Origin: a virus
DNA: 64,000 nucleotides
IMG/VR virus record: IMGVR_UViG_3300018914_000001
Location: 94,515-158,514 of that record
Strand: one strand, 5' to 3'
Shown: in pieces, positions 1 through 64,000 of the stretch
Numbering within the stretch: position 1 is the first letter of the stretch
Layout of the letters: every line of letters starts with the position of its first letter
Program-made: the position numbers and the translations under genes
Notes under the pieces: model-generated
Seen by the model: the letters and a program-made list of their open reading frames with translations, nothing else
What the model was told of the DNA's origin: nothing
Databases searched by the model: none

Positions 1-505
1 CTTTAAAGAGGTTAGAAAATATTCTGGTCGATACACTTTTACTCTTCATGGTTGGTCTTCTCTTGCGTCTGCTGGAAGAAATGATGCAAGTGCAATTAAA
101 AAGTCAATCATGGAGAATGGTTGTAATCTCATCTTCTTGCAAGGCGGTAGTGATATGTTTAGTGAATTTGAAGAGATTCTTGAACCTTATACAATGGCGG
201 ATTTTAACAATCTCATGAAGATGGAGCATTGCGGCATCTTCTCTATCAGATGGAAGGGGAAGACGCACAACTTCCAAGCGCACTTGCCGAAGATGACAGA
301 AGCATATATGAAAAAATACGATAATATGGAGCTGAATAATCTGGCAAGTCTTGCTTCGAAGTACAGCAGAGACAGAGAAGATGTTCGTAAGGATATTCTC
401 AACAGAATTAAGGATATGGCGAAGAACAGCATCAAGAATTACAATCAAGTAGAAATGGAGGATGGTCAAGATATTGATTCCTTGGGTGAGGAGGATGTAG
501 CATGA
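1..505 (+). CDS. C-terminal part of a type IV coupling protein-like ATPase (TraG/VirD4 type), cut by the window start
   Basis: Frame 2 is open from the first base to the TGA at 503-505, leaving the last 167 residues. The fragment begins in the region where coupling ATPases carry their last helicase-like motifs (residues resembling an arginine-rich VRKYSGRYTFTLHGWSSL segment), followed by an 'F-x-x-I-L-E-P-Y-T-x-x-D-F' stretch and a final beta region 'G-x-F-S-I-R-W-K-G-K' ending in a charged tail. This order resembles the TraM-recognition end of DNA-pumping coupling proteins. The Walker motifs lie outside the window. The stop overlaps the next start as ATGA, and the next gene is a plasmid-type relaxation protein, which supports the call. 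The role would be ATP-driven DNA transfer or partition at the membrane; a VirB4-like ATPase cannot be excluded. Confidence 0.55.
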   Translation, partial: FKEVRKYSGRYTFTLHGWSSLASAGRNDASAIKKSIMENGCNLIFLQGGSDMFSEFEEILEPYTMADFNNLMKMEHCGIFSIRWKGKTHNFQAHLPKMTEAYMKKYDNMELNNLASLASKYSRDREDVRKDILNRIKDMAKNSIKNYNQVEMEDGQDIDSLGEEDVA

Positions 506-1395
506 CCAAGAAAAAGGGTTGGTACGAGCGCGTGGAACAAGCGAGGATTACATCTGATTGGGTAAAGCTCAATTGTAATAACATTACAGATAGAGAGATG
601 GAATTGCTAAGAATCATTCACAAGAGGAAGTATGTACGGCGTGACCATTTAGAGGTTATCCATCCCGCTTACAGAGACATCCCGAATGGAGCGATTGTGC
701 TTAATCGCTCCATTCGTAAGCTTTTCGAAAAAATGTGCATTGACAAAGTGCATGAGCAAACAGGATATAAGGAAGGAAATAAACCATGTATTGTAGCATT
801 AGACAGAGCTGGGGCTATCATTCTTGGAGTGAGGTTTAATAGGCGTATTAAACAACACAAGACAGTTAAAGGTGGAAATATCCATGTTCATAAACGAGAA
901 GTGCCCATTCAATTCTTTCATGTAAATGGTGTCAATCAACTAGAAGTGGATACTATAAGATTTTGCATTAAGAATGAATGGAAGTTAGTCAGATGGGATA
1001 TAGAGGTTGCAAGAAAATTTATGTACAATAAAGAAAATATTAAACTTTCACCTGATGTTTTTATGATTATGGGCATAGGGAAAAAGCCATTGATTTCATT
1101 TGTGGAGTATGACACAGGAACAGAGGATAGAGGAAATTCTAAGAATTTTCCCATGATTGAGGAGAAATTAAATAAATACAGAAAATTTAGGCAATCAGGA
1201 CATTGGATGAAAGAAGGATGGTTCAAACGATTAAAAGAAGCAGGTTTTCCACTTATTATCTTTGTTACAGAAGATGAGAGACGATTAGACTTTGTAAAGA
1301 AAAAGGGAGATGAATTTAAGCTTCAAGTTGAGGTGGTTTTGTCAAAAGATTATATAAGGTTGCTAGAAAAATTAAAGGCTAACCTATTAGGCTAG
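502..1395 (+). CDS. Replication-relaxation family protein
   Basis: This 297-residue protein starts at an ATG preceded by GAGGAGG and overlaps the upstream stop. Residues about 25-105 look like a winged helix (ITDREMELLRIIHKRKYVRR, then a helix ending in GAIILG); the rest is an alpha/beta domain with a conserved-looking 'FVEYDTGTE' and 'LIIFVTED', features of the replication-relaxation family found on Gram-positive plasmids beside coupling ATPases. In plasmids the family is thought to assist DNA relaxation or transfer; no relaxase HUH motif is visible here. The last codons lie inside a hairpin shared with the convergent gene. The function in a phage is inferred. Confidence 0.7.
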   Translation: MTKKKGWYERVEQARITSDWVKLNCNNITDREMELLRIIHKRKYVRRDHLEVIHPAYRDIPNGAIVLNRSIRKLFEKMCIDKVHEQTGYKEGNKPCIVALDRAGAIILGVRFNRRIKQHKTVKGGNIHVHKREVPIQFFHVNGVNQLEVDTIRFCIKNEWKLVRWDIEVARKFMYNKENIKLSPDVFMIMGIGKKPLISFVEYDTGTEDRGNSKNFPMIEEKLNKYRKFRQSGHWMKEGWFKRLKEAGFPLIIFVTEDERRLDFVKKKGDEFKLQVEVVLSKDYIRLLEKLKANLLG

Positions 1396-1404
1396 CCTTT
1401 TCTT
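1374..1404. terminator. Bidirectional intrinsic terminator between convergent genes
   Basis: An 8-bp stem (aaaggcta 1374-1381 and tagccttt 1393-1400) is followed by TTCTTT on the plus strand, with an A-rich flank giving a U-tract on the minus strand. It contains the stop codons of both converging genes. Confidence 0.6.
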
Positions 1405-1606
1405 TATCATAAATTACAACAACTTTGTTGTCAATGAGCATGTCAATATAAATAATTTCACTCCCTTCTTCAATGATAACCCAAAAATAATGGTTAAACT
1501 CTTTTAGATCATAACATGGAACAAAATCAAATCCACTTCGGATAAGGTTTGGATCATCGCTACTTAATTGATAACTGTACCCTATTGTATACAGATGATT
1601 TCTCAT
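1379..1606 (-). CDS. Small protein of unknown function, translationally coupled to the recombinase
   Basis: This 75-residue ORF begins at an ATG overlapping the recombinase stop (ATGA at 1603-1606) and ends inside the convergent terminator. The sequence is mixed alpha/beta with aromatic residues and no recognised motif. Its position directly behind an integrase gene could fit an excisionase or accessory factor, but it is acidic rather than basic and has no visible helix-turn-helix, so no function is assigned. Confidence 0.6.
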   Translation of the reverse strand: MRNHLYTIGYSYQLSSDDPNLIRSGFDFVPCYDLKEFNHYFWVIIEEGSEIIYIDMLIDNKVVVIYDKEKASLIG

Positions 1607-2637
1607 TCTAATACCCCCACTTTACTCAGCAATTCGATTTGTGTTCCTCTGCTTGCGTTTTGTATGAGTGCAAGCAGTTCCTCTCTGGACAGGTGTTCCA
1701 ACGGCGACAAGTCTACCTTGCGTCCCATTTGTAGCGCGGCAAATGTAATGTGATTTTTGTGCTTTTCTACATAATACTTCCAAGTTGTTTGGATGTTTGA
1801 GTGATTGCCATGAATAGCCGCCTTTTGCAAATCGCCAGTTTCTTCCAGAACCCACATAACACCCATCTTCTTAATGGAGTGGAAGCTGATTTCACGCTCT
1901 TCTTCGATCCCCATTAGCGGGACAAGCTCATCAGTAACTGCTCTTTGAAGTGTCCGTTTGCAAATTTTAAACAACTTGCCGTCAAACCTTTTTGTGAGTT
2001 GGACAACCTTTTCAAATACGTTGTAAGGGATGGGTTTTTCATCTTTCTTCTTCCCTTTGTCTAAAACTGTTATCAAGACATACCCCTCATGTTGAGTGAA
2101 GTTGTCAATAGTGAGCTTGTGCAATGCTTCCAAGCGAATGCCAGTTCTAGCCGCCAATTCGATGGCAAGACTCTTTTGTTCACCGCTTGGAAGTGACTTG
2201 GCAAGTTCAATCATTTTTTCGACTTCATCCCATGTGAGCCAACCAATAGGCTTACTTTCGCCTTTGACTGTCTCTACATCAAAAATGGGAAGATGGATTA
2301 GCGTAGGGAAGTCTTTTGCCAAATGTCCAAATACTTGCCTCACTACAGACATTTTGTGATTGACAGTGCTTGCGGCATAGCACTCTACAAGCTCGTTTTT
2401 GTATTGAAGAATGTCGCTGTGCAAAATGCCGCCTTCACCTGTTTTGATGTCATCTACAGTGAGTTCATGAAGTTCTTTGCGGCACATATAGCGGAAGAAC
2501 TGGCGAATATCCCCCTCATAAGAAACCGCCGTCCGTTCTGAGTTGATGCGCTTATCATTAAGGAAAACCTCAATCATGCTTCCCACATCGCGCACACCAG
2601 AATGAAGCTTTACAACCCTACTTCCAATAGCTGTCAT
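1603..2637 (-). CDS. Tyrosine recombinase/integrase, divergent (HxxK box)
   Basis: 344 residues; the ATG is preceded by GGACGG. An N-terminal SAM-like core-binding domain (about 20-110) precedes a catalytic domain. Visible active-site candidates are Arg168 (TGIRLEAL), Lys around 194-198, His253-Lys256 (HSIK in place of the usual HxxR), His279 (HGNH) and Tyr288 or Tyr289 (TTWKYY). The family cuts and rejoins DNA through a tyrosyl-phosphate. Lys in place of the second Arg occurs in some family members, so activity is likely but not certain. About 55 residues follow the tyrosine, longer than usual. It is divergent from the helicase gene and shares a promoter region with it. It may be an integrase, a resolvase for dimers of a plasmid-like genome, or a telomere/genome-end processing relative. 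Confidence 0.85.
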   Translation of the reverse strand: MTAIGSRVVKLHSGVRDVGSMIEVFLNDKRINSERTAVSYEGDIRQFFRYMCRKELHELTVDDIKTGEGGILHSDILQYKNELVECYAASTVNHKMSVVRQVFGHLAKDFPTLIHLPIFDVETVKGESKPIGWLTWDEVEKMIELAKSLPSGEQKSLAIELAARTGIRLEALHKLTIDNFTQHEGYVLITVLDKGKKKDEKPIPYNVFEKVVQLTKRFDGKLFKICKRTLQRAVTDELVPLMGIEEEREISFHSIKKMGVMWVLEETGDLQKAAIHGNHSNIQTTWKYYVEKHKNHITFAALQMGRKVDLSPLEHLSREELLALIQNASRGTQIELLSKVGVLE

Positions 2638-2671
2638 TAGTTATCCGTCCTTTCACATCATGCTATGATCG

Positions 2672-2704
2672 AAATGTCACCCTTGGATTGATTATATGAC
2701 ATTT
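2672..2704. repeat. Inverted repeat in the divergent promoter region (operator candidate)
   Basis: AAATGTCA (2672-2679) and TGACATTT (2697-2704) form a perfect 8-bp inverted repeat with 17-bp spacing that straddles the -10 element of the recombinase promoter. The geometry suits a dimeric repressor; none is identified. Confidence 0.45.
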
Positions 2705-2719
2705 GCACCCGATTGTAAA
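2691..2719 (-). promoter_or_regulatory. Sigma-A promoter for the recombinase gene
   Basis: On the minus strand TTTACA (2714-2719) and TATAAT (2691-2696) are separated by 17 bp, about 55 bp ahead of the recombinase ATG. Confidence 0.6.
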
Positions 2720-2748
2720 CATCCTCCAAGGAAAAATTTTTATTCATC

Positions 2749-2777
2749 TTGACTATTCCTCTAATTATTGGTATAGT
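2749..2777 (+). promoter_or_regulatory. Sigma-A promoter for the helicase gene
   Basis: TTGACT (2749-2754), 17-bp spacer, TATAGT (2772-2777); the TTG start of the helicase lies about 33 bp downstream of the expected transcription start. Confidence 0.7.
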
Positions 2778-2816
2778 AGAATAAGCGATATTGGAACGCA
2801 AGGAGGAGGAGTTTAC

Positions 2817-5051
2817 TTGTCTAAGAAAGAGGAATTGATTCGTCTAGACGTACAAATTATTAGAGACACTTTCATGACACATGATGGAAGTGGTTACGCC
2901 GTTTATGAGGTGGAGGTTTTTAATATTGGAGATATTTTGCCTAAAGATGAACTTCCTTTCTACGGCAGTTCGTTTGTGACGAAAGTAAAGGGAAATTTTG
3001 AAAAAAAATTCCACGCTGGCGAAGAGTACAGCATGTATTGTGTCCTTGAAGACCATCCAAGATACGGAAAGCAGTACAAAGTGCAAATTGTTCAGGCGAA
3101 ATTTGATACTGTTGCCAGTGCTAAGGCTTTTCTTATGGAATTTTGTGAGCCTTCTATTGTCAATCAATTAATCGAACACTATGGCGCTGGTGTTATCGAA
3201 AAGATTCTCAACAAAGAAGTGGATACAAATTACATTAAGGGAATGGGCAGTCATCGCTTCAATCTTTTGTATGAGAAAGTAAAAGAAAATGAATATATGA
3301 AGGATATTATTATAGAACTTGGAGAGTTTGGCATTACACCACTTCAGATGAAGAAAGCTGTCGCACTCTTTGGGGCAAACGCAGTTCAGCGTATCAAAGA
3401 AAATCCTTATGAACTGTGTAAGATTAGTGGCATTGGTTTCTTAAAAGCTGATGAAATTGCACAAGGTATGGGGTTCGATATGAAAAGCCCTTTTCGTGTA
3501 AAAGAATGTATTAAATACGTTCTTATGCAAAACAGCAAAGACGGACATTCTTGGATGGAGAGGGACGAAGTAATACAAGGTGTCCAAGATAATACTCGTC
3601 TTTCTAGAGCGGATGTTGAAAAACATGCCTTCGATATCGAAGGAGTTGTTGAACTTCATGATGGTGACGGAGGCAACGAACGCTTTGCTTTAGAGAAAGC
3701 CTTTAAAGCAGAGAAGTTCATTGCCGAAACATTGCTCAAAATGCGCGACTCTAGTACTGAGCTAGATTATGATGCAGATGCTTTTATCGAAGAGCAGATG
3801 AAGAAGTACAACATCACTCTTACAGATGAACAGAAGCAGATTTTCTACAACCTTAAAAAGAATAGAGTGAACTTTCTTGTGGGGTACGCTGGTTGTGGGA
3901 AATCTTTTTTGCAAAAAATGATCTTGAATCTAATGGATAAAATGAAAAAGCATGTTCTTTTATTGGCTCCTACAGGTAAAGCCGCTAAGGTGATGGAAGG
4001 ATACACTGGTAGAGATGCATCAACAATTCATCGTGCGGTTGGATACATTGAAGGATTCGATGAGGTTAAAGATATCATTGCTGACTTTATCATTCTTGAC
4101 GAGGCATCTATGGCTGACATTTATATTTTGAGAATGCTTTTTAAAGCATTAAAGAATCCAAATGTCCGTATTTTGATCGTTGGTGACGACTTCCAAATTC
4201 CATCTGTAGGAGTAGGGAATTTCTTGCATGACTGCATCGAAAGTAATGCATTTTTGGTTACTAAGCTCACAAAGGTATTCCGTCAAGAAGATGGGGGTAT
4301 CCTTGATATCGCAACCAAAACACGTTTGAAGCAAAAATTTATCAGTACCAATTTCCTTGGCAAAGCAGAGTTTGGCTCTGATACCGTTATCTGGTGTGTT
4401 CCACAAGAGAAAATGGTAAATGGTTATACGTACTGCTACAAGCAAGCCTTGGAAGCTGGATATAAAGTGGATGATATTATCATCCTATCACCGCGCAAAG
4501 CAGGAGAGCTTGGGACAGAGGCTGTTAACAAAACTATCCAGTCTATTGTAAACCCTCCAGCAGACAACAAACGAGAAGTCAATTTTCACAATGTTATCTT
4601 TAGAGAAGGTGACAGAGTTATTAATATCAAAAATAACTACAAAGCTTTGATTCACTACAAACTTCTCAAAGGGGCAGACGAAGAAGAGTGCACGACTGTT
4701 GTTTATAATGGTGATACTGGCGTAATTGTCGAAATTAACGACATAGAGAAATATATCCTCATCGACTATGGCTTCGATATTATCAGAACGTATTACATCC
4801 AGCTTGAAACTATACTTCATTCGTATTGCCTTACCATTCATAAATCACAAGGCTCTGGATTTAGTGCGGTCATTGTGCTTGCTGACAAAGCTCACAAATG
4901 GCAATTAAACGCAAATCTTCTTTACACTGCTTGGACTCGTGCAAAGAAATTCTTGCGTGGTTTATGTCAGGCAGATGTAATTAACTCCGCGATGAGGAAA
5001 AACGTCAATCTCACACGTAATACATTCCTTTGTGAATTTTTGAAAAATTAG
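2817..5051 (+). CDS. recD2: RecD-like (RecD2/TraA-type) SF1 DNA helicase
   Basis: The start is placed at the TTG at 2817, directly behind AAGGAGGAGG; an upstream in-frame ATG at 2703 has no ribosome site and precedes the promoter. The 744-residue product has an N-terminal OB-like region, helix-hairpin-helix-like segments (IKGMGSHR, KISGIGFLKADE), then a helicase core: Walker A GYAGCGKS (about residue 355), Walker B LDEAS (about 424), GDDFQIPSVG, and a C-terminal motif IHKSQGSGF with AWTRAKK (about 670-700). RecD2 proteins are 5'-3' helicases in recombination and repair without RecBC partners; a phage copy likely serves replication or recombination. It is transcribed alone from its own promoter. 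Confidence 0.88.
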   Translation: MSKKEELIRLDVQIIRDTFMTHDGSGYAVYEVEVFNIGDILPKDELPFYGSSFVTKVKGNFEKKFHAGEEYSMYCVLEDHPRYGKQYKVQIVQAKFDTVASAKAFLMEFCEPSIVNQLIEHYGAGVIEKILNKEVDTNYIKGMGSHRFNLLYEKVKENEYMKDIIIELGEFGITPLQMKKAVALFGANAVQRIKENPYELCKISGIGFLKADEIAQGMGFDMKSPFRVKECIKYVLMQNSKDGHSWMERDEVIQGVQDNTRLSRADVEKHAFDIEGVVELHDGDGGNERFALEKAFKAEKFIAETLLKMRDSSTELDYDADAFIEEQMKKYNITLTDEQKQIFYNLKKNRVNFLVGYAGCGKSFLQKMILNLMDKMKKHVLLLAPTGKAAKVMEGYTGRDASTIHRAVGYIEGFDEVKDIIADFIILDEASMADIYILRMLFKALKNPNVRILIVGDDFQIPSVGVGNFLHDCIESNAFLVTKLTKVFRQEDGGILDIATKTRLKQKFISTNFLGKAEFGSDTVIWCVPQEKMVNGYTYCYKQALEAGYKVDDIIILSPRKAGELGTEAVNKTIQSIVNPPADNKREVNFHNVIFREGDRVINIKNNYKALIHYKLLKGADEEECTTVVYNGDTGVIVEINDIEKYILIDYGFDIIRTYYIQLETILHSYCLTIHKSQGSGFSAVIVLADKAHKWQLNANLLYTAWTRAKKFLRGLCQADVINSAMRKNVNLTRNTFLCEFLKN

Positions 5052-5054
5052 ATA

Positions 5055-5083
5055 TTGACAAATCGTTCAATTCATGCTATTAT
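5055..5083 (+). promoter_or_regulatory. Sigma-A promoter P1 upstream of the HTH/zinc-finger gene
   Basis: TTGACA (5055-5060), 17-bp spacer, TATTAT (5078-5083). Transcripts from here would carry a leader of about 135 nt that includes the inverted repeat at 5111-5162. Confidence 0.65.
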
Positions 5084-5110
5084 TAAGGTAATGACATGAA
5101 TACATTTCAC

Positions 5111-5162
5111 TCCCGCCAACTTAGTTTAATCACAGAATTGTTGATAGAACTAGTTGACGGGA
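5111..5162. repeat. Imperfect inverted repeat overlapping promoter P2
   Basis: The arms tcccgccaacttagt(t) (5111-5126) and aactagttgacggga (5148-5162) pair over about 15 positions with one mismatch and one bulge. The right arm contains the -35 TTGACG of P2, so the repeat may be an operator in DNA or a hairpin in the leader of P1 transcripts. Confidence 0.5.
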
Positions 5163-5182
5163 GGTGAATATTGTGATATAGT
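5154..5182 (+). promoter_or_regulatory. Promoter P2 with TATAGTCAAGA start region
   Basis: TTGACG (5154-5159), 17-bp spacer, TATAGT (5177-5182) followed by CAAGATATTAAC. The -10 and following bases match those near both tRNA promoters (8902 and 9521). Confidence 0.55.
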
Positions 5183-5226
5183 CAAGATATTAACTATCTT
5201 CACATGAACGATTGGGGGTGTTGACT

Positions 5227-5787
5227 ATGGGGCTAGTAAAAATCGACACTCATAAAGCAGAACGACAGTTCGAATGTATTAGCTTTAGTGATGTTGACTG
5301 CATCAAGGGCTTAATTAAATACAGATGGATGATTGACACTTATCAAGGTATAGGCTTCAACAGGAATTATAATTCAGCAGGAGATGTAAAACCTATGAAT
5401 GCCGAACTTATTGTTACATACATCGACTTGGATAACCTTATTAAGAGATGTAATTTTAGTGAAAAACAATTGGAAATCATTAGACTCTTAATGCAGGGAA
5501 ATTCAGAGCAGGATGTTGCCGATCATTTTGGGCAGGATGTAAGTGGTATCAATAGAACATTCAATCTGATATGCGCTAAGATTAAAGCCAAACATGATTT
5601 TTCATGGAAATACGAATATATGTTTATGAATAACCTTAAAGCACCTTGGAGCTATAAAAGATGCAATAAGTGCGAAGAATCGAAGCCAGCGATTGCAGAG
5701 TTTTATGGTAACGATAAGCGAAACAAGGATGGTTTAAAAGGTATTTGCAAGGTATGCGAATCTTCTTCGAAATCATCCACGAAATAG
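5227..5787 (+). CDS. HTH and zinc-finger protein, probable transcription regulator
   Basis: Start chosen at ATG 5227 behind GGGGGTG; an in-frame TTG at 5212 overlaps that ribosome site. The 186-residue product has a central sigma-region-4/LuxR-like segment (about 80-125: SEKQLEIIRLLMQGNSEQDV, DHFGQDVSGINRTF) and a C-terminal zinc-binding motif CNKC..CKVC (about 145-180), similar in pattern to the zinc finger of the small terminase gene at 10881. Two promoters and an inverted repeat precede it, suggesting regulated expression. It could control middle or late transcription; that role is inferred from fold and position only. Confidence 0.6.
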   Translation: MGLVKIDTHKAERQFECISFSDVDCIKGLIKYRWMIDTYQGIGFNRNYNSAGDVKPMNAELIVTYIDLDNLIKRCNFSEKQLEIIRLLMQGNSEQDVADHFGQDVSGINRTFNLICAKIKAKHDFSWKYEYMFMNNLKAPWSYKRCNKCEESKPAIAEFYGNDKRNKDGLKGICKVCESSSKSSTK

Positions 5788-5803
5788 AGTCGATAAAAGA
5801 CTC
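5787..5803 (+). other. Small intergenic hairpin
   Basis: GAGTC (5787-5791) and GACTC (5799-5803) enclose a 7-nt A-rich loop directly after the upstream stop codon. There is no U-tract, so an mRNA processing or stability element is more likely than a terminator. Confidence 0.35.
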
Positions 5804-5837
5804 GCACCTTGCGGAATGAAAGTAGGTGGAACGATAG

Positions 5838-6680
5838 ATGACGATGTTTAAGATCAAGATGCCAGATGGACATACAAAGATTATGAGGTATAATCGCGAA
5901 ACTTCAATAGAAGAAAAAATGAGTTTAGTTGAAGAGCATATCTTAAATCGCTGGGAAGAGTCCTTTAAAAACTACTGGCTAAGTAGCAATACTATCAAGC
6001 AGATTCTTGATAGATGTGCGACATTTATCTTGCTAGGTCAATCTAAAAATGCTGGCATTCTAACCAGCTACAAGATTGACAAGGTAAACTCAAAAGAGAT
6101 TCCAGCGTCTAATGCAAATGATACCGCGCAGAATCTAATTTATGGCGAGTACAATCCAAGCGCAGATAATGCATCTGGATATGCGAGTGTTACGCTTACA
6201 ACACAAGAGCCTTCAATCGACTTATCAAAGATAAGTGATAGCCAGCTTCGAAAGGAGCAGGAGAAAGAAGCTAAAAGAGTTGGGAGATGGAAAACTTCAA
6301 AAACTCGCAAGCTATACAAGCTTTTCTCCACTCCAGAGATTACCACATACAAATTGAAAAGAGTCAAGGACAATGAAGGCAATGTAGTTACAAATGTTTT
6401 TGGTCAAGCAGTTTTTTTTGATGAAAAGACAACAATTGGTGGCAACCAAGGATTTGACCGATCTGCTTCTAAAGCAGAATGGTGTCGCGTTGACACTGAC
6501 AATAGATTCATATTTCAAGGAGCCGTCTATGAAATAGACAAGTCTGTCAAGCAATACAAGGTAGGCAAGGACAATGAATGTGAAATGGATATGATTCTAG
6601 TAATTCTCGCAGATGAAGATATTCATTTCTTCGATATGAATATCGAAGAAATAGTACACACATTAATCAAGCGAGTATAA
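5838..6680 (+). CDS. Unknown protein, 280 residues
   Basis: Starts at ATG 5838 (or 5844) behind AGGTGG. No family is recognised. Residues 1-60 are alpha/beta with a possible N-terminal beta hairpin (MFKIKMPDGHTKIMRY); residues about 120-155 are low-complexity and charged (SQLRKEQEKEAKRVGRW), and the C-terminal third is acidic beta-rich sequence with 'FIFQGAVYEID' and 'ILVILADEDIHFFD'. It lies between the HTH/zinc-finger gene and the HU-like gene and is probably cotranscribed with them. Confidence 0.65.
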   Translation: MTMFKIKMPDGHTKIMRYNRETSIEEKMSLVEEHILNRWEESFKNYWLSSNTIKQILDRCATFILLGQSKNAGILTSYKIDKVNSKEIPASNANDTAQNLIYGEYNPSADNASGYASVTLTTQEPSIDLSKISDSQLRKEQEKEAKRVGRWKTSKTRKLYKLFSTPEITTYKLKRVKDNEGNVVTNVFGQAVFFDEKTTIGGNQGFDRSASKAEWCRVDTDNRFIFQGAVYEIDKSVKQYKVGKDNECEMDMILVILADEDIHFFDMNIEEIVHTLIKRV

Positions 6681-6730
6681 CTCGCCTGAAATATATCACA
6701 CATAAGATGATCTAAAGGAGATGATTTGTA

Positions 6731-7054
6731 ATGGAATTTATTAAAGCAAACAAAAAGGATTTTATCGCGGCAATGGCAGAACTGAATGGAATGACAAAGA
6801 AGGCGGCTGGTGAGGCTGTGGATGCGTTTCTTCTGACTCTAGAGCATCTAACTGCACAACGTAAGGAAGTTAACCTAAATGGCTATCTTGCTACTGAGTT
6901 GAAAGTAGTAGAAGCATATGTTGGTCGCAATCCTAAGACTGGCGAGTCTGTCAATGTACCTGAAAAGATTAAGGTTAAAGCTTCCGCAAAAGCAAAACTG
7001 AAGCGTGCGGCTGAAACTGGCGAAATTTCTGGTTCTACCGAAGACGCTGAATAA
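6731..7054 (+). CDS. HU/IHF-family DNA-binding protein
   Basis: The 107-residue product starts at ATG 6731 behind AAAGGAGATGA. The N-terminal helices (KKDFIAAMAELNGMTKKAAG) and the beta-arm signature (VNLNGYLATELKV, then VGRNPKTGESVNVP) are those of HU, including the RNP-type tip that intercalates into the minor groove. The C-terminal 15 residues are an acidic tail (ISGSTEDAE) that ordinary HU lacks. HU bends DNA and aids replication, recombination or packaging; a phage copy may compact or protect phage DNA. The gene ends in a strong hairpin. Confidence 0.88.
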   Translation: MEFIKANKKDFIAAMAELNGMTKKAAGEAVDAFLLTLEHLTAQRKEVNLNGYLATELKVVEAYVGRNPKTGESVNVPEKIKVKASAKAKLKRAAETGEISGSTEDAE

Positions 7055-7068
7055 TTTTTGATTCAAAT

Positions 7069-7098
7069 GAAAGCGCTTACATTCGTGTGAGCGCTTTC
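7069..7098 (+). terminator. Hairpin downstream of the HU-like gene
   Basis: GAAAGCGCTTACA (7069-7081) pairs with TGTGAGCGCTTTC (7086-7098) with one wobble. The following U-tract is weak (TACTACTT), so it may act as a partial terminator or 3' stabiliser. Confidence 0.5.
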
Positions 7099-7137
7099 TA
7101 CTACTTACACCAAAATCTAGCTTGGGGGTGTGTTTAA

Positions 7138-8421
7138 ATGAAACCACATAAGTTTTTATTTGACACCAATGCACTACTGCACAACCCTCACTACTTAGAA
7201 GAGGTTGATGGTACTATTTTCATCCCTCTGACAGTCTTGAAGGAACTGGACAAAATCAAATCTGAGTTTAATACAGAGCGTGGATTCAAAGCTAGGAATG
7301 CTGTGCGGAAGCTAAAATCTCTGTCAAGTGTTGAATATGGACTAGGGCATGTTTCGGCAGGATGGATTGAAAACAATGATGATAGCATTGTTCAATTTGC
7401 CGTAGAACATGAGACAGGGATTGTTACTGGCGATTTCTTAATGCAACTAAAATCTAAAGCGAAGTTCAGAGAATATTTTACTGAACGTGGATGGCTTAAA
7501 GGTTTAAGTGAAAATGAAGTAAATGCACTATTGGACGAATGGGTCATCGAAGCAAATAACAACGATGATTATATCAGATATACAGGCGTTGAAGAATTGC
7601 TGTTAAATCTTGACCTAGAAGAAGATAAAATCATTCTTGCTTCTATTTATGAAGGCAACAATCCTTTGAATCTTTTAAATAATCAATATCTGATTCTTAA
7701 AGACACAAGAGAAAAATTTATCAATGAGATAACAGGTAGGATTGATTACAAGATGATTGACGTTTTTCGTTGGACAGGTCAAAGCTTTGAAAAGCTTTTG
7801 AAACCGCCAAAGAATCTGAAAGGGAAGACAATTTATCAGGATTGTGCAATTGACTTGCTAATGAATAAGAATATCCCTATTAAGATTATTGCTGGAACAT
7901 ATGGTTCAGGGAAAACATTTCTAGCTATGAAGGCAGGGTTGCATCATGTGAGAGAAAAAGGCACATATGCGAAGATTGTTGCAGTTCGCAACCCAATTGG
8001 ATCAGGTGAAGAAATTGGTTTTCTTCCAGGCGATAAAAGCGAAAAGATTGGCGACTTCTTCAGGCCAATTGTTCAATATCTGGATAGAGGCGAGTTTGAA
8101 CTAGCTGAAATGACGCAAAGAGGTCAGCTAGAATGCGAGATTCCTTTCTATATGAAAGGACTTTCAATTCCAGAAGCATTCATTATTGTTGATGAAGCAG
8201 AAGACCTTGATGTAAAGACGTTGAAGCTGATTGGCACTCGTTTAGCGGTGAATTCAGCCATTGTTTTTTCAGGTGATTATAAACAGGCTGAAGGAAAATA
8301 CCTATACGACAATGGATTGCTGAAGATGATTGATAAGCTTAAAGGCAACTCTTTGGTTGGTATTGTGGTTCTTCCTGACGATGTTCGCTCTGAAGCTTCC
8401 AAGGTCTTTGCAGACATGTAG
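7138..8421 (+). CDS. phoH: PhoH family ATPase with N-terminal PIN domain
   Basis: 427 residues, ATG behind GGGGGTG. Residues 1-140 form a PIN RNase domain (LFDTNALLHNP with the first catalytic Asp, GIVTGDFLM with a later acidic residue). The C-terminal half is a PhoH ATPase: Walker A GTYGSGKT (about 252-259), Walker B IIVDEAED (about 349), then GDYKQ and the DDVRS arginine motif. This PIN-PhoH (PhoH2/YlaK) arrangement acts as an RNA helicase-RNase in the families studied; PhoH genes are common in phages, though their job is unsettled. Two small genes follow in the same operon. Confidence 0.9.
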   Translation: MKPHKFLFDTNALLHNPHYLEEVDGTIFIPLTVLKELDKIKSEFNTERGFKARNAVRKLKSLSSVEYGLGHVSAGWIENNDDSIVQFAVEHETGIVTGDFLMQLKSKAKFREYFTERGWLKGLSENEVNALLDEWVIEANNNDDYIRYTGVEELLLNLDLEEDKIILASIYEGNNPLNLLNNQYLILKDTREKFINEITGRIDYKMIDVFRWTGQSFEKLLKPPKNLKGKTIYQDCAIDLLMNKNIPIKIIAGTYGSGKTFLAMKAGLHHVREKGTYAKIVAVRNPIGSGEEIGFLPGDKSEKIGDFFRPIVQYLDRGEFELAEMTQRGQLECEIPFYMKGLSIPEAFIIVDEAEDLDVKTLKLIGTRLAVNSAIVFSGDYKQAEGKYLYDNGLLKMIDKLKGNSLVGIVVLPDDVRSEASKVFADM

Positions 8422-8441
8422 GATGAAAGTGGTGATTGTGA

Positions 8442-8630
8442 ATGGCTAAATATAGTCAGAAATGGGCGTTCAAAGGTGAATACGATGATGCAACAGAAAC
8501 CATCACTGAGTACGATAAAGATGGGAACGTTAAAGGTGTATACAACCTGAGAGAAGTCCTTGCATCATTGAATGGCTCAACAATTTCGATCTCTATTGGA
8601 GAAGATACTGAGCCAGATTCGATAGAATAG
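8442..8630 (+). CDS. Small unknown protein, 62 residues
   Basis: Starts at ATG 8442 with GTGGTGA upstream, 20 bp after phoH. The acidic product has a repeated beta-type pattern (TITEYDKDGNVKGVYNLREV) and no recognised domain. It is tightly spaced between phoH and the next small ORF, so it is likely cotranscribed. Confidence 0.6.
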   Translation: MAKYSQKWAFKGEYDDATETITEYDKDGNVKGVYNLREVLASLNGSTISISIGEDTEPDSIE

Positions 8631-8646
8631 GGGTGAGCGAAAATTG

Positions 8647-8856
8647 ATGAACAATACTAAGGTAGAAGTCATAAAAGATTTTGGCATGGTTTTAATTGAT
8701 GGTCATGATTTCTCCTTTAAAAAAGGAGAACAATTTAATCTTGTTGCCTCCTTTGTTGGGAAGGACAAGGAAGCTTATTATGTGATCCATAAAAAACATA
8801 CTGCCCCTATTGCAGTGTATGCTTGTTATTTTGAATTTGTTGAAACCATGAAGTAG
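8647..8856 (+). CDS. Small unknown protein, 69 residues
   Basis: Start at ATG 8647, or the adjoining TTG 8644, behind GGGGTGAG. The predicted product is beta-rich (VEVIKDFGMVLIDGHDF, YYVIHKKHTAPIAVYACYF), possibly an SH3-like or OB-like small barrel. No family is recognised. It is the last protein gene before the tRNA array promoter. Confidence 0.6.
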   Translation: MNNTKVEVIKDFGMVLIDGHDFSFKKGEQFNLVASFVGKDKEAYYVIHKKHTAPIAVYACYFEFVETMK

Positions 8857-8873
8857 ATTTTTTAGTTTAGGTA

Positions 8874-8907
8874 TTGACAATATGTATCATGTATGATATA
8901 TTATAGT
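8874..8907 (+). promoter_or_regulatory. First promoter of the tRNA array
   Basis: TTGACA (8874-8879), 17-bp spacer, TATATT (8897-8902), immediately followed by TATAGTCAAGAGGT (8902-8915), a sequence repeated at the second array promoter. Confidence 0.7.
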
Positions 8908-8989
8908 CAAGAGGTGCTTGAACCACACCTTAATTGTTGGATTTCTTATTTAGATTTTCAGGGTATTGTTGGTAGCAATACCCTGACTT

Positions 8990-9074
8990 GGGTGAGCGGT
9001 AACGATGGCGAGTTACGGTGGACTGTAAATCCATTGCTTAGGCTTAGGGGGTTCGAATCCCTCCTCACCCACCA
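8990..9074 (+). tRNA. tRNA-Tyr (GTA)
   Basis: Acceptor GGGTGAG/CTCACCC, anticodon loop CTGTAAA, long variable arm as normal for bacterial tRNA-Tyr, TTCGAAT loop, and encoded ACCA end. Confidence 0.95.
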
Positions 9075-9079
9075 ATTAT

Positions 9080-9154
9080 TGAGCATTCTGTATAATGGGA
9101 GTACGCCATCCTTACAAGTTGGAGGCGGGGGTTCAATTCCCTCATGCTCAACCA
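9080..9154 (+). tRNA. tRNA-Val (TAC)
   Basis: Acceptor TGAGCAT/ATGCTCA, anticodon loop CTTACAA, TTCAATT loop, encoded ACCA. The anticodon stem (CCATC/GTTGG) has a T-T mismatch at 30-40. Confidence 0.88.
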
Positions 9155-9170
9155 TGCTCAACCATACTCA
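9144..9170 (+). repeat. Tandem duplication of the tRNA-Val 3' end
   Basis: The 10-mer ATGCTCAACC at 9144-9153 recurs at 9154-9163 and again partly as ATACTCA. The first copy is the 3' acceptor strand of tRNA-Val; the others are outside the tRNA and look like a duplication or recombination scar. Confidence 0.7.
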
Positions 9171-9226
9171 GTGTCAAATACTCGAAGTGAGGGACATGGT
9201 GTTTAGCATCCTCCCACCTGACACTG
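9169..9226 (+). ncRNA. Structured spacer RNA 1 (candidate)
   Basis: CAGTGTCA (9169-9176) pairs perfectly with TGACACTG (9219-9226) and encloses 42 nt with further imperfect pairing (GTGAGGGA near 9187 with TCCTCCCAC near 9209). It sits exactly between tRNA-Val and tRNA-Ala. Confidence 0.4.
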
Positions 9227-9232
9227 ATAAAT

Positions 9233-9308
9233 GGGGCGTTAGTTCATCTGGTAGAACGTTGCATTTGCACTGCAAAGGTGAGCGGTTCGAGTCCGCTACG
9301 CTCCACCA
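9233..9308 (+). tRNA. tRNA-Ala (TGC)
   Basis: Acceptor GGGGCGT/ACGCTCC with one wobble, anticodon stem TTGCA/TGCAA around TTTGCAC, TTCGAGT loop and ACCA end. Confidence 0.93.
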
Positions 9309-9312
9309 ATAA

Positions 9313-9385
9313 CCACATCTGGCTCAGGCAACAGAGCAAAAGTCGATGGTAGCTCTAGCTGATGGTTCGATTCCATCAATGTGGT
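9313..9385 (+). ncRNA. tRNA-like element with a degenerate anticodon arm
   Basis: The 73-nt element has an acceptor stem (CCACATC/AATGTGG, last pair mismatched), a good D arm (GCTC, loop AGGCAACA, GAGC) and a good T arm (GATGG TTCGATT CCATC), with exactly tRNA spacing. The anticodon position (AAAGT, CGATGGT, AGCTC) cannot form a stem and lacks T33. No CCA is encoded (TTA follows). It may be a decayed tRNA or a tRNA-shaped RNA with another use. Confidence 0.6.
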
Positions 9386-9389
9386 TTAT

Positions 9390-9464
9390 GGCTCTCTAGC
9401 TGAGATGGATTAGCATTCGCCTGAAAAGCGAAGGAGATTGGATCGTTACCAATGGGAGCCACCA
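9390..9464 (+). tRNA. tRNA-Phe (GAA)
   Basis: Acceptor GGCTCTC/GGGAGCC, anticodon stem TTCGC/GCGAA around CTGAAAA, T arm ATTGG/CCAAT with an unusual ATCGTTA loop in place of TTCRANT, and ACCA end. Confidence 0.88.
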
Positions 9465-9492
9465 CAAATCTCGAAAAATTTTAGTTAACATG

Positions 9493-9526
9493 TTGACAAT
9501 TAGACCGAGATATGGTAATATATAGT
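9493..9526 (+). promoter_or_regulatory. Second, internal promoter of the tRNA array
   Basis: TTGACA (9493-9498), 17-bp spacer, TAATAT (9516-9521), then TATAGTCAAGAGGT (9521-9534) as at the first promoter. Confidence 0.7.
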
Positions 9527-9545
9527 CAAGAGGTTAACAAATAAT

Positions 9546-9619
9546 GGCTTATTGGTATATGGGTAACATACTCGCCTGTCACGCGAGAGTAACGAGTTCG
9601 AGCCTCGTATAAGCCGCCA
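9546..9619 (+). tRNA. tRNA-Asp (GTC)
   Basis: Acceptor GGCTTAT/ATAAGCC, anticodon stem CTCGC/GCGAG around CTGTCAC, discriminator G, encoded CCA. Confidence 0.95.
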
Positions 9620-9621
9620 AT

Positions 9622-9696
9622 GGTTCTTTAACTCAGAGGTAGAGTACACGACTGATAATCGTGCGGTCAATGGTTCGAATCCATTAGGAACCACCA
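9622..9696 (+). tRNA. tRNA-Ile (GAT)
   Basis: Acceptor GGTTCTT/AGGAACC, anticodon stem CACGA/TCGTG around CTGATAA, TTCGAAT loop, ACCA end. Confidence 0.95.
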
Positions 9697-9699
9697 AAA

Positions 9700-9752
9700 G
9701 CTATTTACATCATACAGCGAGTGCGCATTAGCTAGATAGAAGTGTAAATAGC
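9700..9752 (+). ncRNA. Structured spacer RNA 2 (candidate)
   Basis: A perfect 10-bp closing stem, GCTATTTACA (9700-9709) with TGTAAATAGC (9743-9752), encloses 33 nt that begin with CATACAGCGA. The motif ATACAGC directly inside the stem is shared with spacers 3 and 4. It lies between tRNA-Ile and tRNA-Asn. Confidence 0.45.
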
Positions 9753-9760
9753 CTCAACAT

Positions 9761-9836
9761 TACAGGGTAGCTCAGCAGGTAGAGCGCGTGACTGTTAATC
9801 ACGTGGTCGTGGGTTCGAATCCCGCTCCTGTAGCCA
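9761..9836 (+). tRNA. tRNA-Asn (GTT)
   Basis: Acceptor TACAGGG/TCCTGTA, anticodon stem CGTGA/TCACG around CTGTTAA, TTCGAAT loop, discriminator G, encoded CCA. Confidence 0.95.
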
Positions 9837-9839
9837 TAT

Positions 9840-9914
9840 GGCGCATTCTTCTATGGGTTAGGAATCCTGCCTTTCAAGCAGGGAAAACGAGTTCGAGTCT
9901 CGTATGCGCTACCA
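9840..9914 (+). tRNA. tRNA-Glu (TTC)
   Basis: Acceptor GGCGCAT/ATGCGCT with a terminal G-T pair, anticodon stem CCTGC/GCAGG around CTTTCAA, ACCA end. Confidence 0.93.
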
Positions 9915-9920
9915 AATTAT

Positions 9921-9995
9921 TGGGGAGTAGCCAAATGGAACGGCAACAGGTTTTGATCCTGTCATTCGTGAGTTCGATTCTCACCTCCCTTGCCA
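9921..9995 (+). tRNA. tRNA-Gln (TTG)
   Basis: Anticodon stem ACAGG/CCTGT around TTTTGAT, T arm GTGAG/CTCAC, discriminator G and CCA. Positions 1 and 72 are T-T instead of a pair, consistent with the weak first pair favoured in tRNA-Gln. Confidence 0.9.
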
Positions 9996-10031
9996 AATTT
10001 TATCTAGTATATAAGGGGGCGATAAATAAAC

Positions 10032-10151
10032 ATGATTTTTAAAGAATATTCAAATCCTCAAGCTACTGGTTGGAAAGGTTGGATTGAAAACTCTCAGGGT
10101 ACAACAATTGGCTTCGTTAAGCTAACTGGTGAAATTATCTTTAACTGGTAG
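10032..10151 (+). CDS. Small ORF inside the tRNA array, 39 residues
   Basis: ATG at 10032, with AAGGGGG about 12 nt upstream, opens 39 codons ending in TAG. The product begins MIFKEYSNPQATGWKGWIE and is rich in Trp and Gly with a C-terminal beta pattern (TIGFVKLTGEIIFNW). It sits between tRNA-Gln and tRNA-His on the same transcript. No family is recognised; it may be a short regulator or an unrelated small protein. Confidence 0.5.
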   Translation: MIFKEYSNPQATGWKGWIENSQGTTIGFVKLTGEIIFNW

Positions 10152-10164
10152 ATGGCATAAATAT

Positions 10165-10252
10165 GGTGGGTATGGCGAAATGGAAAACGCGACAGGCTGT
10201 GAACCTGTTGAGGATGTACCTCTTGTGGGTTCGAGTCCCACTATTCACCCCA
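10165..10252 (+). tRNA. tRNA-His (GTG) with a long variable arm
   Basis: Anticodon stem ACAGG/CCTGT around CTGTGAA. The acceptor (GTGGGTA/TATTCAC) is preceded by G-1 (10165), which pairs with C73, the histidine identity element. The variable region is 16 nt and folds as GAGG ATGTA CCTC, a class II arm that tRNA-His does not normally have. The D-arm and the sequence around the arm recall tRNA-Leu. CCA is encoded. Confidence 0.85.
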
Positions 10253-10262
10253 AAATATTAAT

Positions 10263-10339
10263 GGGCGATTGATGGAATTGGCATACATATGCGCCTTAGA
10301 AGCGTAGTTTTAGGAGTTCGACTCTCCTATCGCCCACCA
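10263..10339 (+). tRNA. tRNA-Leu (TAG) with a short variable arm
   Basis: Acceptor GGGCGAT/ATCGCCC, anticodon stem TGCGC/GCGTA around CTTAGAA, T arm AGGAG/CTCCT, ACCA end. The variable region is only GTTTT (5 nt), whereas tRNA-Leu normally has a long class II arm. The D-loop GGAATTGG is Leu-like. Confidence 0.83.
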
Positions 10340-10346
10340 ACCTTTT

Positions 10347-10423
10347 TAGACGCTTACAGCAAATCATAAATCTTACGCTATTCAAATAATTGGTGATTAA
10401 TATTAAAATGATTGGCGCGTCTA
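10347..10423 (+). ncRNA. Structured spacer RNA 3 (candidate)
   Basis: TAGACGC (10347-10353) pairs with GCGTCTA (10417-10423); an inner stem pairs AATCAT with ATGATT. TTACAGCAA follows the outer 5' strand, as in spacers 2 and 4. It lies between tRNA-Leu and spacer 4. Confidence 0.4.
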
Positions 10424-10428
10424 GAATT

Positions 10429-10525
10429 TAGGCACATACAGCAACCTACAATTATCTAAAAGATAAAATTATTAACTTACATTGATGAATGCTGTTTGCT
10501 TCACACTTTTAAATTGCTGTGCCTA
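10429..10525 (+). ncRNA. Structured spacer RNA 4 (candidate)
   Basis: TAGGCA plus CAGCAA (10429-10444, with a 4-nt CATA bulge) pairs with TTGCTGTGCCTA (10514-10525), closing about 70 nt that contain a small TTATC/GATAA hairpin. It carries the CATACAGCAA motif. No ORF is seen in this stretch. Confidence 0.42.
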
Positions 10526-10534
10526 GTTAATTAT

Positions 10535-10610
10535 TGCGGAGAGGACAAATGGTAAGTCGCCTGACTCATTATCAGGAAATAGTTGGTTCGATTCCAACCT
10601 CGCGCAACCA
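10535..10610 (+). tRNA. tRNA with CAT anticodon (Met, or Ile after lysidine change)
   Basis: Anticodon stem CCTGA/TCAGG around CTCATTA, T arm GTTGG/CCAAC, discriminator A and CCA. The acceptor TGCGGAG pairs with CTCgCGCA only if one G on the 3' strand is bulged. Initiator, elongator and Ile2 identity cannot be separated here. Confidence 0.82.
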
Positions 10611-10611
10611 T

Positions 10612-10700
10612 ATGGGTATAGTTCCGTAGCTTGGTAGCGGTCTTGCTTTGGACGCAAGTGGCGCAAGCCCTCGTAGGTTCGAATCCTACTGCCCATACCA
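10612..10700 (+). tRNA. tRNA-Pro (TGG) with an extra variable arm
   Basis: Acceptor ATGGGTA/TGCCCAT, anticodon stem CTTGC/GCAAG around TTTGGAC, T arm GTAGG/CCTAC, ACCA end. A 14-nt variable region contains GGC GCAA GCC, a mini hairpin with a GNRA loop, and the D arm is 3-4 nt longer than usual. Confidence 0.83.
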
Positions 10701-10703
10701 TAT

Positions 10704-10779
10704 GCTGGAGTAGCACAATTGGCAGTGCAGTCGCCTTGTAAGCGAAAGGTTGCGAGTTCAAGTCTTGTCTCCAGCACCA
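10704..10779 (+). tRNA. tRNA-Thr (TGT)
   Basis: Acceptor GCTGGAG/CTCCAGC, anticodon loop CTTGTAA on a GTCGC/GCGAA stem, TTCAAGT loop, ACCA end. Confidence 0.92.
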
Positions 10780-10784
10780 TAGTT

Positions 10785-10840
10785 AAAAACCTTACCACAC
10801 ATTGAACGAAAGTTCCTAATTGTGGTAGGGTTTTTTGTAT
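10785..10840 (+). terminator. Terminator of the tRNA array
   Basis: AAAAACCTTACCACA (10785-10799) pairs with TGTGGTAGGGTTTTT (10821-10835), with a nested GAAC GAAA GTTC hairpin and a T-rich tail to about 10843. Confidence 0.85.
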
Positions 10841-10880
10841 TTTACTATTAATATGATGAATCAAAGGAGGTGCTTGTCAA

Positions 10881-11822
10881 ATGGCAGGAAGACCAGCTAA
10901 GCAACCTAAAAAAGTATGCGTTAACTGCGGAAAAGATCAGGTTATGTCTTCTTACTATAATTCGAATAGTATCATGTTCAAAGATGGTAAAGTCCCTCTT
11001 TGCAAAACATGTATTACTAGTTTAGTTAATGAAGATGATGTAGGCACTCTTAAAGCAGTCCTAATGCAGATTGACAAGCCATTTGTAGATGCTGTTTGGA
11101 GTCAATGTTCTATTGGTGCTAATCCAGTTGGGAATTACTTTAGACAAATTAATTCTCTCCCTCAGTACAAGTCTATGACTTGGAAAAATGGAGATGTAAG
11201 AGATGAGCCTAAAGTAGCGAACACACAGGTTTATGATTTTGATACTGAATTTAAAGTTACTCCAGATATTGTCCGCAAATGGGGCAAGAATTACAGTGTG
11301 GATGAGTATGAAAGATTGGAAGATTTCTACGACAGCATGTGTAGAGACTACACGATTGAAACAGCCGCCCACATGGACTATTTAAAGAAGATTTGTAAGA
11401 CTTCCTTGCAAATGGATAGAGCTTTAGAAGTAAATGATATTACAAGTTATGCAAAGCTATCCAAAAACTATGACGACCTGATGAAGTCGGCAAAGTTTAC
11501 TGCTGTTCAAAGAACAGCGGCTGATCGTACAGGCGGCCTTAATACTTTTTCTGAGTTTTATGAATATATGGAGAAAGAAGGTTTCATTCCGAAGTATCAT
11601 ATGGATGAGCCACAAGATATTGTAGACAATACTCTTGCTAACATCAAGAATTGGACACGAAACCTTGTTTTAGGCGACCCTAACATTGGTAAAATTGTAG
11701 ATGAAACATTAAAGAAAATGAGCGCAGGAGAACAAGTAGAAGAAGAGATTAAAGAGATTGAAATTGAAGAAGAAGAAGGATATTGGGATATTGGAGATGG
11801 TCTAGATGGCGTTCCAGAATGA
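10881..11822 (+). CDS. terS: Terminase small subunit-like protein with N-terminal zinc finger
   Basis: 313 residues, start behind AAAGGAGGTG. It opens with a zinc-binding motif (CVNCGKDQ at about 13-19, then CKTC at about 40-43), continues into a helical middle, and ends in a very acidic Glu-rich tail (EEEIKEIEIEEEEG). It overlaps the large terminase start by 17 nt, and the gene order terS-terL-portal is standard, which is the main basis for the call. Small terminases recognise the packaging site and regulate the motor; at 313 residues this one is larger than most. Binding of DNA through the zinc finger is inferred. Confidence 0.75.
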   Translation: MAGRPAKQPKKVCVNCGKDQVMSSYYNSNSIMFKDGKVPLCKTCITSLVNEDDVGTLKAVLMQIDKPFVDAVWSQCSIGANPVGNYFRQINSLPQYKSMTWKNGDVRDEPKVANTQVYDFDTEFKVTPDIVRKWGKNYSVDEYERLEDFYDSMCRDYTIETAAHMDYLKKICKTSLQMDRALEVNDITSYAKLSKNYDDLMKSAKFTAVQRTAADRTGGLNTFSEFYEYMEKEGFIPKYHMDEPQDIVDNTLANIKNWTRNLVLGDPNIGKIVDETLKKMSAGEQVEEEIKEIEIEEEEGYWDIGDGLDGVPE

Positions 11823-13572
11823 TAATGCTAAATACAAGAATACTAAAGACATTTACAATCCTGCTGGCAACAGTTTCGAAAAAGAAGATGAAAAACTTTC
11901 TAAATTCGAAAAAGTAAAGCCAACCTTCTTGCAATATGCAAGCTTCTTCCGTGAGTATCCTGATATCTTTATTGATATGATTACCCCAACTGATAGCAAA
12001 TTTAAATTGTTCTTCTATCAGCGTGTGTTCCTGAGGGCGGCAATGAGGCATAGATATATGTATGCTACATTTACAAGGGCATTTTCGAAGAGCTTTCTGA
12101 GTATTCTTATTCTTTATTTAAAGTGTATTTTTTATCCTAATATCAAGCTTTTCGTTTGCTCTGGCGGTAAAGAGCAAGCCGCTAACATTGCGAAAGAAAA
12201 GATCGAAGAACTTTGGGACTTATTCCCAATTCTACAAAGAGAGATTAAGTATCATCAATTTTCAAAGGACTACGCTAAGCTTGTGTTCCAGAATGGTAGT
12301 AAGCTTGACATTGTTGCTGTTCAAAACAGTACACGTGGTGGTCGTAGACATGCAGGATTGATGGAGGAAGTTATTCTAATTGATGGTCAAAAGCTATCTG
12401 AGGTTATCCTGCCACTGATGAACGTTGATAGACGTGCTAAATGTGGTGATGTAGACCCACATGAGCAACATAAAGCTCAAATCTACGTCACAACAGCAGG
12501 GTACAAGAACACATTTGCTTATCAGAAGATGGTACAACTTCTTGTGTGGATGGTTCTGAAAGATAATTCTTTTGTATTTGGTGGCGATTGGAGAATTCCA
12601 GTCATGCATAAACTGCTTGACGAAAACTTTGTAGAAGAACTAAAAGAGGATGGTACTTATAACGAGTTATCCTTTGCAAGAGAGTACGATAGCATTTGGA
12701 GTGGCACGAGCGAGGATGCTTTCTTTAATGCAGATTTGATTGATAAACATAGAACTCTTATTAATCCTGAATGGGAGCCTGACAAAAAAGGCAAATCATG
12801 GTATATTGTATCGGCAGACGTTGCGCGTGTTCAAGGTAAGCAAAATGCAGATACAGCGGCGTTAATTATCAAGGTTACTCCTAGAGCTAACGGAGTTTTT
12901 CATAAAGAAATAGTTAATATGTATATATTTCATGGTACGCACTTTGAAATTCAATCAATTAAACTAAAAAAGATTGTACAGCAATACTCCGCGAGACAAC
13001 TGATCGTTGATGCAAATGGAGCTGGCGTAGGACTTGTTGACTATCTAGTCAAGGAGAACGTAGATGATGCTACTGGCGAAATATTCCCGCCATACTCTGT
13101 AACAAATGATGAGGAAGGACATTATACACAATTTAAGACGAGGGATTCTTTACCTCTGTTGTTTAATGTTAAAGCCACAGTAGGGAATAGTTCGTCAATA
13201 CATATTAATTGTTTATCACAAATTAGTTCTGGCAGAGTTAAATTTCTTGTTGATGAAATGACAGCGAAGGCAAAACTTCTTGCAACCAAAAAAGGTAGGG
13301 AGATGCCAGCAGATGAGATTGCAGAATGGTTAGCTCCGTTCATTCATACTTCTGTTTTAAAAGAAGAGATGTTAAATCTTCAGCAACAAAACGAGGATAA
13401 TAAGAATGTACAATTAAAAAGAATTAATCGTAAAATTCAAAAAGATAAATTTTCTGCTCTAGAATACGGCTTATGGTATTTAAAAGGGTTAGAGGACAAA
13501 AACATTAAGAAGCGTGAATCCATTGAGGAGATTAGTGAATTCTTGATGTTCAGAAGTCCAAAAGGATACTAG
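11806..13572 (+). CDS. terL: Terminase large subunit
   Basis: This 588-residue packaging motor has an N-terminal ATPase with a Walker A-like TRAFSKSFLS (about 88-97, replacing the usual RGFGKS), a Walker B strand VILIDG (about 187-192), and a C-terminal RNase H-like nuclease with acidic residues in VSADVARVQG (about 333-342), QLIVDANGAGVG (about 396-407) and a later Asp. It cleaves concatemers and pumps DNA into the prohead through the portal. The start overlaps terS, and the ATG lies in the terS reading frame end, implying coupled translation. Confidence 0.92.
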   Translation: MAFQNDNAKYKNTKDIYNPAGNSFEKEDEKLSKFEKVKPTFLQYASFFREYPDIFIDMITPTDSKFKLFFYQRVFLRAAMRHRYMYATFTRAFSKSFLSILILYLKCIFYPNIKLFVCSGGKEQAANIAKEKIEELWDLFPILQREIKYHQFSKDYAKLVFQNGSKLDIVAVQNSTRGGRRHAGLMEEVILIDGQKLSEVILPLMNVDRRAKCGDVDPHEQHKAQIYVTTAGYKNTFAYQKMVQLLVWMVLKDNSFVFGGDWRIPVMHKLLDENFVEELKEDGTYNELSFAREYDSIWSGTSEDAFFNADLIDKHRTLINPEWEPDKKGKSWYIVSADVARVQGKQNADTAALIIKVTPRANGVFHKEIVNMYIFHGTHFEIQSIKLKKIVQQYSARQLIVDANGAGVGLVDYLVKENVDDATGEIFPPYSVTNDEEGHYTQFKTRDSLPLLFNVKATVGNSSSIHINCLSQISSGRVKFLVDEMTAKAKLLATKKGREMPADEIAEWLAPFIHTSVLKEEMLNLQQQNEDNKNVQLKRINRKIQKDKFSALEYGLWYLKGLEDKNIKKRESIEEISEFLMFRSPKGY

Positions 13573-13590
13573 AAAAGGTGGTGAGTAAAT

Positions 13591-15066
13591 ATGAGTGATA
13601 ATACTGTAGAACGAAGATCAGTTTTAATCGACTTTGCATCTTTGTCTAAAATGTTACTTGGGACAGTTAGCGATTCTTCTTCTATGTTAAAGAATAAAGT
13701 AGTATCAAATAAATACTCTAAAGAAGATATTAGAAAATACCTAAATGATCCAATGCTGTTTAGCAAAGAACTAAGAAATGTGTCGATTGGTCTTTACTTC
13801 TCAAATTCACACTATAGGCGACTTGTCAGCTACTTTTCTAGTATGCTTACTTTTGATTATATTTGCCTACCATATGAAGGTGGAAATTTAGAAAAAATCA
13901 ACATTAAGACAGCCACTACAGCTTACAAGAAAGTTCTTAATCTTTTAGAGGTGATGAACTTAAAGCACGAAATGCTAAAGGCTGTAACTGTTGCTATTCG
14001 AGAAGATGTTTTCTATGGATACGAGCATATGGGCAAGGATTCTTACTTCATCCAAAAGATGGATGCTGACTATTGTATGATCTCTTCCATAGAAGATGGC
14101 ATTTACAATTATGCATTCGACTTTTCTTTCTTTGACAGAAACCCTGAAAAGCTTGAAATTTTTCCATCGGAATTCAAATCTAAATATAACGCCTATCTTA
14201 AAGATAGGACGAAAATGAGATGGCAAGAATTAGATTCTAAAAACACAGTATGCTTTAAGGTGAATGAAGATTTTCCATTTCCAGTTCCTGTTTTTGGTGG
14301 CACATTTGAGGATTTAATTGATCTTCAAGAGTTTAAGCAACTAAGAAAAGCAAGAGAGAAACTTGGCAATTACAAATTTTTGGTTCAGAAAATACCAGTT
14401 CGTCAAGATAGCACTGATAATGATGACTTTGCAATAACACTGAAGTCTGTTATGCATTTTCACAATCGAATTGCCCAAGTTTTACCAGATGAAATAGGTA
14501 TTCTTACATCTCCAATGGATATTGAGCCTGTAAGCTTTGATAAAGATTCAGCTACATCTTCTGATGCAGTCGCGGAAGCTTACACTAGTTATATGCGTAG
14601 TGCTGGTGTATCAGAGTCTTTGTTTAATTCAGAAAAAATGGGCGCTGTCGGTTTGACATTTTCTATTAAAGCTGATGAAAGTATGATGTTTGCTCTTTTG
14701 AGGCAGATTGAACGTTGGGTTAATAAAAAAATTAAAACTGTAGGCGGCAAATATCGTTTCAAAGTAATTTTTCCTAACTTGACAATCTACAATAGAGATG
14801 ATGAATTTGAGAAGTATCTAAAAGCCGCTCAATTTGGATTTTCTAGATTGCTTGTTGCGGCAAGCCTTGGGATGTCGCCAAATGATATGGTTAATATGTT
14901 AACATTAGAGCATGACATTTTAGGGCTTGATGACAAAATGATTCCTTTGGTAAGCTCTCATACACAAACAAACGAAGGAGGCAGACCAGAGAAGAAAACA
15001 GAAAAACTCTCAGGCGAAGGGGAAAAAACAAGGGATAATCAGAAAAATCCAAACAGAGCCAAATAG
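13591..15066 (+). CDS. Portal protein
   Basis: 491 residues, start behind AGGTGGTGAG, directly after terL. The mix of long helices and beta segments, length, and position between terminase and prohead protease fit a dodecameric portal. Visible features: a region ERWVNKKIKTVGGKYRF before an 'F-P-N-L-T-I-Y' strand, typical of the portal crown/stem transition, and a polar, low-complexity Lys/Glu tail. It forms the DNA gate at one capsid vertex and docks the connectors encoded at 17995-20413. Confidence 0.85.
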   Translation: MSDNTVERRSVLIDFASLSKMLLGTVSDSSSMLKNKVVSNKYSKEDIRKYLNDPMLFSKELRNVSIGLYFSNSHYRRLVSYFSSMLTFDYICLPYEGGNLEKINIKTATTAYKKVLNLLEVMNLKHEMLKAVTVAIREDVFYGYEHMGKDSYFIQKMDADYCMISSIEDGIYNYAFDFSFFDRNPEKLEIFPSEFKSKYNAYLKDRTKMRWQELDSKNTVCFKVNEDFPFPVPVFGGTFEDLIDLQEFKQLRKAREKLGNYKFLVQKIPVRQDSTDNDDFAITLKSVMHFHNRIAQVLPDEIGILTSPMDIEPVSFDKDSATSSDAVAEAYTSYMRSAGVSESLFNSEKMGAVGLTFSIKADESMMFALLRQIERWVNKKIKTVGGKYRFKVIFPNLTIYNRDDEFEKYLKAAQFGFSRLLVAASLGMSPNDMVNMLTLEHDILGLDDKMIPLVSSHTQTNEGGRPEKKTEKLSGEGEKTRDNQKNPNRAK

Positions 15067-15083
15067 AGAGGAGGTGAGATGAG

Positions 15084-16367
15084 ATGGATGTAGCTACTAA
15101 AATCCCTGTTAATTTTGAGGTTACAGAGCAATTGGATGAAAGATTTCTAAAAGTTACTATCACATTGATGCATCTTGGAGAAAACTACAATGGCTCTTTT
15201 TTCTCAAAAGAGGTTGTACTTAAAGCATTGCCAACTCTAGCAAACACTCCAATCCTTGGTTATATTGAGCCAAACTCTCAACACCAAGAAGACTTTTCGG
15301 ATCATAGAGTAGGCTTAGAAAAAGTTGATGGTGAATGGACTTTAAAATATCTAGGCTCTGCTTACGGTGTTATTCCTGAGAATAATAATGCTAGGTTCGA
15401 AGTAAGAACAGGTTCTGATGGCGTTGAAAGAGAATACCTTGTTGTAGATGGATTGCTTTGGACTAAATTTGAAGATTCTACTAATATATTTAATAGGGAC
15501 TTAGTGAAATCTCAAAGCATGGAATTATCAAGCGACTATGAAGGCTACTGGAATGATGAAACTAAATTGTTTCATTTCTCTAAATTTAAATTTAATGGCG
15601 CTTGCGCCTTGGGATTTGATGTTAACCCAGCGATGTATGACGCTAATATAGCCTTAAAATTTACTTATGTTGATTGGGAAACTTTTAAGAGAAAAGTTGA
15701 TGAATTTAACTTAGCCTTTCATAGTCGTTCAGATATTATCTTAGATAAAGGAGGAATAGGTACAGTGAATAAGGAAAATCTAATCAAGCTGTTCTCTACC
15801 TCTAAAGAGGAGATTGAAGCAAGAGGGGTAAATTTTGAAGAAATTTCTGTAGAAGACCTCCTTGTTAAACTTGCTGAATTTTCAGCAGAGAAATACTCTA
15901 ACTTAGAGACAGAGTTGAATACAGCAAAAGAGCAGTTTACGGCACTAGAGGCTACCACAAGAGATGCTAATAGTAAGCTAGAGGAAGTGACAACTCAGTT
16001 TGAAGCTGTAAAATCCGAAAAAGAACAAATTCAAGAAAAATTCACAAGTCTTGAAAATGAAGTTAAAGAGCTTCGTGAGTTTAAAGCAAGTAAAATTACT
16101 GAGGAGCGTAAAGCCTCTGAGGATGCTGTCTTTTCTAAATTTGAGAAACAGCTTACCATTGAAGAGATGGCCTCTGTAAAAGAAGCCGCTTCTGAGATGA
16201 CAATTGAAGAAATTGAAGTTCAACTATTTGCTCTTGTTGGAAAAAAGGTTGCGGCGACAAACTTTAGCAAGAATGACAAAAGTGAACCTAACAAGCTAAA
16301 GATTGACTTTAATGTCAAGTCTAAGACAGGGGAACCTGCTTGGGCACATCTTTTAGAAGGTAATTAA
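15084..16367 (+). CDS. Prohead maturation protease fused to scaffold
   Basis: 427 residues; ATG 15084 behind GAGGAGGTGAGATG. The first 215 residues resemble phage prohead proteases (VTITLMHLGENYNGSFFSKE, TPILGYIEPN, HRVGL, SQSMELSSDY, GACALG), with His and Ser candidates for a serine-type site. Residues about 250-390 are a long coiled coil rich in Glu and Lys, as in internal scaffold proteins. A ribosome site plus GTG inside the gene (15765) would give the scaffold alone, as in several phages with nested protease/scaffold genes. It directs assembly of the capsid protein and then cuts scaffold away. Confidence 0.82.
   Translation: MDVATKIPVNFEVTEQLDERFLKVTITLMHLGENYNGSFFSKEVVLKALPTLANTPILGYIEPNSQHQEDFSDHRVGLEKVDGEWTLKYLGSAYGVIPENNNARFEVRTGSDGVEREYLVVDGLLWTKFEDSTNIFNRDLVKSQSMELSSDYEGYWNDETKLFHFSKFKFNGACALGFDVNPAMYDANIALKFTYVDWETFKRKVDEFNLAFHSRSDIILDKGGIGTVNKENLIKLFSTSKEEIEARGVNFEEISVEDLLVKLAEFSAEKYSNLETELNTAKEQFTALEATTRDANSKLEEVTTQFEAVKSEKEQIQEKFTSLENEVKELREFKASKITEERKASEDAVFSKFEKQLTIEEMASVKEAASEMTIEEIEVQLFALVGKKVAATNFSKNDKSEPNKLKIDFNVKSKTGEPAWAHLLEGN
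15765..16367 (+). CDS. Internally initiated scaffold protein (nested in the protease gene)
   Basis: AAAGGAGG (15748-15755), an anti-Shine-Dalgarno match much better than chance inside a coding region, is followed 9-10 nt later by GTG at 15765, in frame with the protease-scaffold gene. The 200-residue product would hold only the coiled-coil part (KENLIKLFSTSKEEIEARG to the C-terminal LEGN). Many phages make the scaffold this way in excess over the protease. The start is inferred from the ribosome site only. Confidence 0.6.
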   Translation: MNKENLIKLFSTSKEEIEARGVNFEEISVEDLLVKLAEFSAEKYSNLETELNTAKEQFTALEATTRDANSKLEEVTTQFEAVKSEKEQIQEKFTSLENEVKELREFKASKITEERKASEDAVFSKFEKQLTIEEMASVKEAASEMTIEEIEVQLFALVGKKVAATNFSKNDKSEPNKLKIDFNVKSKTGEPAWAHLLEGN

Positions 16368-16397
16368 TCATAATAATAATAAAGGGGGAAATTTTAA

Positions 16398-16922
16398 ATG
16401 GCATATTCTCTAATTAATTTTGACAAAAAATTTGTCACTCACCTAGAGAGCGTTGTTCACACTGCTGATCTTGAACAAGGTCGCGTTGGTATGTTGGGTG
16501 ACTATGCTGATGGTGAATTTAATGGTACTTTTTCTACAGAGCTAAGAAAACTAAAGGTTGTTACTGAGGCAGACTTGGAAATTCGTCCAATTCTTATCCA
16601 CAACACTCCAGAGATTGTTAAGGTTTACAATCAAGCTGGTCGTGACCAATTTGTGGTTAAAGCTGGCGAAGCGGCTCGTTTCTACTATATGGTTGAAGGC
16701 GATATTATCACTTTGTCTAACGATGCTATTACGGGGACTCCCGTTAAAGGCAAGTATCTTGTTCCAGAGGTTGGTTCTTTAAAGCTAAAAGTTTCTGATA
16801 CTCCAACAATTACTATTGGTGCTAATACTTACAATCCACGTTTTGTTGCAGAAATTACTGAGCTTGGCACAATTGGCTACAAGAATGTAGCGTCTACCAC
16901 ATTCGAAGTTATTAAGGCTTAA
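16398..16922 (+). CDS. Probable capsid decoration or stabilising protein
   Basis: The 174-residue product starts behind AAAGGGGG and lies between scaffold and major capsid genes, where decoration proteins are usually encoded. It is almost entirely beta-strand in pattern (VEGDIITLSNDAITGTPVKG, PEVGSLKLKV), consistent with a small beta-barrel. No family is recognised with certainty. The role would be to clamp the mature shell; a minor head protein is the alternative. Confidence 0.55.
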   Translation: MAYSLINFDKKFVTHLESVVHTADLEQGRVGMLGDYADGEFNGTFSTELRKLKVVTEADLEIRPILIHNTPEIVKVYNQAGRDQFVVKAGEAARFYYMVEGDIITLSNDAITGTPVKGKYLVPEVGSLKLKVSDTPTITIGANTYNPRFVAEITELGTIGYKNVASTTFEVIKA

Positions 16923-16949
16923 ATCAATTTATACAAAGGGGGAAATAAA

Positions 16950-17921
16950 ATGAATGAACTAGTTAAACTAGCGGTTGACCTATATAATGGTCGTACATAT
17001 GATATGTACAGCACTGACGCAATGGAAGAAGCTTTGCGTGAAAAGCTGATCGCTGTAAATGGCGGTAAATCTACTTTTACCTATCGAGAATTTCGCAGAC
17101 ATGAAAACGAAGTCTTTGCTATCGTAGAACAGGCTATTGACATCATCCTTGGTCAACAACTATACGATCAATTTGATGACTTTGTTGAAATTCAAACTAT
17201 TGCTGAAGGTGACATCTTCCGCTTCCATGTAGACCAAGAAGACCTGTTCCCTGTGGCTATCATTTCTGATGCGAACAACAGCATTAGACGTAGACGTTTA
17301 GACCAAGGCGACTTCATGATCGACACTGTTTGGAGAGGCGTTGCAGTATACGAGGAAATTCAACGTTATCTGCAAGGTCGTGCAAACTGGTCTGATCTTG
17401 TTAATCGTGTAGCTCGTTCTTATTCTTTGCACATTGCTACAGCAATCTACACGGCAATTTATAATAGCTACACTAACCTAAGCACTACATACGCTGTTTC
17501 TGGTGCTTTCACTGAAGATGCATTGGCTACATTGGTTCAACACGTAGAGGCGGCTACAAATTCTGAGGCCGTAATTCTTGGTACTAAATTTGCACTTGGA
17601 AAGATCGCTCCAGCACAAGTTTCTCAAAATATGATTGACAAGAAAAATGAGCTTGGGCACTATGGAGTGTTCAGAGGTACGGAAATGCGTGAAATTAAAC
17701 AATTCCATAAGTATAACTCTGATGTATTTGCCATTGATGACAATTTCCTTATGGTCATTCCAAAGGGTGGCGAGAAAATTGTTAAGATGGTTCTAGAGGG
17801 CGAAGGTCGCATTGAGGAGACTAAGAGCCAAAAAGATGAGACTATGGACTACATGTTCAAGAAGAAGTCAGGTATTGGTCTTCTATTTGCTCGTAAATAC
17901 GGTATTTATCGTATGGCTTAA
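16950..17921 (+). CDS. Major capsid protein
   Basis: 323 residues, start behind AAAGGGGG, followed by a terminator. The sequence has an N-terminal helix that can serve as a delta domain, an E-loop-like charged segment (IRRRRLDQGDF), a long spine-like helix (YLQGRANWSDLVNRVARS), a P-domain with VILGTKFALGKI, and a C-terminal hydrophobic strand. These features and position after scaffold are those of HK97-fold capsid proteins. Codon use and strong ribosome site fit high expression. No cleavage site is obvious, so processing may occur on the scaffold only. Confidence 0.85.
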   Translation: MNELVKLAVDLYNGRTYDMYSTDAMEEALREKLIAVNGGKSTFTYREFRRHENEVFAIVEQAIDIILGQQLYDQFDDFVEIQTIAEGDIFRFHVDQEDLFPVAIISDANNSIRRRRLDQGDFMIDTVWRGVAVYEEIQRYLQGRANWSDLVNRVARSYSLHIATAIYTAIYNSYTNLSTTYAVSGAFTEDALATLVQHVEAATNSEAVILGTKFALGKIAPAQVSQNMIDKKNELGHYGVFRGTEMREIKQFHKYNSDVFAIDDNFLMVIPKGGEKIVKMVLEGEGRIEETKSQKDETMDYMFKKKSGIGLLFARKYGIYRMA

Positions 17922-17926
17922 AAGTT

Positions 17927-17953
17927 AAAGGGGTAGAAATACCCCTTTCTCTT
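17927..17953 (+). terminator. Terminator after the major capsid gene
   Basis: AAAGGGGTA pairs with TACCCCTTT around a GAAA loop, followed by CTCTTT. Partial read-through would give capsid-high, connector-low expression. Confidence 0.7.
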
Positions 17954-17994
17954 TAAATTAAAATAAAATCATGAATGAGAGGGTGGTTATAAAT

Positions 17995-18564
17995 ATGGCA
18001 AATGTAAAAAATACTGGTGATTCTAAAGCGCAAGAGGCTAAGGTAGAAAAAGAAGTTGTTGCACAATCTACATCTGAGCCTGTTATCAAGGAAAGACCTA
18101 AGAAGAAAGAAATCGACATGGATTCCCTTGTTGAAGTTTACAACGGAACAAATGGCATTCTAGTTGTTGAAGATAAAAAGACTGGAGAAACTTGGACGTT
18201 CACAAGATATGGAGATACTGACTTTATCTCTGTTGGTCAATTACGTTCAATTAAAAATTCTCACTCAAAAATACTTACAAGCCCTTGGCTGATGATTAAT
18301 GACCCAGAGGTTGTTGACTTTCTTGGCTTGACTAAGCTATACGAGAATGTTATTCATCCAGAAAGCCTTTCTGGTATTTTTGAATTGAATGATCTAGAAT
18401 TTGTTGAAAAAATTCGCAAACTACCTGTTGGTTGCAAGGAGCTTGTTATCAACAAGGCTATCGAACTTGCAGATGCTGAAGATGACAGAATGACTATTCG
18501 CAAGGCTAGAGCAATCAAGGAAGCATTCGGCGTTGCAGTATTTAAAGAACTAATGGCAGATTAA
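17995..18564 (+). CDS. Probable head-tail region protein, 189 residues
   Basis: Start set at ATG 17995, which follows GAGAGGGTGG at proper spacing; an ATG at 17971 lacks one. The N-terminal 45 residues are charged and probably disordered (KVEKEVVAQSTSEP, KERPKKKEID). Residues 46-189 are folded alpha/beta, with strand pairs around VEDKKTGETWTFTRYGDTDF. It is encoded directly after the capsid gene and before small connector-size genes. No family is recognised; a structural or assembly role is inferred from position. Confidence 0.55.
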   Translation: MANVKNTGDSKAQEAKVEKEVVAQSTSEPVIKERPKKKEIDMDSLVEVYNGTNGILVVEDKKTGETWTFTRYGDTDFISVGQLRSIKNSHSKILTSPWLMINDPEVVDFLGLTKLYENVIHPESLSGIFELNDLEFVEKIRKLPVGCKELVINKAIELADAEDDRMTIRKARAIKEAFGVAVFKELMAD

Positions 18565-18578
18565 GGGAGTGGTGACTG

Positions 18579-18998
18579 ATGGCTACTCCATACCAAGATG
18601 TTTTCAATATTTTTCTTGGTAAAATCTCTGATTACACTTTGGCATCTTATACTGATGAACAACTTGATGAAATTTTTATAAACTTTCTGGATGGGGCATG
18701 TGTTAGATTTAAAGCCTGTCAGCAAGATTTATTCAGCAGAGATGATACCTTGAAACAGTTTAATGTCAATCTCACCAATGAGGAGAAGCAAATTCTGGCG
18801 AGAGCAATGGTACTTGAATGGATTGAGCCACAAATTTCTGATGCGCTACTTATCAAACAACAGATGACGGATAGAGATTTTCAAATTACGAGTCAAGCAA
18901 ATCATTTAAAAGGTCTAATGGCTCTGAAAGAATCTATTCATGTTGAAGTTCAGAAAATGATCTCTTCATATTCTTATAATGGATTGGAGGATTTTTAA
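18579..18998 (+). CDS. Candidate head-tail connector, 139 residues
   Basis: All-helical pattern with several amphipathic helices (DYTLASYTDEQLDEIFINFL, NEEKQILARAMVLEWIEPQI). The size and helical content match adaptor proteins that bind the portal in siphophages. It ends in TAATG with the next gene, so the two are translationally coupled. The role is inferred from size, fold pattern and place in the cluster. Confidence 0.5.
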   Translation: MATPYQDVFNIFLGKISDYTLASYTDEQLDEIFINFLDGACVRFKACQQDLFSRDDTLKQFNVNLTNEEKQILARAMVLEWIEPQISDALLIKQQMTDRDFQITSQANHLKGLMALKESIHVEVQKMISSYSYNGLEDF

Positions 18999-19297
18999 TG
19001 CGATCAAAATATCACGATATTGATAATTCATTTATTAAAGAGTATGTTGACAGGTTGATCGGCAAGGTTTTCAAGCTCCTACCATTAAGAGAAGAGGGGA
19101 ATGACACATTGAACAAGTATCACGAATCGCTGATGTATGAACTGACTGGATTCAAAGAATTGTTCGAAGTCATTACTGACAAAGCAGAGTTTGTAAGCTT
19201 GCTGGCATCACTAGAAAGCATCACTAAGATTGATGATTTTACTACTTTTAGAAGCAAGGTGTTTGAATGTATCTCTATGATTAAGTCTTTGCAATAA
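18998..19297 (+). CDS. Small helical protein of the connector region, 99 residues
   Basis: The ATG overlaps the preceding stop by one base and is preceded by GGAGG. The product is predicted to be helical and acidic (YHESLMYELTGFKELFEVIT). No motif is recognised. Coupled translation with the previous gene suggests the two proteins may work together in neck or tail assembly. Confidence 0.55.
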   Translation: MRSKYHDIDNSFIKEYVDRLIGKVFKLLPLREEGNDTLNKYHESLMYELTGFKELFEVITDKAEFVSLLASLESITKIDDFTTFRSKVFECISMIKSLQ

Positions 19298-19310
19298 GGA
19301 GGTGGGCTAG

Positions 19311-19934
19311 TTGAGTTACGATCTATTTAGGGCGCGAATGAATATAAGAGGCAACAATGCTAATGTGTTAAAGAACTCAACTATCCATAAAATTAACGCA
19401 TCTTTTGCCGATTCTCCTTATTACAAGGTAATTCAAATTGATGGAATTGATACTGAAACAAGGATCGTTCAACAGGACACAAAGAAGGCAAACTTAAAAA
19501 TGCTACTTTTAAAGCCTGATAACACAAGCGTTAAGGGAGGCTCTATAGCATTCATTGATTCTGTTCAATGGCTGGTAACAGAATTCTTTGATGAAGAGCC
19601 TTTTAAAAAAGCTAAAATTGCTGAGTGTAACTATTCGATAGATGTGAACGGCAACAGTTATCCTTGCGTAGTAAATCATATTTTATTCGCAATGGACGTT
19701 CAGCAAATTATATCTGTTCCAAACGGAACGGCACTTCTCAGTGTGCAAGCAAATACTGATACTGAGCAAATTACTCTTGGCGATTTGTTTATGATTGGTG
19801 GAGTGAGATACAAGGTCAAGGGTATAGATAAATTAACATACAAAGGTATCATTAGTTTAACATTGGATGTTACAACGAATCCAGCTCCAATTAATGATGA
19901 TATACCTAACAATGGAGGTGGCACAGGTTGGTAA
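19311..19934 (+). CDS. Candidate head closure (stopper) protein, 207 residues
   Basis: Starts at TTG 19311 directly behind AAGGAGGTGG. The C-terminal half is beta-rich with a pattern seen in head-completion proteins (LGDLFMIGGVRYKVKGID, then LTYKGIISLTLDV) and finishes with a Pro/Gly/Asn-rich tail. Placement third in the connector series supports a stopper role that keeps DNA in the head. The next gene starts within its last codons. Confidence 0.5.
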   Translation: MSYDLFRARMNIRGNNANVLKNSTIHKINASFADSPYYKVIQIDGIDTETRIVQQDTKKANLKMLLLKPDNTSVKGGSIAFIDSVQWLVTEFFDEEPFKKAKIAECNYSIDVNGNSYPCVVNHILFAMDVQQIISVPNGTALLSVQANTDTEQITLGDLFMIGGVRYKVKGIDKLTYKGIISLTLDVTTNPAPINDDIPNNGGGTGW

Positions 19935-20413
19935 AGTTTGAACTTTTATCACAAAATTTACTTCTTTTGCTTAATGAGTTGAAAAAGAATGCTAATTTTG
20001 TAAAATATATTTTTTATAATGACGAAAATCCACTTCTTAATCCAATTGTGCAAAATCCAAGTGTTCTTACGGAATCTGGACTGCTTGCACCATCGCCATT
20101 CAATACAGCAATTGCAGATTGTTCACAAGTTAGAGTATATTATTTAGATATTGATATTGACAAAAATGTTGATGACTGTGTTTTAATCTTTGATGTTGTT
20201 GTAGCTAAGAAGCTCTGGTTAATTAACAATGGGAAGCCAGCGGTTCGTCCTTATGCAATAGCGCAAGAGATTATAAATACTTTGCAAGGAAAAAGCATAC
20301 AGACTGTTGGGACTTTAGATTTTCAAAGAATGAAGCACATGTGGGTAAACGAACAGTTTGATGCTGTTCGCTTATATGCTAGAATGATTTCTTTTAACGG
20401 AAGTGAAAGCTAA
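19928..20413 (+). CDS. Candidate tail completion protein, 161 residues
   Basis: Starts at TTG 19928, behind GGAGGTGG, and overlaps the preceding stop by 7 nt. The alpha/beta pattern (VYYLDIDIDKNVDDCVLIFD, VVAKKLWLIN, RPYAIAQEIINTLQGK) recalls tail terminator or minor tail proteins that close the tail tube at the head-proximal end. No specific family is recognised. It shares its last base with the next ATG. Confidence 0.5.
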   Translation: MVKFELLSQNLLLLLNELKKNANFVKYIFYNDENPLLNPIVQNPSVLTESGLLAPSPFNTAIADCSQVRVYYLDIDIDKNVDDCVLIFDVVVAKKLWLINNGKPAVRPYAIAQEIINTLQGKSIQTVGTLDFQRMKHMWVNEQFDAVRLYARMISFNGSES

Positions 20414-21153
20414 TGTCGTCATTAGAAAACATTGATCTAAGATTAAAGCTATTGTCTGGTGAGCCAATTTACATTGAAGGTGCGGGCTACCTAAAACCTC
20501 TTACGCTTAGATATATTGCAAAGCATGGCTATGCTACATACCTAAAACATCTTAACACTTTAACGACAAATATCGAAGATTTATTTGGTGAGGAAATAAC
20601 AAGTGACGATGGAACGAAGCTTAATTTGTTTGATTTGCTTTTGAGTTCTGAGGAAAGTTTCATAGCTCATTTTGTTGATGCAATCAAATTCTTTTTTCAA
20701 GTGGAAGAGGCTGAGTATTTTCCTGAGTTTCACAATCTTGTATTTGGTGATGGTAATAGAGTTATCAATCATGACATTTTTGTAAAAGTAAAAGAGGTTA
20801 TAGAATATCAGAATTATATTTCTGATCCTAATAAGGCAAGGAATCAATACAATCCAAAAGATGAAAGAGCAAGATTGTTGATTAAAAAAATGGAAGAGAC
20901 AAGAAAAATTGTCAATAAACTCAAAGGAGTTGACGCAGAACAACCTGATTTTGTTGACATAATTTCCGCAGTATCTACTAGATCAAATGTTATTGGGAAG
21001 CATGATGTGTGGAATTTGACAATTTATCAATTGTACGATGAGTTTAGCAGACTGAGGATGATTGACGAATATGAAGTAGCAATTAAAGCTACGATGGCAG
21101 GGGCATCAGGTATAGAGATAACACATTGGTCTTCAAAGGTGAAGTCTGATTAA
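20413..21153 (+). CDS. Unknown protein between connectors and tail tube, 246 residues
   Basis: ATG 20413 overlaps the stop of the previous gene. Mostly helical: an N-terminal segment SGEPIYIEGAGYLKPLTLRY, an amphipathic middle and a final helix ending in SSKVKSD. The start resembles proteins that count or chaperone tail assembly in Bacillus phages (a beta hairpin naming the substrate followed by helices), but the match is weak. Its location immediately before the tail tube gene suggests tail assembly. Confidence 0.5.
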   Translation: MSSLENIDLRLKLLSGEPIYIEGAGYLKPLTLRYIAKHGYATYLKHLNTLTTNIEDLFGEEITSDDGTKLNLFDLLLSSEESFIAHFVDAIKFFFQVEEAEYFPEFHNLVFGDGNRVINHDIFVKVKEVIEYQNYISDPNKARNQYNPKDERARLLIKKMEETRKIVNKLKGVDAEQPDFVDIISAVSTRSNVIGKHDVWNLTIYQLYDEFSRLRMIDEYEVAIKATMAGASGIEITHWSSKVKSD

Positions 21154-21158
21154 GGTTT

Positions 21159-21174
21159 CAAACCGCAAGGTTTG
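21159..21174 (+). other. Stable GNRA hairpin ahead of the tail tube gene
   Basis: CAAACC and GGTTTG close a GCAA tetraloop just after the previous stop codon. There is no U-run; it may protect or delimit the tail tube mRNA, whose ATG lies 39 nt downstream. Confidence 0.45.
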
Positions 21175-21212
21175 TATATAAAAAATTATATTTATAAAGG
21201 AGGAGTTATTTA

Positions 21213-21959
21213 ATGGCACGTTTCGGTATGAAGGAAGTGTTCAATGTCTCTTTTCTTGACGTGAATACTAAAGAAGAAGTTCTGTATCTAGATACTCTAA
21301 AAATGTCTAATCTAGAAAATAACGCAGAACAGGTTTATGCGCAAGGTGGACAAGGCAATGGTCGTTTAATCGGCTGGGACTACAATCACACAGTTACATT
21401 TAGCCTACAAGATGCTTTGCTAAACCCAAAATCTTTGTCTATGCAAACTGGCAATGAGGCAGTTTCTGGTGCGGCGCAAGTTTACAAGCGTGAAGTCCTT
21501 ACTGCTATTGCTAGTTCAACAGCAGGTAAAACAGAAGTTACCCTAGCTAATACTCCAACGGCTAACACTGTAAAAGTTGTTAAAACGACTGATGGCTATG
21601 AGAGAGGGGATACTGTTGCCTATACATTGGTTGGTTCTGATATGGAATTTGACAATACAGAAATTGCAGTGGGTGAAAAGGTAATTGTAACCTATTTTTA
21701 TCAGTCTGGAACAAATGCAACATTGTTCACGATTTCTGGCAATAAATATCCAAGCACCTATATGGTAATTGGCGATACTCTGGTTCGTAATGAAGCTACA
21801 GGCGTTGACGAAGCTTTGCAACTTGTTATTCCAAAAGCGAAATTGCTTCCAACTTTTGCGTTGAACTTGTCTGCTGATGGTCAGCCTGTTGTTTTCGATA
21901 TGAACATTGAAGTTCTGAAAACTGCTGACAATACAATGGTTCAAATGATTAAGTATTAA
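21213..21959 (+). CDS. Major tail (tube) protein
   Basis: 248 residues, start behind AAAGGAGGAG, followed by a terminator. It opens with FGMKEVFNVSFLDVNTKEEV and continues as a beta-rich protein with regular strand-turn pattern (TVTFSLQDALLNPKSL, EVTLANTPTANTVKV) and a possible Ig-like insertion at about 95-170. Strong expression signals, position and beta content support the tube role. A shorter gene at 22900 has the same N-terminal pattern, so a duplication is likely. Confidence 0.78.
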   Translation: MARFGMKEVFNVSFLDVNTKEEVLYLDTLKMSNLENNAEQVYAQGGQGNGRLIGWDYNHTVTFSLQDALLNPKSLSMQTGNEAVSGAAQVYKREVLTAIASSTAGKTEVTLANTPTANTVKVVKTTDGYERGDTVAYTLVGSDMEFDNTEIAVGEKVIVTYFYQSGTNATLFTISGNKYPSTYMVIGDTLVRNEATGVDEALQLVIPKAKLLPTFALNLSADGQPVVFDMNIEVLKTADNTMVQMIKY

Positions 21960-21960
21960 T

Positions 21961-22003
21961 AAAAAGATAGGGTGGACATAAGTTCGCCCTCTTTTCTTTT
22001 TGG
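21961..22003 (+). terminator. Terminator after the tail tube gene
   Basis: AGGGTGGAC pairs with GTTCGCCCT around ATAA (with wobbles), followed by CTTTTCTTTTT. Confidence 0.75.
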
Positions 22004-22044
22004 CGTATGATGTTCGATAAAAGATGAAAAGAGTGGTGTTGAAT

Positions 22045-22311
22045 ATGAAAAAGCTTCTTATTGTATGCGACTCACAAGATAAGATCAGTGAAGTTTTCGA
22101 ATTTTTAACGAAGAGATTTTCATTCGATTTTAGTAGACGATGGAAGGATGAATTTAAGTTAATTTCAGAAGAGGTAGAAGTTAAATGTATTCTTGAAAAT
22201 ATTGCTCAGTTGCGAGGTGCTGGTTGTACACAGGCAATATATCTAGGCAACAGAGAAGATATTGTTGAGATGTTAGATATTTGTCTACATCGTGGAAGCT
22301 ACTGGAGGTGA
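22045..22311 (+). CDS. Small unknown protein, 88 residues
   Basis: Start placed at ATG 22045, preceded by GAGTGGTG; an in-frame ATG at 22024 has no ribosome site. The sequence reads alpha/beta with a hydrophobic first strand (KKLLIVCDSQDKISEVFEFL) and a possible beta-alpha-beta repeat (CILENIAQLRGAGCTQAIYL). No family is recognised. It begins the segment between tail tube and tape measure. Confidence 0.5.
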   Translation: MKKLLIVCDSQDKISEVFEFLTKRFSFDFSRRWKDEFKLISEEVEVKCILENIAQLRGAGCTQAIYLGNREDIVEMLDICLHRGSYWR

Positions 22312-22317
22312 AACAAT

Positions 22318-22596
22318 ATGATGGCAGTTTATAATGGTATTTGTATATATGGTACGCCACAAGAAATTGCGGAGTTTGTCAAGACTATGGAGATTAAGTT
22401 TACTACGACTATTGCGCCAACCAAAATTACGTCTGGTACTATCACTGGTTCTGGAACGAATTTTACTGGAAGTTTCATTAATCATAATGAGGCTGTTGCT
22501 ACTCTTGCTGAATGTACAGCTAACATTGGAGAAGAGATTGGAGAGCAATTGAAGCAGTTAGTAGATGAGGTCAAGAGACGCGGTAGCTCTCTATAA
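22318..22596 (+). CDS. Small unknown protein, 92 residues
   Basis: ATG 22318 behind GGAGGTGA, 6 nt after the previous stop. A Thr/Gly-rich middle (TTTIAPTKITSGTITGSGTN) is flanked by helices, the second with heptad spacing (EEIGEQLKQLVDEVKRR). No motif is recognised. Confidence 0.55.
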   Translation: MMAVYNGICIYGTPQEIAEFVKTMEIKFTTTIAPTKITSGTITGSGTNFTGSFINHNEAVATLAECTANIGEEIGEQLKQLVDEVKRRGSSL

Positions 22597-22635
22597 AAGA
22601 TTGATTTTAGTAAGAATGAGAGGGGAGGTATTGCT

Positions 22636-22887
22636 ATGATTTGCAAAGGTTGTGCTAATACAGGAATAGGAATTGATGGAAAACCTTGCACTTGCGGAAT
22701 TAAATCTCATTTTGTTCCAAAGATATTTGTTGCAGAAACAGAAAATGAGCAACAGATTTCGCTTATCAATGTTTCACCTGATAAATACGAATTAAAGATT
22801 GATAATCAATACCCCTTAGAACTAAACAGAGAAGGCTTGCTAGGGATTATTCAAATTATCGAAAAAATGTATATTGAAACTTACTAG
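22636..22887 (+). CDS. Zinc-finger protein, 83 residues
   Basis: ATG 22636 behind AGGGGAGGT. The N-terminus holds two CxxC or CxC pairs (CKGCANTG at 3-10 and CTCG at 18-21), a compact zinc knuckle of DnaJ type, followed by a beta-rich, acidic part (QQISLINVSPDKYELKIDN). It may bind zinc and a protein partner in tail assembly. No family is assigned. Confidence 0.6.
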   Translation: MICKGCANTGIGIDGKPCTCGIKSHFVPKIFVAETENEQQISLINVSPDKYELKIDNQYPLELNREGLLGIIQIIEKMYIETY

Positions 22888-22899
22888 GTGGTGAGAAAC

Positions 22900-23295
22900 A
22901 TGAAGTATGGAATAAGAGAAATTTTTGAAGTAGAATTTTTCGATAGTCACGGAAATTTTATTACAAAATTAGATTCACTGAAAACTTTTAACATAATAGT
23001 GCGCGGTGATAGAAAGGGTAGCATTCATATCGCTGATTCATTATATGACAGCAAACTGCTTGAATATATGGGATATAATAAAAATCTTAAAGTTATCTGT
23101 GAAGGGGTTGCTAGAGACTACAAGACTGGAAAGGATCACGTGATAACAATTGTTATAGATGATTTAGAATGTGAAAACCTATGGTCTATACGAATTAGCG
23201 ATCAAAATGATCCATCAGTTAATCATATGCTTTTTAGATTTACAAAGGTTCCAAAAATAAAATTTGAGTTTGAGGAGGAGATTATTAATGGCTAA
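22900..23295 (+). CDS. Tail tube paralogue, 131 residues
   Basis: Start set at ATG 22900 (behind AGGTGGTGA) instead of GTG 22888, which overlaps it. The opening YGIREIFEVEFFDSHGNF matches the tail tube opening FGMKEVFNVSFLDVNTKE residue for residue in pattern, while the rest is shorter and more charged. It is probably a minor tail protein derived by duplication. The stop overlaps the following gene by 8 nt. Confidence 0.65.
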   Translation: MKYGIREIFEVEFFDSHGNFITKLDSLKTFNIIVRGDRKGSIHIADSLYDSKLLEYMGYNKNLKVICEGVARDYKTGKDHVITIVIDDLECENLWSIRISDQNDPSVNHMLFRFTKVPKIKFEFEEEIING

Positions 23296-23761
23296 ACAAA
23301 AGAAACTAACTCTTACAGAGGCTAAGAAACAATTAAAAGTGTACGATGAGCGTAAAGAGGTGAATGTAGGCGATGGGTATGTTGTCAACATTGACACTAA
23401 ATTCAAGCCTACAAAGGTTAGCAAGGTAATTTCTGATATGCACAATGCGGTTCTAGTTTCCCATGAGAAGGGTGTTATCGTAGACCCTGTTGGTTTTCTA
23501 TCTCTTTATATCATCAAACATTTTTCCGACTTGGACATTCCAAATGACTTCAATAAGCAAGTTATTGCTCTTGATACATTAGTTGATGCGGGATATCTAA
23601 CGAAGATTATGGATGCGTTTGATGTGGAAGAGCTAAAGAAGATTCAAGAAGCTATGGCGCTAGCCAATAAAGGGTTGGAGGATGCTACGAAAGTTCTAGA
23701 GGAGCAGGAGGCGTATCAAGAACAGCTCTTGGAAGAGGGTTATACTGGTGACGAGAGCTAA
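23288..23761 (+). CDS. Candidate tail assembly chaperone, 157 residues
   Basis: Start at ATG 23288 behind GAGGAGGAG. Mostly helical and acidic, with a core around SDMHNAVLVSHEKGVIVDPV and a Glu/Gln-rich C-terminal helix. In siphophages one or two such genes precede the tape measure gene and bind it during assembly. The following ORF overlaps by 14 nt but lies in the +1 frame and has its own domain, so no programmed frameshift is claimed. Confidence 0.5.
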   Translation: MAKQKKLTLTEAKKQLKVYDERKEVNVGDGYVVNIDTKFKPTKVSKVISDMHNAVLVSHEKGVIVDPVGFLSLYIIKHFSDLDIPNDFNKQVIALDTLVDAGYLTKIMDAFDVEELKKIQEAMALANKGLEDATKVLEEQEAYQEQLLEEGYTGDES

Positions 23762-24251
23762 TTTTAAGCAGACGTTAGACGATCTTCAAAAAGCTCTAGA
23801 GCGACAAGCTTTGGAGATTCTTGCAACAGACGTTGCTGATACAGTGAAAGTAGTAGAGGCAAAACACGTTCAAACAGATGTTTACGACAAATACAACCCA
23901 AGAGTTTATGAGCGCAGAGAATATCTAGGGGGCTTAAAAGACCCTGATAATCTAAAAGTGTACAAGTCGAAGCGAGCTAATGGATGGATTGGGATTGAGG
24001 TTGTAAATGAAACTGTTAGTGCTATTGGTAACTCTAAAGGCAAGTTTATTTCTGACATAGTAGAGTTTGGTCATGATTACGGTATGGAAGTATTAGGATA
24101 TGGGTATGACTTCCCTAATGGTATATACGGCTGGGAATACACGCAACCTAGACCATTTATCGAAAATACGATTAATGAACTTGAACGCACAGAGATTCAC
24201 GCAGTGGCTATGAAGCAAGGACTCCAGAGGCTTGGCTATGAGACTAAGTGA
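23748..24251 (+). CDS. HK97 gp10-like minor tail/completion protein
   Basis: Starts at GTG 23748 inside the end of the preceding gene. The sequence pattern (an N-terminal helix LDDLQKALERQALEI, a strand-rich middle, VEFGHDYGME and a final PRPFIENTINELERTEIHAV helix) recalls the HK97 gp10-like family of tail completion proteins. That family sits at the tail end nearest the head. It is 167 residues, the usual size. The position before the tape measure gene is unusual but not unknown. Confidence 0.55.
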   Translation: MTRANFKQTLDDLQKALERQALEILATDVADTVKVVEAKHVQTDVYDKYNPRVYERREYLGGLKDPDNLKVYKSKRANGWIGIEVVNETVSAIGNSKGKFISDIVEFGHDYGMEVLGYGYDFPNGIYGWEYTQPRPFIENTINELERTEIHAVAMKQGLQRLGYETK

Positions 24252-24266
24252 TGGAGGTGAAAGTAT

Positions 24267-25241
24267 ATGGCAAAATTACCAGAGGTTACAGATGAGCAGT
24301 GGGAGCTAGTAGACAAATGGAATAGAAAATTAGTAGAAGAGTTTCTAAAACAAAGCCATTTGTCTCCACAGACGCTTATGCAATATAAAAGTGCACTAAG
24401 ACAATTCTTTAAATGGGTTTATGATGAATGTGATAATAAACAATTATACAAACTGAAACCAAGACACGCTTTGCAGTATCAAAACTTTTTGATTGATGCT
24501 GGTTTATCTCCAAGCGCGGTTAGATTCAAGCGTTCTGCCGTTTCTAGCTTGTGTGGATATGTTGAAGTTTATTATTCTGATGAAGATGGATGCGAAACAT
24601 TTAGAAATATTTACAGCAAGAAGATTCCAAATCCTGCAAAATCAAACAAAAAAGAAAAAAAGCCATTGACAGTTGACGAATATGAACTACTTATTGAGAC
24701 TATGAAAAAAAGAAAAGATTGGCAGAAGGTAGCATACCTAGAGTTTGTTTATGTAACTGGTTGCAGACGTGGCGAGACAGGGCAATTGTTGAAAGAGGTT
24801 GTCAACTATCCTAAGCTGAAGGATAAAGAAGGCAATGAAAAGAATCTTTGGATGACACATCAAATCAGATGTAAAGGCAAAGGTAGAGAAGGAAAGGTTA
24901 GAAAGTTTACAATTGATAAACGTGTTATGGACGCTATTAGAAAATGGCTAGAAGTCAGAGGAGAAGATAACTGCCCATATGTGTTCATTAATACAAAAGC
25001 AAAAGAGCCAAAACCATTGCATCCAAGCTCTTTCAATAACTGGTGCAAGATTTTTGGCGAGATCATTGGACGACATGTTCATCCTCATATGTTCAGGTCA
25101 ACTCGTGCTACACACATGAAAGAGGCTGGGGTAGACATCAAGAAAATCCAAAAGCATTTAGGGCATGAAAGTTCTACTACAACAGAAATCTATATCGTCT
25201 CTGAAGATGTTGAGGATTTTGACGGAATTTACGAAGAATAG
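24267..25241 (+). CDS. Tyrosine recombinase inside the tail gene cluster
   Basis: The 324-residue protein starts behind GGAGGTGAAAG. A core-binding SAM-like domain (15-105) is followed by a complete catalytic set: Arg167 (TGCRRGE), Lys near 203-210 (CKGKGREGK), His274 and Arg277 (HMFR), His300 (LGH) and Tyr309 (EIYI). It is therefore likely active, in contrast to the divergent recombinase at 1603. It is transcribed with the tail genes, 16 nt after its neighbour and 15 nt before the next, so it would be made late in infection. Possible uses are a DNA inversion switch, genome dimer resolution, or integration; no obvious inverted repeats flank the fibre genes. Confidence 0.88.
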   Translation: MAKLPEVTDEQWELVDKWNRKLVEEFLKQSHLSPQTLMQYKSALRQFFKWVYDECDNKQLYKLKPRHALQYQNFLIDAGLSPSAVRFKRSAVSSLCGYVEVYYSDEDGCETFRNIYSKKIPNPAKSNKKEKKPLTVDEYELLIETMKKRKDWQKVAYLEFVYVTGCRRGETGQLLKEVVNYPKLKDKEGNEKNLWMTHQIRCKGKGREGKVRKFTIDKRVMDAIRKWLEVRGEDNCPYVFINTKAKEPKPLHPSSFNNWCKIFGEIIGRHVHPHMFRSTRATHMKEAGVDIKKIQKHLGHESSTTTEIYIVSEDVEDFDGIYEE

Positions 25242-25255
25242 AAGGAGTGATCGAA

Positions 25256-25684
25256 ATGAAATTAAAAAATCATGAAATTAATGGATTTGTACAATTTCTT
25301 ATGAGACTTGACTTGGAAGGCAAAGAATCGCGAATGAGAACTCGACTTGTTAAGATTCTTGTAGAGAGAATGCAAATGATAGAAGAAGAGCGTATTCAGA
25401 TGGTTCAAAAATACGCTGAAAAAAATGAAGATGGAACACCAATTATTGTTACAAATGAAGATGGAGGCAGTGCCTATCAAGTTTCTGATATGGGTGCGTT
25501 TGCCAATGAGTATGCAGTTCTAATGAACGAAGACTGCATAATTGACAACAATGAAGAGCGAAAAGACATGCTTTTAACTGTCAAAGATGCTGTGTTGAAT
25601 ACAAAGATTAAATTTAGTGGTCAGGATGCATTTGACTATGATCGTTATTGTGACATTGTGGAGACAGTTAATTACGCTGAGTAG
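25256..25684 (+). CDS. DUF1617-like protein, 142 residues
   Basis: Start at ATG 25256 behind AGAAGGAG; a GTG at 25247 overlaps the ribosome site. The pattern (KLKNHEINGFVQFLMRLDLE, GKESRMRTRLVKIL, then EEERIQMVQKYAEKNEDGTP) closely follows the DUF1617 family of Gram-positive siphophages, which are encoded next to tail genes and have no known function. It is mainly helical. The neighbour downstream is the tape measure gene. Confidence 0.65.
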   Translation: MKLKNHEINGFVQFLMRLDLEGKESRMRTRLVKILVERMQMIEEERIQMVQKYAEKNEDGTPIIVTNEDGGSAYQVSDMGAFANEYAVLMNEDCIIDNNEERKDMLLTVKDAVLNTKIKFSGQDAFDYDRYCDIVETVNYAE

Positions 25685-25740
25685 TATGGAGTGCAGATTT
25701 TGTCACTCCAAATATAAATGCAAAAGGGGAGTGACGAATC

Positions 25741-28700
25741 GTGGCTAAAAAACCATTAGGTATTTTAATTCAAGCAAAAGTTAATGTTTCTGATATAGAT
25801 AATCAAATTAAGCAAATTCAAGATAGATTAAAAGAAATTGACTTGACAATTAAAATGGATAAAGAAGTCCTAAACACACTAAGGCAATTCAACAAGGTTA
25901 TTGGTGATCTAGATAAAGCAACAGTTACAGCTATGGCTAATATGAGTCGAGCTGGGAAGAGTGTAAATCAGATCATTCAAGGCGCTAATGTAGAAACAAA
26001 AAAATTACTCCGTCAATGGGATGAAGTAAGTAAAATTTCCGATAGCTTTGATGGAGATAAGAATTTCACTGGTAGAAAAGAAAGAAGAATTAACAAAAAT
26101 AGAATTGTAGAAACTACATATGACGCTGAAATGAAGCCAACTGGATATAGGGTTACTCAAAACCTAGAGCAGATTAAACGAAAACAAGCCGAATTTGAGC
26201 AATATAGCAAGGCGTGGACTAAACGAATCAATGACGCTGTTAGTATGGGGTTAATTAACGACGTGACTGCTCTAAAAATTCGCAAAAGATTAGAGAAAAT
26301 TAGCCCTACTTCTATTGCATATAGCTCCAACAAAAAGGACTTTGAATCAGAATTTAAAAATGTTACTGATATGGGCAAGATTCATGCTCAGGCTATAAAA
26401 GAAAATCAGAAGTTTGAAAAAGCTCGCATGGATGCTATTCAAAAAGAAGCTATTGAGCAAAACAAGCTATTCAATCAAAAGAAAAAACAGCAAGAAGAGT
26501 TGGATAAAGCTCATTATACGGCAATCCAAGAGAATGCAAAACGAGAACAAAAGATCATGGAGAGTCTTCATAAAGAAGCTCTAAAAATGAATGCGGAAAT
26601 TGACAAGCAAAAGTTTCTACAAAATAAGAAGATTGCAGATTTGGCTGGGGTTGACTATAACAGAGATGAAGCTATTAGACAGCGCATTGCTGATGAACTA
26701 AACAAGAAGCATGACCTAACAGGCAAAAAGGCTATTGATTCGAATAGTGTCTCTTTAGAACGTGTATGGGACTCTAAAACACAACAAGAGATGATCCGCT
26801 ACAATGCAGTCATGAATGATGGAAGTAAGCTTGTTACAAATTACAAGGGTAGTATTGATAGGCTAACTAACTCCATGTATCAGAATGGCTCTGTAGTAAG
26901 AAACAACACTCAGGCGCAGATGGGCTTTTTTGAAAGTCTAGGGACAGCCATGCAGAAAATCCCTGTGTGGATGGCTGGTATGACTATCTTCTATCAAACC
27001 TTACATTTCTTTACAGATGGCATCGCCTATGTAAATGAACTAAACAAGTCTTTAACTGAAATCTCTATTGTAACAGGGCAATCTCAGGCTGGTGTAGAGA
27101 AGCTAGGTCAACAATATGCTGATCTTGCTGGAGAGATGCGCGTCACAACTTTAGAGTTAACAAAAAGCGCAACGGAATTTTATCGTCAAGGTTTAAATCA
27201 AGAACAAGTTGCAGAAAGGCTAAGGACAACAACTCAGTACGCCAAAATTTCTGCTATGGATGTCAAGGAGGCAACTGAAATCCTGACGGCTACTGTCAAT
27301 TCTATGAATATCTCTATTGAACATGCTTCTGATGTCTTTTCTTATTTGGGCGATGCAACTGCAACTGGCGCTGATGAGATTGGTAGAGCATTCCAAAAAG
27401 TTGGTGGTACTGCTGGTGCGCTTGGAATCGAATTTGAGAAGGTAGCTTCATGGATTGCAGTTATTTCTTCCAAAACACGTGAATCTGCCGAAACAATTGG
27501 TAACTCTGTAAAATCTATCATTGCACGTATCCAAAATATGAAAGAGCAAGGGTTTGATTCAGAGGATGGAACTGACGTTAACATGGTATCAAAAGCGCTT
27601 GGTGCTGTAGGCATTCAGCTAATGGACGCAGAGGGCAACTTTAGAAACTTTGGTCAAGTAATGGACGAGCTTGGTGCTAAATGGGTAACTCTAAGCAATA
27701 GAGAAAAAGCATATCTTGCAACTACTGTGGCTGGTTCATATCAACAAGCACGTTTCCTGAATATCATGGAAGGTTACGCTGAGTCTGTTGACTTGTACAA
27801 ACAATCTCTTGAGGCGGCTGGTACAACGCAAAGCAAATATAATTTGTGGCTACAAGGTACTGAAGCTCACCTAAATGCGCTGAAAACAGCAGGTCAGAAT
27901 GTATGGCATGATACATTTAACTCTCAGGGTATTCGCAACGCGATTGACCTACTGACAGTTCTTGTTAATATTATTGACGATATGATTAACATGTTTGGTG
28001 CAATTCCTATGTTTGTAATTCCTGCAACATTGGCAATTTTCAAATTCAGCGAAACTGCAAAAACAGGTTTGATTTGGTTTAATGCTATGATGGCATCAAC
28101 TGTCCAAGGCCAAGTATCTATTGCCGCGTTAACATTGGGCTTCCAAAAATTAGGATTAGGCGCTAAAGCGGCAACGTGGGCTGTTAGAGCATTTCAGGCT
28201 ACAGTTACTCTTGGACTTGCATTTGCTATTACTGCTGTGATTGAACTTATTGCTGATTTTGCTGGGAAAAGTGCTGAAGCGGAACAGCGTTTGCAAGATA
28301 TCGAAGAACGCACTAGAAATATGACTGCTACATATGCAGAGCATGGTGCAGAGATTGAAAAACTTATTCAAACTCTAGAGAAATATGAGCAGACCAACCC
28401 TAATGGAGAGGGACTTGATGCAAAAGAGTTAGAAGACTATACAAAAACAAGAGAAAGACTTATTGATCTAATGCCTCAGTTTATAGAGGGTGTAGATGAA
28501 GAAGGTAGAAAACGATTAGTTAACATTGAAGTTATGAAACAAGAAATTGAAATTCTTGAAAAATTAACAAAAATCAAGGAACAGGAAGCTTCTGCTAAAT
28601 TTAGAAATAATTTTGAAAAACGAAATGCAGAATTAGATAATGCAAAAGAAGATTTGGATAAAGCGCAAAGAGCAATTGATAAATTTAAAAACTCAGATGT

Positions 28701-31700
28701 TTACAAAAATAATCCTGATAGCGAAGGAAATCTGAGACTCGCTAACAAGCTTGAAGCTGAAAAGCTACAGGCTCTTGCAAAGTACGAAGGTCTTCTACAA
28801 CAGGCTAATGTCGATTGGAGAGATCACCTAAGAAGTCAAGCCCAAGCATTGGATGGCTATAAGAGTCTATCCAATGAAACAAAGCGTTATGTCGAAAATG
28901 TAGCCAAAGCCAATGATATTGCAAAAATTGGCAATGTAAAGGAGCTTGCTGAACAAGAAGAGAAAATGCGCAAATTAGCGCAAGCCGCTATCAATATTGA
29001 AAAAGCAATGAAGGGCGACGATACCATGAAGGTAGGGGAATCCTCATTCTGGCTTAAAAAATATGGGGATAACGCTTTTGTTGAACAAGAAAAGTTTATT
29101 ATGAATCTAAAAGATACAGCTATGCAAGCTGGCTTATCAATAGACTGGTTTAATCAAATCCTAAATAAATATATGGGCAAAACAATTGAAGCGGGTAGCA
29201 CAACTATTGACTTCAAGGGTGCTATGAATGATCTTCGTGGAGAAATGACAAAGGGAGCAGACGAAGTTAAAGACCTTAATAAAGCAATTGAAAAACAAAC
29301 AAGAGGTCAGAAATTGACTTATGATGAGGTCATTTCGTTAACAAAAGCACATCCAGAACTGCAAAAATCTTGGAAGATACTGAACGGACAAATTGTTATT
29401 TCTACTGAATCTTTATTAAAAGAGCGGGATGTAGCTCTTCAAGGGACTAGGGATAAAATCAAAGCCAAAGAAGAGGAGATGCGTCTAGGCGCACAGTTCC
29501 TTGCCCAAAAACTTGGTATGACCTTGAAAGAGGTAGAGATGATTGAGACTGTCGCTCAGGCTCAAATGAAGCTTAATGAGCTTTACGACATGGCGGTAGA
29601 TGATAACGCTGACCCAAGAGCGCAGTTGCGTCAATCTCAAATTGCTTCTTCTAGATATAGTCAATATGGAGAAAATCTAAAGGAGTATGCCGCTCTTAAA
29701 GAAAGTCTAAATGAAATGAAGTCGGCAGTAAATTCTGGATTTAATTTCGAAACATCAACAGATGATCCGTTGAAGAAAAACAGCGATAAAGTATCTGCAT
29801 TTGCAAAAGCAATTGATGATCTAAACATGAAGCTGGAGGAGTCAAAAAGAAAGCTTGCTGAATATCCAAAATCATCTCAAGAATATCGCGATGCTTTACA
29901 GGAGCAAATTGATCTACTAAAAGAAAAGCAAAGGCTAATCCAGAATGAGTTGAATAATCCAACTGACTATACATATGGAACTCGCAATGCAAGCGGTGGC
30001 ACAACCACATCTACCAGTGGCGTTAAAGGTTTACAAGGTGTTTTAGCGGGCAAGGAAAGCGCATTTGTAGCGGCTGGCAAACAGTATGGAGTAGACCCTG
30101 CTTTAATTGCGGCTATTGCTATGCATGAATCTGGCAGAGGTAGTTCAGCTTTAGCTAGGAATAATAAAAACATTGCTGGTATGACTGATTACACAGGTAA
30201 GTTTTCAGATGGTTGGATGCACTATAATACCGTCGAAGACTCTATTAACGATTTAGCACGTCAAATTTCGAAATATTATATCCAAAAAGGGCTAACTACA
30301 ATTGAGCAGATTGGTGCAAAATATGCTCCAATTGGCGCTGGAAATGATCCTAATGGACTAAACAACCATTGGGTAAGTGGGGTTAAAAAGTTTTACAACG
30401 AGGTTGCCAGCAATGGTGGAACGTATACTGTTAGCGGTAATAGCGAAGACGCTTCTGAGGCTCAGGTTTATAGTAAGCAACTTAGCTTGAAACAAGATTT
30501 GATAAAGACTAGAGAGGATATCAGTCAACTTGAACAAGATATCTTTAACTCCTTCTTGCAAGGATGGGAGGAAAAAATTCAAGATATTGATTTTATTGTC
30601 AAAAGGTCTTCTATATGGATAAACCAATATAGACAAGATTTAGAAGAGACAAGTTGGACGAACAAAGAGTCTGTGAAATCCATTAATGATGAATACAATA
30701 ATCAAATTCAATATCTGAAGAATAAACAAAAATACCTGCATGAAGAAGCAAATTATATTCGTGAAAACGGTAAGATGACTGATGAGAATATCCAAAGGCT
30801 GAAAAATCTTGGTAGCCAATGGTGGGACGTACAACAGGTTATTGACCAAACAACAAAATCTCAACGCGACTTTAATGATGAATACGAGAAGTTCAACAAA
30901 GACCTTGCGAGTAAAGAAAGGGAGTCCGCTGAAGAAGCGGCAGATAAAATTATCGAAACTTGGAAGGAAGCTATCGAAAAGAAAAGAGATTTGGAAATTA
31001 AAGCTATTGAAAAAACGCAGAAAGAGAACGAAGAAGCTCATAAAAAACGTATCGACGAACTAGATGAAGAAGCCAAAAAAATCGAAGAAACATACCAGTC
31101 TCAAATTAAAGCCATCGACAAAGAAGCTAGAGATGAAGAGTATGCTGATAAGCTGAAAAAAGCCCAAGAAGAAGTAGCGGAAATTCAAAATAAAATAAAC
31201 ATCCTCTCTATGGACAACTCTATCGAAGGTAGACAACAAATGAAAGAGTTGCAAAAACAACTAAAAGACAAGCAAAAAAACTTAGACGATCTAATCAAAG
31301 ATAGAGAGCGAGAGAATCGCAAAGAAGAGCTAGAGAATACTTACGAAACAAATAAAAAAATAAATGAATCTGAAAAGGAAAAGGCTGACAAGAAACTTGA
31401 AGAGCAAAAACGTGCTAGCGAAGAAGCGATTAAAAGAGCTGAAGATGAGGCCGAAAAATTACTGCAAAATGACCAGTATTGGGCAGATAGAAGAAAAGAA
31501 ATTCTACAAGGCAATTATACTGAAGCGATTAAAATGCTTGGTGGATATCTAACTGAGTATAAAACAAAGTTAGAAAAAGAAACAGAAGAGATTGCTAAAA
31601 TTATTGAACAAAACATTATCAAAAAGCTTCAAGATGCTATGGATATGCTACCTTCTGTGAATGGTGATACAAGAGGTAAAGGTGAGAACGTTAATTCTTT

Positions 31701-32370
31701 TGAAACATATATTAGAAATAAAATTAAATGGCTAACAGCAGATGACAGCAGTAGAACAGCGTTGAATACAGAAAACGAAAAGTTTCGTCAGCAATATGGT
31801 TACAAAGATTATACAAAGGATGAGCTTTTTAATGATCCTAAGCTTCAATGGATGGTGCAAAAGTATAGAGGAGAAGCCTTTAAAGATTATGTGCAAAACA
31901 AAGTTAGATGGATTTTAGCTAATCAAAAGGGGAATGCAGAAGAGATGTCTCGTTTGGCAACAATTAATAATAGAATGAGAGAGACATGGGGCTTCAAAGA
32001 TTATACTTTGGCAGAGTTGCAAGCAGACCCTGAACTTAAAAAGCTTATTCAACCATTCGGTTTCGAAACTGGAGGATATACTGGTACTTGGAGCGGAAAT
32101 GATGGTAGGCTTGCACTGCTACATCAAAAAGAGCTGGTTTTAAATAAAGATGACACTTCAAATATGTTAAAGATTGTCGGAATGGTAAGAGAATTTATTG
32201 GCAATGTACATAATATATCTAAATTTATTCCAGCGAACGAAACAAGCTCTTCAAACGTTACCTACAACATTACTATGCAAATTGAAAAATTGACAGGCGA
32301 TGAAAAGGGTGGCATGACAGCATTCAATAGACTTGTTAAAGAAGTAAGAAAGAAAGGAGGAGCAATTTAA
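25741..32370 (+). CDS. Tape measure protein with embedded lysozyme-like domain
   Basis: 2209 residues from GTG 25741, behind AAAAGGGGAGTGA. It sets tail length. The N-terminal 400 residues are coiled coil; residues about 410-690 hold the TP901-type tape measure core (LNKSLTEISIVTGQSQAG and following), then hydrophobic segments around 750-860 that may insert into membrane. A lysozyme/glucosaminidase-like domain (about 1435-1555: YGVDPALIAAIAMHESG, KNIAGM, YAPIGAGNDPNGLNNHW) precedes a second charged coiled coil (about 1680-1930) and a Gly-rich tail. The domain likely cuts peptidoglycan during DNA entry. By the usual 1.5 angstrom per residue, the tail would be roughly 0.3 micrometre. Confidence 0.93.
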   Translation: MAKKPLGILIQAKVNVSDIDNQIKQIQDRLKEIDLTIKMDKEVLNTLRQFNKVIGDLDKATVTAMANMSRAGKSVNQIIQGANVETKKLLRQWDEVSKISDSFDGDKNFTGRKERRINKNRIVETTYDAEMKPTGYRVTQNLEQIKRKQAEFEQYSKAWTKRINDAVSMGLINDVTALKIRKRLEKISPTSIAYSSNKKDFESEFKNVTDMGKIHAQAIKENQKFEKARMDAIQKEAIEQNKLFNQKKKQQEELDKAHYTAIQENAKREQKIMESLHKEALKMNAEIDKQKFLQNKKIADLAGVDYNRDEAIRQRIADELNKKHDLTGKKAIDSNSVSLERVWDSKTQQEMIRYNAVMNDGSKLVTNYKGSIDRLTNSMYQNGSVVRNNTQAQMGFFESLGTAMQKIPVWMAGMTIFYQTLHFFTDGIAYVNELNKSLTEISIVTGQSQAGVEKLGQQYADLAGEMRVTTLELTKSATEFYRQGLNQEQVAERLRTTTQYAKISAMDVKEATEILTATVNSMNISIEHASDVFSYLGDATATGADEIGRAFQKVGGTAGALGIEFEKVASWIAVISSKTRESAETIGNSVKSIIARIQNMKEQGFDSEDGTDVNMVSKALGAVGIQLMDAEGNFRNFGQVMDELGAKWVTLSNREKAYLATTVAGSYQQARFLNIMEGYAESVDLYKQSLEAAGTTQSKYNLWLQGTEAHLNALKTAGQNVWHDTFNSQGIRNAIDLLTVLVNIIDDMINMFGAIPMFVIPATLAIFKFSETAKTGLIWFNAMMASTVQGQVSIAALTLGFQKLGLGAKAATWAVRAFQATVTLGLAFAITAVIELIADFAGKSAEAEQRLQDIEERTRNMTATYAEHGAEIEKLIQTLEKYEQTNPNGEGLDAKELEDYTKTRERLIDLMPQFIEGVDEEGRKRLVNIEVMKQEIEILEKLTKIKEQEASAKFRNNFEKRNAELDNAKEDLDKAQRAIDKFKNSDVYKNNPDSEGNLRLANKLEAEKLQALAKYEGLLQQANVDWRDHLRSQAQALDGYKSLSNETKRYVENVAKANDIAKIGNVKELAEQEEKMRKLAQAAINIEKAMKGDDTMKVGESSFWLKKYGDNAFVEQEKFIMNLKDTAMQAGLSIDWFNQILNKYMGKTIEAGSTTIDFKGAMNDLRGEMTKGADEVKDLNKAIEKQTRGQKLTYDEVISLTKAHPELQKSWKILNGQIVISTESLLKERDVALQGTRDKIKAKEEEMRLGAQFLAQKLGMTLKEVEMIETVAQAQMKLNELYDMAVDDNADPRAQLRQSQIASSRYSQYGENLKEYAALKESLNEMKSAVNSGFNFETSTDDPLKKNSDKVSAFAKAIDDLNMKLEESKRKLAEYPKSSQEYRDALQEQIDLLKEKQRLIQNELNNPTDYTYGTRNASGGTTTSTSGVKGLQGVLAGKESAFVAAGKQYGVDPALIAAIAMHESGRGSSALARNNKNIAGMTDYTGKFSDGWMHYNTVEDSINDLARQISKYYIQKGLTTIEQIGAKYAPIGAGNDPNGLNNHWVSGVKKFYNEVASNGGTYTVSGNSEDASEAQVYSKQLSLKQDLIKTREDISQLEQDIFNSFLQGWEEKIQDIDFIVKRSSIWINQYRQDLEETSWTNKESVKSINDEYNNQIQYLKNKQKYLHEEANYIRENGKMTDENIQRLKNLGSQWWDVQQVIDQTTKSQRDFNDEYEKFNKDLASKERESAEEAADKIIETWKEAIEKKRDLEIKAIEKTQKENEEAHKKRIDELDEEAKKIEETYQSQIKAIDKEARDEEYADKLKKAQEEVAEIQNKINILSMDNSIEGRQQMKELQKQLKDKQKNLDDLIKDRERENRKEELENTYETNKKINESEKEKADKKLEEQKRASEEAIKRAEDEAEKLLQNDQYWADRRKEILQGNYTEAIKMLGGYLTEYKTKLEKETEEIAKIIEQNIIKKLQDAMDMLPSVNGDTRGKGENVNSFETYIRNKIKWLTADDSSRTALNTENEKFRQQYGYKDYTKDELFNDPKLQWMVQKYRGEAFKDYVQNKVRWILANQKGNAEEMSRLATINNRMRETWGFKDYTLAELQADPELKKLIQPFGFETGGYTGTWSGNDGRLALLHQKELVLNKDDTSNMLKIVGMVREFIGNVHNISKFIPANETSSSNVTYNITMQIEKLTGDEKGGMTAFNRLVKEVRKKGGAI

Positions 32371-33140
32371 TGAAAGAGAGCATTTCTTTTTACTATAATG
32401 GAATCTCATCTGAAGAGATGGGATTGTATAATGTAACACTAAATTCGGGACTTTACGAAGAATCATTCTTGTCAGAGCGAAAGATTGAAGAGGTTACAAT
32501 TCGCGGTAGAGAAAAGCCATATTTTCAAGGGGTGACTCGTTCACCCCTTATTCTTTCTTTATCTTTTGCTTTCAAAGATACTTATAACGAGCAAAAGATT
32601 AGAGAGGTAGCAAGATGGCTAGATCAAAATTATTATAAGCCATTTTACACAGTGGATGCTCCTAATAGAATTTGGTATTGCGTACTAAACTCCAGTCCTA
32701 AGTTATTACATAATGGCTTAAAACAAGGGTATATTGATTTAGAGTTTAGATGTGATTCACCTTATACTTATACTCCAATTGTTGAATCCGTAGTTTATGA
32801 TATGTCTGAAAATACAACTAGCGGAACAGAAATTACATTCATTAACAATGGAGATGTGAATTGTAAGCCTGAAATTTGGATTCAAAAGGTGGGAGTTGGT
32901 GATTTTTCTATTGTAAACCATACGACAGGGAAAGAGTTTAAATTTATTGGGCTTGCAGATGGGGAAGAGGTCAAAGTGAATTGTGAGAATCATATTATTA
33001 CAACTTCTCTTCCAGCTACATATCGTTACAACTCCTTTAATAATAATTATTTGGATTTTGTTAGAGGTATAAATCATCTAACGGTAAAGGGGAAGGCAAA
33101 ATTCCAATTTAGATATTACTTCAAGACATTGCAAGGGTAG
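32370..33140 (+). CDS. Distal tail protein (Dit)
   Basis: 256 residues, start behind AAAGGAGGAG, sharing one base with the tape measure stop. The N-terminal half (FYYNGISSEEMGLYNVTLNS, then GVTRSPLILSLSFAF, ARWLDQNYYKPFY) is the typical Dit/phage-tail family domain forming a hexameric ring at the tail tip; the second half is a galectin-like beta sandwich. Dit joins the tube to the Tal protein encoded next. Confidence 0.85.
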   Translation: MKESISFYYNGISSEEMGLYNVTLNSGLYEESFLSERKIEEVTIRGREKPYFQGVTRSPLILSLSFAFKDTYNEQKIREVARWLDQNYYKPFYTVDAPNRIWYCVLNSSPKLLHNGLKQGYIDLEFRCDSPYTYTPIVESVVYDMSENTTSGTEITFINNGDVNCKPEIWIQKVGVGDFSIVNHTTGKEFKFIGLADGEEVKVNCENHIITTSLPATYRYNSFNNNYLDFVRGINHLTVKGKAKFQFRYYFKTLQG

Positions 33141-33156
33141 AAAGGGTGAGTCGAAA

Positions 33157-36117
33157 ATGACTTTTATTGATATTGATTTTAACAAATCTCCAGAGAAAAT
33201 AGAGCTATTCCTAGCTAGACCTGACAAAACGATCATTGGAAAGTTGACTGAGGCTTACAGTAAAAATTTAAAATTAAAACTTGGTGGAATTCATGAATTA
33301 AACTTTAAGGTTCCGTATGAGGTAGATATTAACCACAAGTTAGTCAGAAATCCAAACGTAGATAATCTTAGAGAAAGATATTTGTTAAAAGTGCAAATTG
33401 GAAATAGTCACGAGTGGTATATTATTAATAGAGTGACTGAAGCAATGGATGACGCAGAAGATGTGAAAAGTGTTCAAGCTTTCTTGTTGGCTTATGAGCT
33501 AAGAGATAGAGTTCTTCGTAATTATAAAAATATGCCAGTAGAAGGCGAGACTAATACAACCCCAAAAAATATATTGGAAACTTTACAAGAGGTTCTATCG
33601 CTTACAGAAACAAACTGGACAATTGACACTGTTGGCGGTATCGACGCAACAATTTCTATTCTTTATAGATCATTTGAAGTATCATCACAAACAGTTTTGA
33701 ACTTTATTTTTGATGTTGCAGAGAAAGTTAAAGGTTTGATTGTTTGGGATACAGAGAATCGTAAAATATTCATTAAGGATGCAGGTAAGAATTTAGAAAA
33801 TATAGGTGTTAATAGAGGTTTGAGGATAAGCTATGGTCATTATCTGAAGACCTTAAACAAAGAGAGCGATGCAGATGAAATGGTTACAAGACTAAAAGTA
33901 TTTGGCGGTGAGGATATTTCCATCCAAGAACATAACCCCACTGGTCAAAATTACTTGGAGGACTTTTCTTACTTCCTATTTCCGTTTGCTAGAGATGCTA
34001 ATAGAAATGTCATCAGTCATTCTTATTACATGTCTGATGACCTGTCCCATGCGATCTTAGATTACAAAGATAAGATAAATTCTATTACTGGACAATTTAA
34101 TGATCTGCTAAGTCAAAAGAGTACGCTTCAAGCACAATTGTTAGCCTTACAAACAAACACTACAAATGGTTTATCAAAACTTGAAACTGACCTAGCCATT
34201 ATTCAGGATAACATTGATACGATTAATGCTACCAGAATAGCCTACGAGTCAAGCAGAACATACACTAAAGGCGCACTTGTTTACTACAATGAGGCAGGGT
34301 ATATTGCAAAAGGAGTAACAACAGGCAACAGCCCAACAAATTCAACATATTGGGATAAACTTTCGACATTGAAAACAAATAAACAGACAGAAATTGATGC
34401 GAAAAAAGTGGAGATAAACAACAAACAGCAACAGATTAATGGTATCTCTCAACAAATCGTAGCGCTTCAAGAAACAGTTAAAGTTGAAAATAATTTCACC
34501 CAAGCACAGATAGCAGAAAGAAATAATTTTATCATTGAAAAAGAATGGACTGATACAGCTTATACCAACTCCAAGGATTTATATGAGTCTGCCTTGAAGA
34601 AATTTGAAGAACTAAAAAAGCCGCAAGTAGTATTCTCTATTGATATTGTAGACTTTAGGCAAATCGTAGAATGCCAAAATGATTGGACTAAGCTAGTGCT
34701 AGGCGATACAATCACTATTACCTATGATAGAATGGGCGTTGACATTGAAGCTAAAATTATTGAAATTGAAACAAACGAAGATGATGCAAGCGTAAAGCTT
34801 ACTATTGCTAACATAAAGGATTTAGAGACAAATGAGGAAAAAATAATCAAACTGCTTTACGGCTCTATCTCTACATCTACTACTGTTGATATGAACAAGT
34901 TAAAATGGGATGGCATTGACAACGTTAACAATCAAGTCAGCCAAATTTTAAATAATGCTTGGGATGCTAATAAGCGAACAATTATGGCTGGCATCAATGA
35001 AGCTGTGTCAATCTCCCCAAGAGGGATAACAATTCAAGACCCTAATGATCCTTTGAAATATGTTGTTATGCAACATGGCATTATAGCATTAACAAAAGAT
35101 GGAGGGAATACATGGAAACATGCAATGACTCCAGATGGAATTGTGGGAGAGAGGATAATTGGAACGATTATTGCTGGTCAAGACTTAACTATTGACGCGA
35201 GTGATTCAAATGGTGTAAAAACATTTAAGGTAAATTCTTCAGGAGTTGAGATAAATGGAGCAACACTAAATATTACTGGTGGTAGCAATGGTGTCTCAAT
35301 TAATTCAACAAAAGGGCTAGAGGTATTAAAAAGTGATAGCAAATCAAAAATTACTTTAAATGCTACAGATGGAATCAAAATTGAACAAAATACAGGAACT
35401 GCAAACTCTCCAGTATGGGTTAAAAAATTTTATGTTGATGCGAATGGTGATTTGATTGCCGAAAACATGACGACTAAGAATTTATTAATTCAAACAGGAG
35501 ATCCAACACCAAAGACTCTTATTGATGCAAGTACAAAAACTATTGACTTCACAGGATTTAATGTGATAAATGGAAAAGAAAGTGTACTAAAAGGTATTAA
35601 TATAAAAAACTCTTCAGGAACAACAACATTTTCTGTTGATACAAACGGCAATGTTTCAATTAGCGGTAATATCGTCATGAATGGCGGCTCCATCTCTTGG
35701 AGCAATGTAAATGCACCTTCTGCATCACAAGTTGGAGCAGTGGCGAATAACCAAACCGCAGTATTCAATACGCTGACAAATAATGGTTCTTTACAAGGTT
35801 TATTTATGTCAGGCGGGAATTTGTATATAAATGCTGACTATATTAATGGTGGAACTATCACAGGCGTTACAATTAAAACAAAACCATCTCCTTCTTGGGC
35901 TGAAATGGTGTCTGGTGGATATTTTGCTATTAAAAATTCATTCAAAACATTGTTTGAGTTAAGAGATGCATCAACAAATAGAAATATTGTTCAGCTTGAT
36001 AATACTGGAGCAGAGTTAGCGATAGGGGTTTCAGCAGGTATAGTTACAGCATTTGGTGATTGGGATTTTGCAAGCGCTAATGTAAGTGGTCTTTCAGTTC
36101 CAGCCGTATTTGGGTAA
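33157..36117 (+). CDS. Tail-associated (Tal) protein, prophage endopeptidase tail type
   Basis: The 986-residue protein follows Dit. The first 370 residues match the tail hub pattern (LFLARPDKTIIGKLTEAYSK, FVPYEVD, WYIINRV, SVQAFLLAYELRDRV). A coiled-coil region (about 300-480) is interrupted by a small beta module (SRTYTKGALVYYNEAGYIAK to STYWDKLS, about 365-405) of the carbohydrate-binding kind found again twice in the fibre at 36798. The C-terminal 300 residues are a beta-helix/fibre shaft with Asn/Gly/Thr repeats. It forms the tip and probably recognises cell wall sugars. Confidence 0.82.
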   Translation: MTFIDIDFNKSPEKIELFLARPDKTIIGKLTEAYSKNLKLKLGGIHELNFKVPYEVDINHKLVRNPNVDNLRERYLLKVQIGNSHEWYIINRVTEAMDDAEDVKSVQAFLLAYELRDRVLRNYKNMPVEGETNTTPKNILETLQEVLSLTETNWTIDTVGGIDATISILYRSFEVSSQTVLNFIFDVAEKVKGLIVWDTENRKIFIKDAGKNLENIGVNRGLRISYGHYLKTLNKESDADEMVTRLKVFGGEDISIQEHNPTGQNYLEDFSYFLFPFARDANRNVISHSYYMSDDLSHAILDYKDKINSITGQFNDLLSQKSTLQAQLLALQTNTTNGLSKLETDLAIIQDNIDTINATRIAYESSRTYTKGALVYYNEAGYIAKGVTTGNSPTNSTYWDKLSTLKTNKQTEIDAKKVEINNKQQQINGISQQIVALQETVKVENNFTQAQIAERNNFIIEKEWTDTAYTNSKDLYESALKKFEELKKPQVVFSIDIVDFRQIVECQNDWTKLVLGDTITITYDRMGVDIEAKIIEIETNEDDASVKLTIANIKDLETNEEKIIKLLYGSISTSTTVDMNKLKWDGIDNVNNQVSQILNNAWDANKRTIMAGINEAVSISPRGITIQDPNDPLKYVVMQHGIIALTKDGGNTWKHAMTPDGIVGERIIGTIIAGQDLTIDASDSNGVKTFKVNSSGVEINGATLNITGGSNGVSINSTKGLEVLKSDSKSKITLNATDGIKIEQNTGTANSPVWVKKFYVDANGDLIAENMTTKNLLIQTGDPTPKTLIDASTKTIDFTGFNVINGKESVLKGINIKNSSGTTTFSVDTNGNVSISGNIVMNGGSISWSNVNAPSASQVGAVANNQTAVFNTLTNNGSLQGLFMSGGNLYINADYINGGTITGVTIKTKPSPSWAEMVSGGYFAIKNSFKTLFELRDASTNRNIVQLDNTGAELAIGVSAGIVTAFGDWDFASANVSGLSVPAVFG

Positions 36118-36129
36118 GAGGTGATTTAG

Positions 36130-36741
36130 ATGGCGACTATCTCAGCAGTAACAGGAGCAACAGTGGGGAGCGTCTTTGTGACGCTCAACCTATCTAACCC
36201 TTCTAGTGATTATAGCGGGTTTAGAGTGGACGTATATGATAATACAGGGCTTATTAGGCGAATTACAAGTGGATTTTCGACTGGAAGTATGTCGGCTTCT
36301 GTTGGTGTTTATGATCTAACTCCAAATAAATCATACGATTTTTATGGATATGCAACATACACGCCAGCCGCAACAGAGTATCCAATGACTAATAATCCTG
36401 TCAGTGCAGTAGCAAAGGGCAATCCACGACCTAGCAATTGGTCATGGATTACGGCAAAAACAAGCGGAGGAAGCTTTAACTTAACAGCTAGCGAATGGGC
36501 TTCTTTCATTCAGAGAATTAATGATTTTTATTATTACAAATTCAATTCTGGATATCCTTGGAGCCATAATGTTGGAGTCAGCTCTGGTGAGCAATTTACA
36601 GCAGGAATGTTTAATGAAGCTAGAAGTGCAATCAGTAGCATGAACCCTTCAACTCTACCTCCGAATCCAGTATTTTCTGGTCAAATTGTTTACGCATATT
36701 TATTGAACCAATTGCGTGATTCGTTAAATTCAATTTCGTAA
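36130..36741 (+). CDS. Tail tip or fibre protein with fibronectin-like domain
   Basis: 203 residues, behind AAGAGGTGA. Residues 1-95 read as a fibronectin type III-like beta sandwich (VTLNLSNPSSDYSGFRVDVY, LTPNKSYDFYGYATYTPA); the remainder is aromatic and helical (EWASFIQRINDFYYYKF). It probably attaches to the Tal protein or decorates the fibre. A terminator is not seen before the promoter that follows. Confidence 0.6.
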   Translation: MATISAVTGATVGSVFVTLNLSNPSSDYSGFRVDVYDNTGLIRRITSGFSTGSMSASVGVYDLTPNKSYDFYGYATYTPAATEYPMTNNPVSAVAKGNPRPSNWSWITAKTSGGSFNLTASEWASFIQRINDFYYYKFNSGYPWSHNVGVSSGEQFTAGMFNEARSAISSMNPSTLPPNPVFSGQIVYAYLLNQLRDSLNSIS

Positions 36742-36747
36742 TTGGTA

Positions 36748-36776
36748 TTGACATTTTAATTACAATGTGGTATAAT
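36748..36776 (+). promoter_or_regulatory. Consensus sigma-A promoter for the tail fibre gene
   Basis: TTGACA (36748-36753), 17-bp spacer, TATAAT (36771-36776): a perfect consensus inside the late tail region. The fibre start GTG lies 22 bp downstream. Confidence 0.75.
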
Positions 36777-36797
36777 AAAAATTGAGGGGTGATAAAT

Positions 36798-38759
36798 GTG
36801 TTCACTTATAATGACCCATTGATTATTGCATGGAGGGCAGGAACAGAGGATGATCCCTTTTCTGATAGGGTAAATGAATCATATAAAATATTAAATGGAA
36901 CTATACTGCTTCAAGAAGTTCCAGATGAATTTGAAAGAGTTTTTATTCAAGATTACATAGAGATATTTGATCCTTCTAAAGAATCAGTTTCCCCAAGTAA
37001 ATTTATTGTCAATTATCAAAATGGAATTATTACCTTTGACCCTTCGCAAGAAGGTAAAACAGTTGTTGTTAAATCATATAAAGGTAGAGGCATTTTACTT
37101 TATCCAGCAGAAAGAATTTACACAAAAGATGGAAATAACATTGTAACTACTATCCAAGAAATTATTGATAATGGGCAGACGGCAATTGAAGCTAATAATC
37201 AGTTAACTCAAACTATTGAGCAAGCTAATATAGCAATAGCCAATGCAAATACAGCGGCTACAACTGCCAATAATGCGGCTGACTCTGCCAATGTCGCCAA
37301 GGATAATGCTATTATTGCAACGGAAAATGCTATTACAGCAACTATAGCAACCAATAATGCGATTCTTAATTTAGAATTTAAAGGGGAATGGTCAGAGTCA
37401 ATAGCCTATAAAAAGGGTAATAGTGTTCATTACAATAACAAGGTATACATCTGCATTGCAGATGCATCTATTGGAACACCTTTAGAGGACACCTTGTATT
37501 GGAGATTATCTTTTGACGCAAGCTCTACAATCGAGGCGGCTGTTACAGCCACTAATCAGGCTGTAACAGCGACCAATGAAGCTGTTACAGCCACTAACAA
37601 CGCTATTACAGCAACAACGGCGGCTAATGCCTCAAGAGAGGCGGCTGATTTAGCTACTTCCAATGCTAATGCCGCAACAATAGCGGCTAATACAGCCAGA
37701 GATAACGCCATTGTAGCTACCAATGATGCTATCACAGCAACGACAGCGGCTAATAATGCTGTAGCGGAAGTTAATCTCATTACAACAAACTTTGTAAGTA
37801 GAGGGACTTGGGATTCCACAGTGTCTTACACAAATAGGAACACTGTTCTTTACAATGGTTCTACCTATCAATCTTTAGCAGATGATAACTTAGGGAATCA
37901 ACCTGACACTAGCCCTCTATGGCAACTCGTAGCATCCAAGGGTGCTGATGGAATGGGCACTGTACAAGGAGTTAGTGCGGCAAGTCCCAACGTGATTGTT
38001 GGTGGAACCGCTCAAAATCCAACGATTGATGTAAATGCTGGAACTGACGCAAATCAGTTGCTAAAGCTAAACAGCAATGGTGGGTTTGTGTTAACTGGAC
38101 AGATTAAAGTAACACAAGCAACCAATACAGCGGGTTTAATCTTAGAAGGAGAAAGCTCTGGATGGGCTTCAGGGGTTATTCTTAATAATACAACCGCTAC
38201 AACTGGTAGGAAATATGGTATTTATTCTAATAGCTCAGGTAGCTTGCAGATAACAGATGAAACAGATGAAATAGCTCCAGCTACAAGGATGCACATTAGC
38301 TCTTCTGGTAACATAACAATTGAAAAGAATTTAAGTGTTCTAAATGGTGCTGATGCTTTAAACTTAAAAGCTAATGGAGAAAACGATCATGTGTATATTG
38401 GTCTATTCGCTAGAGCTTCTTCACCTATGACCAGAAGTGGAGTCATTGGATTTACTAGTAACGGCAGTACTACATTCAATATTCAGAATGAAATTGAAAA
38501 TGGAAATTTACAATTATCAGTAGTTGGCGATGGCAAGATTTATGCAAAAAATAATATATTATCTGATAGCTCTAATAATGCCACATTTATTGGAACAATT
38601 ACCTCTACAGTTGCTGATGGTACTGCCCCATTTGTCATAACATCAAAAACAATGATTCCAAATCTTAACTCCGAATTTATAAATGGAATAAAGATCACAG
38701 TAGGAGCTGTTCCACCATCTTCTCCAAAAGAGAATGATATTTGGTTTGATACCAATTGA
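36798..38759 (+). CDS. Tail fibre protein with Ala/Asn coiled repeats and two carbohydrate-binding-like modules
   Basis: Start set at GTG 36798 behind GAGGGGTGA; GTG 36789 overlaps that site. 653 residues: an N-terminal adaptor (about 1-125), a triple-coil segment with Ala/Thr/Asn repeats (AATTANNAADSANVAKDNAI), a chitin-binding-like module (FKGEWSESIAYKKGNSVHY), another repeat coil, a second such module (RGTWDSTVSYTNRNTVLYNG), and a C-terminal beta-rich shaft ending in a small domain (PPSSPKENDIWFDTN). It is the likely receptor-binding fibre. The strong internal promoter may raise its expression. The repeats are prone to recombination. Confidence 0.78.
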   Translation: MFTYNDPLIIAWRAGTEDDPFSDRVNESYKILNGTILLQEVPDEFERVFIQDYIEIFDPSKESVSPSKFIVNYQNGIITFDPSQEGKTVVVKSYKGRGILLYPAERIYTKDGNNIVTTIQEIIDNGQTAIEANNQLTQTIEQANIAIANANTAATTANNAADSANVAKDNAIIATENAITATIATNNAILNLEFKGEWSESIAYKKGNSVHYNNKVYICIADASIGTPLEDTLYWRLSFDASSTIEAAVTATNQAVTATNEAVTATNNAITATTAANASREAADLATSNANAATIAANTARDNAIVATNDAITATTAANNAVAEVNLITTNFVSRGTWDSTVSYTNRNTVLYNGSTYQSLADDNLGNQPDTSPLWQLVASKGADGMGTVQGVSAASPNVIVGGTAQNPTIDVNAGTDANQLLKLNSNGGFVLTGQIKVTQATNTAGLILEGESSGWASGVILNNTTATTGRKYGIYSNSSGSLQITDETDEIAPATRMHISSSGNITIEKNLSVLNGADALNLKANGENDHVYIGLFARASSPMTRSGVIGFTSNGSTTFNIQNEIENGNLQLSVVGDGKIYAKNNILSDSSNNATFIGTITSTVADGTAPFVITSKTMIPNLNSEFINGIKITVGAVPPSSPKENDIWFDTN

Positions 38760-38775
38760 AAAGGAGGGAAAAAGT

Positions 38776-40254
38776 ATGGCAAAGGGAAAAATTTTAAAAA
38801 ATGGGACTTGGATCGAAATTGATGCCGCTAATGCAGACAAGCTAGGAGGTCAGTTACCTTCTTATTATGCAATCAAAGGAACACAAAACGTTACAAGCGT
38901 TGGAGATTGGAACAATGTTATAACCAATGGATTTTATGATGGCCAAAATATGACAAATGCATGTCCTAGTGAAACGAATCATACTTGGCGTTATTGCGTA
39001 GTCCATAATCATAGTGCGAATGGGACTAATTGGGTTACTCAAACAATGTGGGATTTCGCTGGTGGAGCTAAGTATGAACGACAAAAAGCTAGCGGAACGT
39101 GGAGTCCTTGGAGAAAAATTCTTGACCAACGTGATTACGATACGCTTTTCAGCTCTGTAAGTAGTGGGAAGGCACAAGTAGCTACCGCCATTACTGGAAA
39201 AGGGGGCACGGTATCTGGAACTGCTCCCTATACATTTCAACAGCTTGCAGATGGAGTTAATTCGATTCAGGTAGGCAAGTACAAGATAGGCGACACAATC
39301 ACTTATCAAAACCTTGGATTGGATCGCCCGCCTATGGTGTCATTCGATCAGCTTCCAACACGAGGAAGCTATAATGTCACAGCAGTAGGCGTTGACGCTT
39401 CTGGCTACGTTTGGATGTGTTGGCTCGACGGCTATTTACGAAAATATACTAAAAAAGGAGCGTTGATAGCATCATTTTCGTTCTATCCTATAACTACAAA
39501 TTCAAAAATGATAATTATTGGAAATGATATTTATATCATAATCATCAACAGTGGATCAAGCAATATTCAAAAATGGGACGCTACAACAGGAACGAAAGTC
39601 AAAGAAACTATACTATCTGCTCCCTCTGATATGGATATTGCAGGGGGCTACATATACGTTGTCGGACTAGATTCGACTTATAAAATAGATGCATCAAGCT
39701 TGTCTATTGTTTGGGCTAACACGACGACTATCCCTAGTGGGTATGATGGAGCGTATATAGCTGTTGAAAAAGCTACAGGAACTTACGCATACATTGAATA
39801 CAATACGCCCAACGGCTCCACTAATTACATTAAAAAAGTCCTTACCTCTAATGGGGCAGACGTATGGACTAATAAAATTATCAACTCACGCAATAAGTCT
39901 ATTGGCATCTACAATGATGGCGCGTTGTATTTCCAAGGCGGTAAATATGATGCAAATTTCAATAAGTTATGGCAATATAGTCCGTCAACTGGAGCAAACT
40001 GGTTTGGGCCTGTGCAAGTCTTTTCAAATAATGATGTTGTTTTTTCTGCGTCTGATAATGGAACTGGTGCGCTATACAAGTTGAATAGTGCGGGAAATTT
40101 AATCTGGCATACCCCTGGTCTATTTGGCGACGTATTAGGTGGGGGTGGAAGCGATTTTCCAAATGCCCTTTATTACGACAGTGTTGAAGGATGCTATTAT
40201 GCTTCTTCATATTTTACAAAAAGAGTGTTTGAGAAAATACAAATTTCTGGCTAG
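38776..40254 (+). CDS. Tail fibre/receptor-binding protein with pyocin-knob and beta-propeller
   Basis: Start at ATG 38776 behind AAAGGAGGG; an earlier in-frame ATG at 38734 lies inside the preceding gene. 492 residues: a pyocin-knob-like domain (about 30-105: VTSVGDWNNVITNGFYDGQN), a short tail-fibre motif (SSGKAQVATAITGKGGTVSG), then a C-terminal beta-propeller with repeated DASGYVWM, DATTGTKV and similar blades. Such propellers bind host glycans. It lies next to the main fibre gene. Confidence 0.75.
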   Translation: MAKGKILKNGTWIEIDAANADKLGGQLPSYYAIKGTQNVTSVGDWNNVITNGFYDGQNMTNACPSETNHTWRYCVVHNHSANGTNWVTQTMWDFAGGAKYERQKASGTWSPWRKILDQRDYDTLFSSVSSGKAQVATAITGKGGTVSGTAPYTFQQLADGVNSIQVGKYKIGDTITYQNLGLDRPPMVSFDQLPTRGSYNVTAVGVDASGYVWMCWLDGYLRKYTKKGALIASFSFYPITTNSKMIIIGNDIYIIIINSGSSNIQKWDATTGTKVKETILSAPSDMDIAGGYIYVVGLDSTYKIDASSLSIVWANTTTIPSGYDGAYIAVEKATGTYAYIEYNTPNGSTNYIKKVLTSNGADVWTNKIINSRNKSIGIYNDGALYFQGGKYDANFNKLWQYSPSTGANWFGPVQVFSNNDVVFSASDNGTGALYKLNSAGNLIWHTPGLFGDVLGGGGSDFPNALYYDSVEGCYYASSYFTKRVFEKIQISG

Positions 40255-40285
40255 ATATACATACAAAAGGAGAGTGTATTAAGTT

Positions 40286-40732
40286 ATGGCAGTATTTATT
40301 CGTTGGAGTGAAGTAGAAACTGGAAAATTCAAAGTGACATTTTACCACAATTATCCTGAAATGCTAACACTGGAAGAAATGCAAGGTGGAGTAATCGTTG
40401 ATTCGCTTCCGTCAGAGCCTGACTTCGAGGAAGGTAAACGTGTAACAGGTCTTTTCGTAGACCCATCAACAATCTCTTACCCTGTGGATTATAACGTTGT
40501 GCAGACAAATGTTAACATGTGGTATGAAGTAGAGGATATTCCACTAACAGCAGAACAATTAGTACAACAACTCATTGAAAGAGTTTCAATATTAGAATCT
40601 GAAAAAGTTGAGTTAGATACTAAGTTTGCAGAGGTTTCAGGACAAAACGAAAGTTTAGAATCATCAAACAAATCACTATCAGATACGGTTGATGGATTGA
40701 TTATATACTTAGCACAAAAAGGAATTATTTAA
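40286..40732 (+). CDS. Tail-associated protein with C-terminal coiled coil, 148 residues
   Basis: ATG 40286 behind AAAGGAGAG. A beta-rich first part (FIRWSEVETGKFKVTFY) is followed by a leucine heptad coil (VQQLIERVSILESEKVELDT) and a hydrophobic C-terminal helix (IIYLAQKGII). The pattern fits fibre-associated accessory proteins encoded near lysis genes; no named family is recognised. Confidence 0.55.
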   Translation: MAVFIRWSEVETGKFKVTFYHNYPEMLTLEEMQGGVIVDSLPSEPDFEEGKRVTGLFVDPSTISYPVDYNVVQTNVNMWYEVEDIPLTAEQLVQQLIERVSILESEKVELDTKFAEVSGQNESLESSNKSLSDTVDGLIIYLAQKGII

Positions 40733-40745
40733 AGGGGGAATCAAA

Positions 40746-41165
40746 TTGGCTATTACACCAGATATTTATTCTTTTATGACTTCTAATTACGCAAATACAA
40801 TTTATTGTCAAGGTACACAGCGATTTACTGCACGTGACGGATATTCAGGGATACCACTTGAATATCATGAGCCAGTAAAACAATACGCGGCGTTAAATTT
40901 TTACGCAAGTGTAATTGAAGGAGCATTAACCAAGACTTGGCTTTTAAATAATGAATATGCTGATACTATGGCTTACATGGTCGCACTTTATGGCAGAAAT
41001 AGATTGACCAAGCGTGATGGATTTGACGGAGTGAGAGCTGGTTTTTATTCTACTATCGAGCAGTCTATAGCAAGACTTCTTACAGAAAGTCAAATCAATA
41101 CAGCATTTGCTAATGGTTGGCTAAGTCAGCAAGAATATGATGAAGTTATGTCTTATGTAATCTAA
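40746..41165 (+). CDS. Unknown tail-region protein, 139 residues
   Basis: Starts at TTG 40746 behind AAGGGGG. It contains two related YGRNRLTKRDGFDG and RFTARDGYSGIP segments, an internal duplication of about 60 residues, and ends in VMSYVI just before a strong terminator. It is the last gene of the tail transcription unit. No function is recognised. Confidence 0.6.
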   Translation: MAITPDIYSFMTSNYANTIYCQGTQRFTARDGYSGIPLEYHEPVKQYAALNFYASVIEGALTKTWLLNNEYADTMAYMVALYGRNRLTKRDGFDGVRAGFYSTIEQSIARLLTESQINTAFANGWLSQQEYDEVMSYVI

Positions 41166-41171
41166 AATTTT

Positions 41172-41212
41172 AAATGAGCCGCTTTTTAGTAGGCGGCTCA
41201 TTTTTTATTTTA
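41172..41212 (+). terminator. Terminator of the tail operon
   Basis: AATGAGCCGC pairs with GCGGCTCATT across a short loop, followed by TTTTATTTT. Confidence 0.88.
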
Positions 41213-41221
41213 ATAATCTAC

Positions 41222-41250
41222 TTGACATTTCAGTAAAAATATGTTATAAT
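41222..41250 (+). promoter_or_regulatory. Sigma-A promoter for the AdoMet decarboxylase-like gene
   Basis: TTGACA (41222-41227), 17-bp spacer, TATAAT (41245-41250): full consensus, 47 bp ahead of the gene. Confidence 0.8.
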
Positions 41251-41296
41251 ATAGCCGTCCAAGTGCAAAGTGTATAAACAAAGGAGATGACAAAGA

Positions 41297-41674
41297 TTGA
41301 AACAAGAATACTCAACATATGGACGGCAAGTAATCGTTGATATCAAAGGTGTAAAGTCTAGCATGGGGTTAATGCTCTATGCTGTGCAAGCTGTTCGGAA
41401 GGCTGGTGCTACTATTCTCAGTCGCGAAGTTAATACATATGAAAATAGAGATGGAAGATATATCACTATTTTCTCTATTTTGCTTTCTGAAAGTCACTTC
41501 TCATGTAGATACGATATAGAAAGTGGAGATATGCTTGTAGATTGCTACACATGTGGTGAGACAGTTGACCCACAGGTAGCAATAGACCTTTTCTTATCTA
41601 GGATAAAGTACGAAAGTTCAACTCAGGTCAAACTTGTTCGTGGTATTGAGAATACCCCTATCACTGTTAATTAA
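41297..41674 (+). CDS. S-adenosylmethionine decarboxylase (SpeD)-like protein
   Basis: 125 residues, start behind AAAGGAGATGAC, with private promoter and terminator. The pattern ILLSESHFSC..YDIE..VDCYTCGETVDP is that of the small bacterial AdoMet decarboxylases, which self-cleave at a Glu-Ser bond to make a pyruvoyl group. Spacing is exact: Ser66 (pyruvoyl site), Glu75 and catalytic Cys86 line up with Ser63, Glu72 and Cys83 of the Thermotoga enzyme as I recall it, but the processing His68 is Arg71 here and Trp70 is Asp73. It might have changed substrate (arginine or ornithine) or lost activity. It would affect polyamine or AdoMet pools. Confidence 0.75.
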   Translation: MKQEYSTYGRQVIVDIKGVKSSMGLMLYAVQAVRKAGATILSREVNTYENRDGRYITIFSILLSESHFSCRYDIESGDMLVDCYTCGETVDPQVAIDLFLSRIKYESSTQVKLVRGIENTPITVN

Positions 41675-41703
41675 AGGGCAAGAAAACTTGCCTTTTTCTT
41701 ATA
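41674..41703 (+). terminator. Terminator after the SpeD-like gene
   Basis: GGGCAAG pairs with CTTGCC(T) around AAAA, followed by TTTTTCTTAT. Confidence 0.8.
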
Positions 41704-41766
41704 ATCTAACTATAAATGAGTGAGTGGTTAGATAAAATACTACTAAAATGAAAAGAGGTGACTTTA

Positions 41767-42177
41767 ATGGATTGGGCGAGTCTAGTCACTGAGCCTGTGG
41801 TTGTTGGTGTAACTTCATTAATTACTGGATTTTATGGTTATCTTGTAGCAAAAAAAAGAATTGATAATCAGCTTATTGTTCAGCGTCAAGCTCAACTAGC
41901 TAAAGAGCAAGACAAATTCATGGAAAGGCAAAATGAAATGAATGATGAATTGCGAGAAGAGTTGAGAATTCTAAAGGAATCGTTTCTGTTAGAGCAGAAA
42001 CGAAACGTAGCTTTAGAACAGAAGCTGGAAGAATGGGAAAAGAAATATTATGCCCTAGACGCAGAGTGGAAAGCTAAATATCAAGCACTAGAGGAAGAAA
42101 ACAAAGGGTTGATTATTCGTATTAACGAATTAGAAAGAAAATACGGAGTAAAGGAGGATGGAAAAAATGACAATTAA
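41767..42177 (+). CDS. Membrane-anchored coiled-coil protein of the lysis cassette
   Basis: Start at ATG 41767 behind AGAGGTGA. 136 residues: one transmembrane segment at about 8-27 (TEPVVVGVTSLITGFYGYLV), then a long Glu/Lys/Gln coiled coil to the C-terminus. Similar small proteins accompany holins and endolysins in Bacillus phages. It may help holin function or connect membrane and wall. The 3' end overlaps the endolysin ribosome site and start. Confidence 0.6.
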   Translation: MDWASLVTEPVVVGVTSLITGFYGYLVAKKRIDNQLIVQRQAQLAKEQDKFMERQNEMNDELREELRILKESFLLEQKRNVALEQKLEEWEKKYYALDAEWKAKYQALEEENKGLIIRINELERKYGVKEDGKNDN

Positions 42178-43618
42178 AATTTGTATTGACGCAGGTCATG
42201 GTGGCTATGATGCTGGAGCAGTCAACAAAATAACAGGTCTTAAAGAAAAAAACCTTACTCTAGCTGTCGCAATTCGTCTAAAGAAGCTCTTACTTGCAGA
42301 TGGTCGCTTCTCTGTTGTTATGACAAGAGAAGGTGATTATGCTCCAAAGCATCTTGAAGGTGATACACTAGGAGAGCTGAAAGCGAGAGCGAGTATTGCG
42401 AATGCTTTTGGTGCAGATTTGATGGTTTCTATTCATTTTAATGCATTCAATGGCTCTGCTCACGGAGTAGAAGCTCTTGATTATAATGGTCAGGGCATTG
42501 GTCGCAAAGTAGCACAATCCCTTGTCGATATTTTAGCACGAGAAGAGGGGCTTGTGAATCGTGGTGTTAAGTCAACCAATAAAACTTTTGCAGTAATCAG
42601 AGAGACTATTTGCCCTGCTGTTATTACTGAAAGTGCATTCATTGATAATGCAGAAGACATTGCAAAATTTGATGAGGCAAATGAGTGGGACAAGCTCGCT
42701 ATGTATCACTACAGGGCAATTTGTGCTGGTTTTAACCTTACCCCTAACTCTACCCCTCAGCCTGTATCACAAAAGTCGCAAAAGGCGTTATACAGGCTCT
42801 TGGTGGCTAATAAACAGGTAGGAGCCTACAGCGTAAAAGATAACGCTGTTAAAGCAGGGTGGGATATCTATAATAATGGAAATGCAAATGTTATCATGAT
42901 AACTCCAGAGGGGTACAAGTATACATTCCATCTACACCAAGACGAGAACCCCGCAAGTCATCTTATCGTAAAAACTCCTATTATGGGAAATTCGATTGCA
43001 AGTGCTTATCAAATGGCTTGTTTTGCAAGACAGAAAAATCCTTCTTTTGATTACAAAATTGCTGAGGCTTATGCTCTTATAGGTGCTAAATATGGTATTC
43101 GTTCAGATATCGCTTTTTGTCAGGCAATTGTGGAAACTGGTTGGTTTAAATTTTCTGACGGAACTGCCGTAAAGCCTGAACAGCACAACTATTGCGGATT
43201 AGGAGTGACATCTAAAGGTGAGATAGGGGCTTCATTTGAGACAATTGAAAAAGGTGTAACAGCTCATATCCAGCATTTGTTTGCTTATGCTAATGCACAG
43301 CCGCTACCATTTAACGAATTGATTATTGATCCAAGATTTAAATATGTTCAACGTGGCATAGCACCCTATTGGGAGGATTTAAATAATCGCTGGGCTATGA
43401 ACCCTAGATATTCTGATCTTATCCTAAAAATTTACAATGACCTTTTGAAATTTCAAATTGATGAGATTGCTATTGCTCTTAAAGTATTGCAAGAAAATCA
43501 AGTAATTGCAAGTCCTGATTATTGGATGACTTATGCCAGAGAAGGTCAGACTCCAGAGGGAAAATGGGTTGCTCAGTTAATTATCAATATGGCAAATAAA
43601 CTAAAAGGAGGCGTATAA
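42167..43618 (+). CDS. Endolysin: N-acetylmuramoyl-L-alanine amidase with glucosaminidase-like C-domain
   Basis: Start at ATG 42167 behind AAAGGAGG, overlapping the previous gene. 483 residues. Residues 2-185 are an Amidase_3 zinc hydrolase (DAGHGG with His, REGDYAPKHLE with Glu, SIHFNAF with His, ITESAFI with Glu). Residues about 205-275 look like a SPOR wall-binding domain (YRLLVANKQVGAYSVKDNAV). Residues about 290-435 form a lysozyme/glucosaminidase-like domain (YGIRSDIAFCQAIVETGWF, NYCGLGV). Two catalytic activities against peptidoglycan would release progeny. The absence of a signal peptide means export depends on the holin encoded next. Confidence 0.9.
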   Translation: MTIKICIDAGHGGYDAGAVNKITGLKEKNLTLAVAIRLKKLLLADGRFSVVMTREGDYAPKHLEGDTLGELKARASIANAFGADLMVSIHFNAFNGSAHGVEALDYNGQGIGRKVAQSLVDILAREEGLVNRGVKSTNKTFAVIRETICPAVITESAFIDNAEDIAKFDEANEWDKLAMYHYRAICAGFNLTPNSTPQPVSQKSQKALYRLLVANKQVGAYSVKDNAVKAGWDIYNNGNANVIMITPEGYKYTFHLHQDENPASHLIVKTPIMGNSIASAYQMACFARQKNPSFDYKIAEAYALIGAKYGIRSDIAFCQAIVETGWFKFSDGTAVKPEQHNYCGLGVTSKGEIGASFETIEKGVTAHIQHLFAYANAQPLPFNELIIDPRFKYVQRGIAPYWEDLNNRWAMNPRYSDLILKIYNDLLKFQIDEIAIALKVLQENQVIASPDYWMTYAREGQTPEGKWVAQLIINMANKLKGGV

Positions 43619-43620
43619 TA

Positions 43621-43929
43621 ATGTTAGAGAGATTGAAAAATCCAATCTTCTTGGCGGCTGTAGCTAGCTTGATTTACCAAATTATTTCTAGGTATGTAGA
43701 AGTCGATCCTACTATGTATGGAAATATTGTAAACATCATCACTTTCATTCTTATTGGTGGAGGTGTATGGAGTACATTTAGCGGAAGTGGTTCAAATATA
43801 CCACAAATGCCAGCAGAACCTAATTTACCAGCTTTGCCAGAAATGAAATTTTCTCAGCCCCTAGATGATCCAATGATTGATGAGGCTCATCAAGTGGATG
43901 ATCTTCCTGAATTGCCAAGTATAAAATAA
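43621..43929 (+). CDS. Holin
   Basis: 102 residues, ATG behind AAAGGAGG and 3 nt after the endolysin stop. Two transmembrane segments (about 8-24 and 34-52, with NIVNIITFILIGGGVWS) and a Pro/Asp-rich cytoplasmic tail match small class II holins of the phage holin 1 (phi-LC3) type. It would form membrane pores that release the endolysin at a set time. It is the last gene of the rightward unit. Confidence 0.82.
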   Translation: MLERLKNPIFLAAVASLIYQIISRYVEVDPTMYGNIVNIITFILIGGGVWSTFSGSGSNIPQMPAEPNLPALPEMKFSQPLDDPMIDEAHQVDDLPELPSIK

Positions 43930-43964
43930 GGGTAGGATAAAATCGTCTTCTTGCCTAGCTTACA

Positions 43965-44008
43965 AAAAATAACCCCACTAGCATAACAACTCTAGTGGGG
44001 TTATTTTT
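43965..44008. terminator. Bidirectional terminator between late and leftward units
   Basis: A 17-bp AT-flanked stem (AAAAATAACCCCACTAG, 43965-43981, and its complement, 43992-44008) has T-tracts at either end, so it can stop both converging transcripts. Confidence 0.9.
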
Positions 44009-44045
44009 ATTGGAATACTGCTGTCCCTCTAATATTTTAGGATGT

Positions 44046-44234
44046 CTATAAGCTTCTTGCGACATCCATTAACCCTGCCTCAGCGATTGCCACCATGCGC
44101 TTAGTGACTTCTCCTCCAACTACTCCATTCAAACGAGAAGAAGTGTTAGCGCCCAATTGAATACCCATCTCCTGAGCCACTTCTATCTTCATTTGATCGT
44201 ACAGGTATTGGATGCTTCGCAGTCTCTTTGCCAT
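44046..44234 (-). CDS. Alpha/beta-type small acid-soluble spore protein (SASP)
   Basis: Start at ATG 44234 behind GAAGGGAG. 62 residues with the SASP signature: [19 protein letters not shown] followed by [20 protein letters not shown]. The EVA-Q position corresponds to the spore protease (GPR) cleavage site. SASPs coat spore DNA and shield it from UV and heat. Its place as the last gene of the leftward unit and the upstream promoter suggest separate control. It may protect phage DNA carried inside spores. The family is specific to spore formers, which supports the host assignment. Confidence 0.85.
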
Positions 44235-44266
44235 AGTGGTCAACTCCCTTCGGTGGGGATAAGCCT

Positions 44267-44295
44267 ATTATACCCCAATGAGCAGAAATGCACAA
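44267..44295 (-). promoter_or_regulatory. Promoter for the SASP gene
   Basis: Minus strand TTGTGC (44290-44295) and TATAAT (44267-44272) with 17-bp spacing. It resembles sigma-A; a forespore sigma-G site was not recognised. Confidence 0.5.
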
Positions 44296-44314
44296 GTGGT
44301 AATTACTGGTTGTT

Positions 44315-44497
44315 TCATCTGCTGTCAGGAAGCATACGAATGTTAGCAAACTCTTTTTCGATACCCAACTCTTTGAGAATTGACGTTGCTTCTTCGTACT
44401 TGCCTTCTGCGTCAAGGCTTGCTATTTTTTCAATCAGGTCTTTCTTCTCCTGTGAAAGAATAGTGATCCCTTTTTTGACTTCTCCCCAAGTTTCCAT
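44315..44497 (-). CDS. Small unknown protein, 60 residues
   Basis: Start at ATG 44497 behind TTGAGGAGTG, directly downstream of a sigma-A promoter. Helical and charged (EKKDLIEKIASLDAEGKYEE), possibly a two-helix hairpin. No family is recognised. The next gene downstream on the strand is the SASP, about 80 bp away. Confidence 0.6.
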   Translation of the reverse strand: METWGEVKKGITILSQEKKDLIEKIASLDAEGKYEEATSILKELGIEKEFANIRMLPDSR

Positions 44498-44525
44498 ATT
44501 TAACACTCCTCAATATATTTTCTAT

Positions 44526-44554
44526 ATTATACCTCGGAGTCTAGCATCTGTCAA
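44526..44554 (-). promoter_or_regulatory. Consensus sigma-A promoter on the minus strand
   Basis: TTGACA (44549-44554) and TATAAT (44526-44531) with 17-bp spacing; it overlaps the end of the preceding gene. Confidence 0.75.
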
Positions 44555-44820
44555 CTAGACAAATGGAAATAGCAGTATGTTTCGTTATATTGGAAACTAT
44601 ATTTAAACTCAGCAACCTTCCATTCATTGTCCAGATAAAGTTTTTCCAACTTCTCTTGCACCTTTGGTGGAATGTCAGGAAATGCACTCATGCTGATATG
44701 AATTGAGCCACCAATGTAACGTTTCTCTAACTCTTGGTCAATATAGCGTTCGATGGTATTTGCCATATCCTCATATTCCTTATTTAATTTTTGAATAATA
44801 TCTGATGGTTTAAGTGCCAT
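44551..44820 (-). CDS. Unknown protein, 89 residues
   Basis: ATG 44820 behind AGGAGTGATAAA. A helical first half (IIQKLNKEYEDMANTIERYI) precedes a beta-rich second half with aromatic residues (WKVAEFKYSFQYNETYCYF). No family is recognised. It follows the RusA-like gene by 4 bp and is probably cotranscribed with it. Confidence 0.6.
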   Translation of the reverse strand: MALKPSDIIQKLNKEYEDMANTIERYIDQELEKRYIGGSIHISMSAFPDIPPKVQEKLEKLYLDNEWKVAEFKYSFQYNETYCYFHLSS

Positions 44821-44824
44821 TTTA

Positions 44825-45418
44825 TCACTCCTTTATGGGATTATATTTTGAACAGACAAAAACATCTGCTAATTTCACTATCTCTTCTTGGACTACGGCC
44901 TCTGTTGCATTTTTTAGAATAGAACAGTTGCGTTTGAATCGCTTGCATCCTTGGCATTTTGCATGAAAAATTTTGTAATCTTCCAGTGTATCAAATACGC
45001 CTATGTAGTCTACAGGATGGAAGGTAATCTCAACCCTTGGGTTATTCTTATCATAAAGAATTCGCTGAGTACGCACCAAAACTCTAGAATCATTATCATA
45101 GACAATCTTTTCTAGAGAATCATTGAGCAATTTGTAGATATTGTTGTCGTCCCTGCCTTTACGGTTAAAGTAAATTACGGTGTCCATATAAATAAAGTTA
45201 TCCTTCGTGAACTCGTAATCCCATTGGTATTCATCTTTAGCCATTTGCAATTTGGCTTGTGTGATGATGTCTTTTTTTACCTTTTCGCCCTCTTTAGACA
45301 AGATGCGCTTTCCTGTGGGAACCCATTTCTTGCTATTAGGGTTGTAAGTAGCTTGGTTAATATATAGTGCATTGATTGACACTGGAAGTGGCAATACCAT
45401 TTTCAATAATTTCGACAT
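44825..45418 (-). CDS. rusA: RusA-like Holliday junction resolvase
   Basis: 197 residues, start behind TAAAGGAGCTGA. The motif FNRKGRDDNNIYKLLNDSLE-KIVYDNDSRV carries the Asp residues (about 89-91 and 108) that hold metal in RusA. An extra C-terminal tail has a Cys cluster (CQGCKRFKRNC, later VCSK), suggesting a zinc site, which ordinary RusA lacks. The enzyme cuts branched DNA during recombination or before packaging. It is encoded apart from the helicase and polymerase genes. Confidence 0.78.
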   Translation of the reverse strand: MSKLLKMVLPLPVSINALYINQATYNPNSKKWVPTGKRILSKEGEKVKKDIITQAKLQMAKDEYQWDYEFTKDNFIYMDTVIYFNRKGRDDNNIYKLLNDSLEKIVYDNDSRVLVRTQRILYDKNNPRVEITFHPVDYIGVFDTLEDYKIFHAKCQGCKRFKRNCSILKNATEAVVQEEIVKLADVFVCSKYNPIKE

Positions 45419-45526
45419 TAAATCAGCTCCTTTACCCTCCTCCTTCCATGAGAGGACAAAAAGAGCTAGATCAACATATTTCTCTATGTATCATCATTCA
45501 ATTCCATGTGAATCATCTTCTTTGTT
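45419..45526. other. Short gap with no gene recognised
   Basis: About 110 bp between RusA-like and small membrane protein genes. Only a 10-codon ORF without a convincing use and the RusA ribosome site (GGAGGAGGG and AAAGGAGC) are seen. Confidence 0.5.
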
Positions 45527-45700
45527 TTACCATGTGAATATCGTTAGAAAAATATCTAGGCTAAGCCATCCTGCGATAAGTATAAGAGAGATTGCCGCTA
45601 TTGCTTTTATAAAGAAATTCTTAACTTCGAATATAAGATAAGCATTTATCATCAGGAAAAGAAATACAATGACGTAAAAGGTTGCTTGTAGAAAAGTCAT
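45527..45700 (-). CDS. Small membrane protein, 57 residues
   Basis: ATG 45700 overlaps the preceding stop as ATGA, with GAAAGGAT upstream. The product has two transmembrane helices (FLQATFYVIVFLFLMINAYL and AIAAISLILIAGWLSLDIFL). No family is recognised. Small two-helix proteins of this kind occur in phage early regions, where they may act on the host membrane; that is only an inference. Confidence 0.65.
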   Translation of the reverse strand: MTFLQATFYVIVFLFLMINAYLIFEVKNFFIKAIAAISLILIAGWLSLDIFLTIFTW

Positions 45701-45870
45701 TTTTCATCTATCCTTTCTTTTTTTCTAATCTGATCTAGCTTCTCTTTTCTTGTTTTGGTTGTACGCACATGTGTACTGATAGTTGGTCGTACCCCCCTTT
45801 TGTTAGCAGGATCGCCCTTACCATTACGTTTCAAGTGGTTGCGTTTTCTTTTAGCTTTAGATTGCGACAT
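45697..45870 (-). CDS. Small very basic protein, 57 residues
   Basis: ATG 45870 behind AGGTGATAGGAA. About 40% of residues are Lys or Arg (MSQSKAKRKRNHLKRNGKGD, ending KKERIDEK). It could bind nucleic acid; the pattern also resembles small ribosomal-type proteins, but no family is recognised. It is coupled to the next gene through ATGA. Confidence 0.65.
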   Translation of the reverse strand: MSQSKAKRKRNHLKRNGKGDPANKRGVRPTISTHVRTTKTRKEKLDQIRKKERIDEK

Positions 45871-45876
45871 TTCCTA

Positions 45877-46023
45877 TCACCTACTATCTAATCTAGCTTT
45901 GAACTTGTTACGTATCTTTTCTAAATGCTCCTTAGATATATGACGTGGATAATCTTTACTATAAATCTCTTCATACATCTCTTCTGCACTCTTCCCTCGA
46001 ACCTTTGTGTTTTTTTGAATCAA
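45877..46023 (-). CDS. Small unknown protein, 48 residues
   Basis: Starts at TTG 46023 behind AGAGGTGAT, 14 bp after the expected transcription start of a consensus promoter. The charged sequence (MIQKNTKVRGKSAEEMYEEI) ends in a basic helix. Its first position in the operon implies immediate expression. No family is recognised. Confidence 0.55.
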   Translation of the reverse strand: MIQKNTKVRGKSAEEMYEEIYSKDYPRHISKEHLEKIRNKFKARLDSR

Positions 46024-46043
46024 TTTTATCACCTCTTTTATTA

Positions 46044-46072
46044 ATTATACATTAAGTATGTAGCTAAGTCAA
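46044..46072 (-). promoter_or_regulatory. Sigma-A promoter for the small basic/membrane gene set
   Basis: TTGACT (46067-46072) and TATAAT (46044-46049) on the minus strand with 17-bp spacing. Confidence 0.75.
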
Positions 46073-46085
46073 GAAGAAATTAAGA

Positions 46086-46469
46086 TTATTTTTGAGATTT
46101 GCGAAATGTGGAAAGAAATTCTGTCAATTGCAGACAGTCTAATCCACTATGTCGCCTGTTAGCTTCTTCATACAACAGAAGGTCTTCTTCCCATCCTCCT
46201 TCGTCATCACAGCAGTCGGCACAATATAAGCGCACTCTGTAATCACCATCATCACAGATTGGGTGCTCTTTGCCACACATGGGACAATGTTTAAATTTAC
46301 GAAGTGTGGAAAGCGGAATTAGAGCGTTCATTTCATCAGGGTTAATAGCATTCCACAAAAATCGCAAAAGCTTTTCAATGCTCTCGCTAGTTTCTTTAGC
46401 TACATCACTTTTAATTAAATGATTATTGGCATCAATAATTTTTATTAGACTTTGTACTGCTTTTTGCAT
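46086..46469 (-). CDS. Zinc-finger protein, 127 residues
   Basis: The ATG overlaps the upstream membrane gene by 38 nt, so the start may lie a few codons further in. It has a helical N-terminus and a central zinc ribbon (CPMCGKEHP, then CADCCDD, about 62-85), followed by an acidic helix. A metal-binding, protein-protein role is likely; no family is recognised. Confidence 0.6.
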   Translation of the reverse strand: MQKAVQSLIKIIDANNHLIKSDVAKETSESIEKLLRFLWNAINPDEMNALIPLSTLRKFKHCPMCGKEHPICDDGDYRVRLYCADCCDDEGGWEEDLLLYEEANRRHSGLDCLQLTEFLSTFRKSQK

Positions 46470-46701
46470 TTTGCATTCCCCTCCATTTTTTTGTATCTTC
46501 TTCCCACATTTTCTTGTACTCTTGTTTGTGTCTAATCATACCAATAACACCCCTGATAATTAGGAATCCAACTCCCACAAGCTCTATTAATTGAAGAGCA
46601 AGCTGAATTTTTACAATTGTCTTCATAGAGTCCTCGACAAGAACAAGAAATGCTACTAGCCAAATTGTAACAGCTAGTAGCAAAACGTGCGATTTTTTCA
46701 T
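46432..46701 (-). CDS. Membrane protein, 89 residues
   Basis: Starts at ATG 46701, sharing its first base with the previous stop (TAATG). Two transmembrane segments (VLLLAVTIWLVAFLVLV and IQLALQLIELVGVGFLII) are followed by a basic cytoplasmic tail. It belongs to a run of small membrane protein genes. No family is recognised. Confidence 0.6.
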   Translation of the reverse strand: MKKSHVLLLAVTIWLVAFLVLVEDSMKTIVKIQLALQLIELVGVGFLIIRGVIGMIRHKQEYKKMWEEDTKKWRGMQNAKSSTKSNKNY

Positions 46702-47105
46702 TACTCAAATACCTCTCTGGCTAATTTCGTACCAAGATACTTTGATTGAACACTTCCGCTAATAGAAATGTACTCCTTAGCATCCATGTCATAGAAACTC
46801 CAAGTACCATCTTCGCTTGATACTTGCGCCGCATGATAGAACTTGACTTCTCCAGTGGGAAGCGTGTACTGAATGGAGTAAATGGGAATCTCCTTGAAAT
46901 TAGAGGCGATAATAAAGCATCCAACTAACAGGGCAAAGCCAAGAATACAAATGGACATCATGCTAAAAAAATCAATGGTAGATTGACTCATTTTAGGCTT
47001 CCTTTCTCTCTTTATAGCTTTGTTTATAATTTTTTTGATTTGTCGTTGGTCATTGCGTTTTTCCTGTGGAAGCTTATCTATTTCCTGTTTTATGTAGTCA
47101 AGCAT
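46701..47105 (-). CDS. Single-pass membrane protein, 134 residues
   Basis: ATG 47105 behind AAAGGGGTGAGA. A basic N-terminal helix, a transmembrane segment at about 47-68 (MMSICILGFALLVGCFIIAS) and a C-terminal beta-rich domain (IYSIQYTLPTGEVKFYHAAQ) that would lie outside the cytoplasm if the positive-inside rule holds. No family is recognised. A role in membrane modification or superinfection exclusion is possible but unproven. Confidence 0.6.
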   Translation of the reverse strand: MLDYIKQEIDKLPQEKRNDQRQIKKIINKAIKRERKPKMSQSTIDFFSMMSICILGFALLVGCFIIASNFKEIPIYSIQYTLPTGEVKFYHAAQVSSEDGTWSFYDMDAKEYISISGSVQSKYLGTKLAREVFE

Positions 47106-47560
47106 TATATCTCACCCCTTTGTAAAAGATCGCGAATCCACATAAGACGTGAACAAAACTCTTTCTGAGTCAAGATTGTTTGGTGCGCATCTTTTTTTCC
47201 TATTGAATGTTTCAACACACCATTGCCAGTTGCCAACAGAGCTTTGCGGAAGCCAGTGTTTTTCGCAAGAGCCAGATATGCTCTGTCTAACAAGTCTTGA
47301 TACTCTTGACTGTGTCTATCAATTTCTTGCCCTCGCCAATAAAGCTTCTGCTCCTTCCACCAAGTTTTGCGTTTACCCTTCATCTTGGCTTTGATGCCAA
47401 CAAGTTTGCAAACATGTTCTTGCATGTCGATATTTTTGAATTTAAGACTCTGTAAGAATCCCTCCATGCTGTAACATTCAACTCCATCAATTTCAAACGG
47501 ATGCGGAGCGAAGTTAGACAATGCAGACAAGGGGTAGGTACAACCGCTTCTGATGTCCAT
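47105..47560 (-). CDS. NADAR (YbiA-like) domain protein
   Basis: 151 residues, ATG 47560 behind AAGGAGGTTCC. The opening YPLSALSNFAPHPFEIDGVE, SMEGFLQSLKF and the closing GKKDAHQTILTQKEF follow the NADAR/YbiA family pattern (LSNF.PF.I.G..Y.S.E.....K). Members cleave N-glycosidic bonds of ribose compounds, and some remove ADP-ribose from guanine in DNA, opposing toxins of the DarT type. A phage copy could reverse defence-linked ADP-ribosylation. It shares a base with the next gene. It lies in a run of small unknown genes. Confidence 0.7.
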   Translation of the reverse strand: MDIRSGCTYPLSALSNFAPHPFEIDGVECYSMEGFLQSLKFKNIDMQEHVCKLVGIKAKMKGKRKTWWKEQKLYWRGQEIDRHSQEYQDLLDRAYLALAKNTGFRKALLATGNGVLKHSIGKKDAHQTILTQKEFCSRLMWIRDLLQRGEI

Positions 47561-47573
47561 GTGTGGAACCTCC

Positions 47574-47735
47574 TTATTCGTATGCAGGTTTTATTTTCCA
47601 TCCTATTACAATTCCATTAATATTATAAATAGGCGTTGCCCAATCATACTTTCCCATATAACGAGATACATTCAAAGCAAAATCATCATGCTCAGATCGT
47701 GTCCAATCTCTGTTGACGAACAATTCCCCCACCAT
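47574..47735 (-). CDS. Small unknown protein, 53 residues
   Basis: ATG 47735 directly follows GAGAAAAGG; the exact start is uncertain, as GTG 47732 is also possible. The product (NRDWTRSEHDDFALNVSRYM, then TPIYNINGIVIGWKIKP) is a small alpha/beta chain with no recognised family. It ends 14 bp before the NADAR gene. Confidence 0.5.
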   Translation of the reverse strand: MVGELFVNRDWTRSEHDDFALNVSRYMGKYDWATPIYNINGIVIGWKIKPAYE

Positions 47736-47767
47736 CCTTTTCTCGTTAAAACGGCACTTTTATAGAA

Positions 47768-48016
47768 TTAGAATGGTGTCTCATCGCTATCAAAAACAAT
47801 GAAGAACTTCTCCATCCTACATCTATTGATTATACGATAAGGAAGTTCGCACTCATCTAACGCCTTGATAACGTTGAAATGGCATTTGTCAATATCAGTT
47901 CCAGTAATACGTTTAGTTACAAGCTCTTTAATATGAGCCGCAACGCTGTACCCATACTTTTTCGCGATCTCAGCAAGCTTATCATCGTCTAAAAGTGTTG
48001 TCCCCTTGGCTTTCAT
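47768..48016 (-). CDS. Small unknown protein, 82 residues
   Basis: ATG 48016 with AAAGGAAT upstream. The N-terminal helix-rich part (DDKLAEIAKKYGYSVAAHIK) resembles a ribbon-helix-helix or HTH; the C-terminal part has beta strands (PYRIINRCRMEKFFIVFD). No family is recognised. Confidence 0.55.
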   Translation of the reverse strand: MKAKGTTLLDDDKLAEIAKKYGYSVAAHIKELVTKRITGTDIDKCHFNVIKALDECELPYRIINRCRMEKFFIVFDSDETPF

Positions 48017-48046
48017 GCAATTTTATTCCTTTCGCTAAAAGTTTTG

Positions 48047-48084
48047 TTTTCTCGAAATTGCCTATTAGACAATTTCGAGAAAAA
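48047..48084. other. Perfect hairpin between small genes
   Basis: TTTTCTCGAAATTG (48047-48060) and its complement (from 48070) form a 14-bp stem that contains the stop of the gene at 48065-48328. The minus-strand side has no U-tract, so it is more likely a processing or attenuation hairpin. Confidence 0.5.
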
Positions 48085-48328
48085 GCACTGCACTTTCTTC
48101 TACTTCTTCGTCTAGAAGTTTAGTAGATTGTCTAACATCTAGTCCAACACTTTTTGCAAAATTTGCAATCCTATGGAAAATATAGACATTTGATAATGTC
48201 ATCTCCCCATGACTTATAAGGTACAAAAAGCAGTCTGCTTCATGGGAGGAAAGGTTAGCCTTCATTTTTTCGCGAACTTTAGCATCTAACAGGGAAAACA
48301 TAGCGTGATATTCTTTCTGTACGTTCAT
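48065..48328 (-). CDS. Small unknown protein, 87 residues
   Basis: ATG 48328 behind AAAGGAGAGA. Helical and acidic, with alternating hydrophobic positions (MFSLLDAKVREKMKANLSS, FHRIANFAKSVGLDVRQS). It ends within a long hairpin. No family is recognised. Confidence 0.55.
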   Translation of the reverse strand: MNVQKEYHAMFSLLDAKVREKMKANLSSHEADCFLYLISHGEMTLSNVYIFHRIANFAKSVGLDVRQSTKLLDEEVEESAVLFLEIV

Positions 48329-48345
48329 ATTTAATCTCTCCTTTT

Positions 48346-48792
48346 TTACATTTCGCCCAAAACATCAGAAGCTTTACTGTATAGGTCATGCTCTTCTGGA
48401 GTATTATAATAGTGACTTTGACTACTTAGAATCTCATATAATTTATCTGCTTCTATTTTATTACCCAAAATGAATTCAGTAGTTTGTTCTTCGTAGTTTC
48501 CATGCGTAACAATCCACACTTTCTTAGGTGTTGACATTCTCCTCAACAACTCAGGGATCAGATTCGTTTTCATACTCCAGTCATAAGTAGACCTAGGTTC
48601 ACGTCTACAATTTACAAGGTGATGCTCAACCACATATTTTAATGCTTCATTATTGAGTTTCGGCAGAATCTTTTCAAAGGCATAGCTGTTCATACGTGCT
48701 GATTGGAATTGTTCTTTAGTCACAGAGTTATCTGGTAAAGAATCCACTTCTACAGCTTTTTCGCCAAAGTAAACAATGTTGTTTATGTCCAT
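48346..48792 (-). CDS. Unknown protein, 148 residues
   Basis: ATG 48792 behind AGGAGGAAGG. Alpha-helical with an internal strand pair (KVWIVTHGNYEEQTTEFIL). No motif is recognised. A 12-bp perfect inverted repeat lies 24-57 bp upstream of its start, between it and the small membrane protein gene. Confidence 0.55.
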   Translation of the reverse strand: MDINNIVYFGEKAVEVDSLPDNSVTKEQFQSARMNSYAFEKILPKLNNEALKYVVEHHLVNCRREPRSTYDWSMKTNLIPELLRRMSTPKKVWIVTHGNYEEQTTEFILGNKIEADKLYEILSSQSHYYNTPEEHDLYSKASDVLGEM

Positions 48793-48815
48793 TTTCCTTC
48801 CTCCTGTTGGACAGA

Positions 48816-48848
48816 ATTGTGACAGAGTGCACTTATCTCTGTCACAAT
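48816..48848. repeat. 12-bp perfect inverted repeat (operator or attenuator candidate)
   Basis: ATTGTGACAGAG (48816-48827) and CTCTGTCACAAT (48837-48848) are separated by 9 nt. It spans the end of the small membrane gene and ends 24 bp ahead of the next ATG. Confidence 0.65.
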
Positions 48849-49000
48849 CTTATGCCAGATTTAGCAACTTTCCAGCCAACCATGTTAATAAGCAGAAAGA
48901 TAAGTGCTGACAATTTGACATCCCATCCTGCACTTACCATGTCTTCAATCAATGCAAAGGATAGCACCATTAAAAATATGCCAATGATAAATCGAAGCAT
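48842..49000 (-). CDS. Small membrane protein, 52 residues
   Basis: ATG 49000 behind AAAGAGGGATGCG. Two transmembrane helices (LRFIIGIFLMVLSFALIEDM and LSALIFLLINMVGWKV), a short basic end (KSGIRL). No family is recognised; the stop lies within the inverted repeat. Confidence 0.6.
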   Translation of the reverse strand: MLRFIIGIFLMVLSFALIEDMVSAGWDVKLSALIFLLINMVGWKVAKSGIRL

Positions 49001-49018
49001 ACGCATCCCTCTTTCCGA

Positions 49019-49288
49019 TTATTTGTTTGAATATTTAGAGTGGCAAGTGACACATTGAGATTTTGGATTTTCCAAACCCCAATCACTTCTATCATAGACT
49101 ATTCGTTTTCTTTTATACTTCATCCAAAATATTCTTTTGCAAGTGATGCAAGACCAAAACCCTATCAGCCACATAGGTAATACAATAGCAAAAGCAGTAA
49201 CGATACCTATGAAAAGCCACAGAGGAAGAAAGATAGGTGGAGTCTTTTTACTCCACCTTCCAAGTACATTTAAGATATTATCCCACAT
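49019..49288 (-). CDS. Membrane protein with zinc ribbon, 89 residues
   Basis: ATG 49288 with AAGTGGTGGTATAA upstream. Two transmembrane segments (PPIFLPLWLFIGIVTAFAIV and LPMWLIGFWSCI) lead to CITCKR and CVTC, two CxxC pairs that probably hold zinc. The pattern resembles phage or host zinc-ribbon membrane proteins of unknown function. Confidence 0.6.
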   Translation of the reverse strand: MWDNILNVLGRWSKKTPPIFLPLWLFIGIVTAFAIVLPMWLIGFWSCITCKRIFWMKYKRKRIVYDRSDWGLENPKSQCVTCHSKYSNK

Positions 49289-49300
49289 TTATACCACCAC

Positions 49301-49483
49301 TTATCCTTTGTAGTTGTGATATTTTGCAGTGATCTCTAGTAGCATTGCCCCATCTTCATCTTTTGAAAAGGTAACAGTGCCACCCTTTGCAAAAGTAACA
49401 AGTTTTGCTTCTTGTTCTTCGGTGAGATCGAAGCCAAGGACATTTTTGGCGAATTCAACAATCGTCATATTTGGTTGTGTCAT
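49301..49483 (-). CDS. Small unknown protein, 60 residues
   Basis: The ATG overlaps the stop of the preceding gene (ATGA). Residues (MTIVEFAKNVLGFDLTEEQE) suggest an N-terminal helix-turn-helix-like pair followed by a beta hairpin. No family is recognised. Confidence 0.6.
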   Translation of the reverse strand: MTQPNMTIVEFAKNVLGFDLTEEQEAKLVTFAKGGTVTFSKDEDGAMLLEITAKYHNYKG

Positions 49484-49833
49484 TGGATTTCAGCCTCCTT
49501 TTCTTTAATGAGTCGTGCAAGATATGCTTTAACAGCTATAGCGCGTTCATGTTTGCCATTCTCGTAAGAATGGTCGTTTATGTCTTGGAGATCACGCAAC
49601 TCTTCGATTGATAGGCCGTAGACCTCTTGGAGCATTCCTGAATAATTGTTGTACGTATCAATCCAATCATTCATTGTCATCAATCTATCGAGGTCAACAT
49701 TGCATTGATAATGAAGCGCATAGCCTATTACACAATAACATTGCATACCTTGGCTATAGTAAGTTTGCGCTACAAGTTCATTGGGTAGGCTTGCTTCAAG
49801 CCTTTTCAAATTTTCAAGTTGCTCATTAGTCAT
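49480..49833 (-). CDS. Unknown protein, 117 residues
   Basis: Starts at ATG 49833, overlapping the lipoprotein stop by 4 nt. Helical with aromatic residues (GMQCYCVIGYALHYQCNVDL, MNDWIDTYNNYSGMLQEVY). No family is recognised. It is part of a tightly packed operon of small genes starting at the promoter near 50449. Confidence 0.55.
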   Translation of the reverse strand: MTNEQLENLKRLEASLPNELVAQTYYSQGMQCYCVIGYALHYQCNVDLDRLMTMNDWIDTYNNYSGMLQEVYGLSIEELRDLQDINDHSYENGKHERAIAVKAYLARLIKEKEAEIQ

Positions 49834-50093
49834 TTCTGTTCACCGCCTGACTTTTGTAATCCTTTACATCCTGATGGATTTCCATTTTCATCAAGTAAAA
49901 TTGTAAGCCCACCCTCATGAGTGCCTTTAATATAAAGATATTCGCATCCTGTTTCTGTATCAGTTATAATTTGTGGCTGTTCATACTTAGAAAGCTCAGC
50001 AAAACGCAAAGCTTCCTCTGTCGTTGCTGTGGTAGTTCCACAGCCGAAAAGCAGAAGAGCTACACAAGCAGTCAAAGATAATGTCTTTTTCAA
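49830..50093 (-). CDS. Lipoprotein, DUF6440-like
   Basis: 87 residues from ATG 50093. The signal peptide (MKKTLSLTACVALLLFGCG) ends in a lipobox LLFGC, so Cys18 would be lipidated and the protein anchored outside the membrane. The mature part contains ITDTETGCEYLYIKGTHEGG and LLDENGNP, a beta pattern of DUF6440-like proteins. Phage lipoproteins often block superinfection; that function is an inference. The gene starts one base after the preceding stop. Confidence 0.7.
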   Translation of the reverse strand: MKKTLSLTACVALLLFGCGTTTATTEEALRFAELSKYEQPQIITDTETGCEYLYIKGTHEGGLTILLDENGNPSGCKGLQKSGGEQK

Positions 50094-50372
50094 TTATTTT
50101 GCCTCCTGATTAAGATGAGTGATTATAGCCTTACCAAGATGTGTCAAAACCCATACTTCTTTGTACATAGAGTCAGATACATTTTTAATAAAGCCGTTAC
50201 ACTTCAGGTTGTAAAGGGCGTTATGTTCTAGAGTTGAAAGTTCAACATTCACATCTTTTGCAAAACCCTTGTCAGCGAACCCATTGATTGTATTCAAAAT
50301 CCCAATCTCTGCGCTATTAGGAACATAGGTTACTTCAATGCCCCTTCCTTCTCCTCTTATGCTAACATGCAT
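50094..50372 (-). CDS. Unknown protein, 92 residues
   Basis: ATG 50372 behind AAAGGAGGAGGTGA, the strongest ribosome site in this region, and first gene after a promoter. The second half (LEHNALYNLKCNGFIKNV, VWVLTHLGKAIITHL) looks like a winged-helix. It may be a DNA-binding regulator of the downstream small genes; unproven. Confidence 0.55.
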   Translation of the reverse strand: MHVSIRGEGRGIEVTYVPNSAEIGILNTINGFADKGFAKDVNVELSTLEHNALYNLKCNGFIKNVSDSMYKEVWVLTHLGKAIITHLNQEAK

Positions 50373-50424
50373 AAATTCACCTCCTCCTTTTAAAAGGGAA
50401 GTCAGTAAGACCGACCTCCCTTTT

Positions 50425-50454
50425 ATATTATCATAATTATCGGTAGATTGTCAA
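50425..50454 (-). promoter_or_regulatory. Promoter for the 44-50 kb small gene operon
   Basis: TTGACA (50449-50454) and TAATAT (50425-50430) on the minus strand with 18-bp spacing; the -35 lies next to the stop of the polymerase gene. Confidence 0.65.
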
Positions 50455-50457
50455 TGG

Positions 50458-53400
50458 TTACTTGATGCCTTTTTCGGCCTTCCAGACATCATAAGACTTC
50501 ATCTTATTAACTTTAAAGCCATCACCATCTTTTTCGGCAAGAATAACAACGTTATTGCCTTTGACTAATAAATCCTGATACATCACATACTGCTTATTAA
50601 AACAAATGCCTTCGATGACACCATTTTTGACAGTCAGGATTGAAAGCCTAGCATATTGCTTGCCGTCTTTCTTTTTACTCTTCTTGCGTTGAAGAGTGGC
50701 AATCGTACCAGCAATCGTAATTGGCTCTCCATCGTCAACTAAGTCAAAATCCTTAAAGTGTTCCATCACATGGTCAAATGGACTTCCACTAAGGAAAATC
50801 GACAAAGTTTGAAACTCATACATTTCGGGCGTTGCCATGTATTTGCTTTCAAACTCTTCAAGATGCTTGGCTAAGCGCTCATTTTGCTCTACTATGAACG
50901 CTTCCTCCCTTTTGGCGTTGTAACGTGCCAGAATTACATCTTTATGTTTCTTCCATTCTTCTTCAGAAGTAGCAAGACCAGTTTCAAAGCAAACTTTCTT
51001 AGTAGGAAGTCCCACCACAGGCTTATATTGTCTTTTTGGAAATTGAAGATGAGCAAATTCCACAAGAATTTCATCAATATTAGAGCCAAATGCACCACTC
51101 TTAATGAGGGCTATCATCGTACCAGAATCAATTTTCTTGATCTTCTGTATACCTTCTTCTAGCTCAGCATTAACAGCTTCAAGTGGAGCATTGCGCGAAT
51201 TAAACCTTTGGAGAAAATTAATGTCATCATTGATTCCCTCCATAATGTGATAGAAATGCTCAAGGTTATCGAATCTTCCAATTGACTCACGGACAAAGAG
51301 AATCAGATCAGTCGCCTTAGCTCCAACACCTTTAATCGCTTCAAGTCCAAACAGAATTTTGCCATCAACGATAGAAAAATGTCGTTCAGACTTATTGATA
51401 TCAGGAGGAAGTACTGGAATCTCCATTTTTTTACATTCGTCGATATACTTGGTGATTTGTTCATAGTTGCCAATTTCAGATATCAACAGTGCGCACATAA
51501 ACTCTACTGGATAGTAGTATTTTAGCCACGCTGTGACGTATGACAGCAAGCCATAGGCAGTGGAGTGACCTTTGTTAAAGGAATAGTCAGCCTGAGCTTT
51601 AATCAAATCCCAGATTTCTTTGACAGCCTCCTCAGTCCAATTACGCTTTGCCAAACCACTTTTGAATTGAGCATACAACTTTGCCATGACTTTCGGCTTT
51701 TTCTTGCCTATAGCACGTCTTGCTTGGTCAGTTTCATCCTCTGGAAAACCAGCTATAGAGAATACCTTTAGTGCCTGTTCTTGATATAACATAACACCAT
51801 AGGTTGGAGCGAATGGCTCCTCCAGATCAGGATGAGCATACCTTATCTTATTTTTGTCATGCTTATTTTGAATGTAAATTTTATCCATACCAACATTAAG
51901 AATAGCTGGACGATTCAAGGCATTAACAGCAAAAATGTCGTTAATGTTATCAGGTTGCATATTGCGGAACATCTCTTGTGCAACTTTAGATTCCATTTGG
52001 AAAATGCCAAGCGTTCTGCCTTTGCCATAAATCTCAGAGAAGACAGCCTTGTCATCCAAATCCATTGTTGCGAGGTCAATATCCTTCCATGTTAGACCAG
52101 CAAATTTTAGCGTATAGTCTACAACATCGACAGTGACGAGTCCAAGGAAGTCCATTTTAACCAAGCCAATGTCATCCATTGCATTGCCCATCTCTAGTTG
52201 CATCATGATATTACCTTTTTCGTTGTACATCAATGGAGCGAACTCTACGACAGGTCTTGGTGCAATGATAACAGCCGCCGCATGACAACCAACACTCTTA
52301 GGGGCGTATTGAAGTTGTTCAATGTACTCAAATATCAAAGGATACTGCTCTTTGTATGCCGCAAGCTGAGGGCTGATTTCTAGCGCTTCTGCAATAGGGA
52401 TTTTTTTACTAGGGTCGTCAGGTATCAGCTTAGAAATAGCCTCTGCTTTTTTGTACGGAATGTTATAGACTCCCTCTGCATGGAATACTTTTGCTAAATC
52501 CTTAAATGCAACTTTAGGAGTCAGAGAGTTAAAAGTTGCAAGCTGACAAATGTTTTCTTCGCCAAACAATTCAGCCGCAACCTCAATAGCCTCCCCTCTA
52601 CGAAGCTGTGATACGTCCATATCATAGTCAGCAGGTGAACCTTTACGCCCTTTATTGCCGAAGCGTGAGAAGTCCAAATCCCACTTGATCGAATCAACCT
52701 CAGTAACCCCAATCACATAAAGGGTGTAAGAGTTACCGCCAGAGCCACGTGAATATCCAAGCGGAACCTCACGCTCTCTGAGTTTTGTCACAAGCTGATT
52801 GAGCATGATGAAATATGAACAGTAGTCTAAATAGTCTAGAACTTCAAATTCATATCTTAGACGATCATAGCATACCTTGCGAATGTCAGCAGGAAGCTTG
52901 TCAATGCCACGCTTCTTGCAACCCTCATTGATGAGGTGCTTCAAGTATTGCCTGTCATCCTTAAAAGTGGAAGGAATTTTGACGTGTGGCATAAGGTCTT
53001 GATGTAATTCGTACTCAAAGTTGACTTCGGCAGAAATTTTATCAGAGGTGGCGATTGCTTGTAGCACGTATTCACGCCCAATTTGTGCATCCATGATAGC
53101 GTGAATACCATCAATGTCTGTCTGCCAACAGTCAAGATAAGTTTCGCCCGCTTCTCTATCTTGCCCCATTTTAACGAATGTGGAATGCATCTTCATTTGG
53201 CTCTCGTTCAACATATGGGAGTCAAATGTAATGGTAAATTCCGTATTAGTTTCAAGAGCCAGCTTCAGATTTCTTTTATTGGAACGATGCTGTGCATCGC
53301 TTCTATGATTTTGAAGTTCAATATAAAAATCATCACCAAAAATACTCTTGTAAATCTCAACTTCCTTTTTAGCTTGCTCCCAATCAGGTTCAAAGCTTAC

Positions 53401-54138
53401 ACAATCGCCGCCTTCTTCTGGCTTATCGTGGCAACAAGGGCATCTGTCGTTAACTAGCAAGCGTGAGATTCTACTTGCTAAACAAGCGGACAAACAGACA
53501 AGCCCCTCAGAATGTTCTGCAAGGAACCTTCTATCAACACGCGGCTTACCATAGAAGCCGTCAGTTTGTCCTGCTGTAACGATTTTAAATAGATTTTCTA
53601 CACCAGTTTTGTTCTTCGCAAGCAAAATCAAGTGGTATCTATCATAAAGCACTTCAGGGCGTTTATCGTACATATCGTCACATTCGTAAATTTCACAGCC
53701 GAATATGTACTTAATACCCAATTCCTTCGCCTTCTTGTAACCATCAATCATAGAGAACATGTTGCCATGCTCAGTAAGAGCGACAGCATTAAACCCTAAC
53801 TCATAAGCTTGTTGCACAATCTGCTCTGGCGTACCAATAGCATCCAGTAAACTTCGGTTGGTATGATTGTGAAGACTGGAGAATCTTCTGTAGGGATGGA
53901 TAGAAGCAAGGTAATCCTTAGCCATTTCCTTTAATTTTTTAGAAATAGTTTCCTCTATCTCTTCGTCCTCAGCAGTTATTACCTCGCGGAAGATGGAGGT
54001 TAACTCGCTAAACTTAGAATCAAATTGTTGCATATCGTAATTAGTCTTAGATAGCCATTCACGATTGCTCTTAACGAGCTTCATTATGCTTATTTGATTC
54101 TCGTAACGTTTTTCATCAATCTTAGACAGAATAATCAC
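50458..54138 (-). CDS. dnaE: DNA polymerase III alpha subunit (DnaE type)
   Basis: 1226 residues. The start is uncertain: GTG 54138 overlaps the previous stop, with AGGTGA just inside, so initiation a few codons later is possible. A PHP domain (SSLHNHTNRSLLDAIG, LTEHGNMFS; about 88-135) is followed by the C-family polymerase core with catalytic Asp residues in ADYDMDV (about 500-504), a GYSRGSGGNS loop, and later HhH and OB domains (ILSGS, ITIAGTIATLQRK). A Cys-rich insert (NDRCPCCHDKPEEGGDC) may bind zinc. It is the replicative polymerase of the phage. No separate proofreading exonuclease gene is seen in this window. Confidence 0.93.
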   Translation of the reverse strand: MIILSKIDEKRYENQISIMKLVKSNREWLSKTNYDMQQFDSKFSELTSIFREVITAEDEEIEETISKKLKEMAKDYLASIHPYRRFSSLHNHTNRSLLDAIGTPEQIVQQAYELGFNAVALTEHGNMFSMIDGYKKAKELGIKYIFGCEIYECDDMYDKRPEVLYDRYHLILLAKNKTGVENLFKIVTAGQTDGFYGKPRVDRRFLAEHSEGLVCLSACLASRISRLLVNDRCPCCHDKPEEGGDCVSFEPDWEQAKKEVEIYKSIFGDDFYIELQNHRSDAQHRSNKRNLKLALETNTEFTITFDSHMLNESQMKMHSTFVKMGQDREAGETYLDCWQTDIDGIHAIMDAQIGREYVLQAIATSDKISAEVNFEYELHQDLMPHVKIPSTFKDDRQYLKHLINEGCKKRGIDKLPADIRKVCYDRLRYEFEVLDYLDYCSYFIMLNQLVTKLREREVPLGYSRGSGGNSYTLYVIGVTEVDSIKWDLDFSRFGNKGRKGSPADYDMDVSQLRRGEAIEVAAELFGEENICQLATFNSLTPKVAFKDLAKVFHAEGVYNIPYKKAEAISKLIPDDPSKKIPIAEALEISPQLAAYKEQYPLIFEYIEQLQYAPKSVGCHAAAVIIAPRPVVEFAPLMYNEKGNIMMQLEMGNAMDDIGLVKMDFLGLVTVDVVDYTLKFAGLTWKDIDLATMDLDDKAVFSEIYGKGRTLGIFQMESKVAQEMFRNMQPDNINDIFAVNALNRPAILNVGMDKIYIQNKHDKNKIRYAHPDLEEPFAPTYGVMLYQEQALKVFSIAGFPEDETDQARRAIGKKKPKVMAKLYAQFKSGLAKRNWTEEAVKEIWDLIKAQADYSFNKGHSTAYGLLSYVTAWLKYYYPVEFMCALLISEIGNYEQITKYIDECKKMEIPVLPPDINKSERHFSIVDGKILFGLEAIKGVGAKATDLILFVRESIGRFDNLEHFYHIMEGINDDINFLQRFNSRNAPLEAVNAELEEGIQKIKKIDSGTMIALIKSGAFGSNIDEILVEFAHLQFPKRQYKPVVGLPTKKVCFETGLATSEEEWKKHKDVILARYNAKREEAFIVEQNERLAKHLEEFESKYMATPEMYEFQTLSIFLSGSPFDHVMEHFKDFDLVDDGEPITIAGTIATLQRKKSKKKDGKQYARLSILTVKNGVIEGICFNKQYVMYQDLLVKGNNVVILAEKDGDGFKVNKMKSYDVWKAEKGIK

Positions 54139-54300
54139 CTACTCTCTATCTGCTATCTCGAACACTTTCTCGTAGAATTCTTCCATAGAGCCACGTGGCT
54201 TTCCTGCCGTTGCAACCTCTAAATATTCTTCTTTTGTTATTATTCCGCGCTTATATAATAAATAAAATATACTAGTAAACATTTGATATGGTATATTCAT
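54139..54300 (-). CDS. Small protein ahead of the polymerase gene, 53 residues
   Basis: ATG 54300 behind GGGGGTAATC. The short helical product (MNIPYQMFTSIFYLLYKRGI, ITKEEYLEVA) resembles small helical phage proteins of unknown role. It is directly adjacent to the polymerase gene and probably cotranscribed with it. Confidence 0.6.
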   Translation of the reverse strand: MNIPYQMFTSIFYLLYKRGIITKEEYLEVATAGKPRGSMEEFYEKVFEIADRE

Positions 54301-54328
54301 TTGATTACCCCCTATTTAAGTTGGGAAA

Positions 54329-54360
54329 AGCCTGATACATAATGTATCAGGCTCTTTTTT
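54329..54360. terminator. Terminator-like hairpin
   Basis: AGCCTGATACAT (54329-54340) pairs with ATGTATCAGGCT (54342-54353). A T-run follows on the plus strand (CTTTTTTT); on the minus strand the tail TTTTCCC is weaker, so it may partly terminate the upstream leftward transcript. Confidence 0.65.
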
Positions 54361-54614
54361 TAAAAGCTTACCCAACCCCTTAAAAGAATGTTACTCTCTA
54401 TACCTTTACGATAATAGATTGGGTAAACTTGAGCTGTGAGAATGCACGAACCTTTGCTATCTAGCATCTCGGTTGCTAAACGAAGGGCTTCAGCAACTTG
54501 TGACTCAGTTGGCTTCTCATCAAAAACCTCAATAGTACGTGTAACTTGATTATAGAGCGAACCAGACGTAATTTCGCCTACAAGTGCGAATTTCGAGATG
54601 AAACTAGCATTCAA
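54360..54614 (-). CDS. Unknown protein, 84 residues
   Basis: ATG 54614, with AAAGGGTGG upstream inside the preceding gene. Alpha/beta (NQVTRTIEVFDEKPTESQ, AEALRLATEM, CILTAQVYPIYYRKG). No family is recognised. It ends in a hairpin that separates it from the polymerase operon. Confidence 0.55.
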   Translation of the reverse strand: MNASFISKFALVGEITSGSLYNQVTRTIEVFDEKPTESQVAEALRLATEMLDSKGSCILTAQVYPIYYRKGIESNILLRGWVSF

Positions 54615-54617
54615 TGT

Positions 54618-54788
54618 CTACCACCCTTTCGAAGTCTTCAGACGTTTTCTGGTAGATTTCTGACCAGACTCCACCTTAATGTCATCAGCGGTAAAGCTAT
54701 CACCGCAATCACTGCAATTGTTCTCCTGCAATTTTGCATTGAACTTAATATTCTTGGAATCACAGTAAATGCACTTTTTAACCTTCAT
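54618..54788 (-). CDS. Small zinc-ribbon protein, 56 residues
   Basis: ATG 54788 with GGTGAAATGAT upstream. It contains CIYCDSKN and CSDCGDS, two CxxC pairs about 16 residues apart, and a basic Lys/Arg-rich tail (STRKRLKTSKGW). It may bind nucleic acid. No family is recognised. It is coupled to the gene before it. Confidence 0.65.
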   Translation of the reverse strand: MKVKKCIYCDSKNIKFNAKLQENNCSDCGDSFTADDIKVESGQKSTRKRLKTSKGW

Positions 54789-54789
54789 A

Positions 54790-55008
54790 TCATTTCACCA
54801 TCTTATGGTACATAGCAATCAGCCATCTACCAACGTGAACGGAAGCGGCATACAGAACAATCAAAACGATTATTGCACCAACACACCATAGGACGAATTG
54901 TACGAGGCTGAACAGGGTGAAGAAAACAATCAGGACAGGAATTACTCCCACCCAAAGCGCTTGGGCATGTTGCTCGTATTTTTCGTTAAACACATTGAAG
55001 AATTTCAT
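54790..55008 (-). CDS. Small membrane protein, 72 residues
   Basis: ATG 55008 behind AAGGGGTTAAA, sharing one base with the upstream stop. Two transmembrane segments (WVGVIPVLIVFFTLFSLVQF and VLWCVGAIIVLIVLYAASV). No family is recognised. With the gene at 55008-55217 it forms a pair of membrane proteins. Confidence 0.65.
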   Translation of the reverse strand: MKFFNVFNEKYEQHAQALWVGVIPVLIVFFTLFSLVQFVLWCVGAIIVLIVLYAASVHVGRWLIAMYHKMVK

Positions 55009-55217
55009 TATTTTTTAACCCCTTTCTTTTTACCTTTGTAGAAGCCCACAAAGTAGCCAGTGTAATATACAGCAAAAACTACCGTAATAATGACAGCAAT
55101 CAATGCAACTGCCACTGTAAACATCTTAGCCACAAAGACAACAAGCATTACAATAGCCACAGCAATAATGAACCAATTAATAGCTGTTCGAATATTCTCA
55201 GCAATTTTCTTAAACAT
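55008..55217 (-). CDS. Small membrane protein, 69 residues
   Basis: Start at ATG 55217 behind AAAGGATAG. Two transmembrane segments (INWFIIAVAIVMLVVFV and FTVAVALIAVIITVVFAVYY), then a Lys-rich tail (YKGKKKGVKK). Its neighbours are another membrane protein and an unknown gene. No family is recognised. Confidence 0.65.
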   Translation of the reverse strand: MFKKIAENIRTAINWFIIAVAIVMLVVFVAKMFTVAVALIAVIITVVFAVYYTGYFVGFYKGKKKGVKK

Positions 55218-55470
55218 CGAATCTATCCTTTCTATTGAAGGTTTTCCATTGCTCAACAGCGGCAATTGCAAAATTTAAAGCTTTTACTAATTGACACGCC
55301 TCTTCTACAGATAACCCAATGCCTGATGAAGTTTCTGAGAATTTGTTGTTGATATACAAGCAGATAGAATCTACATACTTGCTTGATACCTCCCAAGATT
55401 CATCATGATTGGGGGATACTTCGACTTGACCATCGTTCACCTCAATAGTCGTCCAAGTTTTTTTAGACAT
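55210..55470 (-). CDS. Unknown protein, 86 residues
   Basis: Start at ATG 55470 behind AAAGGGGGTT; it overlaps the next gene by 8 nt. It has a beta-rich N-terminus (TWTTIEVNDGQVEVSPNH) and a helical C-terminus (SVEEACQLVKALNFAIAAVE). No family is recognised. Confidence 0.6.
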   Translation of the reverse strand: MSKKTWTTIEVNDGQVEVSPNHDESWEVSSKYVDSICLYINNKFSETSSGIGLSVEEACQLVKALNFAIAAVEQWKTFNRKDRFDV

Positions 55471-55471
55471 A

Positions 55472-56275
55472 TTATAACCCCCTTTTTTGTTTTGCCTCTT
55501 CTTTTCCTTTGAGAGCCAATTTATCTGCTCTCTCATTGAGTGGGATTCCTGCGTGGCCTTTGACTTTAAAGAACTTTACTCTGCGCTGTCTGTCAATAGC
55601 GGCAAACAGTCGCTCCCACAAATCACGATTGGCTACTGGTTTCTTATCTGAAGTTATCCAGCCATTCTTCTCCCACACTTCTCTCCAATCATTTTGAAAG
55701 CAATGGTAGAGATAAGCACTATCAGTATATACCTCGATTGGGATAGAAGTTGTTTTAATTTCTTCGAGAGGAATTATAGCGGCTAAAAGCTCAGTTCGTT
55801 GATTAGTGGTAGGTTCATTTACAGAGCCATACGCCTCTTTCTCCTTGCCTTTATAAAGCATTACTGCGCCCCATCCACCATAGCTATCAGGTGTGCCGTT
55901 TCCGCTTACTGCTCCATCAGAATAGATGGTTATAACATCAGGGTTAACCTCTGGAATCCATACTGGATTTTCCCTTTGCTTTTTCCCATCTCCTTTTTTA
56001 CTTTCAATAATATCAGGATTAGTGGGAACATCAAGCATTTTTGCCAAAACCTCTTTCCCAAAAAGCTGGGAAAGGCCAAAAAGAAGATCATCTAAGCCAA
56101 AATGGATTGGGTTATCCCCACTCGGATTAACAACAGCAATGATTTCTGGTTCATCTTTTCCTTTTGCAGTGGGCTTTCGAAGGTCTTTGCCAATAGTAAA
56201 AAAGTTATTTCCTTTTTTGACTGAATCACGAATGGCAACCCATTTATCAAGAACTTTGACGTTTTTTCTCTCCAT
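55472..56275 (-). CDS. rnhA: Ribonuclease HI with N-terminal extension
   Basis: 267 residues, ATG 56275 behind GGGAGGGAAC. The C-terminal 150 residues are RNase HI: ITIYSDGAVSGNG (Asp about 119), TTNQRTELLAA (Glu), VYTDSAYLY (Asp), VKGHAGIPLNERADKLA (His and Asp). The first 110 residues have no recognised motif (PHFGLDDLLFGLSQLF). It removes RNA primers during replication. It is coupled upstream to a 40-codon membrane ORF overlapping its start. Confidence 0.88.
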   Translation of the reverse strand: MERKNVKVLDKWVAIRDSVKKGNNFFTIGKDLRKPTAKGKDEPEIIAVVNPSGDNPIHFGLDDLLFGLSQLFGKEVLAKMLDVPTNPDIIESKKGDGKKQRENPVWIPEVNPDVITIYSDGAVSGNGTPDSYGGWGAVMLYKGKEKEAYGSVNEPTTNQRTELLAAIIPLEEIKTTSIPIEVYTDSAYLYHCFQNDWREVWEKNGWITSDKKPVANRDLWERLFAAIDRQRRVKFFKVKGHAGIPLNERADKLALKGKEEAKQKRGL

Positions 56276-56369
56276 GTTCCCTCCCTATTTTCAATATGTA
56301 CCCTATAACCCCTAGCGCTAAAGCGAAAGGGGTTATAAGAGATACAAATTGTATAAGCAACATCATCAT
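56247..56369 (-). CDS. Small membrane protein, 40 residues, overlapping the RNase H start
   Basis: Three ATG codons in a row begin at 56369, behind GGAGGATGCG; the ORF runs 40 codons and overlaps rnhA by 29 nt in another frame. The product (MMMLLIQFVSLITPFALALG, VIGYILKIGREH) is a transmembrane helix with a basic tail. A hairpin formed by ATAACCCCT and AGGGGTTAT lies inside it. It is the first gene after the promoter near 56430. Confidence 0.6.
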   Translation of the reverse strand: MMMLLIQFVSLITPFALALGVIGYILKIGREHGEKKRQSS

Positions 56370-56403
56370 TTGACGCATCCTCCAATTGAGGTCTACATCA
56401 ATA

Positions 56404-56432
56404 ATTTTAACATCAATCTTCTATTTTGTCAA
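56404..56432 (-). promoter_or_regulatory. Sigma-A promoter for the RNase H/DnaE unit
   Basis: TTGACA (56427-56432) and TAAAAT (56404-56409) on the minus strand with 17-bp spacing, in the gap after the ClpP-like gene. Confidence 0.7.
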
Positions 56433-56516
56433 GCTCAAATTAGCATATAGCAGATGTTTCTCTCCACGAAAAGTTACTTTTTGAATAGAAGAGGTAAAGG
56501 ATAAGTGCGTCCATAC

Positions 56517-57233
56517 CTAGAGAGCATTTTTTTCATTCTTTTCGCTCCCCTCGGCTTCTGCAAGTAATTGCTCTGCAATTACTTTGATATTTACTGTGTT
56601 ATCATCTGGAAGTACAACATCAGCAACACCATACTCTTGCGCTTGATAAGCATCAAAAAATAGATTGTCAACCTTGCCGCGAACATCGTCAAGCAACTCT
56701 TGTGGGAGTGAAGTATTCTCTAGCAAGTAATTATCATATACTTTATTTAAACGCTCAATTTCCTTTATATGACGTTGCATTTGCGTGTTAGTGCCTCCAC
56801 CGCCCCAGCTAGAGTCGTGATACATGAACGTAGCCATTCTATGAGCAAAGCGCACATCGCCAGCTACAAAGAGCAATAGAGCCATACTCATAGCGGAACC
56901 AGTGCAAACAGTGTAAATGGGAGTCTCACTCATCTCCATAGCACCAATAATTGCAAAGCCATCGTATGCATTGCCTCCAATGGAATTAACGGTAATAATT
57001 ATCGGTTCGCGTTGATAAGGAGGGAGTATTAAATCCACAAGTGAATACACTTCTTCATCAGAGCCTGTTGTACGTGATTTAATCTGTTCAGCCAAGATAG
57101 AACGTTTCGCTTCTACTTCATCCTCTTCTTGAGAATCAAAGATATTGATATCTTGAATACGTTTAATAATATCACCTGCCAACTGAGGTGTAATCTGATC
57201 GCTGATAATGATATTTCTTTCAAATTCACTCAT
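56517..57233 (-). CDS. ClpP-like serine protease
   Basis: Start at ATG 57233 behind AAGGGAGATGA; an earlier in-frame ATG has no ribosome site. 238 residues. Substrate-binding and catalytic pattern of ClpP: ITVNSIGGNAYDGFAII, CTGSAMSMALLLF (nucleophile Ser about 114), MYHDSSWGGG (His about 138) and an Asp in the later LFFDAYQAQEYG segment. Phage ClpP-like proteins are usually prohead proteases; here a separate one is encoded at 15084, and this gene lies in the NAD/nucleotide operon, suggesting a regulatory or cytosolic role. Confidence 0.82.
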   Translation of the reverse strand: MSEFERNIIISDQITPQLAGDIIKRIQDINIFDSQEEDEVEAKRSILAEQIKSRTTGSDEEVYSLVDLILPPYQREPIIITVNSIGGNAYDGFAIIGAMEMSETPIYTVCTGSAMSMALLLFVAGDVRFAHRMATFMYHDSSWGGGGTNTQMQRHIKEIERLNKVYDNYLLENTSLPQELLDDVRGKVDNLFFDAYQAQEYGVADVVLPDDNTVNIKVIAEQLLAEAEGSEKNEKNAL

Positions 57234-57237
57234 TGTA

Positions 57238-57666
57238 TCATCTCCCTTGTTCTGGTTTGCAAATAAGTATTTCAATTTCAGTGTCGTCAAAAACATCTTC
57301 AATAACATTTCTCACTATGTGCCATTGTAAACCATCTAGACCACAGCCAATTCGTGGCATCGCAATTTTCGCAACACCCTTCTCAATCGCTTTCAGTTTC
57401 ATATCCTCCAAGGAGCGAGTAAGAGTTCCATAGGTTGGTTTATCCCAAGCTCTATATTTAGTGATAAGATTAAATACTCTTCCTATTTTTCGACATGTGC
57501 CCACAGCATTATAGGTCTGCCAATCATTACGTAGACGTGTAATTTGAGGGAAACGTTTAACAAATTCAACTGCAATCCCCGCACCCATGCGGGCATCTGC
57601 TGAAATACAATGAGCTAAAAAATAAGAATCATCAACAGAGAACAAATCTTGTATTATTTCTTTCAT
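57238..57666 (-). CDS. Macro domain protein (ADP-ribose-binding)
   Basis: 142 residues, ATG 57666 behind AAGGAGGTTGG. Typical macro motifs: LAHCISADARMGAGIAVEF (ribose loop) and IAMPRIGCGLDGLQW. Members hydrolyse ADP-ribose-1''-phosphate or remove ADP-ribose from proteins and nucleic acids. Its place between the RNA ligase/NAD salvage genes and the ClpP-like gene fits clearing of ADP-ribose made by host defence or by tRNA repair. The ribosome site of the next gene lies in its last codons. Confidence 0.8.
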   Translation of the reverse strand: MKEIIQDLFSVDDSYFLAHCISADARMGAGIAVEFVKRFPQITRLRNDWQTYNAVGTCRKIGRVFNLITKYRAWDKPTYGTLTRSLEDMKLKAIEKGVAKIAMPRIGCGLDGLQWHIVRNVIEDVFDDTEIEILICKPEQGR

Positions 57667-57715
57667 TTATGTTCTCCAACCTCCTTAGTTTATACATTTA
57701 CCTTTTGGAGAAAGA

Positions 57716-57732
57716 GAGGGCTAAACGCCCTC
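57716..57732 (-). terminator. Terminator-like hairpin after the small gene
   Basis: GAGGGC (57716-57721) and GCCCTC (57727-57732) around a 5-nt loop; on the minus strand it is followed by TCTTTCTCC, a weak U-tract. Confidence 0.45.
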
Positions 57733-57993
57733 CTCCCCAATAACAAGAGTTGCTTCGCTCGATGTTATAATATCTTTTATTAAGTGGTCGCCAATACACC
57801 TTCCAATGTAAAGCTCATCAAGGGAACCGACACCCTCTACGAATAATCCAGAATCTATAGAGAACAGTTTGACAGGATAAGCTTTTTCAAAGGAAGAGTA
57901 GTTAGTAACGAATAGATAGGATTCATCGTCTAGGACAACAAAGGAGCCGAAATTCGCCCTTTTATTGTTTACGCGTTTATCAACAATTTTCAT
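57721..57993 (-). CDS. Unknown protein, 90 residues
   Basis: Start at ATG 57993 behind AAGGAGAGA, inside the end of the RNA ligase gene (14-nt overlap). Beta-rich with an acidic end (FGSFVVLDDESYLFVTNYSS, SEATLVIGEEGV). No family is recognised. Coupling to the ligase suggests a linked role. Confidence 0.6.
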   Translation of the reverse strand: MKIVDKRVNNKRANFGSFVVLDDESYLFVTNYSSFEKAYPVKLFSIDSGLFVEGVGSLDELYIGRCIGDHLIKDIITSSEATLVIGEEGV

Positions 57994-58897
57994 CTTTTTG
58001 TCTCTCCTTGATAATTTCTTTGACAAAATTTGGCATAACTGTGCTAAGGCTTTTGCGAAGCTCTCTGGTGTCGTATACACTCGGCAGATAGTCGGCTTCT
58101 TCTTTTATAAGATCATCATAAATACGATGGTTTAGCTCTTTGAGAACGACACCCATATCTTCAATACCCCATTGAGCATCCAATACCTGCTCATCAACAA
58201 GTTTGTGCAGGAACTTCTCAACACGTGCCTTGGTAACGTAAGTGTCTACGAATAAACGTTCTTTGCTCTTTGGTTTATTAGGGTCTTTTGGCAACTTTTG
58301 TTTTTGCACCTCAGCAAAAGCCTCAGTGACCATCTTGACAAACATCTGTCTGCCAAATTGGTTGATGAAAGTTACATTTTTGACAACGATTCCTTCACCC
58401 TGCTCCACTTCGCCAAGCTTGCCGCCAATCAGTGTCTTGCCGACGAACTGCTCCAGATGAGCATAACCTTGGTATACTCCCTCGTAGAAAACAGGAATCA
58501 AATTCAGATGCAGTCTCTGAGCCTCATTCCTGACTTCTTCGAAGGGAAGGTAACGATGAGTGCTTACATCGTACAGGTCAAACAGGTAGAATGTCTTCTC
58601 AGGGTATTTGACCTTGTGGGGATTCAGCCATTCGCCAAAGTAGATCGTGTTAGGGCGAAGGACTTTGCCAGCGATATTGTCCATTACCCATCCATAAAAG
58701 CCTCCAAGAGTGTTGCTCTCATCAAGTTTTGTGCGGCGAGAGAATACCGCAAGGTCGCCATTCGCAGGGTTCAGACAAAAGGATGCATTTGCGCCATCCA
58801 GCTTTTCTTGAACCACGATGTGGTCGCCATCGTTCAGAATCCCTTGCGTGGTTTTGTGTCCAAGGCGAACGATGTCCATATATGCTTTTTGTTCCAT
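57980..58897 (-). CDS. RNA ligase (T4 Rnl2-like)
   Basis: 305 residues, ATG 58897 behind AGGAGGG. Nucleotidyltransferase motifs in order: VVQEKLDGANASF (nucleophile Lys about 32), FSRRTKLD, IYFGEWL, FYLFDLYD, GEGIVVKN and a distal FVKMV. The C-terminal third is helical. Rnl2-type ligases seal nicked RNA and repair tRNAs cut by host anticodon nucleases, which suits a phage with a large tRNA array. A partner kinase/phosphatase (Pnkp-like) is not seen in the window. Confidence 0.85.
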   Translation of the reverse strand: MEQKAYMDIVRLGHKTTQGILNDGDHIVVQEKLDGANASFCLNPANGDLAVFSRRTKLDESNTLGGFYGWVMDNIAGKVLRPNTIYFGEWLNPHKVKYPEKTFYLFDLYDVSTHRYLPFEEVRNEAQRLHLNLIPVFYEGVYQGYAHLEQFVGKTLIGGKLGEVEQGEGIVVKNVTFINQFGRQMFVKMVTEAFAEVQKQKLPKDPNKPKSKERLFVDTYVTKARVEKFLHKLVDEQVLDAQWGIEDMGVVLKELNHRIYDDLIKEEADYLPSVYDTRELRKSLSTVMPNFVKEIIKERQKDENC

Positions 58898-58921
58898 TGT
58901 TGTATATAACCCTCCTATGAG

Positions 58922-59545
58922 TTAGAAATTAGCATCATCAAGTTCACTTTCGTCTTTGACGATAAGCTTTCTTCTCAAATTGTGATACTCGACTATAAGA
59001 AGCAACAGGCGAAGCCACTCAAATTTGCAATGGATACGAATGTCTGCAAACTGCTTCCACGATTGGAAGTTATCTGTCAGCAGATAATGGCGCATTTCAG
59101 TTGCGCTGATGGGCGTGTTGCTTCGCGGTACGATGTCAAAATACATTCTTGCCATATCTCTGCCTTTTTGGAAGGTCAACTGATCTTCAGTAAACCATAG
59201 GCTTTGACTGTCACCGCTACCAGTGACCATGTAGTCAGGATGTTCACCAAGAGCCATTGTCGCCTGTTCCATTACGTATTTACCCCATGCTTCGCTGATG
59301 TCATCAGGGGTCGTGATGTCAGGCAATGGGATAACTTCAACAAGGTCGCCATAAATCTTCTTGATAAGCTTAATGCGCTCAGCGGCACTGTAAGGGTTTT
59401 GTCGTGTTTCACTCTCCTGAGAGGAGCCTACAAATACCACAAACTTTTCGCACGAATTGATGCCGCGCTCAATGATTTCCTGATGCCCTTTATGGATATG
59501 CTGGAAGCGTCCAACCATGAAGCCAGCTTTAAATTGTTTTTCCAT
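58922..59545 (-). CDS. nadM: Nicotinamide-nucleotide adenylyltransferase (NadM-like)
   Basis: 207 residues, start at ATG 59545 behind GGAGGGAAGG. The cytidylyltransferase fold is clear: GFMVGRFQHIHKGHQEII (the HxGH-type motif), GSSQESETRQNPYSAAERI and TPISATEMRHYL (the ISxTxxR motif). It makes NAD+ from NMN and ATP. It follows the NAMPT gene, so the pair forms a two-step route from nicotinamide to NAD+. Cytosolic. Confidence 0.85.
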   Translation of the reverse strand: MEKQFKAGFMVGRFQHIHKGHQEIIERGINSCEKFVVFVGSSQESETRQNPYSAAERIKLIKKIYGDLVEVIPLPDITTPDDISEAWGKYVMEQATMALGEHPDYMVTGSGDSQSLWFTEDQLTFQKGRDMARMYFDIVPRSNTPISATEMRHYLLTDNFQSWKQFADIRIHCKFEWLRLLLLIVEYHNLRRKLIVKDESELDDANF

Positions 59546-59593
59546 TACCTTCCCTCCTTGGCAAAATCCTATAGGTGATCTTTGCATTTGCCC

Positions 59594-59625
59594 CACTCCT
59601 GAGCCTTTTTAAAAGTTCAGGAGTG
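59594..59625. repeat. Inverted repeat between the two NAD genes
   Basis: CACTCCTGA (59594-59602) and TCAGGAGTG (59617-59625) form a perfect 9-bp stem, with a further CTTTT/AAAAG pairing inside. It may reduce read-through from NAMPT to NadM or protect the mRNA. Confidence 0.5.
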
Positions 59626-59647
59626 AGTTTAAACATAAATGGGTATA

Positions 59648-61153
59648 TTAGGACAGCCCATGTAATGCGCGAATGCGCTTAATCTCTTCCTTGATTGCAG
59701 GAGCAATGACAATGGTGTCAGCTACACGTGCTTCACGCTGAGATTCGATCTGCATATGATTTTCTTCGATGGTGAAGACCTTGACAAAGGGCTTGTCTGT
59801 AGAGCCATCAAAATGATAGAGGATATTATACAATCCATTATCAGCATTGATAGCGCCAGCATACTTTCCATCGTTGCTATAATCAACGACCATGTTCATC
59901 TCTTCGTCAATAAACAGCTTGACAATTCCTGGAATTGATTGTTTAATAGGAACTTCAGAAAACTTCATACGGCTATCTTTGTTAGAGAATGAAGTTTTCA
60001 TCGCCCATCCCAAATAGTCGCGAGTAAGATGAGTGTAAAATCCTGCCCCAATGCCATACAGCACAAAGTTCAAAGGAACGTTGTTTTCAAGCAAGATAGC
60101 ATCATACTTTTTGACTTGTTCAAAGGACATTCCTTCGCCAATGATTACACTCACATTAGTCAGACCATGCTCTTGCGCAACATGATAGATGTCGATTGCT
60201 TGTTGAATGACATTGCCGCTATCAGGGCGAGGCGTAATTCGAACATCTTTTTCAGCCGCATACTTCGCAACAACAGGAATGTAATTTTGAATCACATTAT
60301 TCGCGTTGTATGTGTCGATAGGGAAAGGGAAGATGGGAGAACCTTCACCGCGCTGATGGAACGCCTCTGCAACAGCATCTACACCATACAGGAAGGACTG
60401 TAGTTCATCATCGAACTGCTGGACAACCTTGTGTGCAGAAGCCGCCACAGAGCCAACAGGAGCTTTACGATAATATTGTTTTGTGTGGATGTCATCAGTT
60501 CCGAACAGAGACATATTCCAAGCCAATCCAGCGAGTGCCGCGTTTTGCTCAGAAGCATGTCCGCGATAGCCAAAAGAATGGAAACGCCACTTAAATTGCT
60601 CCCAATCGTACCCATGTTCTTTGCATTGTTGTTCGAGATATTCCCTCATCTCGAATGCGTGAGTAGCGGCGGCGGCAGGAAAGTAAGCTTTCATCAGATA
60701 TGCCTCATCCCAAGAGACAAGTTCACCAAAACCTGCGTGTCCAAGACATGCAATGAATGCATTTAGATCATCAAAATCCTTAGCTACATTAGAGATTTGA
60801 CAGAAGGGTGTACCTACAGGGCAATAGAAACCATCAGGCAACGCCTCTACCTTGATAGGAAAATACCCTTTGAATTCATTTACAACACGTTCAAAAATAT
60901 GACGCGGAAAGACCAATCCCATTTCTTTTGCGATTTCGTGCGCCTCATCAACATCTTCCATCGTGATAGGCGTACCAAACGCCTCAGCGACATAATGCGA
61001 AAATAAGAAGAGGATTTGTGGTCTGCGACGATTGTACATGTGCGACACCTCGAAAGACGTGTCAATCTTCAACATGTTATGAGAAAACCCATAGGCATCA
61101 ACACGAAGAATTTTATTTTGGCGCTTACGCATCATTTCAAAGATTGTTTTCAT
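59648..61153 (-). CDS. nadV: Nicotinamide phosphoribosyltransferase (NAMPT/NadV)
   Basis: 501 residues; the second ATG (61153) is preferred because the first (61162) touches the ribosome site GGGAG. Hallmarks: YGFSHNM, HAFEMREY, FRFHSFGYRGHAS region (as WRFHSFGYRGHAS), GVDAVAEAFHQRG, RPDSGN (phosphate-binding), GEGMSF and FVLYGIGAGFY. It turns nicotinamide plus PRPP into NMN. With NadM this restores NAD+ after defence systems such as Thoeris, CBASS-TIR or DSR2 deplete it; such phage pathways have been described. The operon starts at the promoter near 61831. Confidence 0.9.
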   Translation of the reverse strand: MKTIFEMMRKRQNKILRVDAYGFSHNMLKIDTSFEVSHMYNRRRPQILFLFSHYVAEAFGTPITMEDVDEAHEIAKEMGLVFPRHIFERVVNEFKGYFPIKVEALPDGFYCPVGTPFCQISNVAKDFDDLNAFIACLGHAGFGELVSWDEAYLMKAYFPAAAATHAFEMREYLEQQCKEHGYDWEQFKWRFHSFGYRGHASEQNAALAGLAWNMSLFGTDDIHTKQYYRKAPVGSVAASAHKVVQQFDDELQSFLYGVDAVAEAFHQRGEGSPIFPFPIDTYNANNVIQNYIPVVAKYAAEKDVRITPRPDSGNVIQQAIDIYHVAQEHGLTNVSVIIGEGMSFEQVKKYDAILLENNVPLNFVLYGIGAGFYTHLTRDYLGWAMKTSFSNKDSRMKFSEVPIKQSIPGIVKLFIDEEMNMVVDYSNDGKYAGAINADNGLYNILYHFDGSTDKPFVKVFTIEENHMQIESQREARVADTIVIAPAIKEEIKRIRALHGLS

Positions 61154-61223
61154 TTTTGACATCTCCCTTTAAAGTTTATCGTTAGCTTCGAGAACTGCGT
61201 TGCGTACTGGAACTCCTGTTTTA

Positions 61224-61787
61224 TCAATCCTTTGGTATGAGAATTTTATTTCCAGTGACGGGACATACAAACCACCCAACCTTATCAGCGCGGTTTTCGA
61301 TCAAAGAAGGAATGCCAACGTGAGTTTTGTTGCAAGAAACACAATTCACAACATTGACATTTCCACATTGTAGTAAAATGACTTTCATATCTTTTTCTTT
61401 TAATTCAGGAAATCTATCCTTAATTTTGTATTGCAATCTATGATAATGAGTTGCAAGGTCAAGACCATAGTAGTTAGCTACCTTAACAATAGCGAAAAGC
61501 ACATCAGCACATTCATCGCCAATAGCTTCAAGTTTTTGTTGATCGCTATTATTGATCTCGTCATGACCAAAGCGACCGACTTCCTGATTGCGAATTGCTT
61601 TTGCTACGCGACCAATGCGTTGGCTCAGATTGGAGTGAAGCTCCATTGCCTCTTGAATTTCGGTCAGTTCTTCCACCAGAAGAAGCCCACCAAAAGAGCC
61701 AATTTGCTTATCCCATTTTTTTGTTACTTCAACCTCTTTTACATATTCCTGAATCTGCCCAAGTGTAACGGAAGACTTTACCGTCAT
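61224..61787 (-). CDS. MazG-like nucleotide pyrophosphohydrolase with zinc ribbon
   Basis: 187 residues, ATG 61787 behind AGAGGTGATAC. The EExxE-type motif (LLLVEELTEIQEAM) and DECADVLFAIVKVANYYG are the metal-binding sites of MazG/dUTPase-type pyrophosphohydrolases. The C-terminal part (CVSCNKTHVG, WFVCPVTGNK) is a zinc ribbon. It may trim (d)NTPs or lower (p)ppGpp in the infected cell, as proposed for phage MazG. It heads the NAD-gene operon. Confidence 0.8.
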   Translation of the reverse strand: MTVKSSVTLGQIQEYVKEVEVTKKWDKQIGSFGGLLLVEELTEIQEAMELHSNLSQRIGRVAKAIRNQEVGRFGHDEINNSDQQKLEAIGDECADVLFAIVKVANYYGLDLATHYHRLQYKIKDRFPELKEKDMKVILLQCGNVNVVNCVSCNKTHVGIPSLIENRADKVGWFVCPVTGNKILIPKD

Positions 61788-61807
61788 AATGTATCACCTC
61801 TAACTAC

Positions 61808-61836
61808 AGTCTAGCAATAATTAGAGGATTTGTCAA
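61808..61836 (-). promoter_or_regulatory. Sigma-A promoter for the MazG-NAMPT operon
   Basis: TTGACA (61831-61836) and TAGACT (61808-61813) on the minus strand with 17-bp spacing, about 20 bp before the MazG ATG. Confidence 0.7.
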
Positions 61837-61896
61837 TACATCAGAAGATAAAAAAATGGTAGGACTTATCTCCTACCATTTTTGCCCGAGTGAATA

Positions 61897-62463
61897 TTAT
61901 GAATAGTTAGAATCACACATGTTAACATCCTGCTCTTCAAGCTGTTGAAGTTCGGCAGATAATTTCATGAATGCTTTTTCGTCACCATTGTCTATGGCTT
62001 CATCAATCATTTGTCGTAAACGATTGATGTTAGCAATTTTAATAGATGTTGCTAAAAACAAAGTCGCATAAAGATCATCATGAACATCATTCTCATGTTC
62101 ATCAACGAAGGTGTTGTTTATGCAAACGCCCATATACTCTGGCGATTTGTTGCTATCTCTAAAATATATTCTGACATAAAATTCAGCCTCTGGATTCAAA
62201 TGGATATATTTTAGTGCTGTATCAACATTTGAAGTATTGGCAACCCCTTTTCTATAAAACTTAAATGTAGGCATCTTACTCTCCTTTGAGGAAAACAAGA
62301 ACCCCCTTGGGATGTAACGGACATCATCAATAAAATGGACGCGATCAAGCAAGTTGTTTCTTAAATAAAGCAGTAAGTCTCGAACTTTTGCATCTGCCAA
62401 TGGGTAATAGTACAGAAACCAGTCGATAAACTTCCTTTTGTCTTCGATTGTTACATTGAACAT
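61897..62463 (-). CDS. YpiB-like protein with IDEAL domain
   Basis: Start at ATG 62463 behind AGGGGGCG; an upstream TTG has no ribosome site. 188 residues. The N-terminal part (KRKFIDWFLYYYPLADAKVR, LLDRVHFIDDVRYIPRGFL) follows the UPF0302/YpiB family of Bacillus, and the C-terminal helix INRLRQMIDEAIDNGDEKAF is an IDEAL domain. In the host YpiB acts in envelope regulation with YrzL as I recall; a phage copy is a likely mimic. It has its own promoter. Confidence 0.75.
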   Translation of the reverse strand: MFNVTIEDKRKFIDWFLYYYPLADAKVRDLLLYLRNNLLDRVHFIDDVRYIPRGFLFSSKESKMPTFKFYRKGVANTSNVDTALKYIHLNPEAEFYVRIYFRDSNKSPEYMGVCINNTFVDEHENDVHDDLYATLFLATSIKIANINRLRQMIDEAIDNGDEKAFMKLSAELQQLEEQDVNMCDSNYS

Positions 62464-62514
62464 ATAATCGCCCCCTACAAGGAATTTAAAGGAAACCACT
62501 GCCAAGTTATCTAT

Positions 62515-62543
62515 ATCATAACACTATCAGACTAGTCTGTCAA
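62515..62543 (-). promoter_or_regulatory. Sigma-A promoter for the YpiB-like gene
   Basis: TTGACA (62538-62543) and TATGAT (62515-62520) on the minus strand with 17-bp spacing; the -35 overlaps the dihydrofolate reductase stop. Confidence 0.75.
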
Positions 62544-63046
62544 CTACTTTTTAGAGTCAATGTAATAAAACTATAATCATAGGGGCTATTGCCATCTTCG
62601 TTACCGATTCTGATAGATGTAACCTCCCATTTATCTTCATCTATTTTAGGAAAAAATGCGTCAGCGTCCTCAAATACATGGTCAATAATTGTAATGTGTA
62701 AACGTTCTGCAAGAGGCATGAATATCTCGTAAATTTCTGCTCCTCCGATGATAAATACATCGTCTTCTGGCTCTAGTAGTTCATCATCATAAAGCTTTAA
62801 GAATTCCTCAAGCGAATTTATGATATAGCAACCATCAGAGGAGTACTCTTTATCTTTAGTCATAATAAGATTAATTCTGTTGGGAAGCTTTTTACCAATT
62901 GATTCGTGTGTCTTTCGTCCCATCAATACAATCTTACCATTTGTCATATTTCTGAAATGTTTCATATCCTCTGGAAGATTCCAGAGGAGTTGGTTATTCT
63001 TCCCAATTCCTCTGTTTCTATCCATCGCCGCGATCAAATGTATCAT
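62540..63046 (-). CDS. folA: Dihydrofolate reductase
   Basis: 168 residues, ATG 63046 coupled to the previous stop as ATGA. The family pattern is clear: MIHLIAAMDRNRGIGKNNQL, LPEDMKHFR (catalytic Asp/Glu region), LMGRKTHESIG, FIIGGAEIYE and a C-terminal beta strand with YSFITL. It regenerates tetrahydrofolate, used up by the ThyA encoded next to it. The small zinc-ribbon gene lies between the two. Confidence 0.92.
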   Translation of the reverse strand: MIHLIAAMDRNRGIGKNNQLLWNLPEDMKHFRNMTNGKIVLMGRKTHESIGKKLPNRINLIMTKDKEYSSDGCYIINSLEEFLKLYDDELLEPEDDVFIIGGAEIYEIFMPLAERLHITIIDHVFEDADAFFPKIDEDKWEVTSIRIGNEDGNSPYDYSFITLTLKSS

Positions 63047-63192
63047 TCAAACACCTTTGACGCACGTTCCACCTTATGAGTCCATACAACTAAGTCGCAA
63101 TCATCACATTGAAAGCCAACATCAATCCTTCCTGCCACATCTGAGTCAACATAAAACAAAGTAATGTCGTTCCCACAATTTATACATTTCAT
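63043..63192 (-). CDS. Small zinc-ribbon protein, 49 residues
   Basis: ATG 63192 behind GGAGGTG, overlapping the thyA stop as TAATG; its stop overlaps the DHFR start. CINCGND and CDDCDLVV are two CxxC pairs 24 residues apart, enclosing a beta-rich loop (ITLFYVDSDVAGRIDVGFQ). It may bind zinc as a rubredoxin-like knuckle. The product is below usual ORF cut-offs but has a strong ribosome site and tight coupling on both sides. No function is known. Confidence 0.75.
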   Translation of the reverse strand: MKCINCGNDITLFYVDSDVAGRIDVGFQCDDCDLVVWTHKVERASKVFE

Positions 63193-63989
63193 TATACTGA
63201 CACCTCCATCGAAATTGAATCATGAGAGCGATAGTCAATTAACTTGACATCGTTTACTGTGAAGTCTTTGAATTCCTTAATTTCTGGATTAATCCAGAAC
63301 TTAGGAGGCGTAAGTGGTTCGCGAGAGAGTTGTTCAGTCAATGGAGCAAAATGATTTTCGTAGATATGAGCATTATTGATATAATGTTTGAACTTGCCAA
63401 CTTTCAGACCTGTCACCTGAGCGATCATGTGAATGAAAACGGCATATTGCGTCATGTTAAATGGAATACCCAAGCCAACGTCTCCGCTACGTTGCACTAG
63501 CGTACAATTCAGGTATCCATCCGTTACATCCCACATTGTCATGAACGCGCATGGGCGAAGAGCCATGTATGGCAAGTCTTCGATGTTCCAAAGGCTGATA
63601 ATCATAGCACGATCTTGTGGATTTGTTCTTAGTGTATGGATAAGCTTGTTAACCTGATCGTATTTCGCAATCTGGTAGCCATAAGCACGACCAATAGTGC
63701 CATCGTCTTGCATCCATTCTCTCCAAATTTTAACACCTTTCTTTTCAAGATCATTTACGTCATTATTTCCGTTCATAATCCAGAGCATTTCTTCAACTGC
63801 TGTTTTAAAGGCAACCTTCTTGGTAGTCAAAATAGGAAATTCTTTTTGTAAATCAAATTCGAAGTCCCATCCGAAAATCTTTTTGGTAGGCATTCCTGTG
63901 CGGTTCTGATCGTAATAGCCTTCTTCTAGAATTTCTTTGACAAGAGTTAGGTATTGTACGTCTGCACTGTATCCTCTCATTCTTCCCAT
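63192..63989 (-). CDS. thyA: Thymidylate synthase (ThyA)
   Basis: 265 residues from ATG 63989. ThyA hallmarks: [20 protein letters not shown], a folate site, [14 protein letters not shown] with the nucleophile Cys about 147, [20 protein letters not shown] and [10 protein letters not shown]. The PC-x-F form at the active site, without the usual His after Cys, matches Bacillus subtilis/phi3T-type ThyA as I recall it. It makes dTMP from dUMP. The gene lies at the window edge but is complete. Confidence 0.9.
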
Positions 63990-64000
63990 TTTATCGCCCT

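What the first reader, a model, noticed from the sequence alone, without database searches (positions are those of the whole stretch)
10165..10339. Swapped variable arms: a tRNA-His with a long arm beside a tRNA-Leu with a short arm
The tRNA with anticodon GTG has a 16-nt variable region that folds into GAGG ATGTA CCTC, while the adjacent tRNA with anticodon TAG has only 5 nt. Bacterial Leu tRNAs are class II and His tRNAs class I, so the two look exchanged. The His tRNA keeps the G-1:C73 identity pair, yet its D-loop and the bases around the arm recall tRNA-Leu; a Leu(GAG) scaffold needs one anticodon base change to read GTG. This suggests alloacceptor remodelling in a phage array. Such tRNAs might also escape host anticodon nucleases that recognise normal shapes.
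Basis: partly seen in the sequence, partly recalled or inferred. Interest (0 to 1): 0.75.

Follow-up and report, generated by a model that had tools for sequence, protein, structure and literature searches.

The report
Phage tRNAs with mismatched variable arms
A bacterial virus carries a histidine tRNA built on a leucine-type, long-armed frame beside a leucine tRNA without the usual long arm; the short-armed leucine tRNA is a common phage type, the long-armed histidine tRNA is rare, and both keep the marks their own charging enzymes read.

Summary
tRNA-His(GTG) at 10165-10252 has a 16-nt variable arm (T GAGG ATGTA CCTC TT) and a G-1:C73 pair; tRNA-Leu(TAG) at 10263-10339 has 5 nt (GTTTT). The reading as an exchange between the two is not supported. 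Short-armed tRNA-Leu is common in phages: 35 of 85 viral Leu(UAR) tRNAs sampled, and phage BF23 tRNA-Leu1, annotated as an effective amber suppressor once its anticodon is changed. None occurred in 250 Bacillota genomes. Window Leu(TAG) keeps all six elements reported for E. coli LeuRS. Long-armed His is rare (1 of 67 viral His) but recurs with G-1:C73, and is not linked to short-armed Leu. Outside the acceptor stem the window His resembles tRNA-Leu (19 of 24 nearest neighbours), so recruitment from a Leu tRNA is plausible, but a tree does not settle it. CUA and CAY codons align with Leu and His in relatives: no sign of reassignment. Best reading: phage tRNAs shed or gain the arm where the synthetase does not read it (Ser 155/155 and Tyr 70/73 stay long). 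Next to this pair lie copies of an apparently undescribed element linked to intron-containing and circularly permuted phage tRNA genes.

The parts
10165..10252 (+). tRNA-His(GTG), class II-like; G-1 at 10165, C73 at 10249, encoded CCA 10250-10252
   Evidence: His acceptor end scores 13.6 bits under both His models against -5.2 (long Leu) and -13.7 (short Leu)
10209..10224 (+). 16-nt variable arm of tRNA-His: T GAGG ATGTA CCTC TT, 4-bp stem
   Evidence: sequence; ARAGORN structure; the arm hairpin is also in the minimum-energy fold, whose remainder is not a cloverleaf
10178..10187 (+). D loop of tRNA-His with A14, A15 (pairs with U48), G18G19 and A20a as in tRNA-Leu
   Evidence: D region scores 4.1 bits as long-armed Leu, -1.1 as ordinary His
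10199..10201 (+). anticodon GTG of tRNA-His (loop CTGTGAA 10197-10203)
10263..10339 (+). tRNA-Leu(TAG), class I (short variable loop), A73, encoded CCA
   Evidence: shares 23 consecutive bases with BF23 tRNA-Leu1
10307..10311 (+). 5-nt variable loop GTTTT of tRNA-Leu
10275..10285 (+). D loop GAATTGGCATA of tRNA-Leu with A14, A15, G18G19, A20a (LeuRS elements)
   Evidence: D region scores 11.8 bits as long-armed Leu
8990..10779 (+). tRNA array holding the pair (15 tRNA genes: 14 by ARAGORN plus Val(TAC) at 9080-9151 found by Rfam)

Best explanation
Two working phage tRNAs that decode their normal codons. In phage tRNAs the variable arm is free to change wherever the charging enzyme does not read it. 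Leu(TAG) lost the arm but kept everything LeuRS is reported to need (A73, A14, A15-U48, G18G19, A20a), so it should be charged with leucine and read CUA. His(GTG) sits on a class II core with a folded long arm but carries the histidine marks (G-1:C73, GUG anticodon), so it should be charged by HisRS and read CAY. The His gene probably (about 55%) descends from a tRNA-Leu body that received a His acceptor end and a GUG anticodon. Shown here: structures, identity elements, recurrence in phages, absence from 250 Bacillota genomes, lack of association between the two traits, and codon conservation. Inferred: charging, expression, and the Leu origin of His.
For: Identity elements: all six Leu elements are present in window Leu(TAG) and the phage's Leu(TAA); 84% of 101 short-armed viral Leu have all six, against 91% of long-armed Leu and 0-19% of the ten other isotype sets tested. 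A73 in 35 of 35 short-armed Leu of the UAR sample. C73 in 26 of 26 and G before position 1 in 21 of 26 long-armed viral His. Arm length tracks what the synthetase reads: Ser long 155/155, Tyr 70/73, Leu 184/306. Published work: E. coli LeuRS does not need the long arm, and variants without it stay active (PMC9976931); engineered long-armed tRNAs with G-1:C73 are charged by E. coli HisRS (PMC7590224). BF23 tRNA-Leu1 is 77 nt with GTTTT and is annotated as giving an effective amber suppressor. Codons: CTA aligns with Leu in 63 of 105 positions, as TTA (77/142) and CTT (102/189) do; CAT and CAC align with His in 38/103 and 11/27. Cell control: short-armed Leu(UAR) in 0 of 250 Bacillota genomes, long-armed in 179. 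His body resembles Leu.
Against: No charging or expression data. The isotype models are home-made, trained on ARAGORN labels. The body tree (48 columns) is unresolved, and an AU test does not reject grouping window His with ordinary His (p 0.957), so its Leu origin is not proven. On the whole molecule including the acceptor, window Leu(TAG) scores slightly higher as Ala (3.0) than as short-armed Leu (1.4), although it lacks the G3:U70 pair of tRNA-Ala (sequence).
Confidence: 0.8

Rival explanations
1. The His tRNA is a true His lineage whose variable loop grew into an arm; the Leu-like core is convergence forced by a class II arm (unpaired 13-22, larger D loop).
For: Whole-molecule scores favour His (long-armed 13.7, ordinary 10.0, long-armed Leu 0.9). 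Many other long-armed viral His have Ser-, Tyr- or own-type cores rather than Leu cores. 13-22 is paired in 84% of short-armed His but 35% of long-armed His, so the core follows the arm. AU test does not reject a clade with ordinary His.
Against: Window His also has A15-U48 and A20a, typical of Leu, and its nearest bodies are Leu; 0 of 105 ordinary His prefer a Leu body. The phage's second His is 85% identical in body to a Leu(GAG).
Confidence: 0.35
2. The changed shapes were selected because they escape host nucleases or other tRNA-targeting defences.
For: The phage carries tRNAs for all 20 amino acids, as expected if host tRNAs are lost during infection; phage tRNAs do evade such defences in published cases (PMC10264068, PMC11555353, abstracts).
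Against: PMC10264068 attributes evasion to anticodon-loop mutations and never mentions the variable loop, arm or region. Ser and Tyr arms never or hardly change, which points to synthetase constraint rather than general shape selection. Nothing here tests it.
Confidence: 0.12
3. Specific exchange: the two arms were swapped between adjacent genes or evolved as a pair.
For: Adjacent genes with opposite anomalies; the same pairing occurs again in the other array of this phage.
Against: No association across loci (13/30 against 64/152). The Leu loop GTTTT and D arm match BF23 Leu1 and other viral short-armed Leu. Short-armed Leu is far commoner than long-armed His.
Confidence: 0.03
4. Recoding: the TAG-anticodon tRNA delivers another amino acid (for example alanine), or the GTG tRNA delivers leucine or serine.
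For: Acceptor region of Leu(TAG) scores as Ala (6.0 bits); yeast mitochondria have a UAG-anticodon tRNA charged with Thr (PMC7609411).
Against: CTA aligns with Leu and CAY with His in relatives; no G3:U70; A73 with all LeuRS elements on the one, G-1:C73 on the other.
Confidence: 0.03
5. The genes are decaying or untranscribed remnants.
For: The phage's second His lacks encoded CCA and has an A-A mismatch in its acceptor stem; 9312-9386 is an odd tRNA without CCA.
Against: Both window genes have intact stems, conserved T loops, encoded CCA and Rfam scores of 55.5 and 52.6 bits.
Confidence: 0.05

Closest known systems
Short-armed tRNA-Leu of T5-like phages (BF23 tRNA-Leu1, AJ604530)
   Same: 77 nt, anticodon TAG, variable loop GTTTT, 23 identical consecutive bases through the D arm, A73; its record says that changing the anticodon to CUA gives an effective amber suppressor
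   Different: Acceptor and anticodon stems differ; host group differs (E. coli)
Ordinary bacterial tRNA-His (class I, G-1:C73)
   Same: G-1:C73, GUG anticodon, acceptor pairs GTG/CAC
   Different: Has a 16-nt folded arm and a class II, Leu-like core in place of a 4-6 nt loop
Class II tRNA-Leu of bacteria
   Same: Core of window His (A14, A15-U48, G18G19, A20a); all of these plus A73 in window Leu
   Different: Window Leu lacks the long arm; window His has C73, G-1 and anticodon GUG
Animal mitochondrial tRNA-Leu (short variable loop)
   Same: Leucine identity by A73 and A14 without a long arm (PMC9976931)
   Different: Window Leu keeps full D-T loop contacts and is a phage gene; parallel loss, not kinship
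Non-canonical His tRNAs and allo-tRNAs (Mukai and colleagues)
   Same: His identity on a long-armed scaffold works with G-1:C73 in engineered tRNAs (PMC7590224)
   Different: Window His has a normal 7-bp acceptor stem and 5-bp T stem, not 8/4 or 9/3. Their 2017 survey paper is not held and could not be read.

Membership tests
tRNA-His | G-1:C73 pair | tested here: met
   G at 10165, C at 10249
tRNA-His | GUG anticodon in a 7-nt loop with U33 | tested here: met
   CTGTGAA 10197-10203
tRNA-His | short (4-6 nt) variable loop | tested here: not met
   16 nt; among 67 viral His of the sample only one was long. A structural norm, not a charging determinant.
tRNA-His | charging by HisRS | not testable with these tools
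   no biochemical assay
tRNA-Leu | A73, A14, A15-U48, G18G19, A20a (E. coli LeuRS elements, PMC9976931) | tested here: met
   all six present in window Leu(TAG)
tRNA-Leu | long variable arm (class II) | tested here: not met
   5 nt; 101 of the 261 usable viral Leu in the held set also lack it (set enriched by Leu patterns)
tRNA-Leu | decodes leucine codons | tested here: met
   CTA aligns with Leu in 63 of 105 aligned positions; indirect
short-armed phage tRNA-Leu (BF23 Leu1 type) | TAG anticodon, 5-nt loop, Leu D arm, A73 | tested here: met
   alignment with BF23 Leu1
8/4 or 9/3 allo-tRNA | acceptor stem of 8 or 9 bp with a 4- or 3-bp T stem | tested here: not met
   window His has a 7-bp acceptor plus G-1:C73 and a 5-bp T stem GTGGG/CCCAC

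The most novel reading that the evidence does not exclude
Phages as a group have released the variable arm from its cellular rule: leucine tRNAs routinely lose it, and histidine tRNAs are recruited from leucine tRNAs with the arm kept, giving virus-specific tRNA shapes that host tRNA-targeting enzymes recognise less well.
Probability: 0.15. Interest if true: 0.65.

Novelty: new variant of a known kind. Interest (0 to 1): 0.42.

Why it matters
[quoted passage not shown] The counts here show that about four in ten sampled viral Leu(UAR) tRNAs do not, while Ser and Tyr tRNAs keep it. That is a natural test of which arms synthetases actually read, it affects isotype assignment of phage tRNAs by arm length, and it provides natural long-armed His tRNAs for work on HisRS. 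It does not overturn the genetic code or show a new mechanism.

Tried and rejected
Swap or pairing of the two traits: rejected by locus counts. Codon reassignment: no support from codon alignment. Deriving His from the neighbouring Leu: its nearest bodies are other viral Leu, not the neighbour. A tree of 125 tRNA bodies was unresolved and its AU test uninformative. Three long matches to the His pattern in Bacillota genomes were judged by their sequence to be chance matches outside tRNAs. A first scoring of the second His used a wrong anticodon position and was corrected. Rfam at E up to 5 found no family for the TAG/ACAGCAA elements in L001. The 6-of-7 acceptor test for permuted tRNAs proved too lenient (31% of controls) and was replaced by 7 of 7 plus a D arm. 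Literature: no paper on variable arms of phage-encoded tRNAs was found; Mukai et al. 2017 could not be read.

Full report
WHERE IT IS. The window is bases 94515-158514 of a 158,514-bp virus record. Its terminase is closest to Geobacillus virus E3 (70%) and Alicyclobacillus phage KKP_3916 (61%), and it carries a protein with UPF0302 and IDEAL domains, which I know from Bacilli; the host is therefore probably a member of the Bacilli (inference). The array 8990-10779 and a second array on the other strand (L001 = bases 25500-37500) together give tRNAs for all 20 amino acids, counting Val(TAC) at 9080-9151, which only Rfam found.

OBSERVATION. Confirmed base by base. His(GTG) 10165-10252 has a 16-nt variable region with a 4-bp stem, and G-1:C73. 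Leu(TAG) 10263-10339 has the loop GTTTT. The same phage has a second long-armed His(GTG) (19 nt, L001:7777-7866) and a second short-armed Leu, TAA (L001:656-732). Dinucleotide-shuffled windows gave no match to either pattern.

HOW UNUSUAL. Pattern scans of IMG/VR followed by ARAGORN: of 67 viral His tRNAs found with a length-neutral pattern, 66 have 4-6 nt and one has 17. Of 85 viral Leu(UAR) tRNAs, 35 have a 5-nt loop. In the His-selected sample, where other tRNAs are bystanders, 27 of 80 Leu were short, 0 of 36 Ser and 0 of 17 Tyr. In 250 Bacillota genomes, short-armed Leu(UAR) occurred in none and long-armed in 179; His matches there were class I except for three that by sequence are not tRNAs. 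A completed scan of 84,980 prokaryote species with a CTGTGA-loop pattern gave only two true long-armed His among the 80 loci examined: a contig stretch with 13 tRNAs (L413) and a 721-kb Aneurinibacillus plasmid with 21 tRNAs in the stretch (L435). The main contig of that Aneurinibacillus genome has five class I His genes.

LEU HALF IS A KNOWN TYPE. The nearest classical relative is BF23 tRNA-Leu1: 77 nt, GTTTT, 23 identical consecutive bases (GATTGATGGAATTGGCATACATA), and annotated as giving an effective amber suppressor after anticodon change. Cronobacter phage EspYZU15 and Bacillus phage vB_BcoS-136 also have short-armed Leu(TAG), while Bacillus phage FADO has a long-armed one. So arm length varies among phages whose terminases are related to this one.

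IDENTITY. A 2023 review (PMC9976931) lists A73, A15-U48, G18G19 and A20a for E. coli LeuRS, with A14 and the U8:A14 pair named for other systems, and says the long arm is not needed. Window Leu(TAG) and the phage's Leu(TAA) have all six tested elements; so do 84% of 101 short-armed viral Leu, against 0-19% in the ten non-Leu sets tested. His: C73 in 26 of 26 and G before position 1 in 21 of 26 long-armed viral His. Engineered long-armed tRNAs with G-1:C73 are charged by E. coli HisRS (PMC7590224). Across all held loci Ser arms are long in 155 of 155 and Tyr in 70 of 73, but Leu in 184 of 306 (Leu and His numbers there are affected by the search patterns). The simplest reading is that the arm is retained where the synthetase uses it and drifts elsewhere; that link is inferred.

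DECODING. In proteins of the window aligned with four related loci, CTA matches Leu in 63 of 105 positions, like TTA and CTT, and CAT/CAC match His more than any other residue. There is no sign of recoding.

ORIGIN OF THE HIS GENE. With isotype profiles built from 1,914 viral tRNAs, the acceptor end is His (13.6 bits), but the body without acceptor, anticodon and arm is best matched by long-armed Leu (9.0) and poorly by ordinary His (-4.7); no ordinary His (0 of 105) prefers a Leu body, and 19 of 24 nearest neighbours are Leu. The second His matches a viral Leu(GAG) at 85% of body positions and keeps its G37, although its best-scoring body model is Pro (3.8) just ahead of Leu (1.7). Other long-armed viral His have Ser-, Tyr- or own-type cores, which suggests more than one route. 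A 48-column tree does not resolve this, and the AU test does not reject grouping window His with ordinary His. I therefore put recruitment from Leu at about 55%.

NO EXCHANGE. In loci with long-armed His 13 of 30 Leu are short, in loci with short-armed His 64 of 152. The two traits are independent; their adjacency here is probably coincidence.

WHAT LIES NEXT TO IT. Directly after Leu(TAG), 10347-10424 and 10429-10526 are two copies of an element TAG-NNNN-NN-ACAGCAA ... NNNN-CTAG. In all held loci 59 of 152 TAGnnnnNNACAGCAA sites have an exact 7-nt complement within 284 nt (2.6 expected), 58 followed by G; a scrambled control motif gave 0 of 20. They sit in phage tRNA arrays. Some enclose a circularly permuted tRNA (3' half, linker, 5' half): 9 of 26 elements with a T arm pass a 7-of-7 acceptor plus D-arm test against 1.65% of control T arms. 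The same motif, with the strands in the other order, occurs inside tRNA genes as an insertion of about 50 nt: three in L001, one in L459 (Lys, after position 27) and one in L568 (Asn). The cultured phages FADO (B. subtilis) and vB_BcoS-136 carry elements and apparent permuted tRNAs. Phage tRNA introns have one precedent found here, Lak megaphages, described as enigmatic (PMC6784885); no paper on permuted phage tRNAs was found and Rfam has no matching family (L001 only). How they would be processed is unknown. This deserves its own study.

LIMITS. Sampling by patterns needs encoded CCA and fixed T-loop bases; the broad cell control covers Bacillota only; no biochemical data.

Noticed in passing
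window 10347-10424 and 10429-10526 (+): Two copies of an element TAGRCRC-NN-ACAGCAA ... GYGYCTAG beside the tRNAs. It recurs in tRNA arrays of many phage contigs (59 of 152 motif sites have the exact 7-nt complement, 2.6 expected) and has no Rfam match in the stretch tested.
   Followed up: partly
L452:6769, L467:5337, L474:10580, L500:1730; Bacillus phages FADO (L610:491) and vB_BcoS-136 (L609:1429, 1821); this phage L001:4753 (-): Circularly permuted tRNA genes (3' half, linker, 5' half) enclosed by that element; 9 of 26 elements with a T arm pass a strict test against 1.65% of controls. FADO grows on laboratory B. subtilis, so processing through a circular RNA could be tested directly.
   Followed up: partly
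L001:4112-4238, 4455-4580, 4819-4939 (-); L459:3035 (+); L568:989 (-): tRNA genes with insertions of about 50 nt that carry the same motif in the opposite strand order (hairpin with CTAG..TAG, then ACAGCAA); the two best-defined ones start TAAA after position 27 or 29. Possible small tRNA introns; Lak megaphage tRNA introns are the only precedent found (PMC6784885).
   Followed up: partly
window 10612-10700: tRNA-Pro(TGG) with a 14-nt variable arm (TGGCGCAAGCCCTC), a third class-discordant tRNA in the array; long arms also turn up in some viral Asn, Ile and Lys tRNAs.
   Followed up: no
window 9312-9386: tRNA with an 8-nt anticodon loop (CGATGGTA) and no encoded CCA; ARAGORN cannot assign it.
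   Followed up: no
window 8990-10779 and L001: The phage encodes tRNAs for all 20 amino acids, Val(TAC) at 9080-9151 being missed by ARAGORN.
   Followed up: partly
L001:5346-6857 (-); window 57980-58897 (-): A DUF2828/DUF7788 protein amid the second tRNA array and an RNA ligase in the window; possible tRNA repair or splicing factors.
   Followed up: no
L435 (Aneurinibacillus sp. Ricciae_BoGa-3, 721-kb plasmid): Plasmid stretch with 21 tRNAs including a long-armed His, while the main contig has five class I His genes; may be a phage-like replicon.
   Followed up: no
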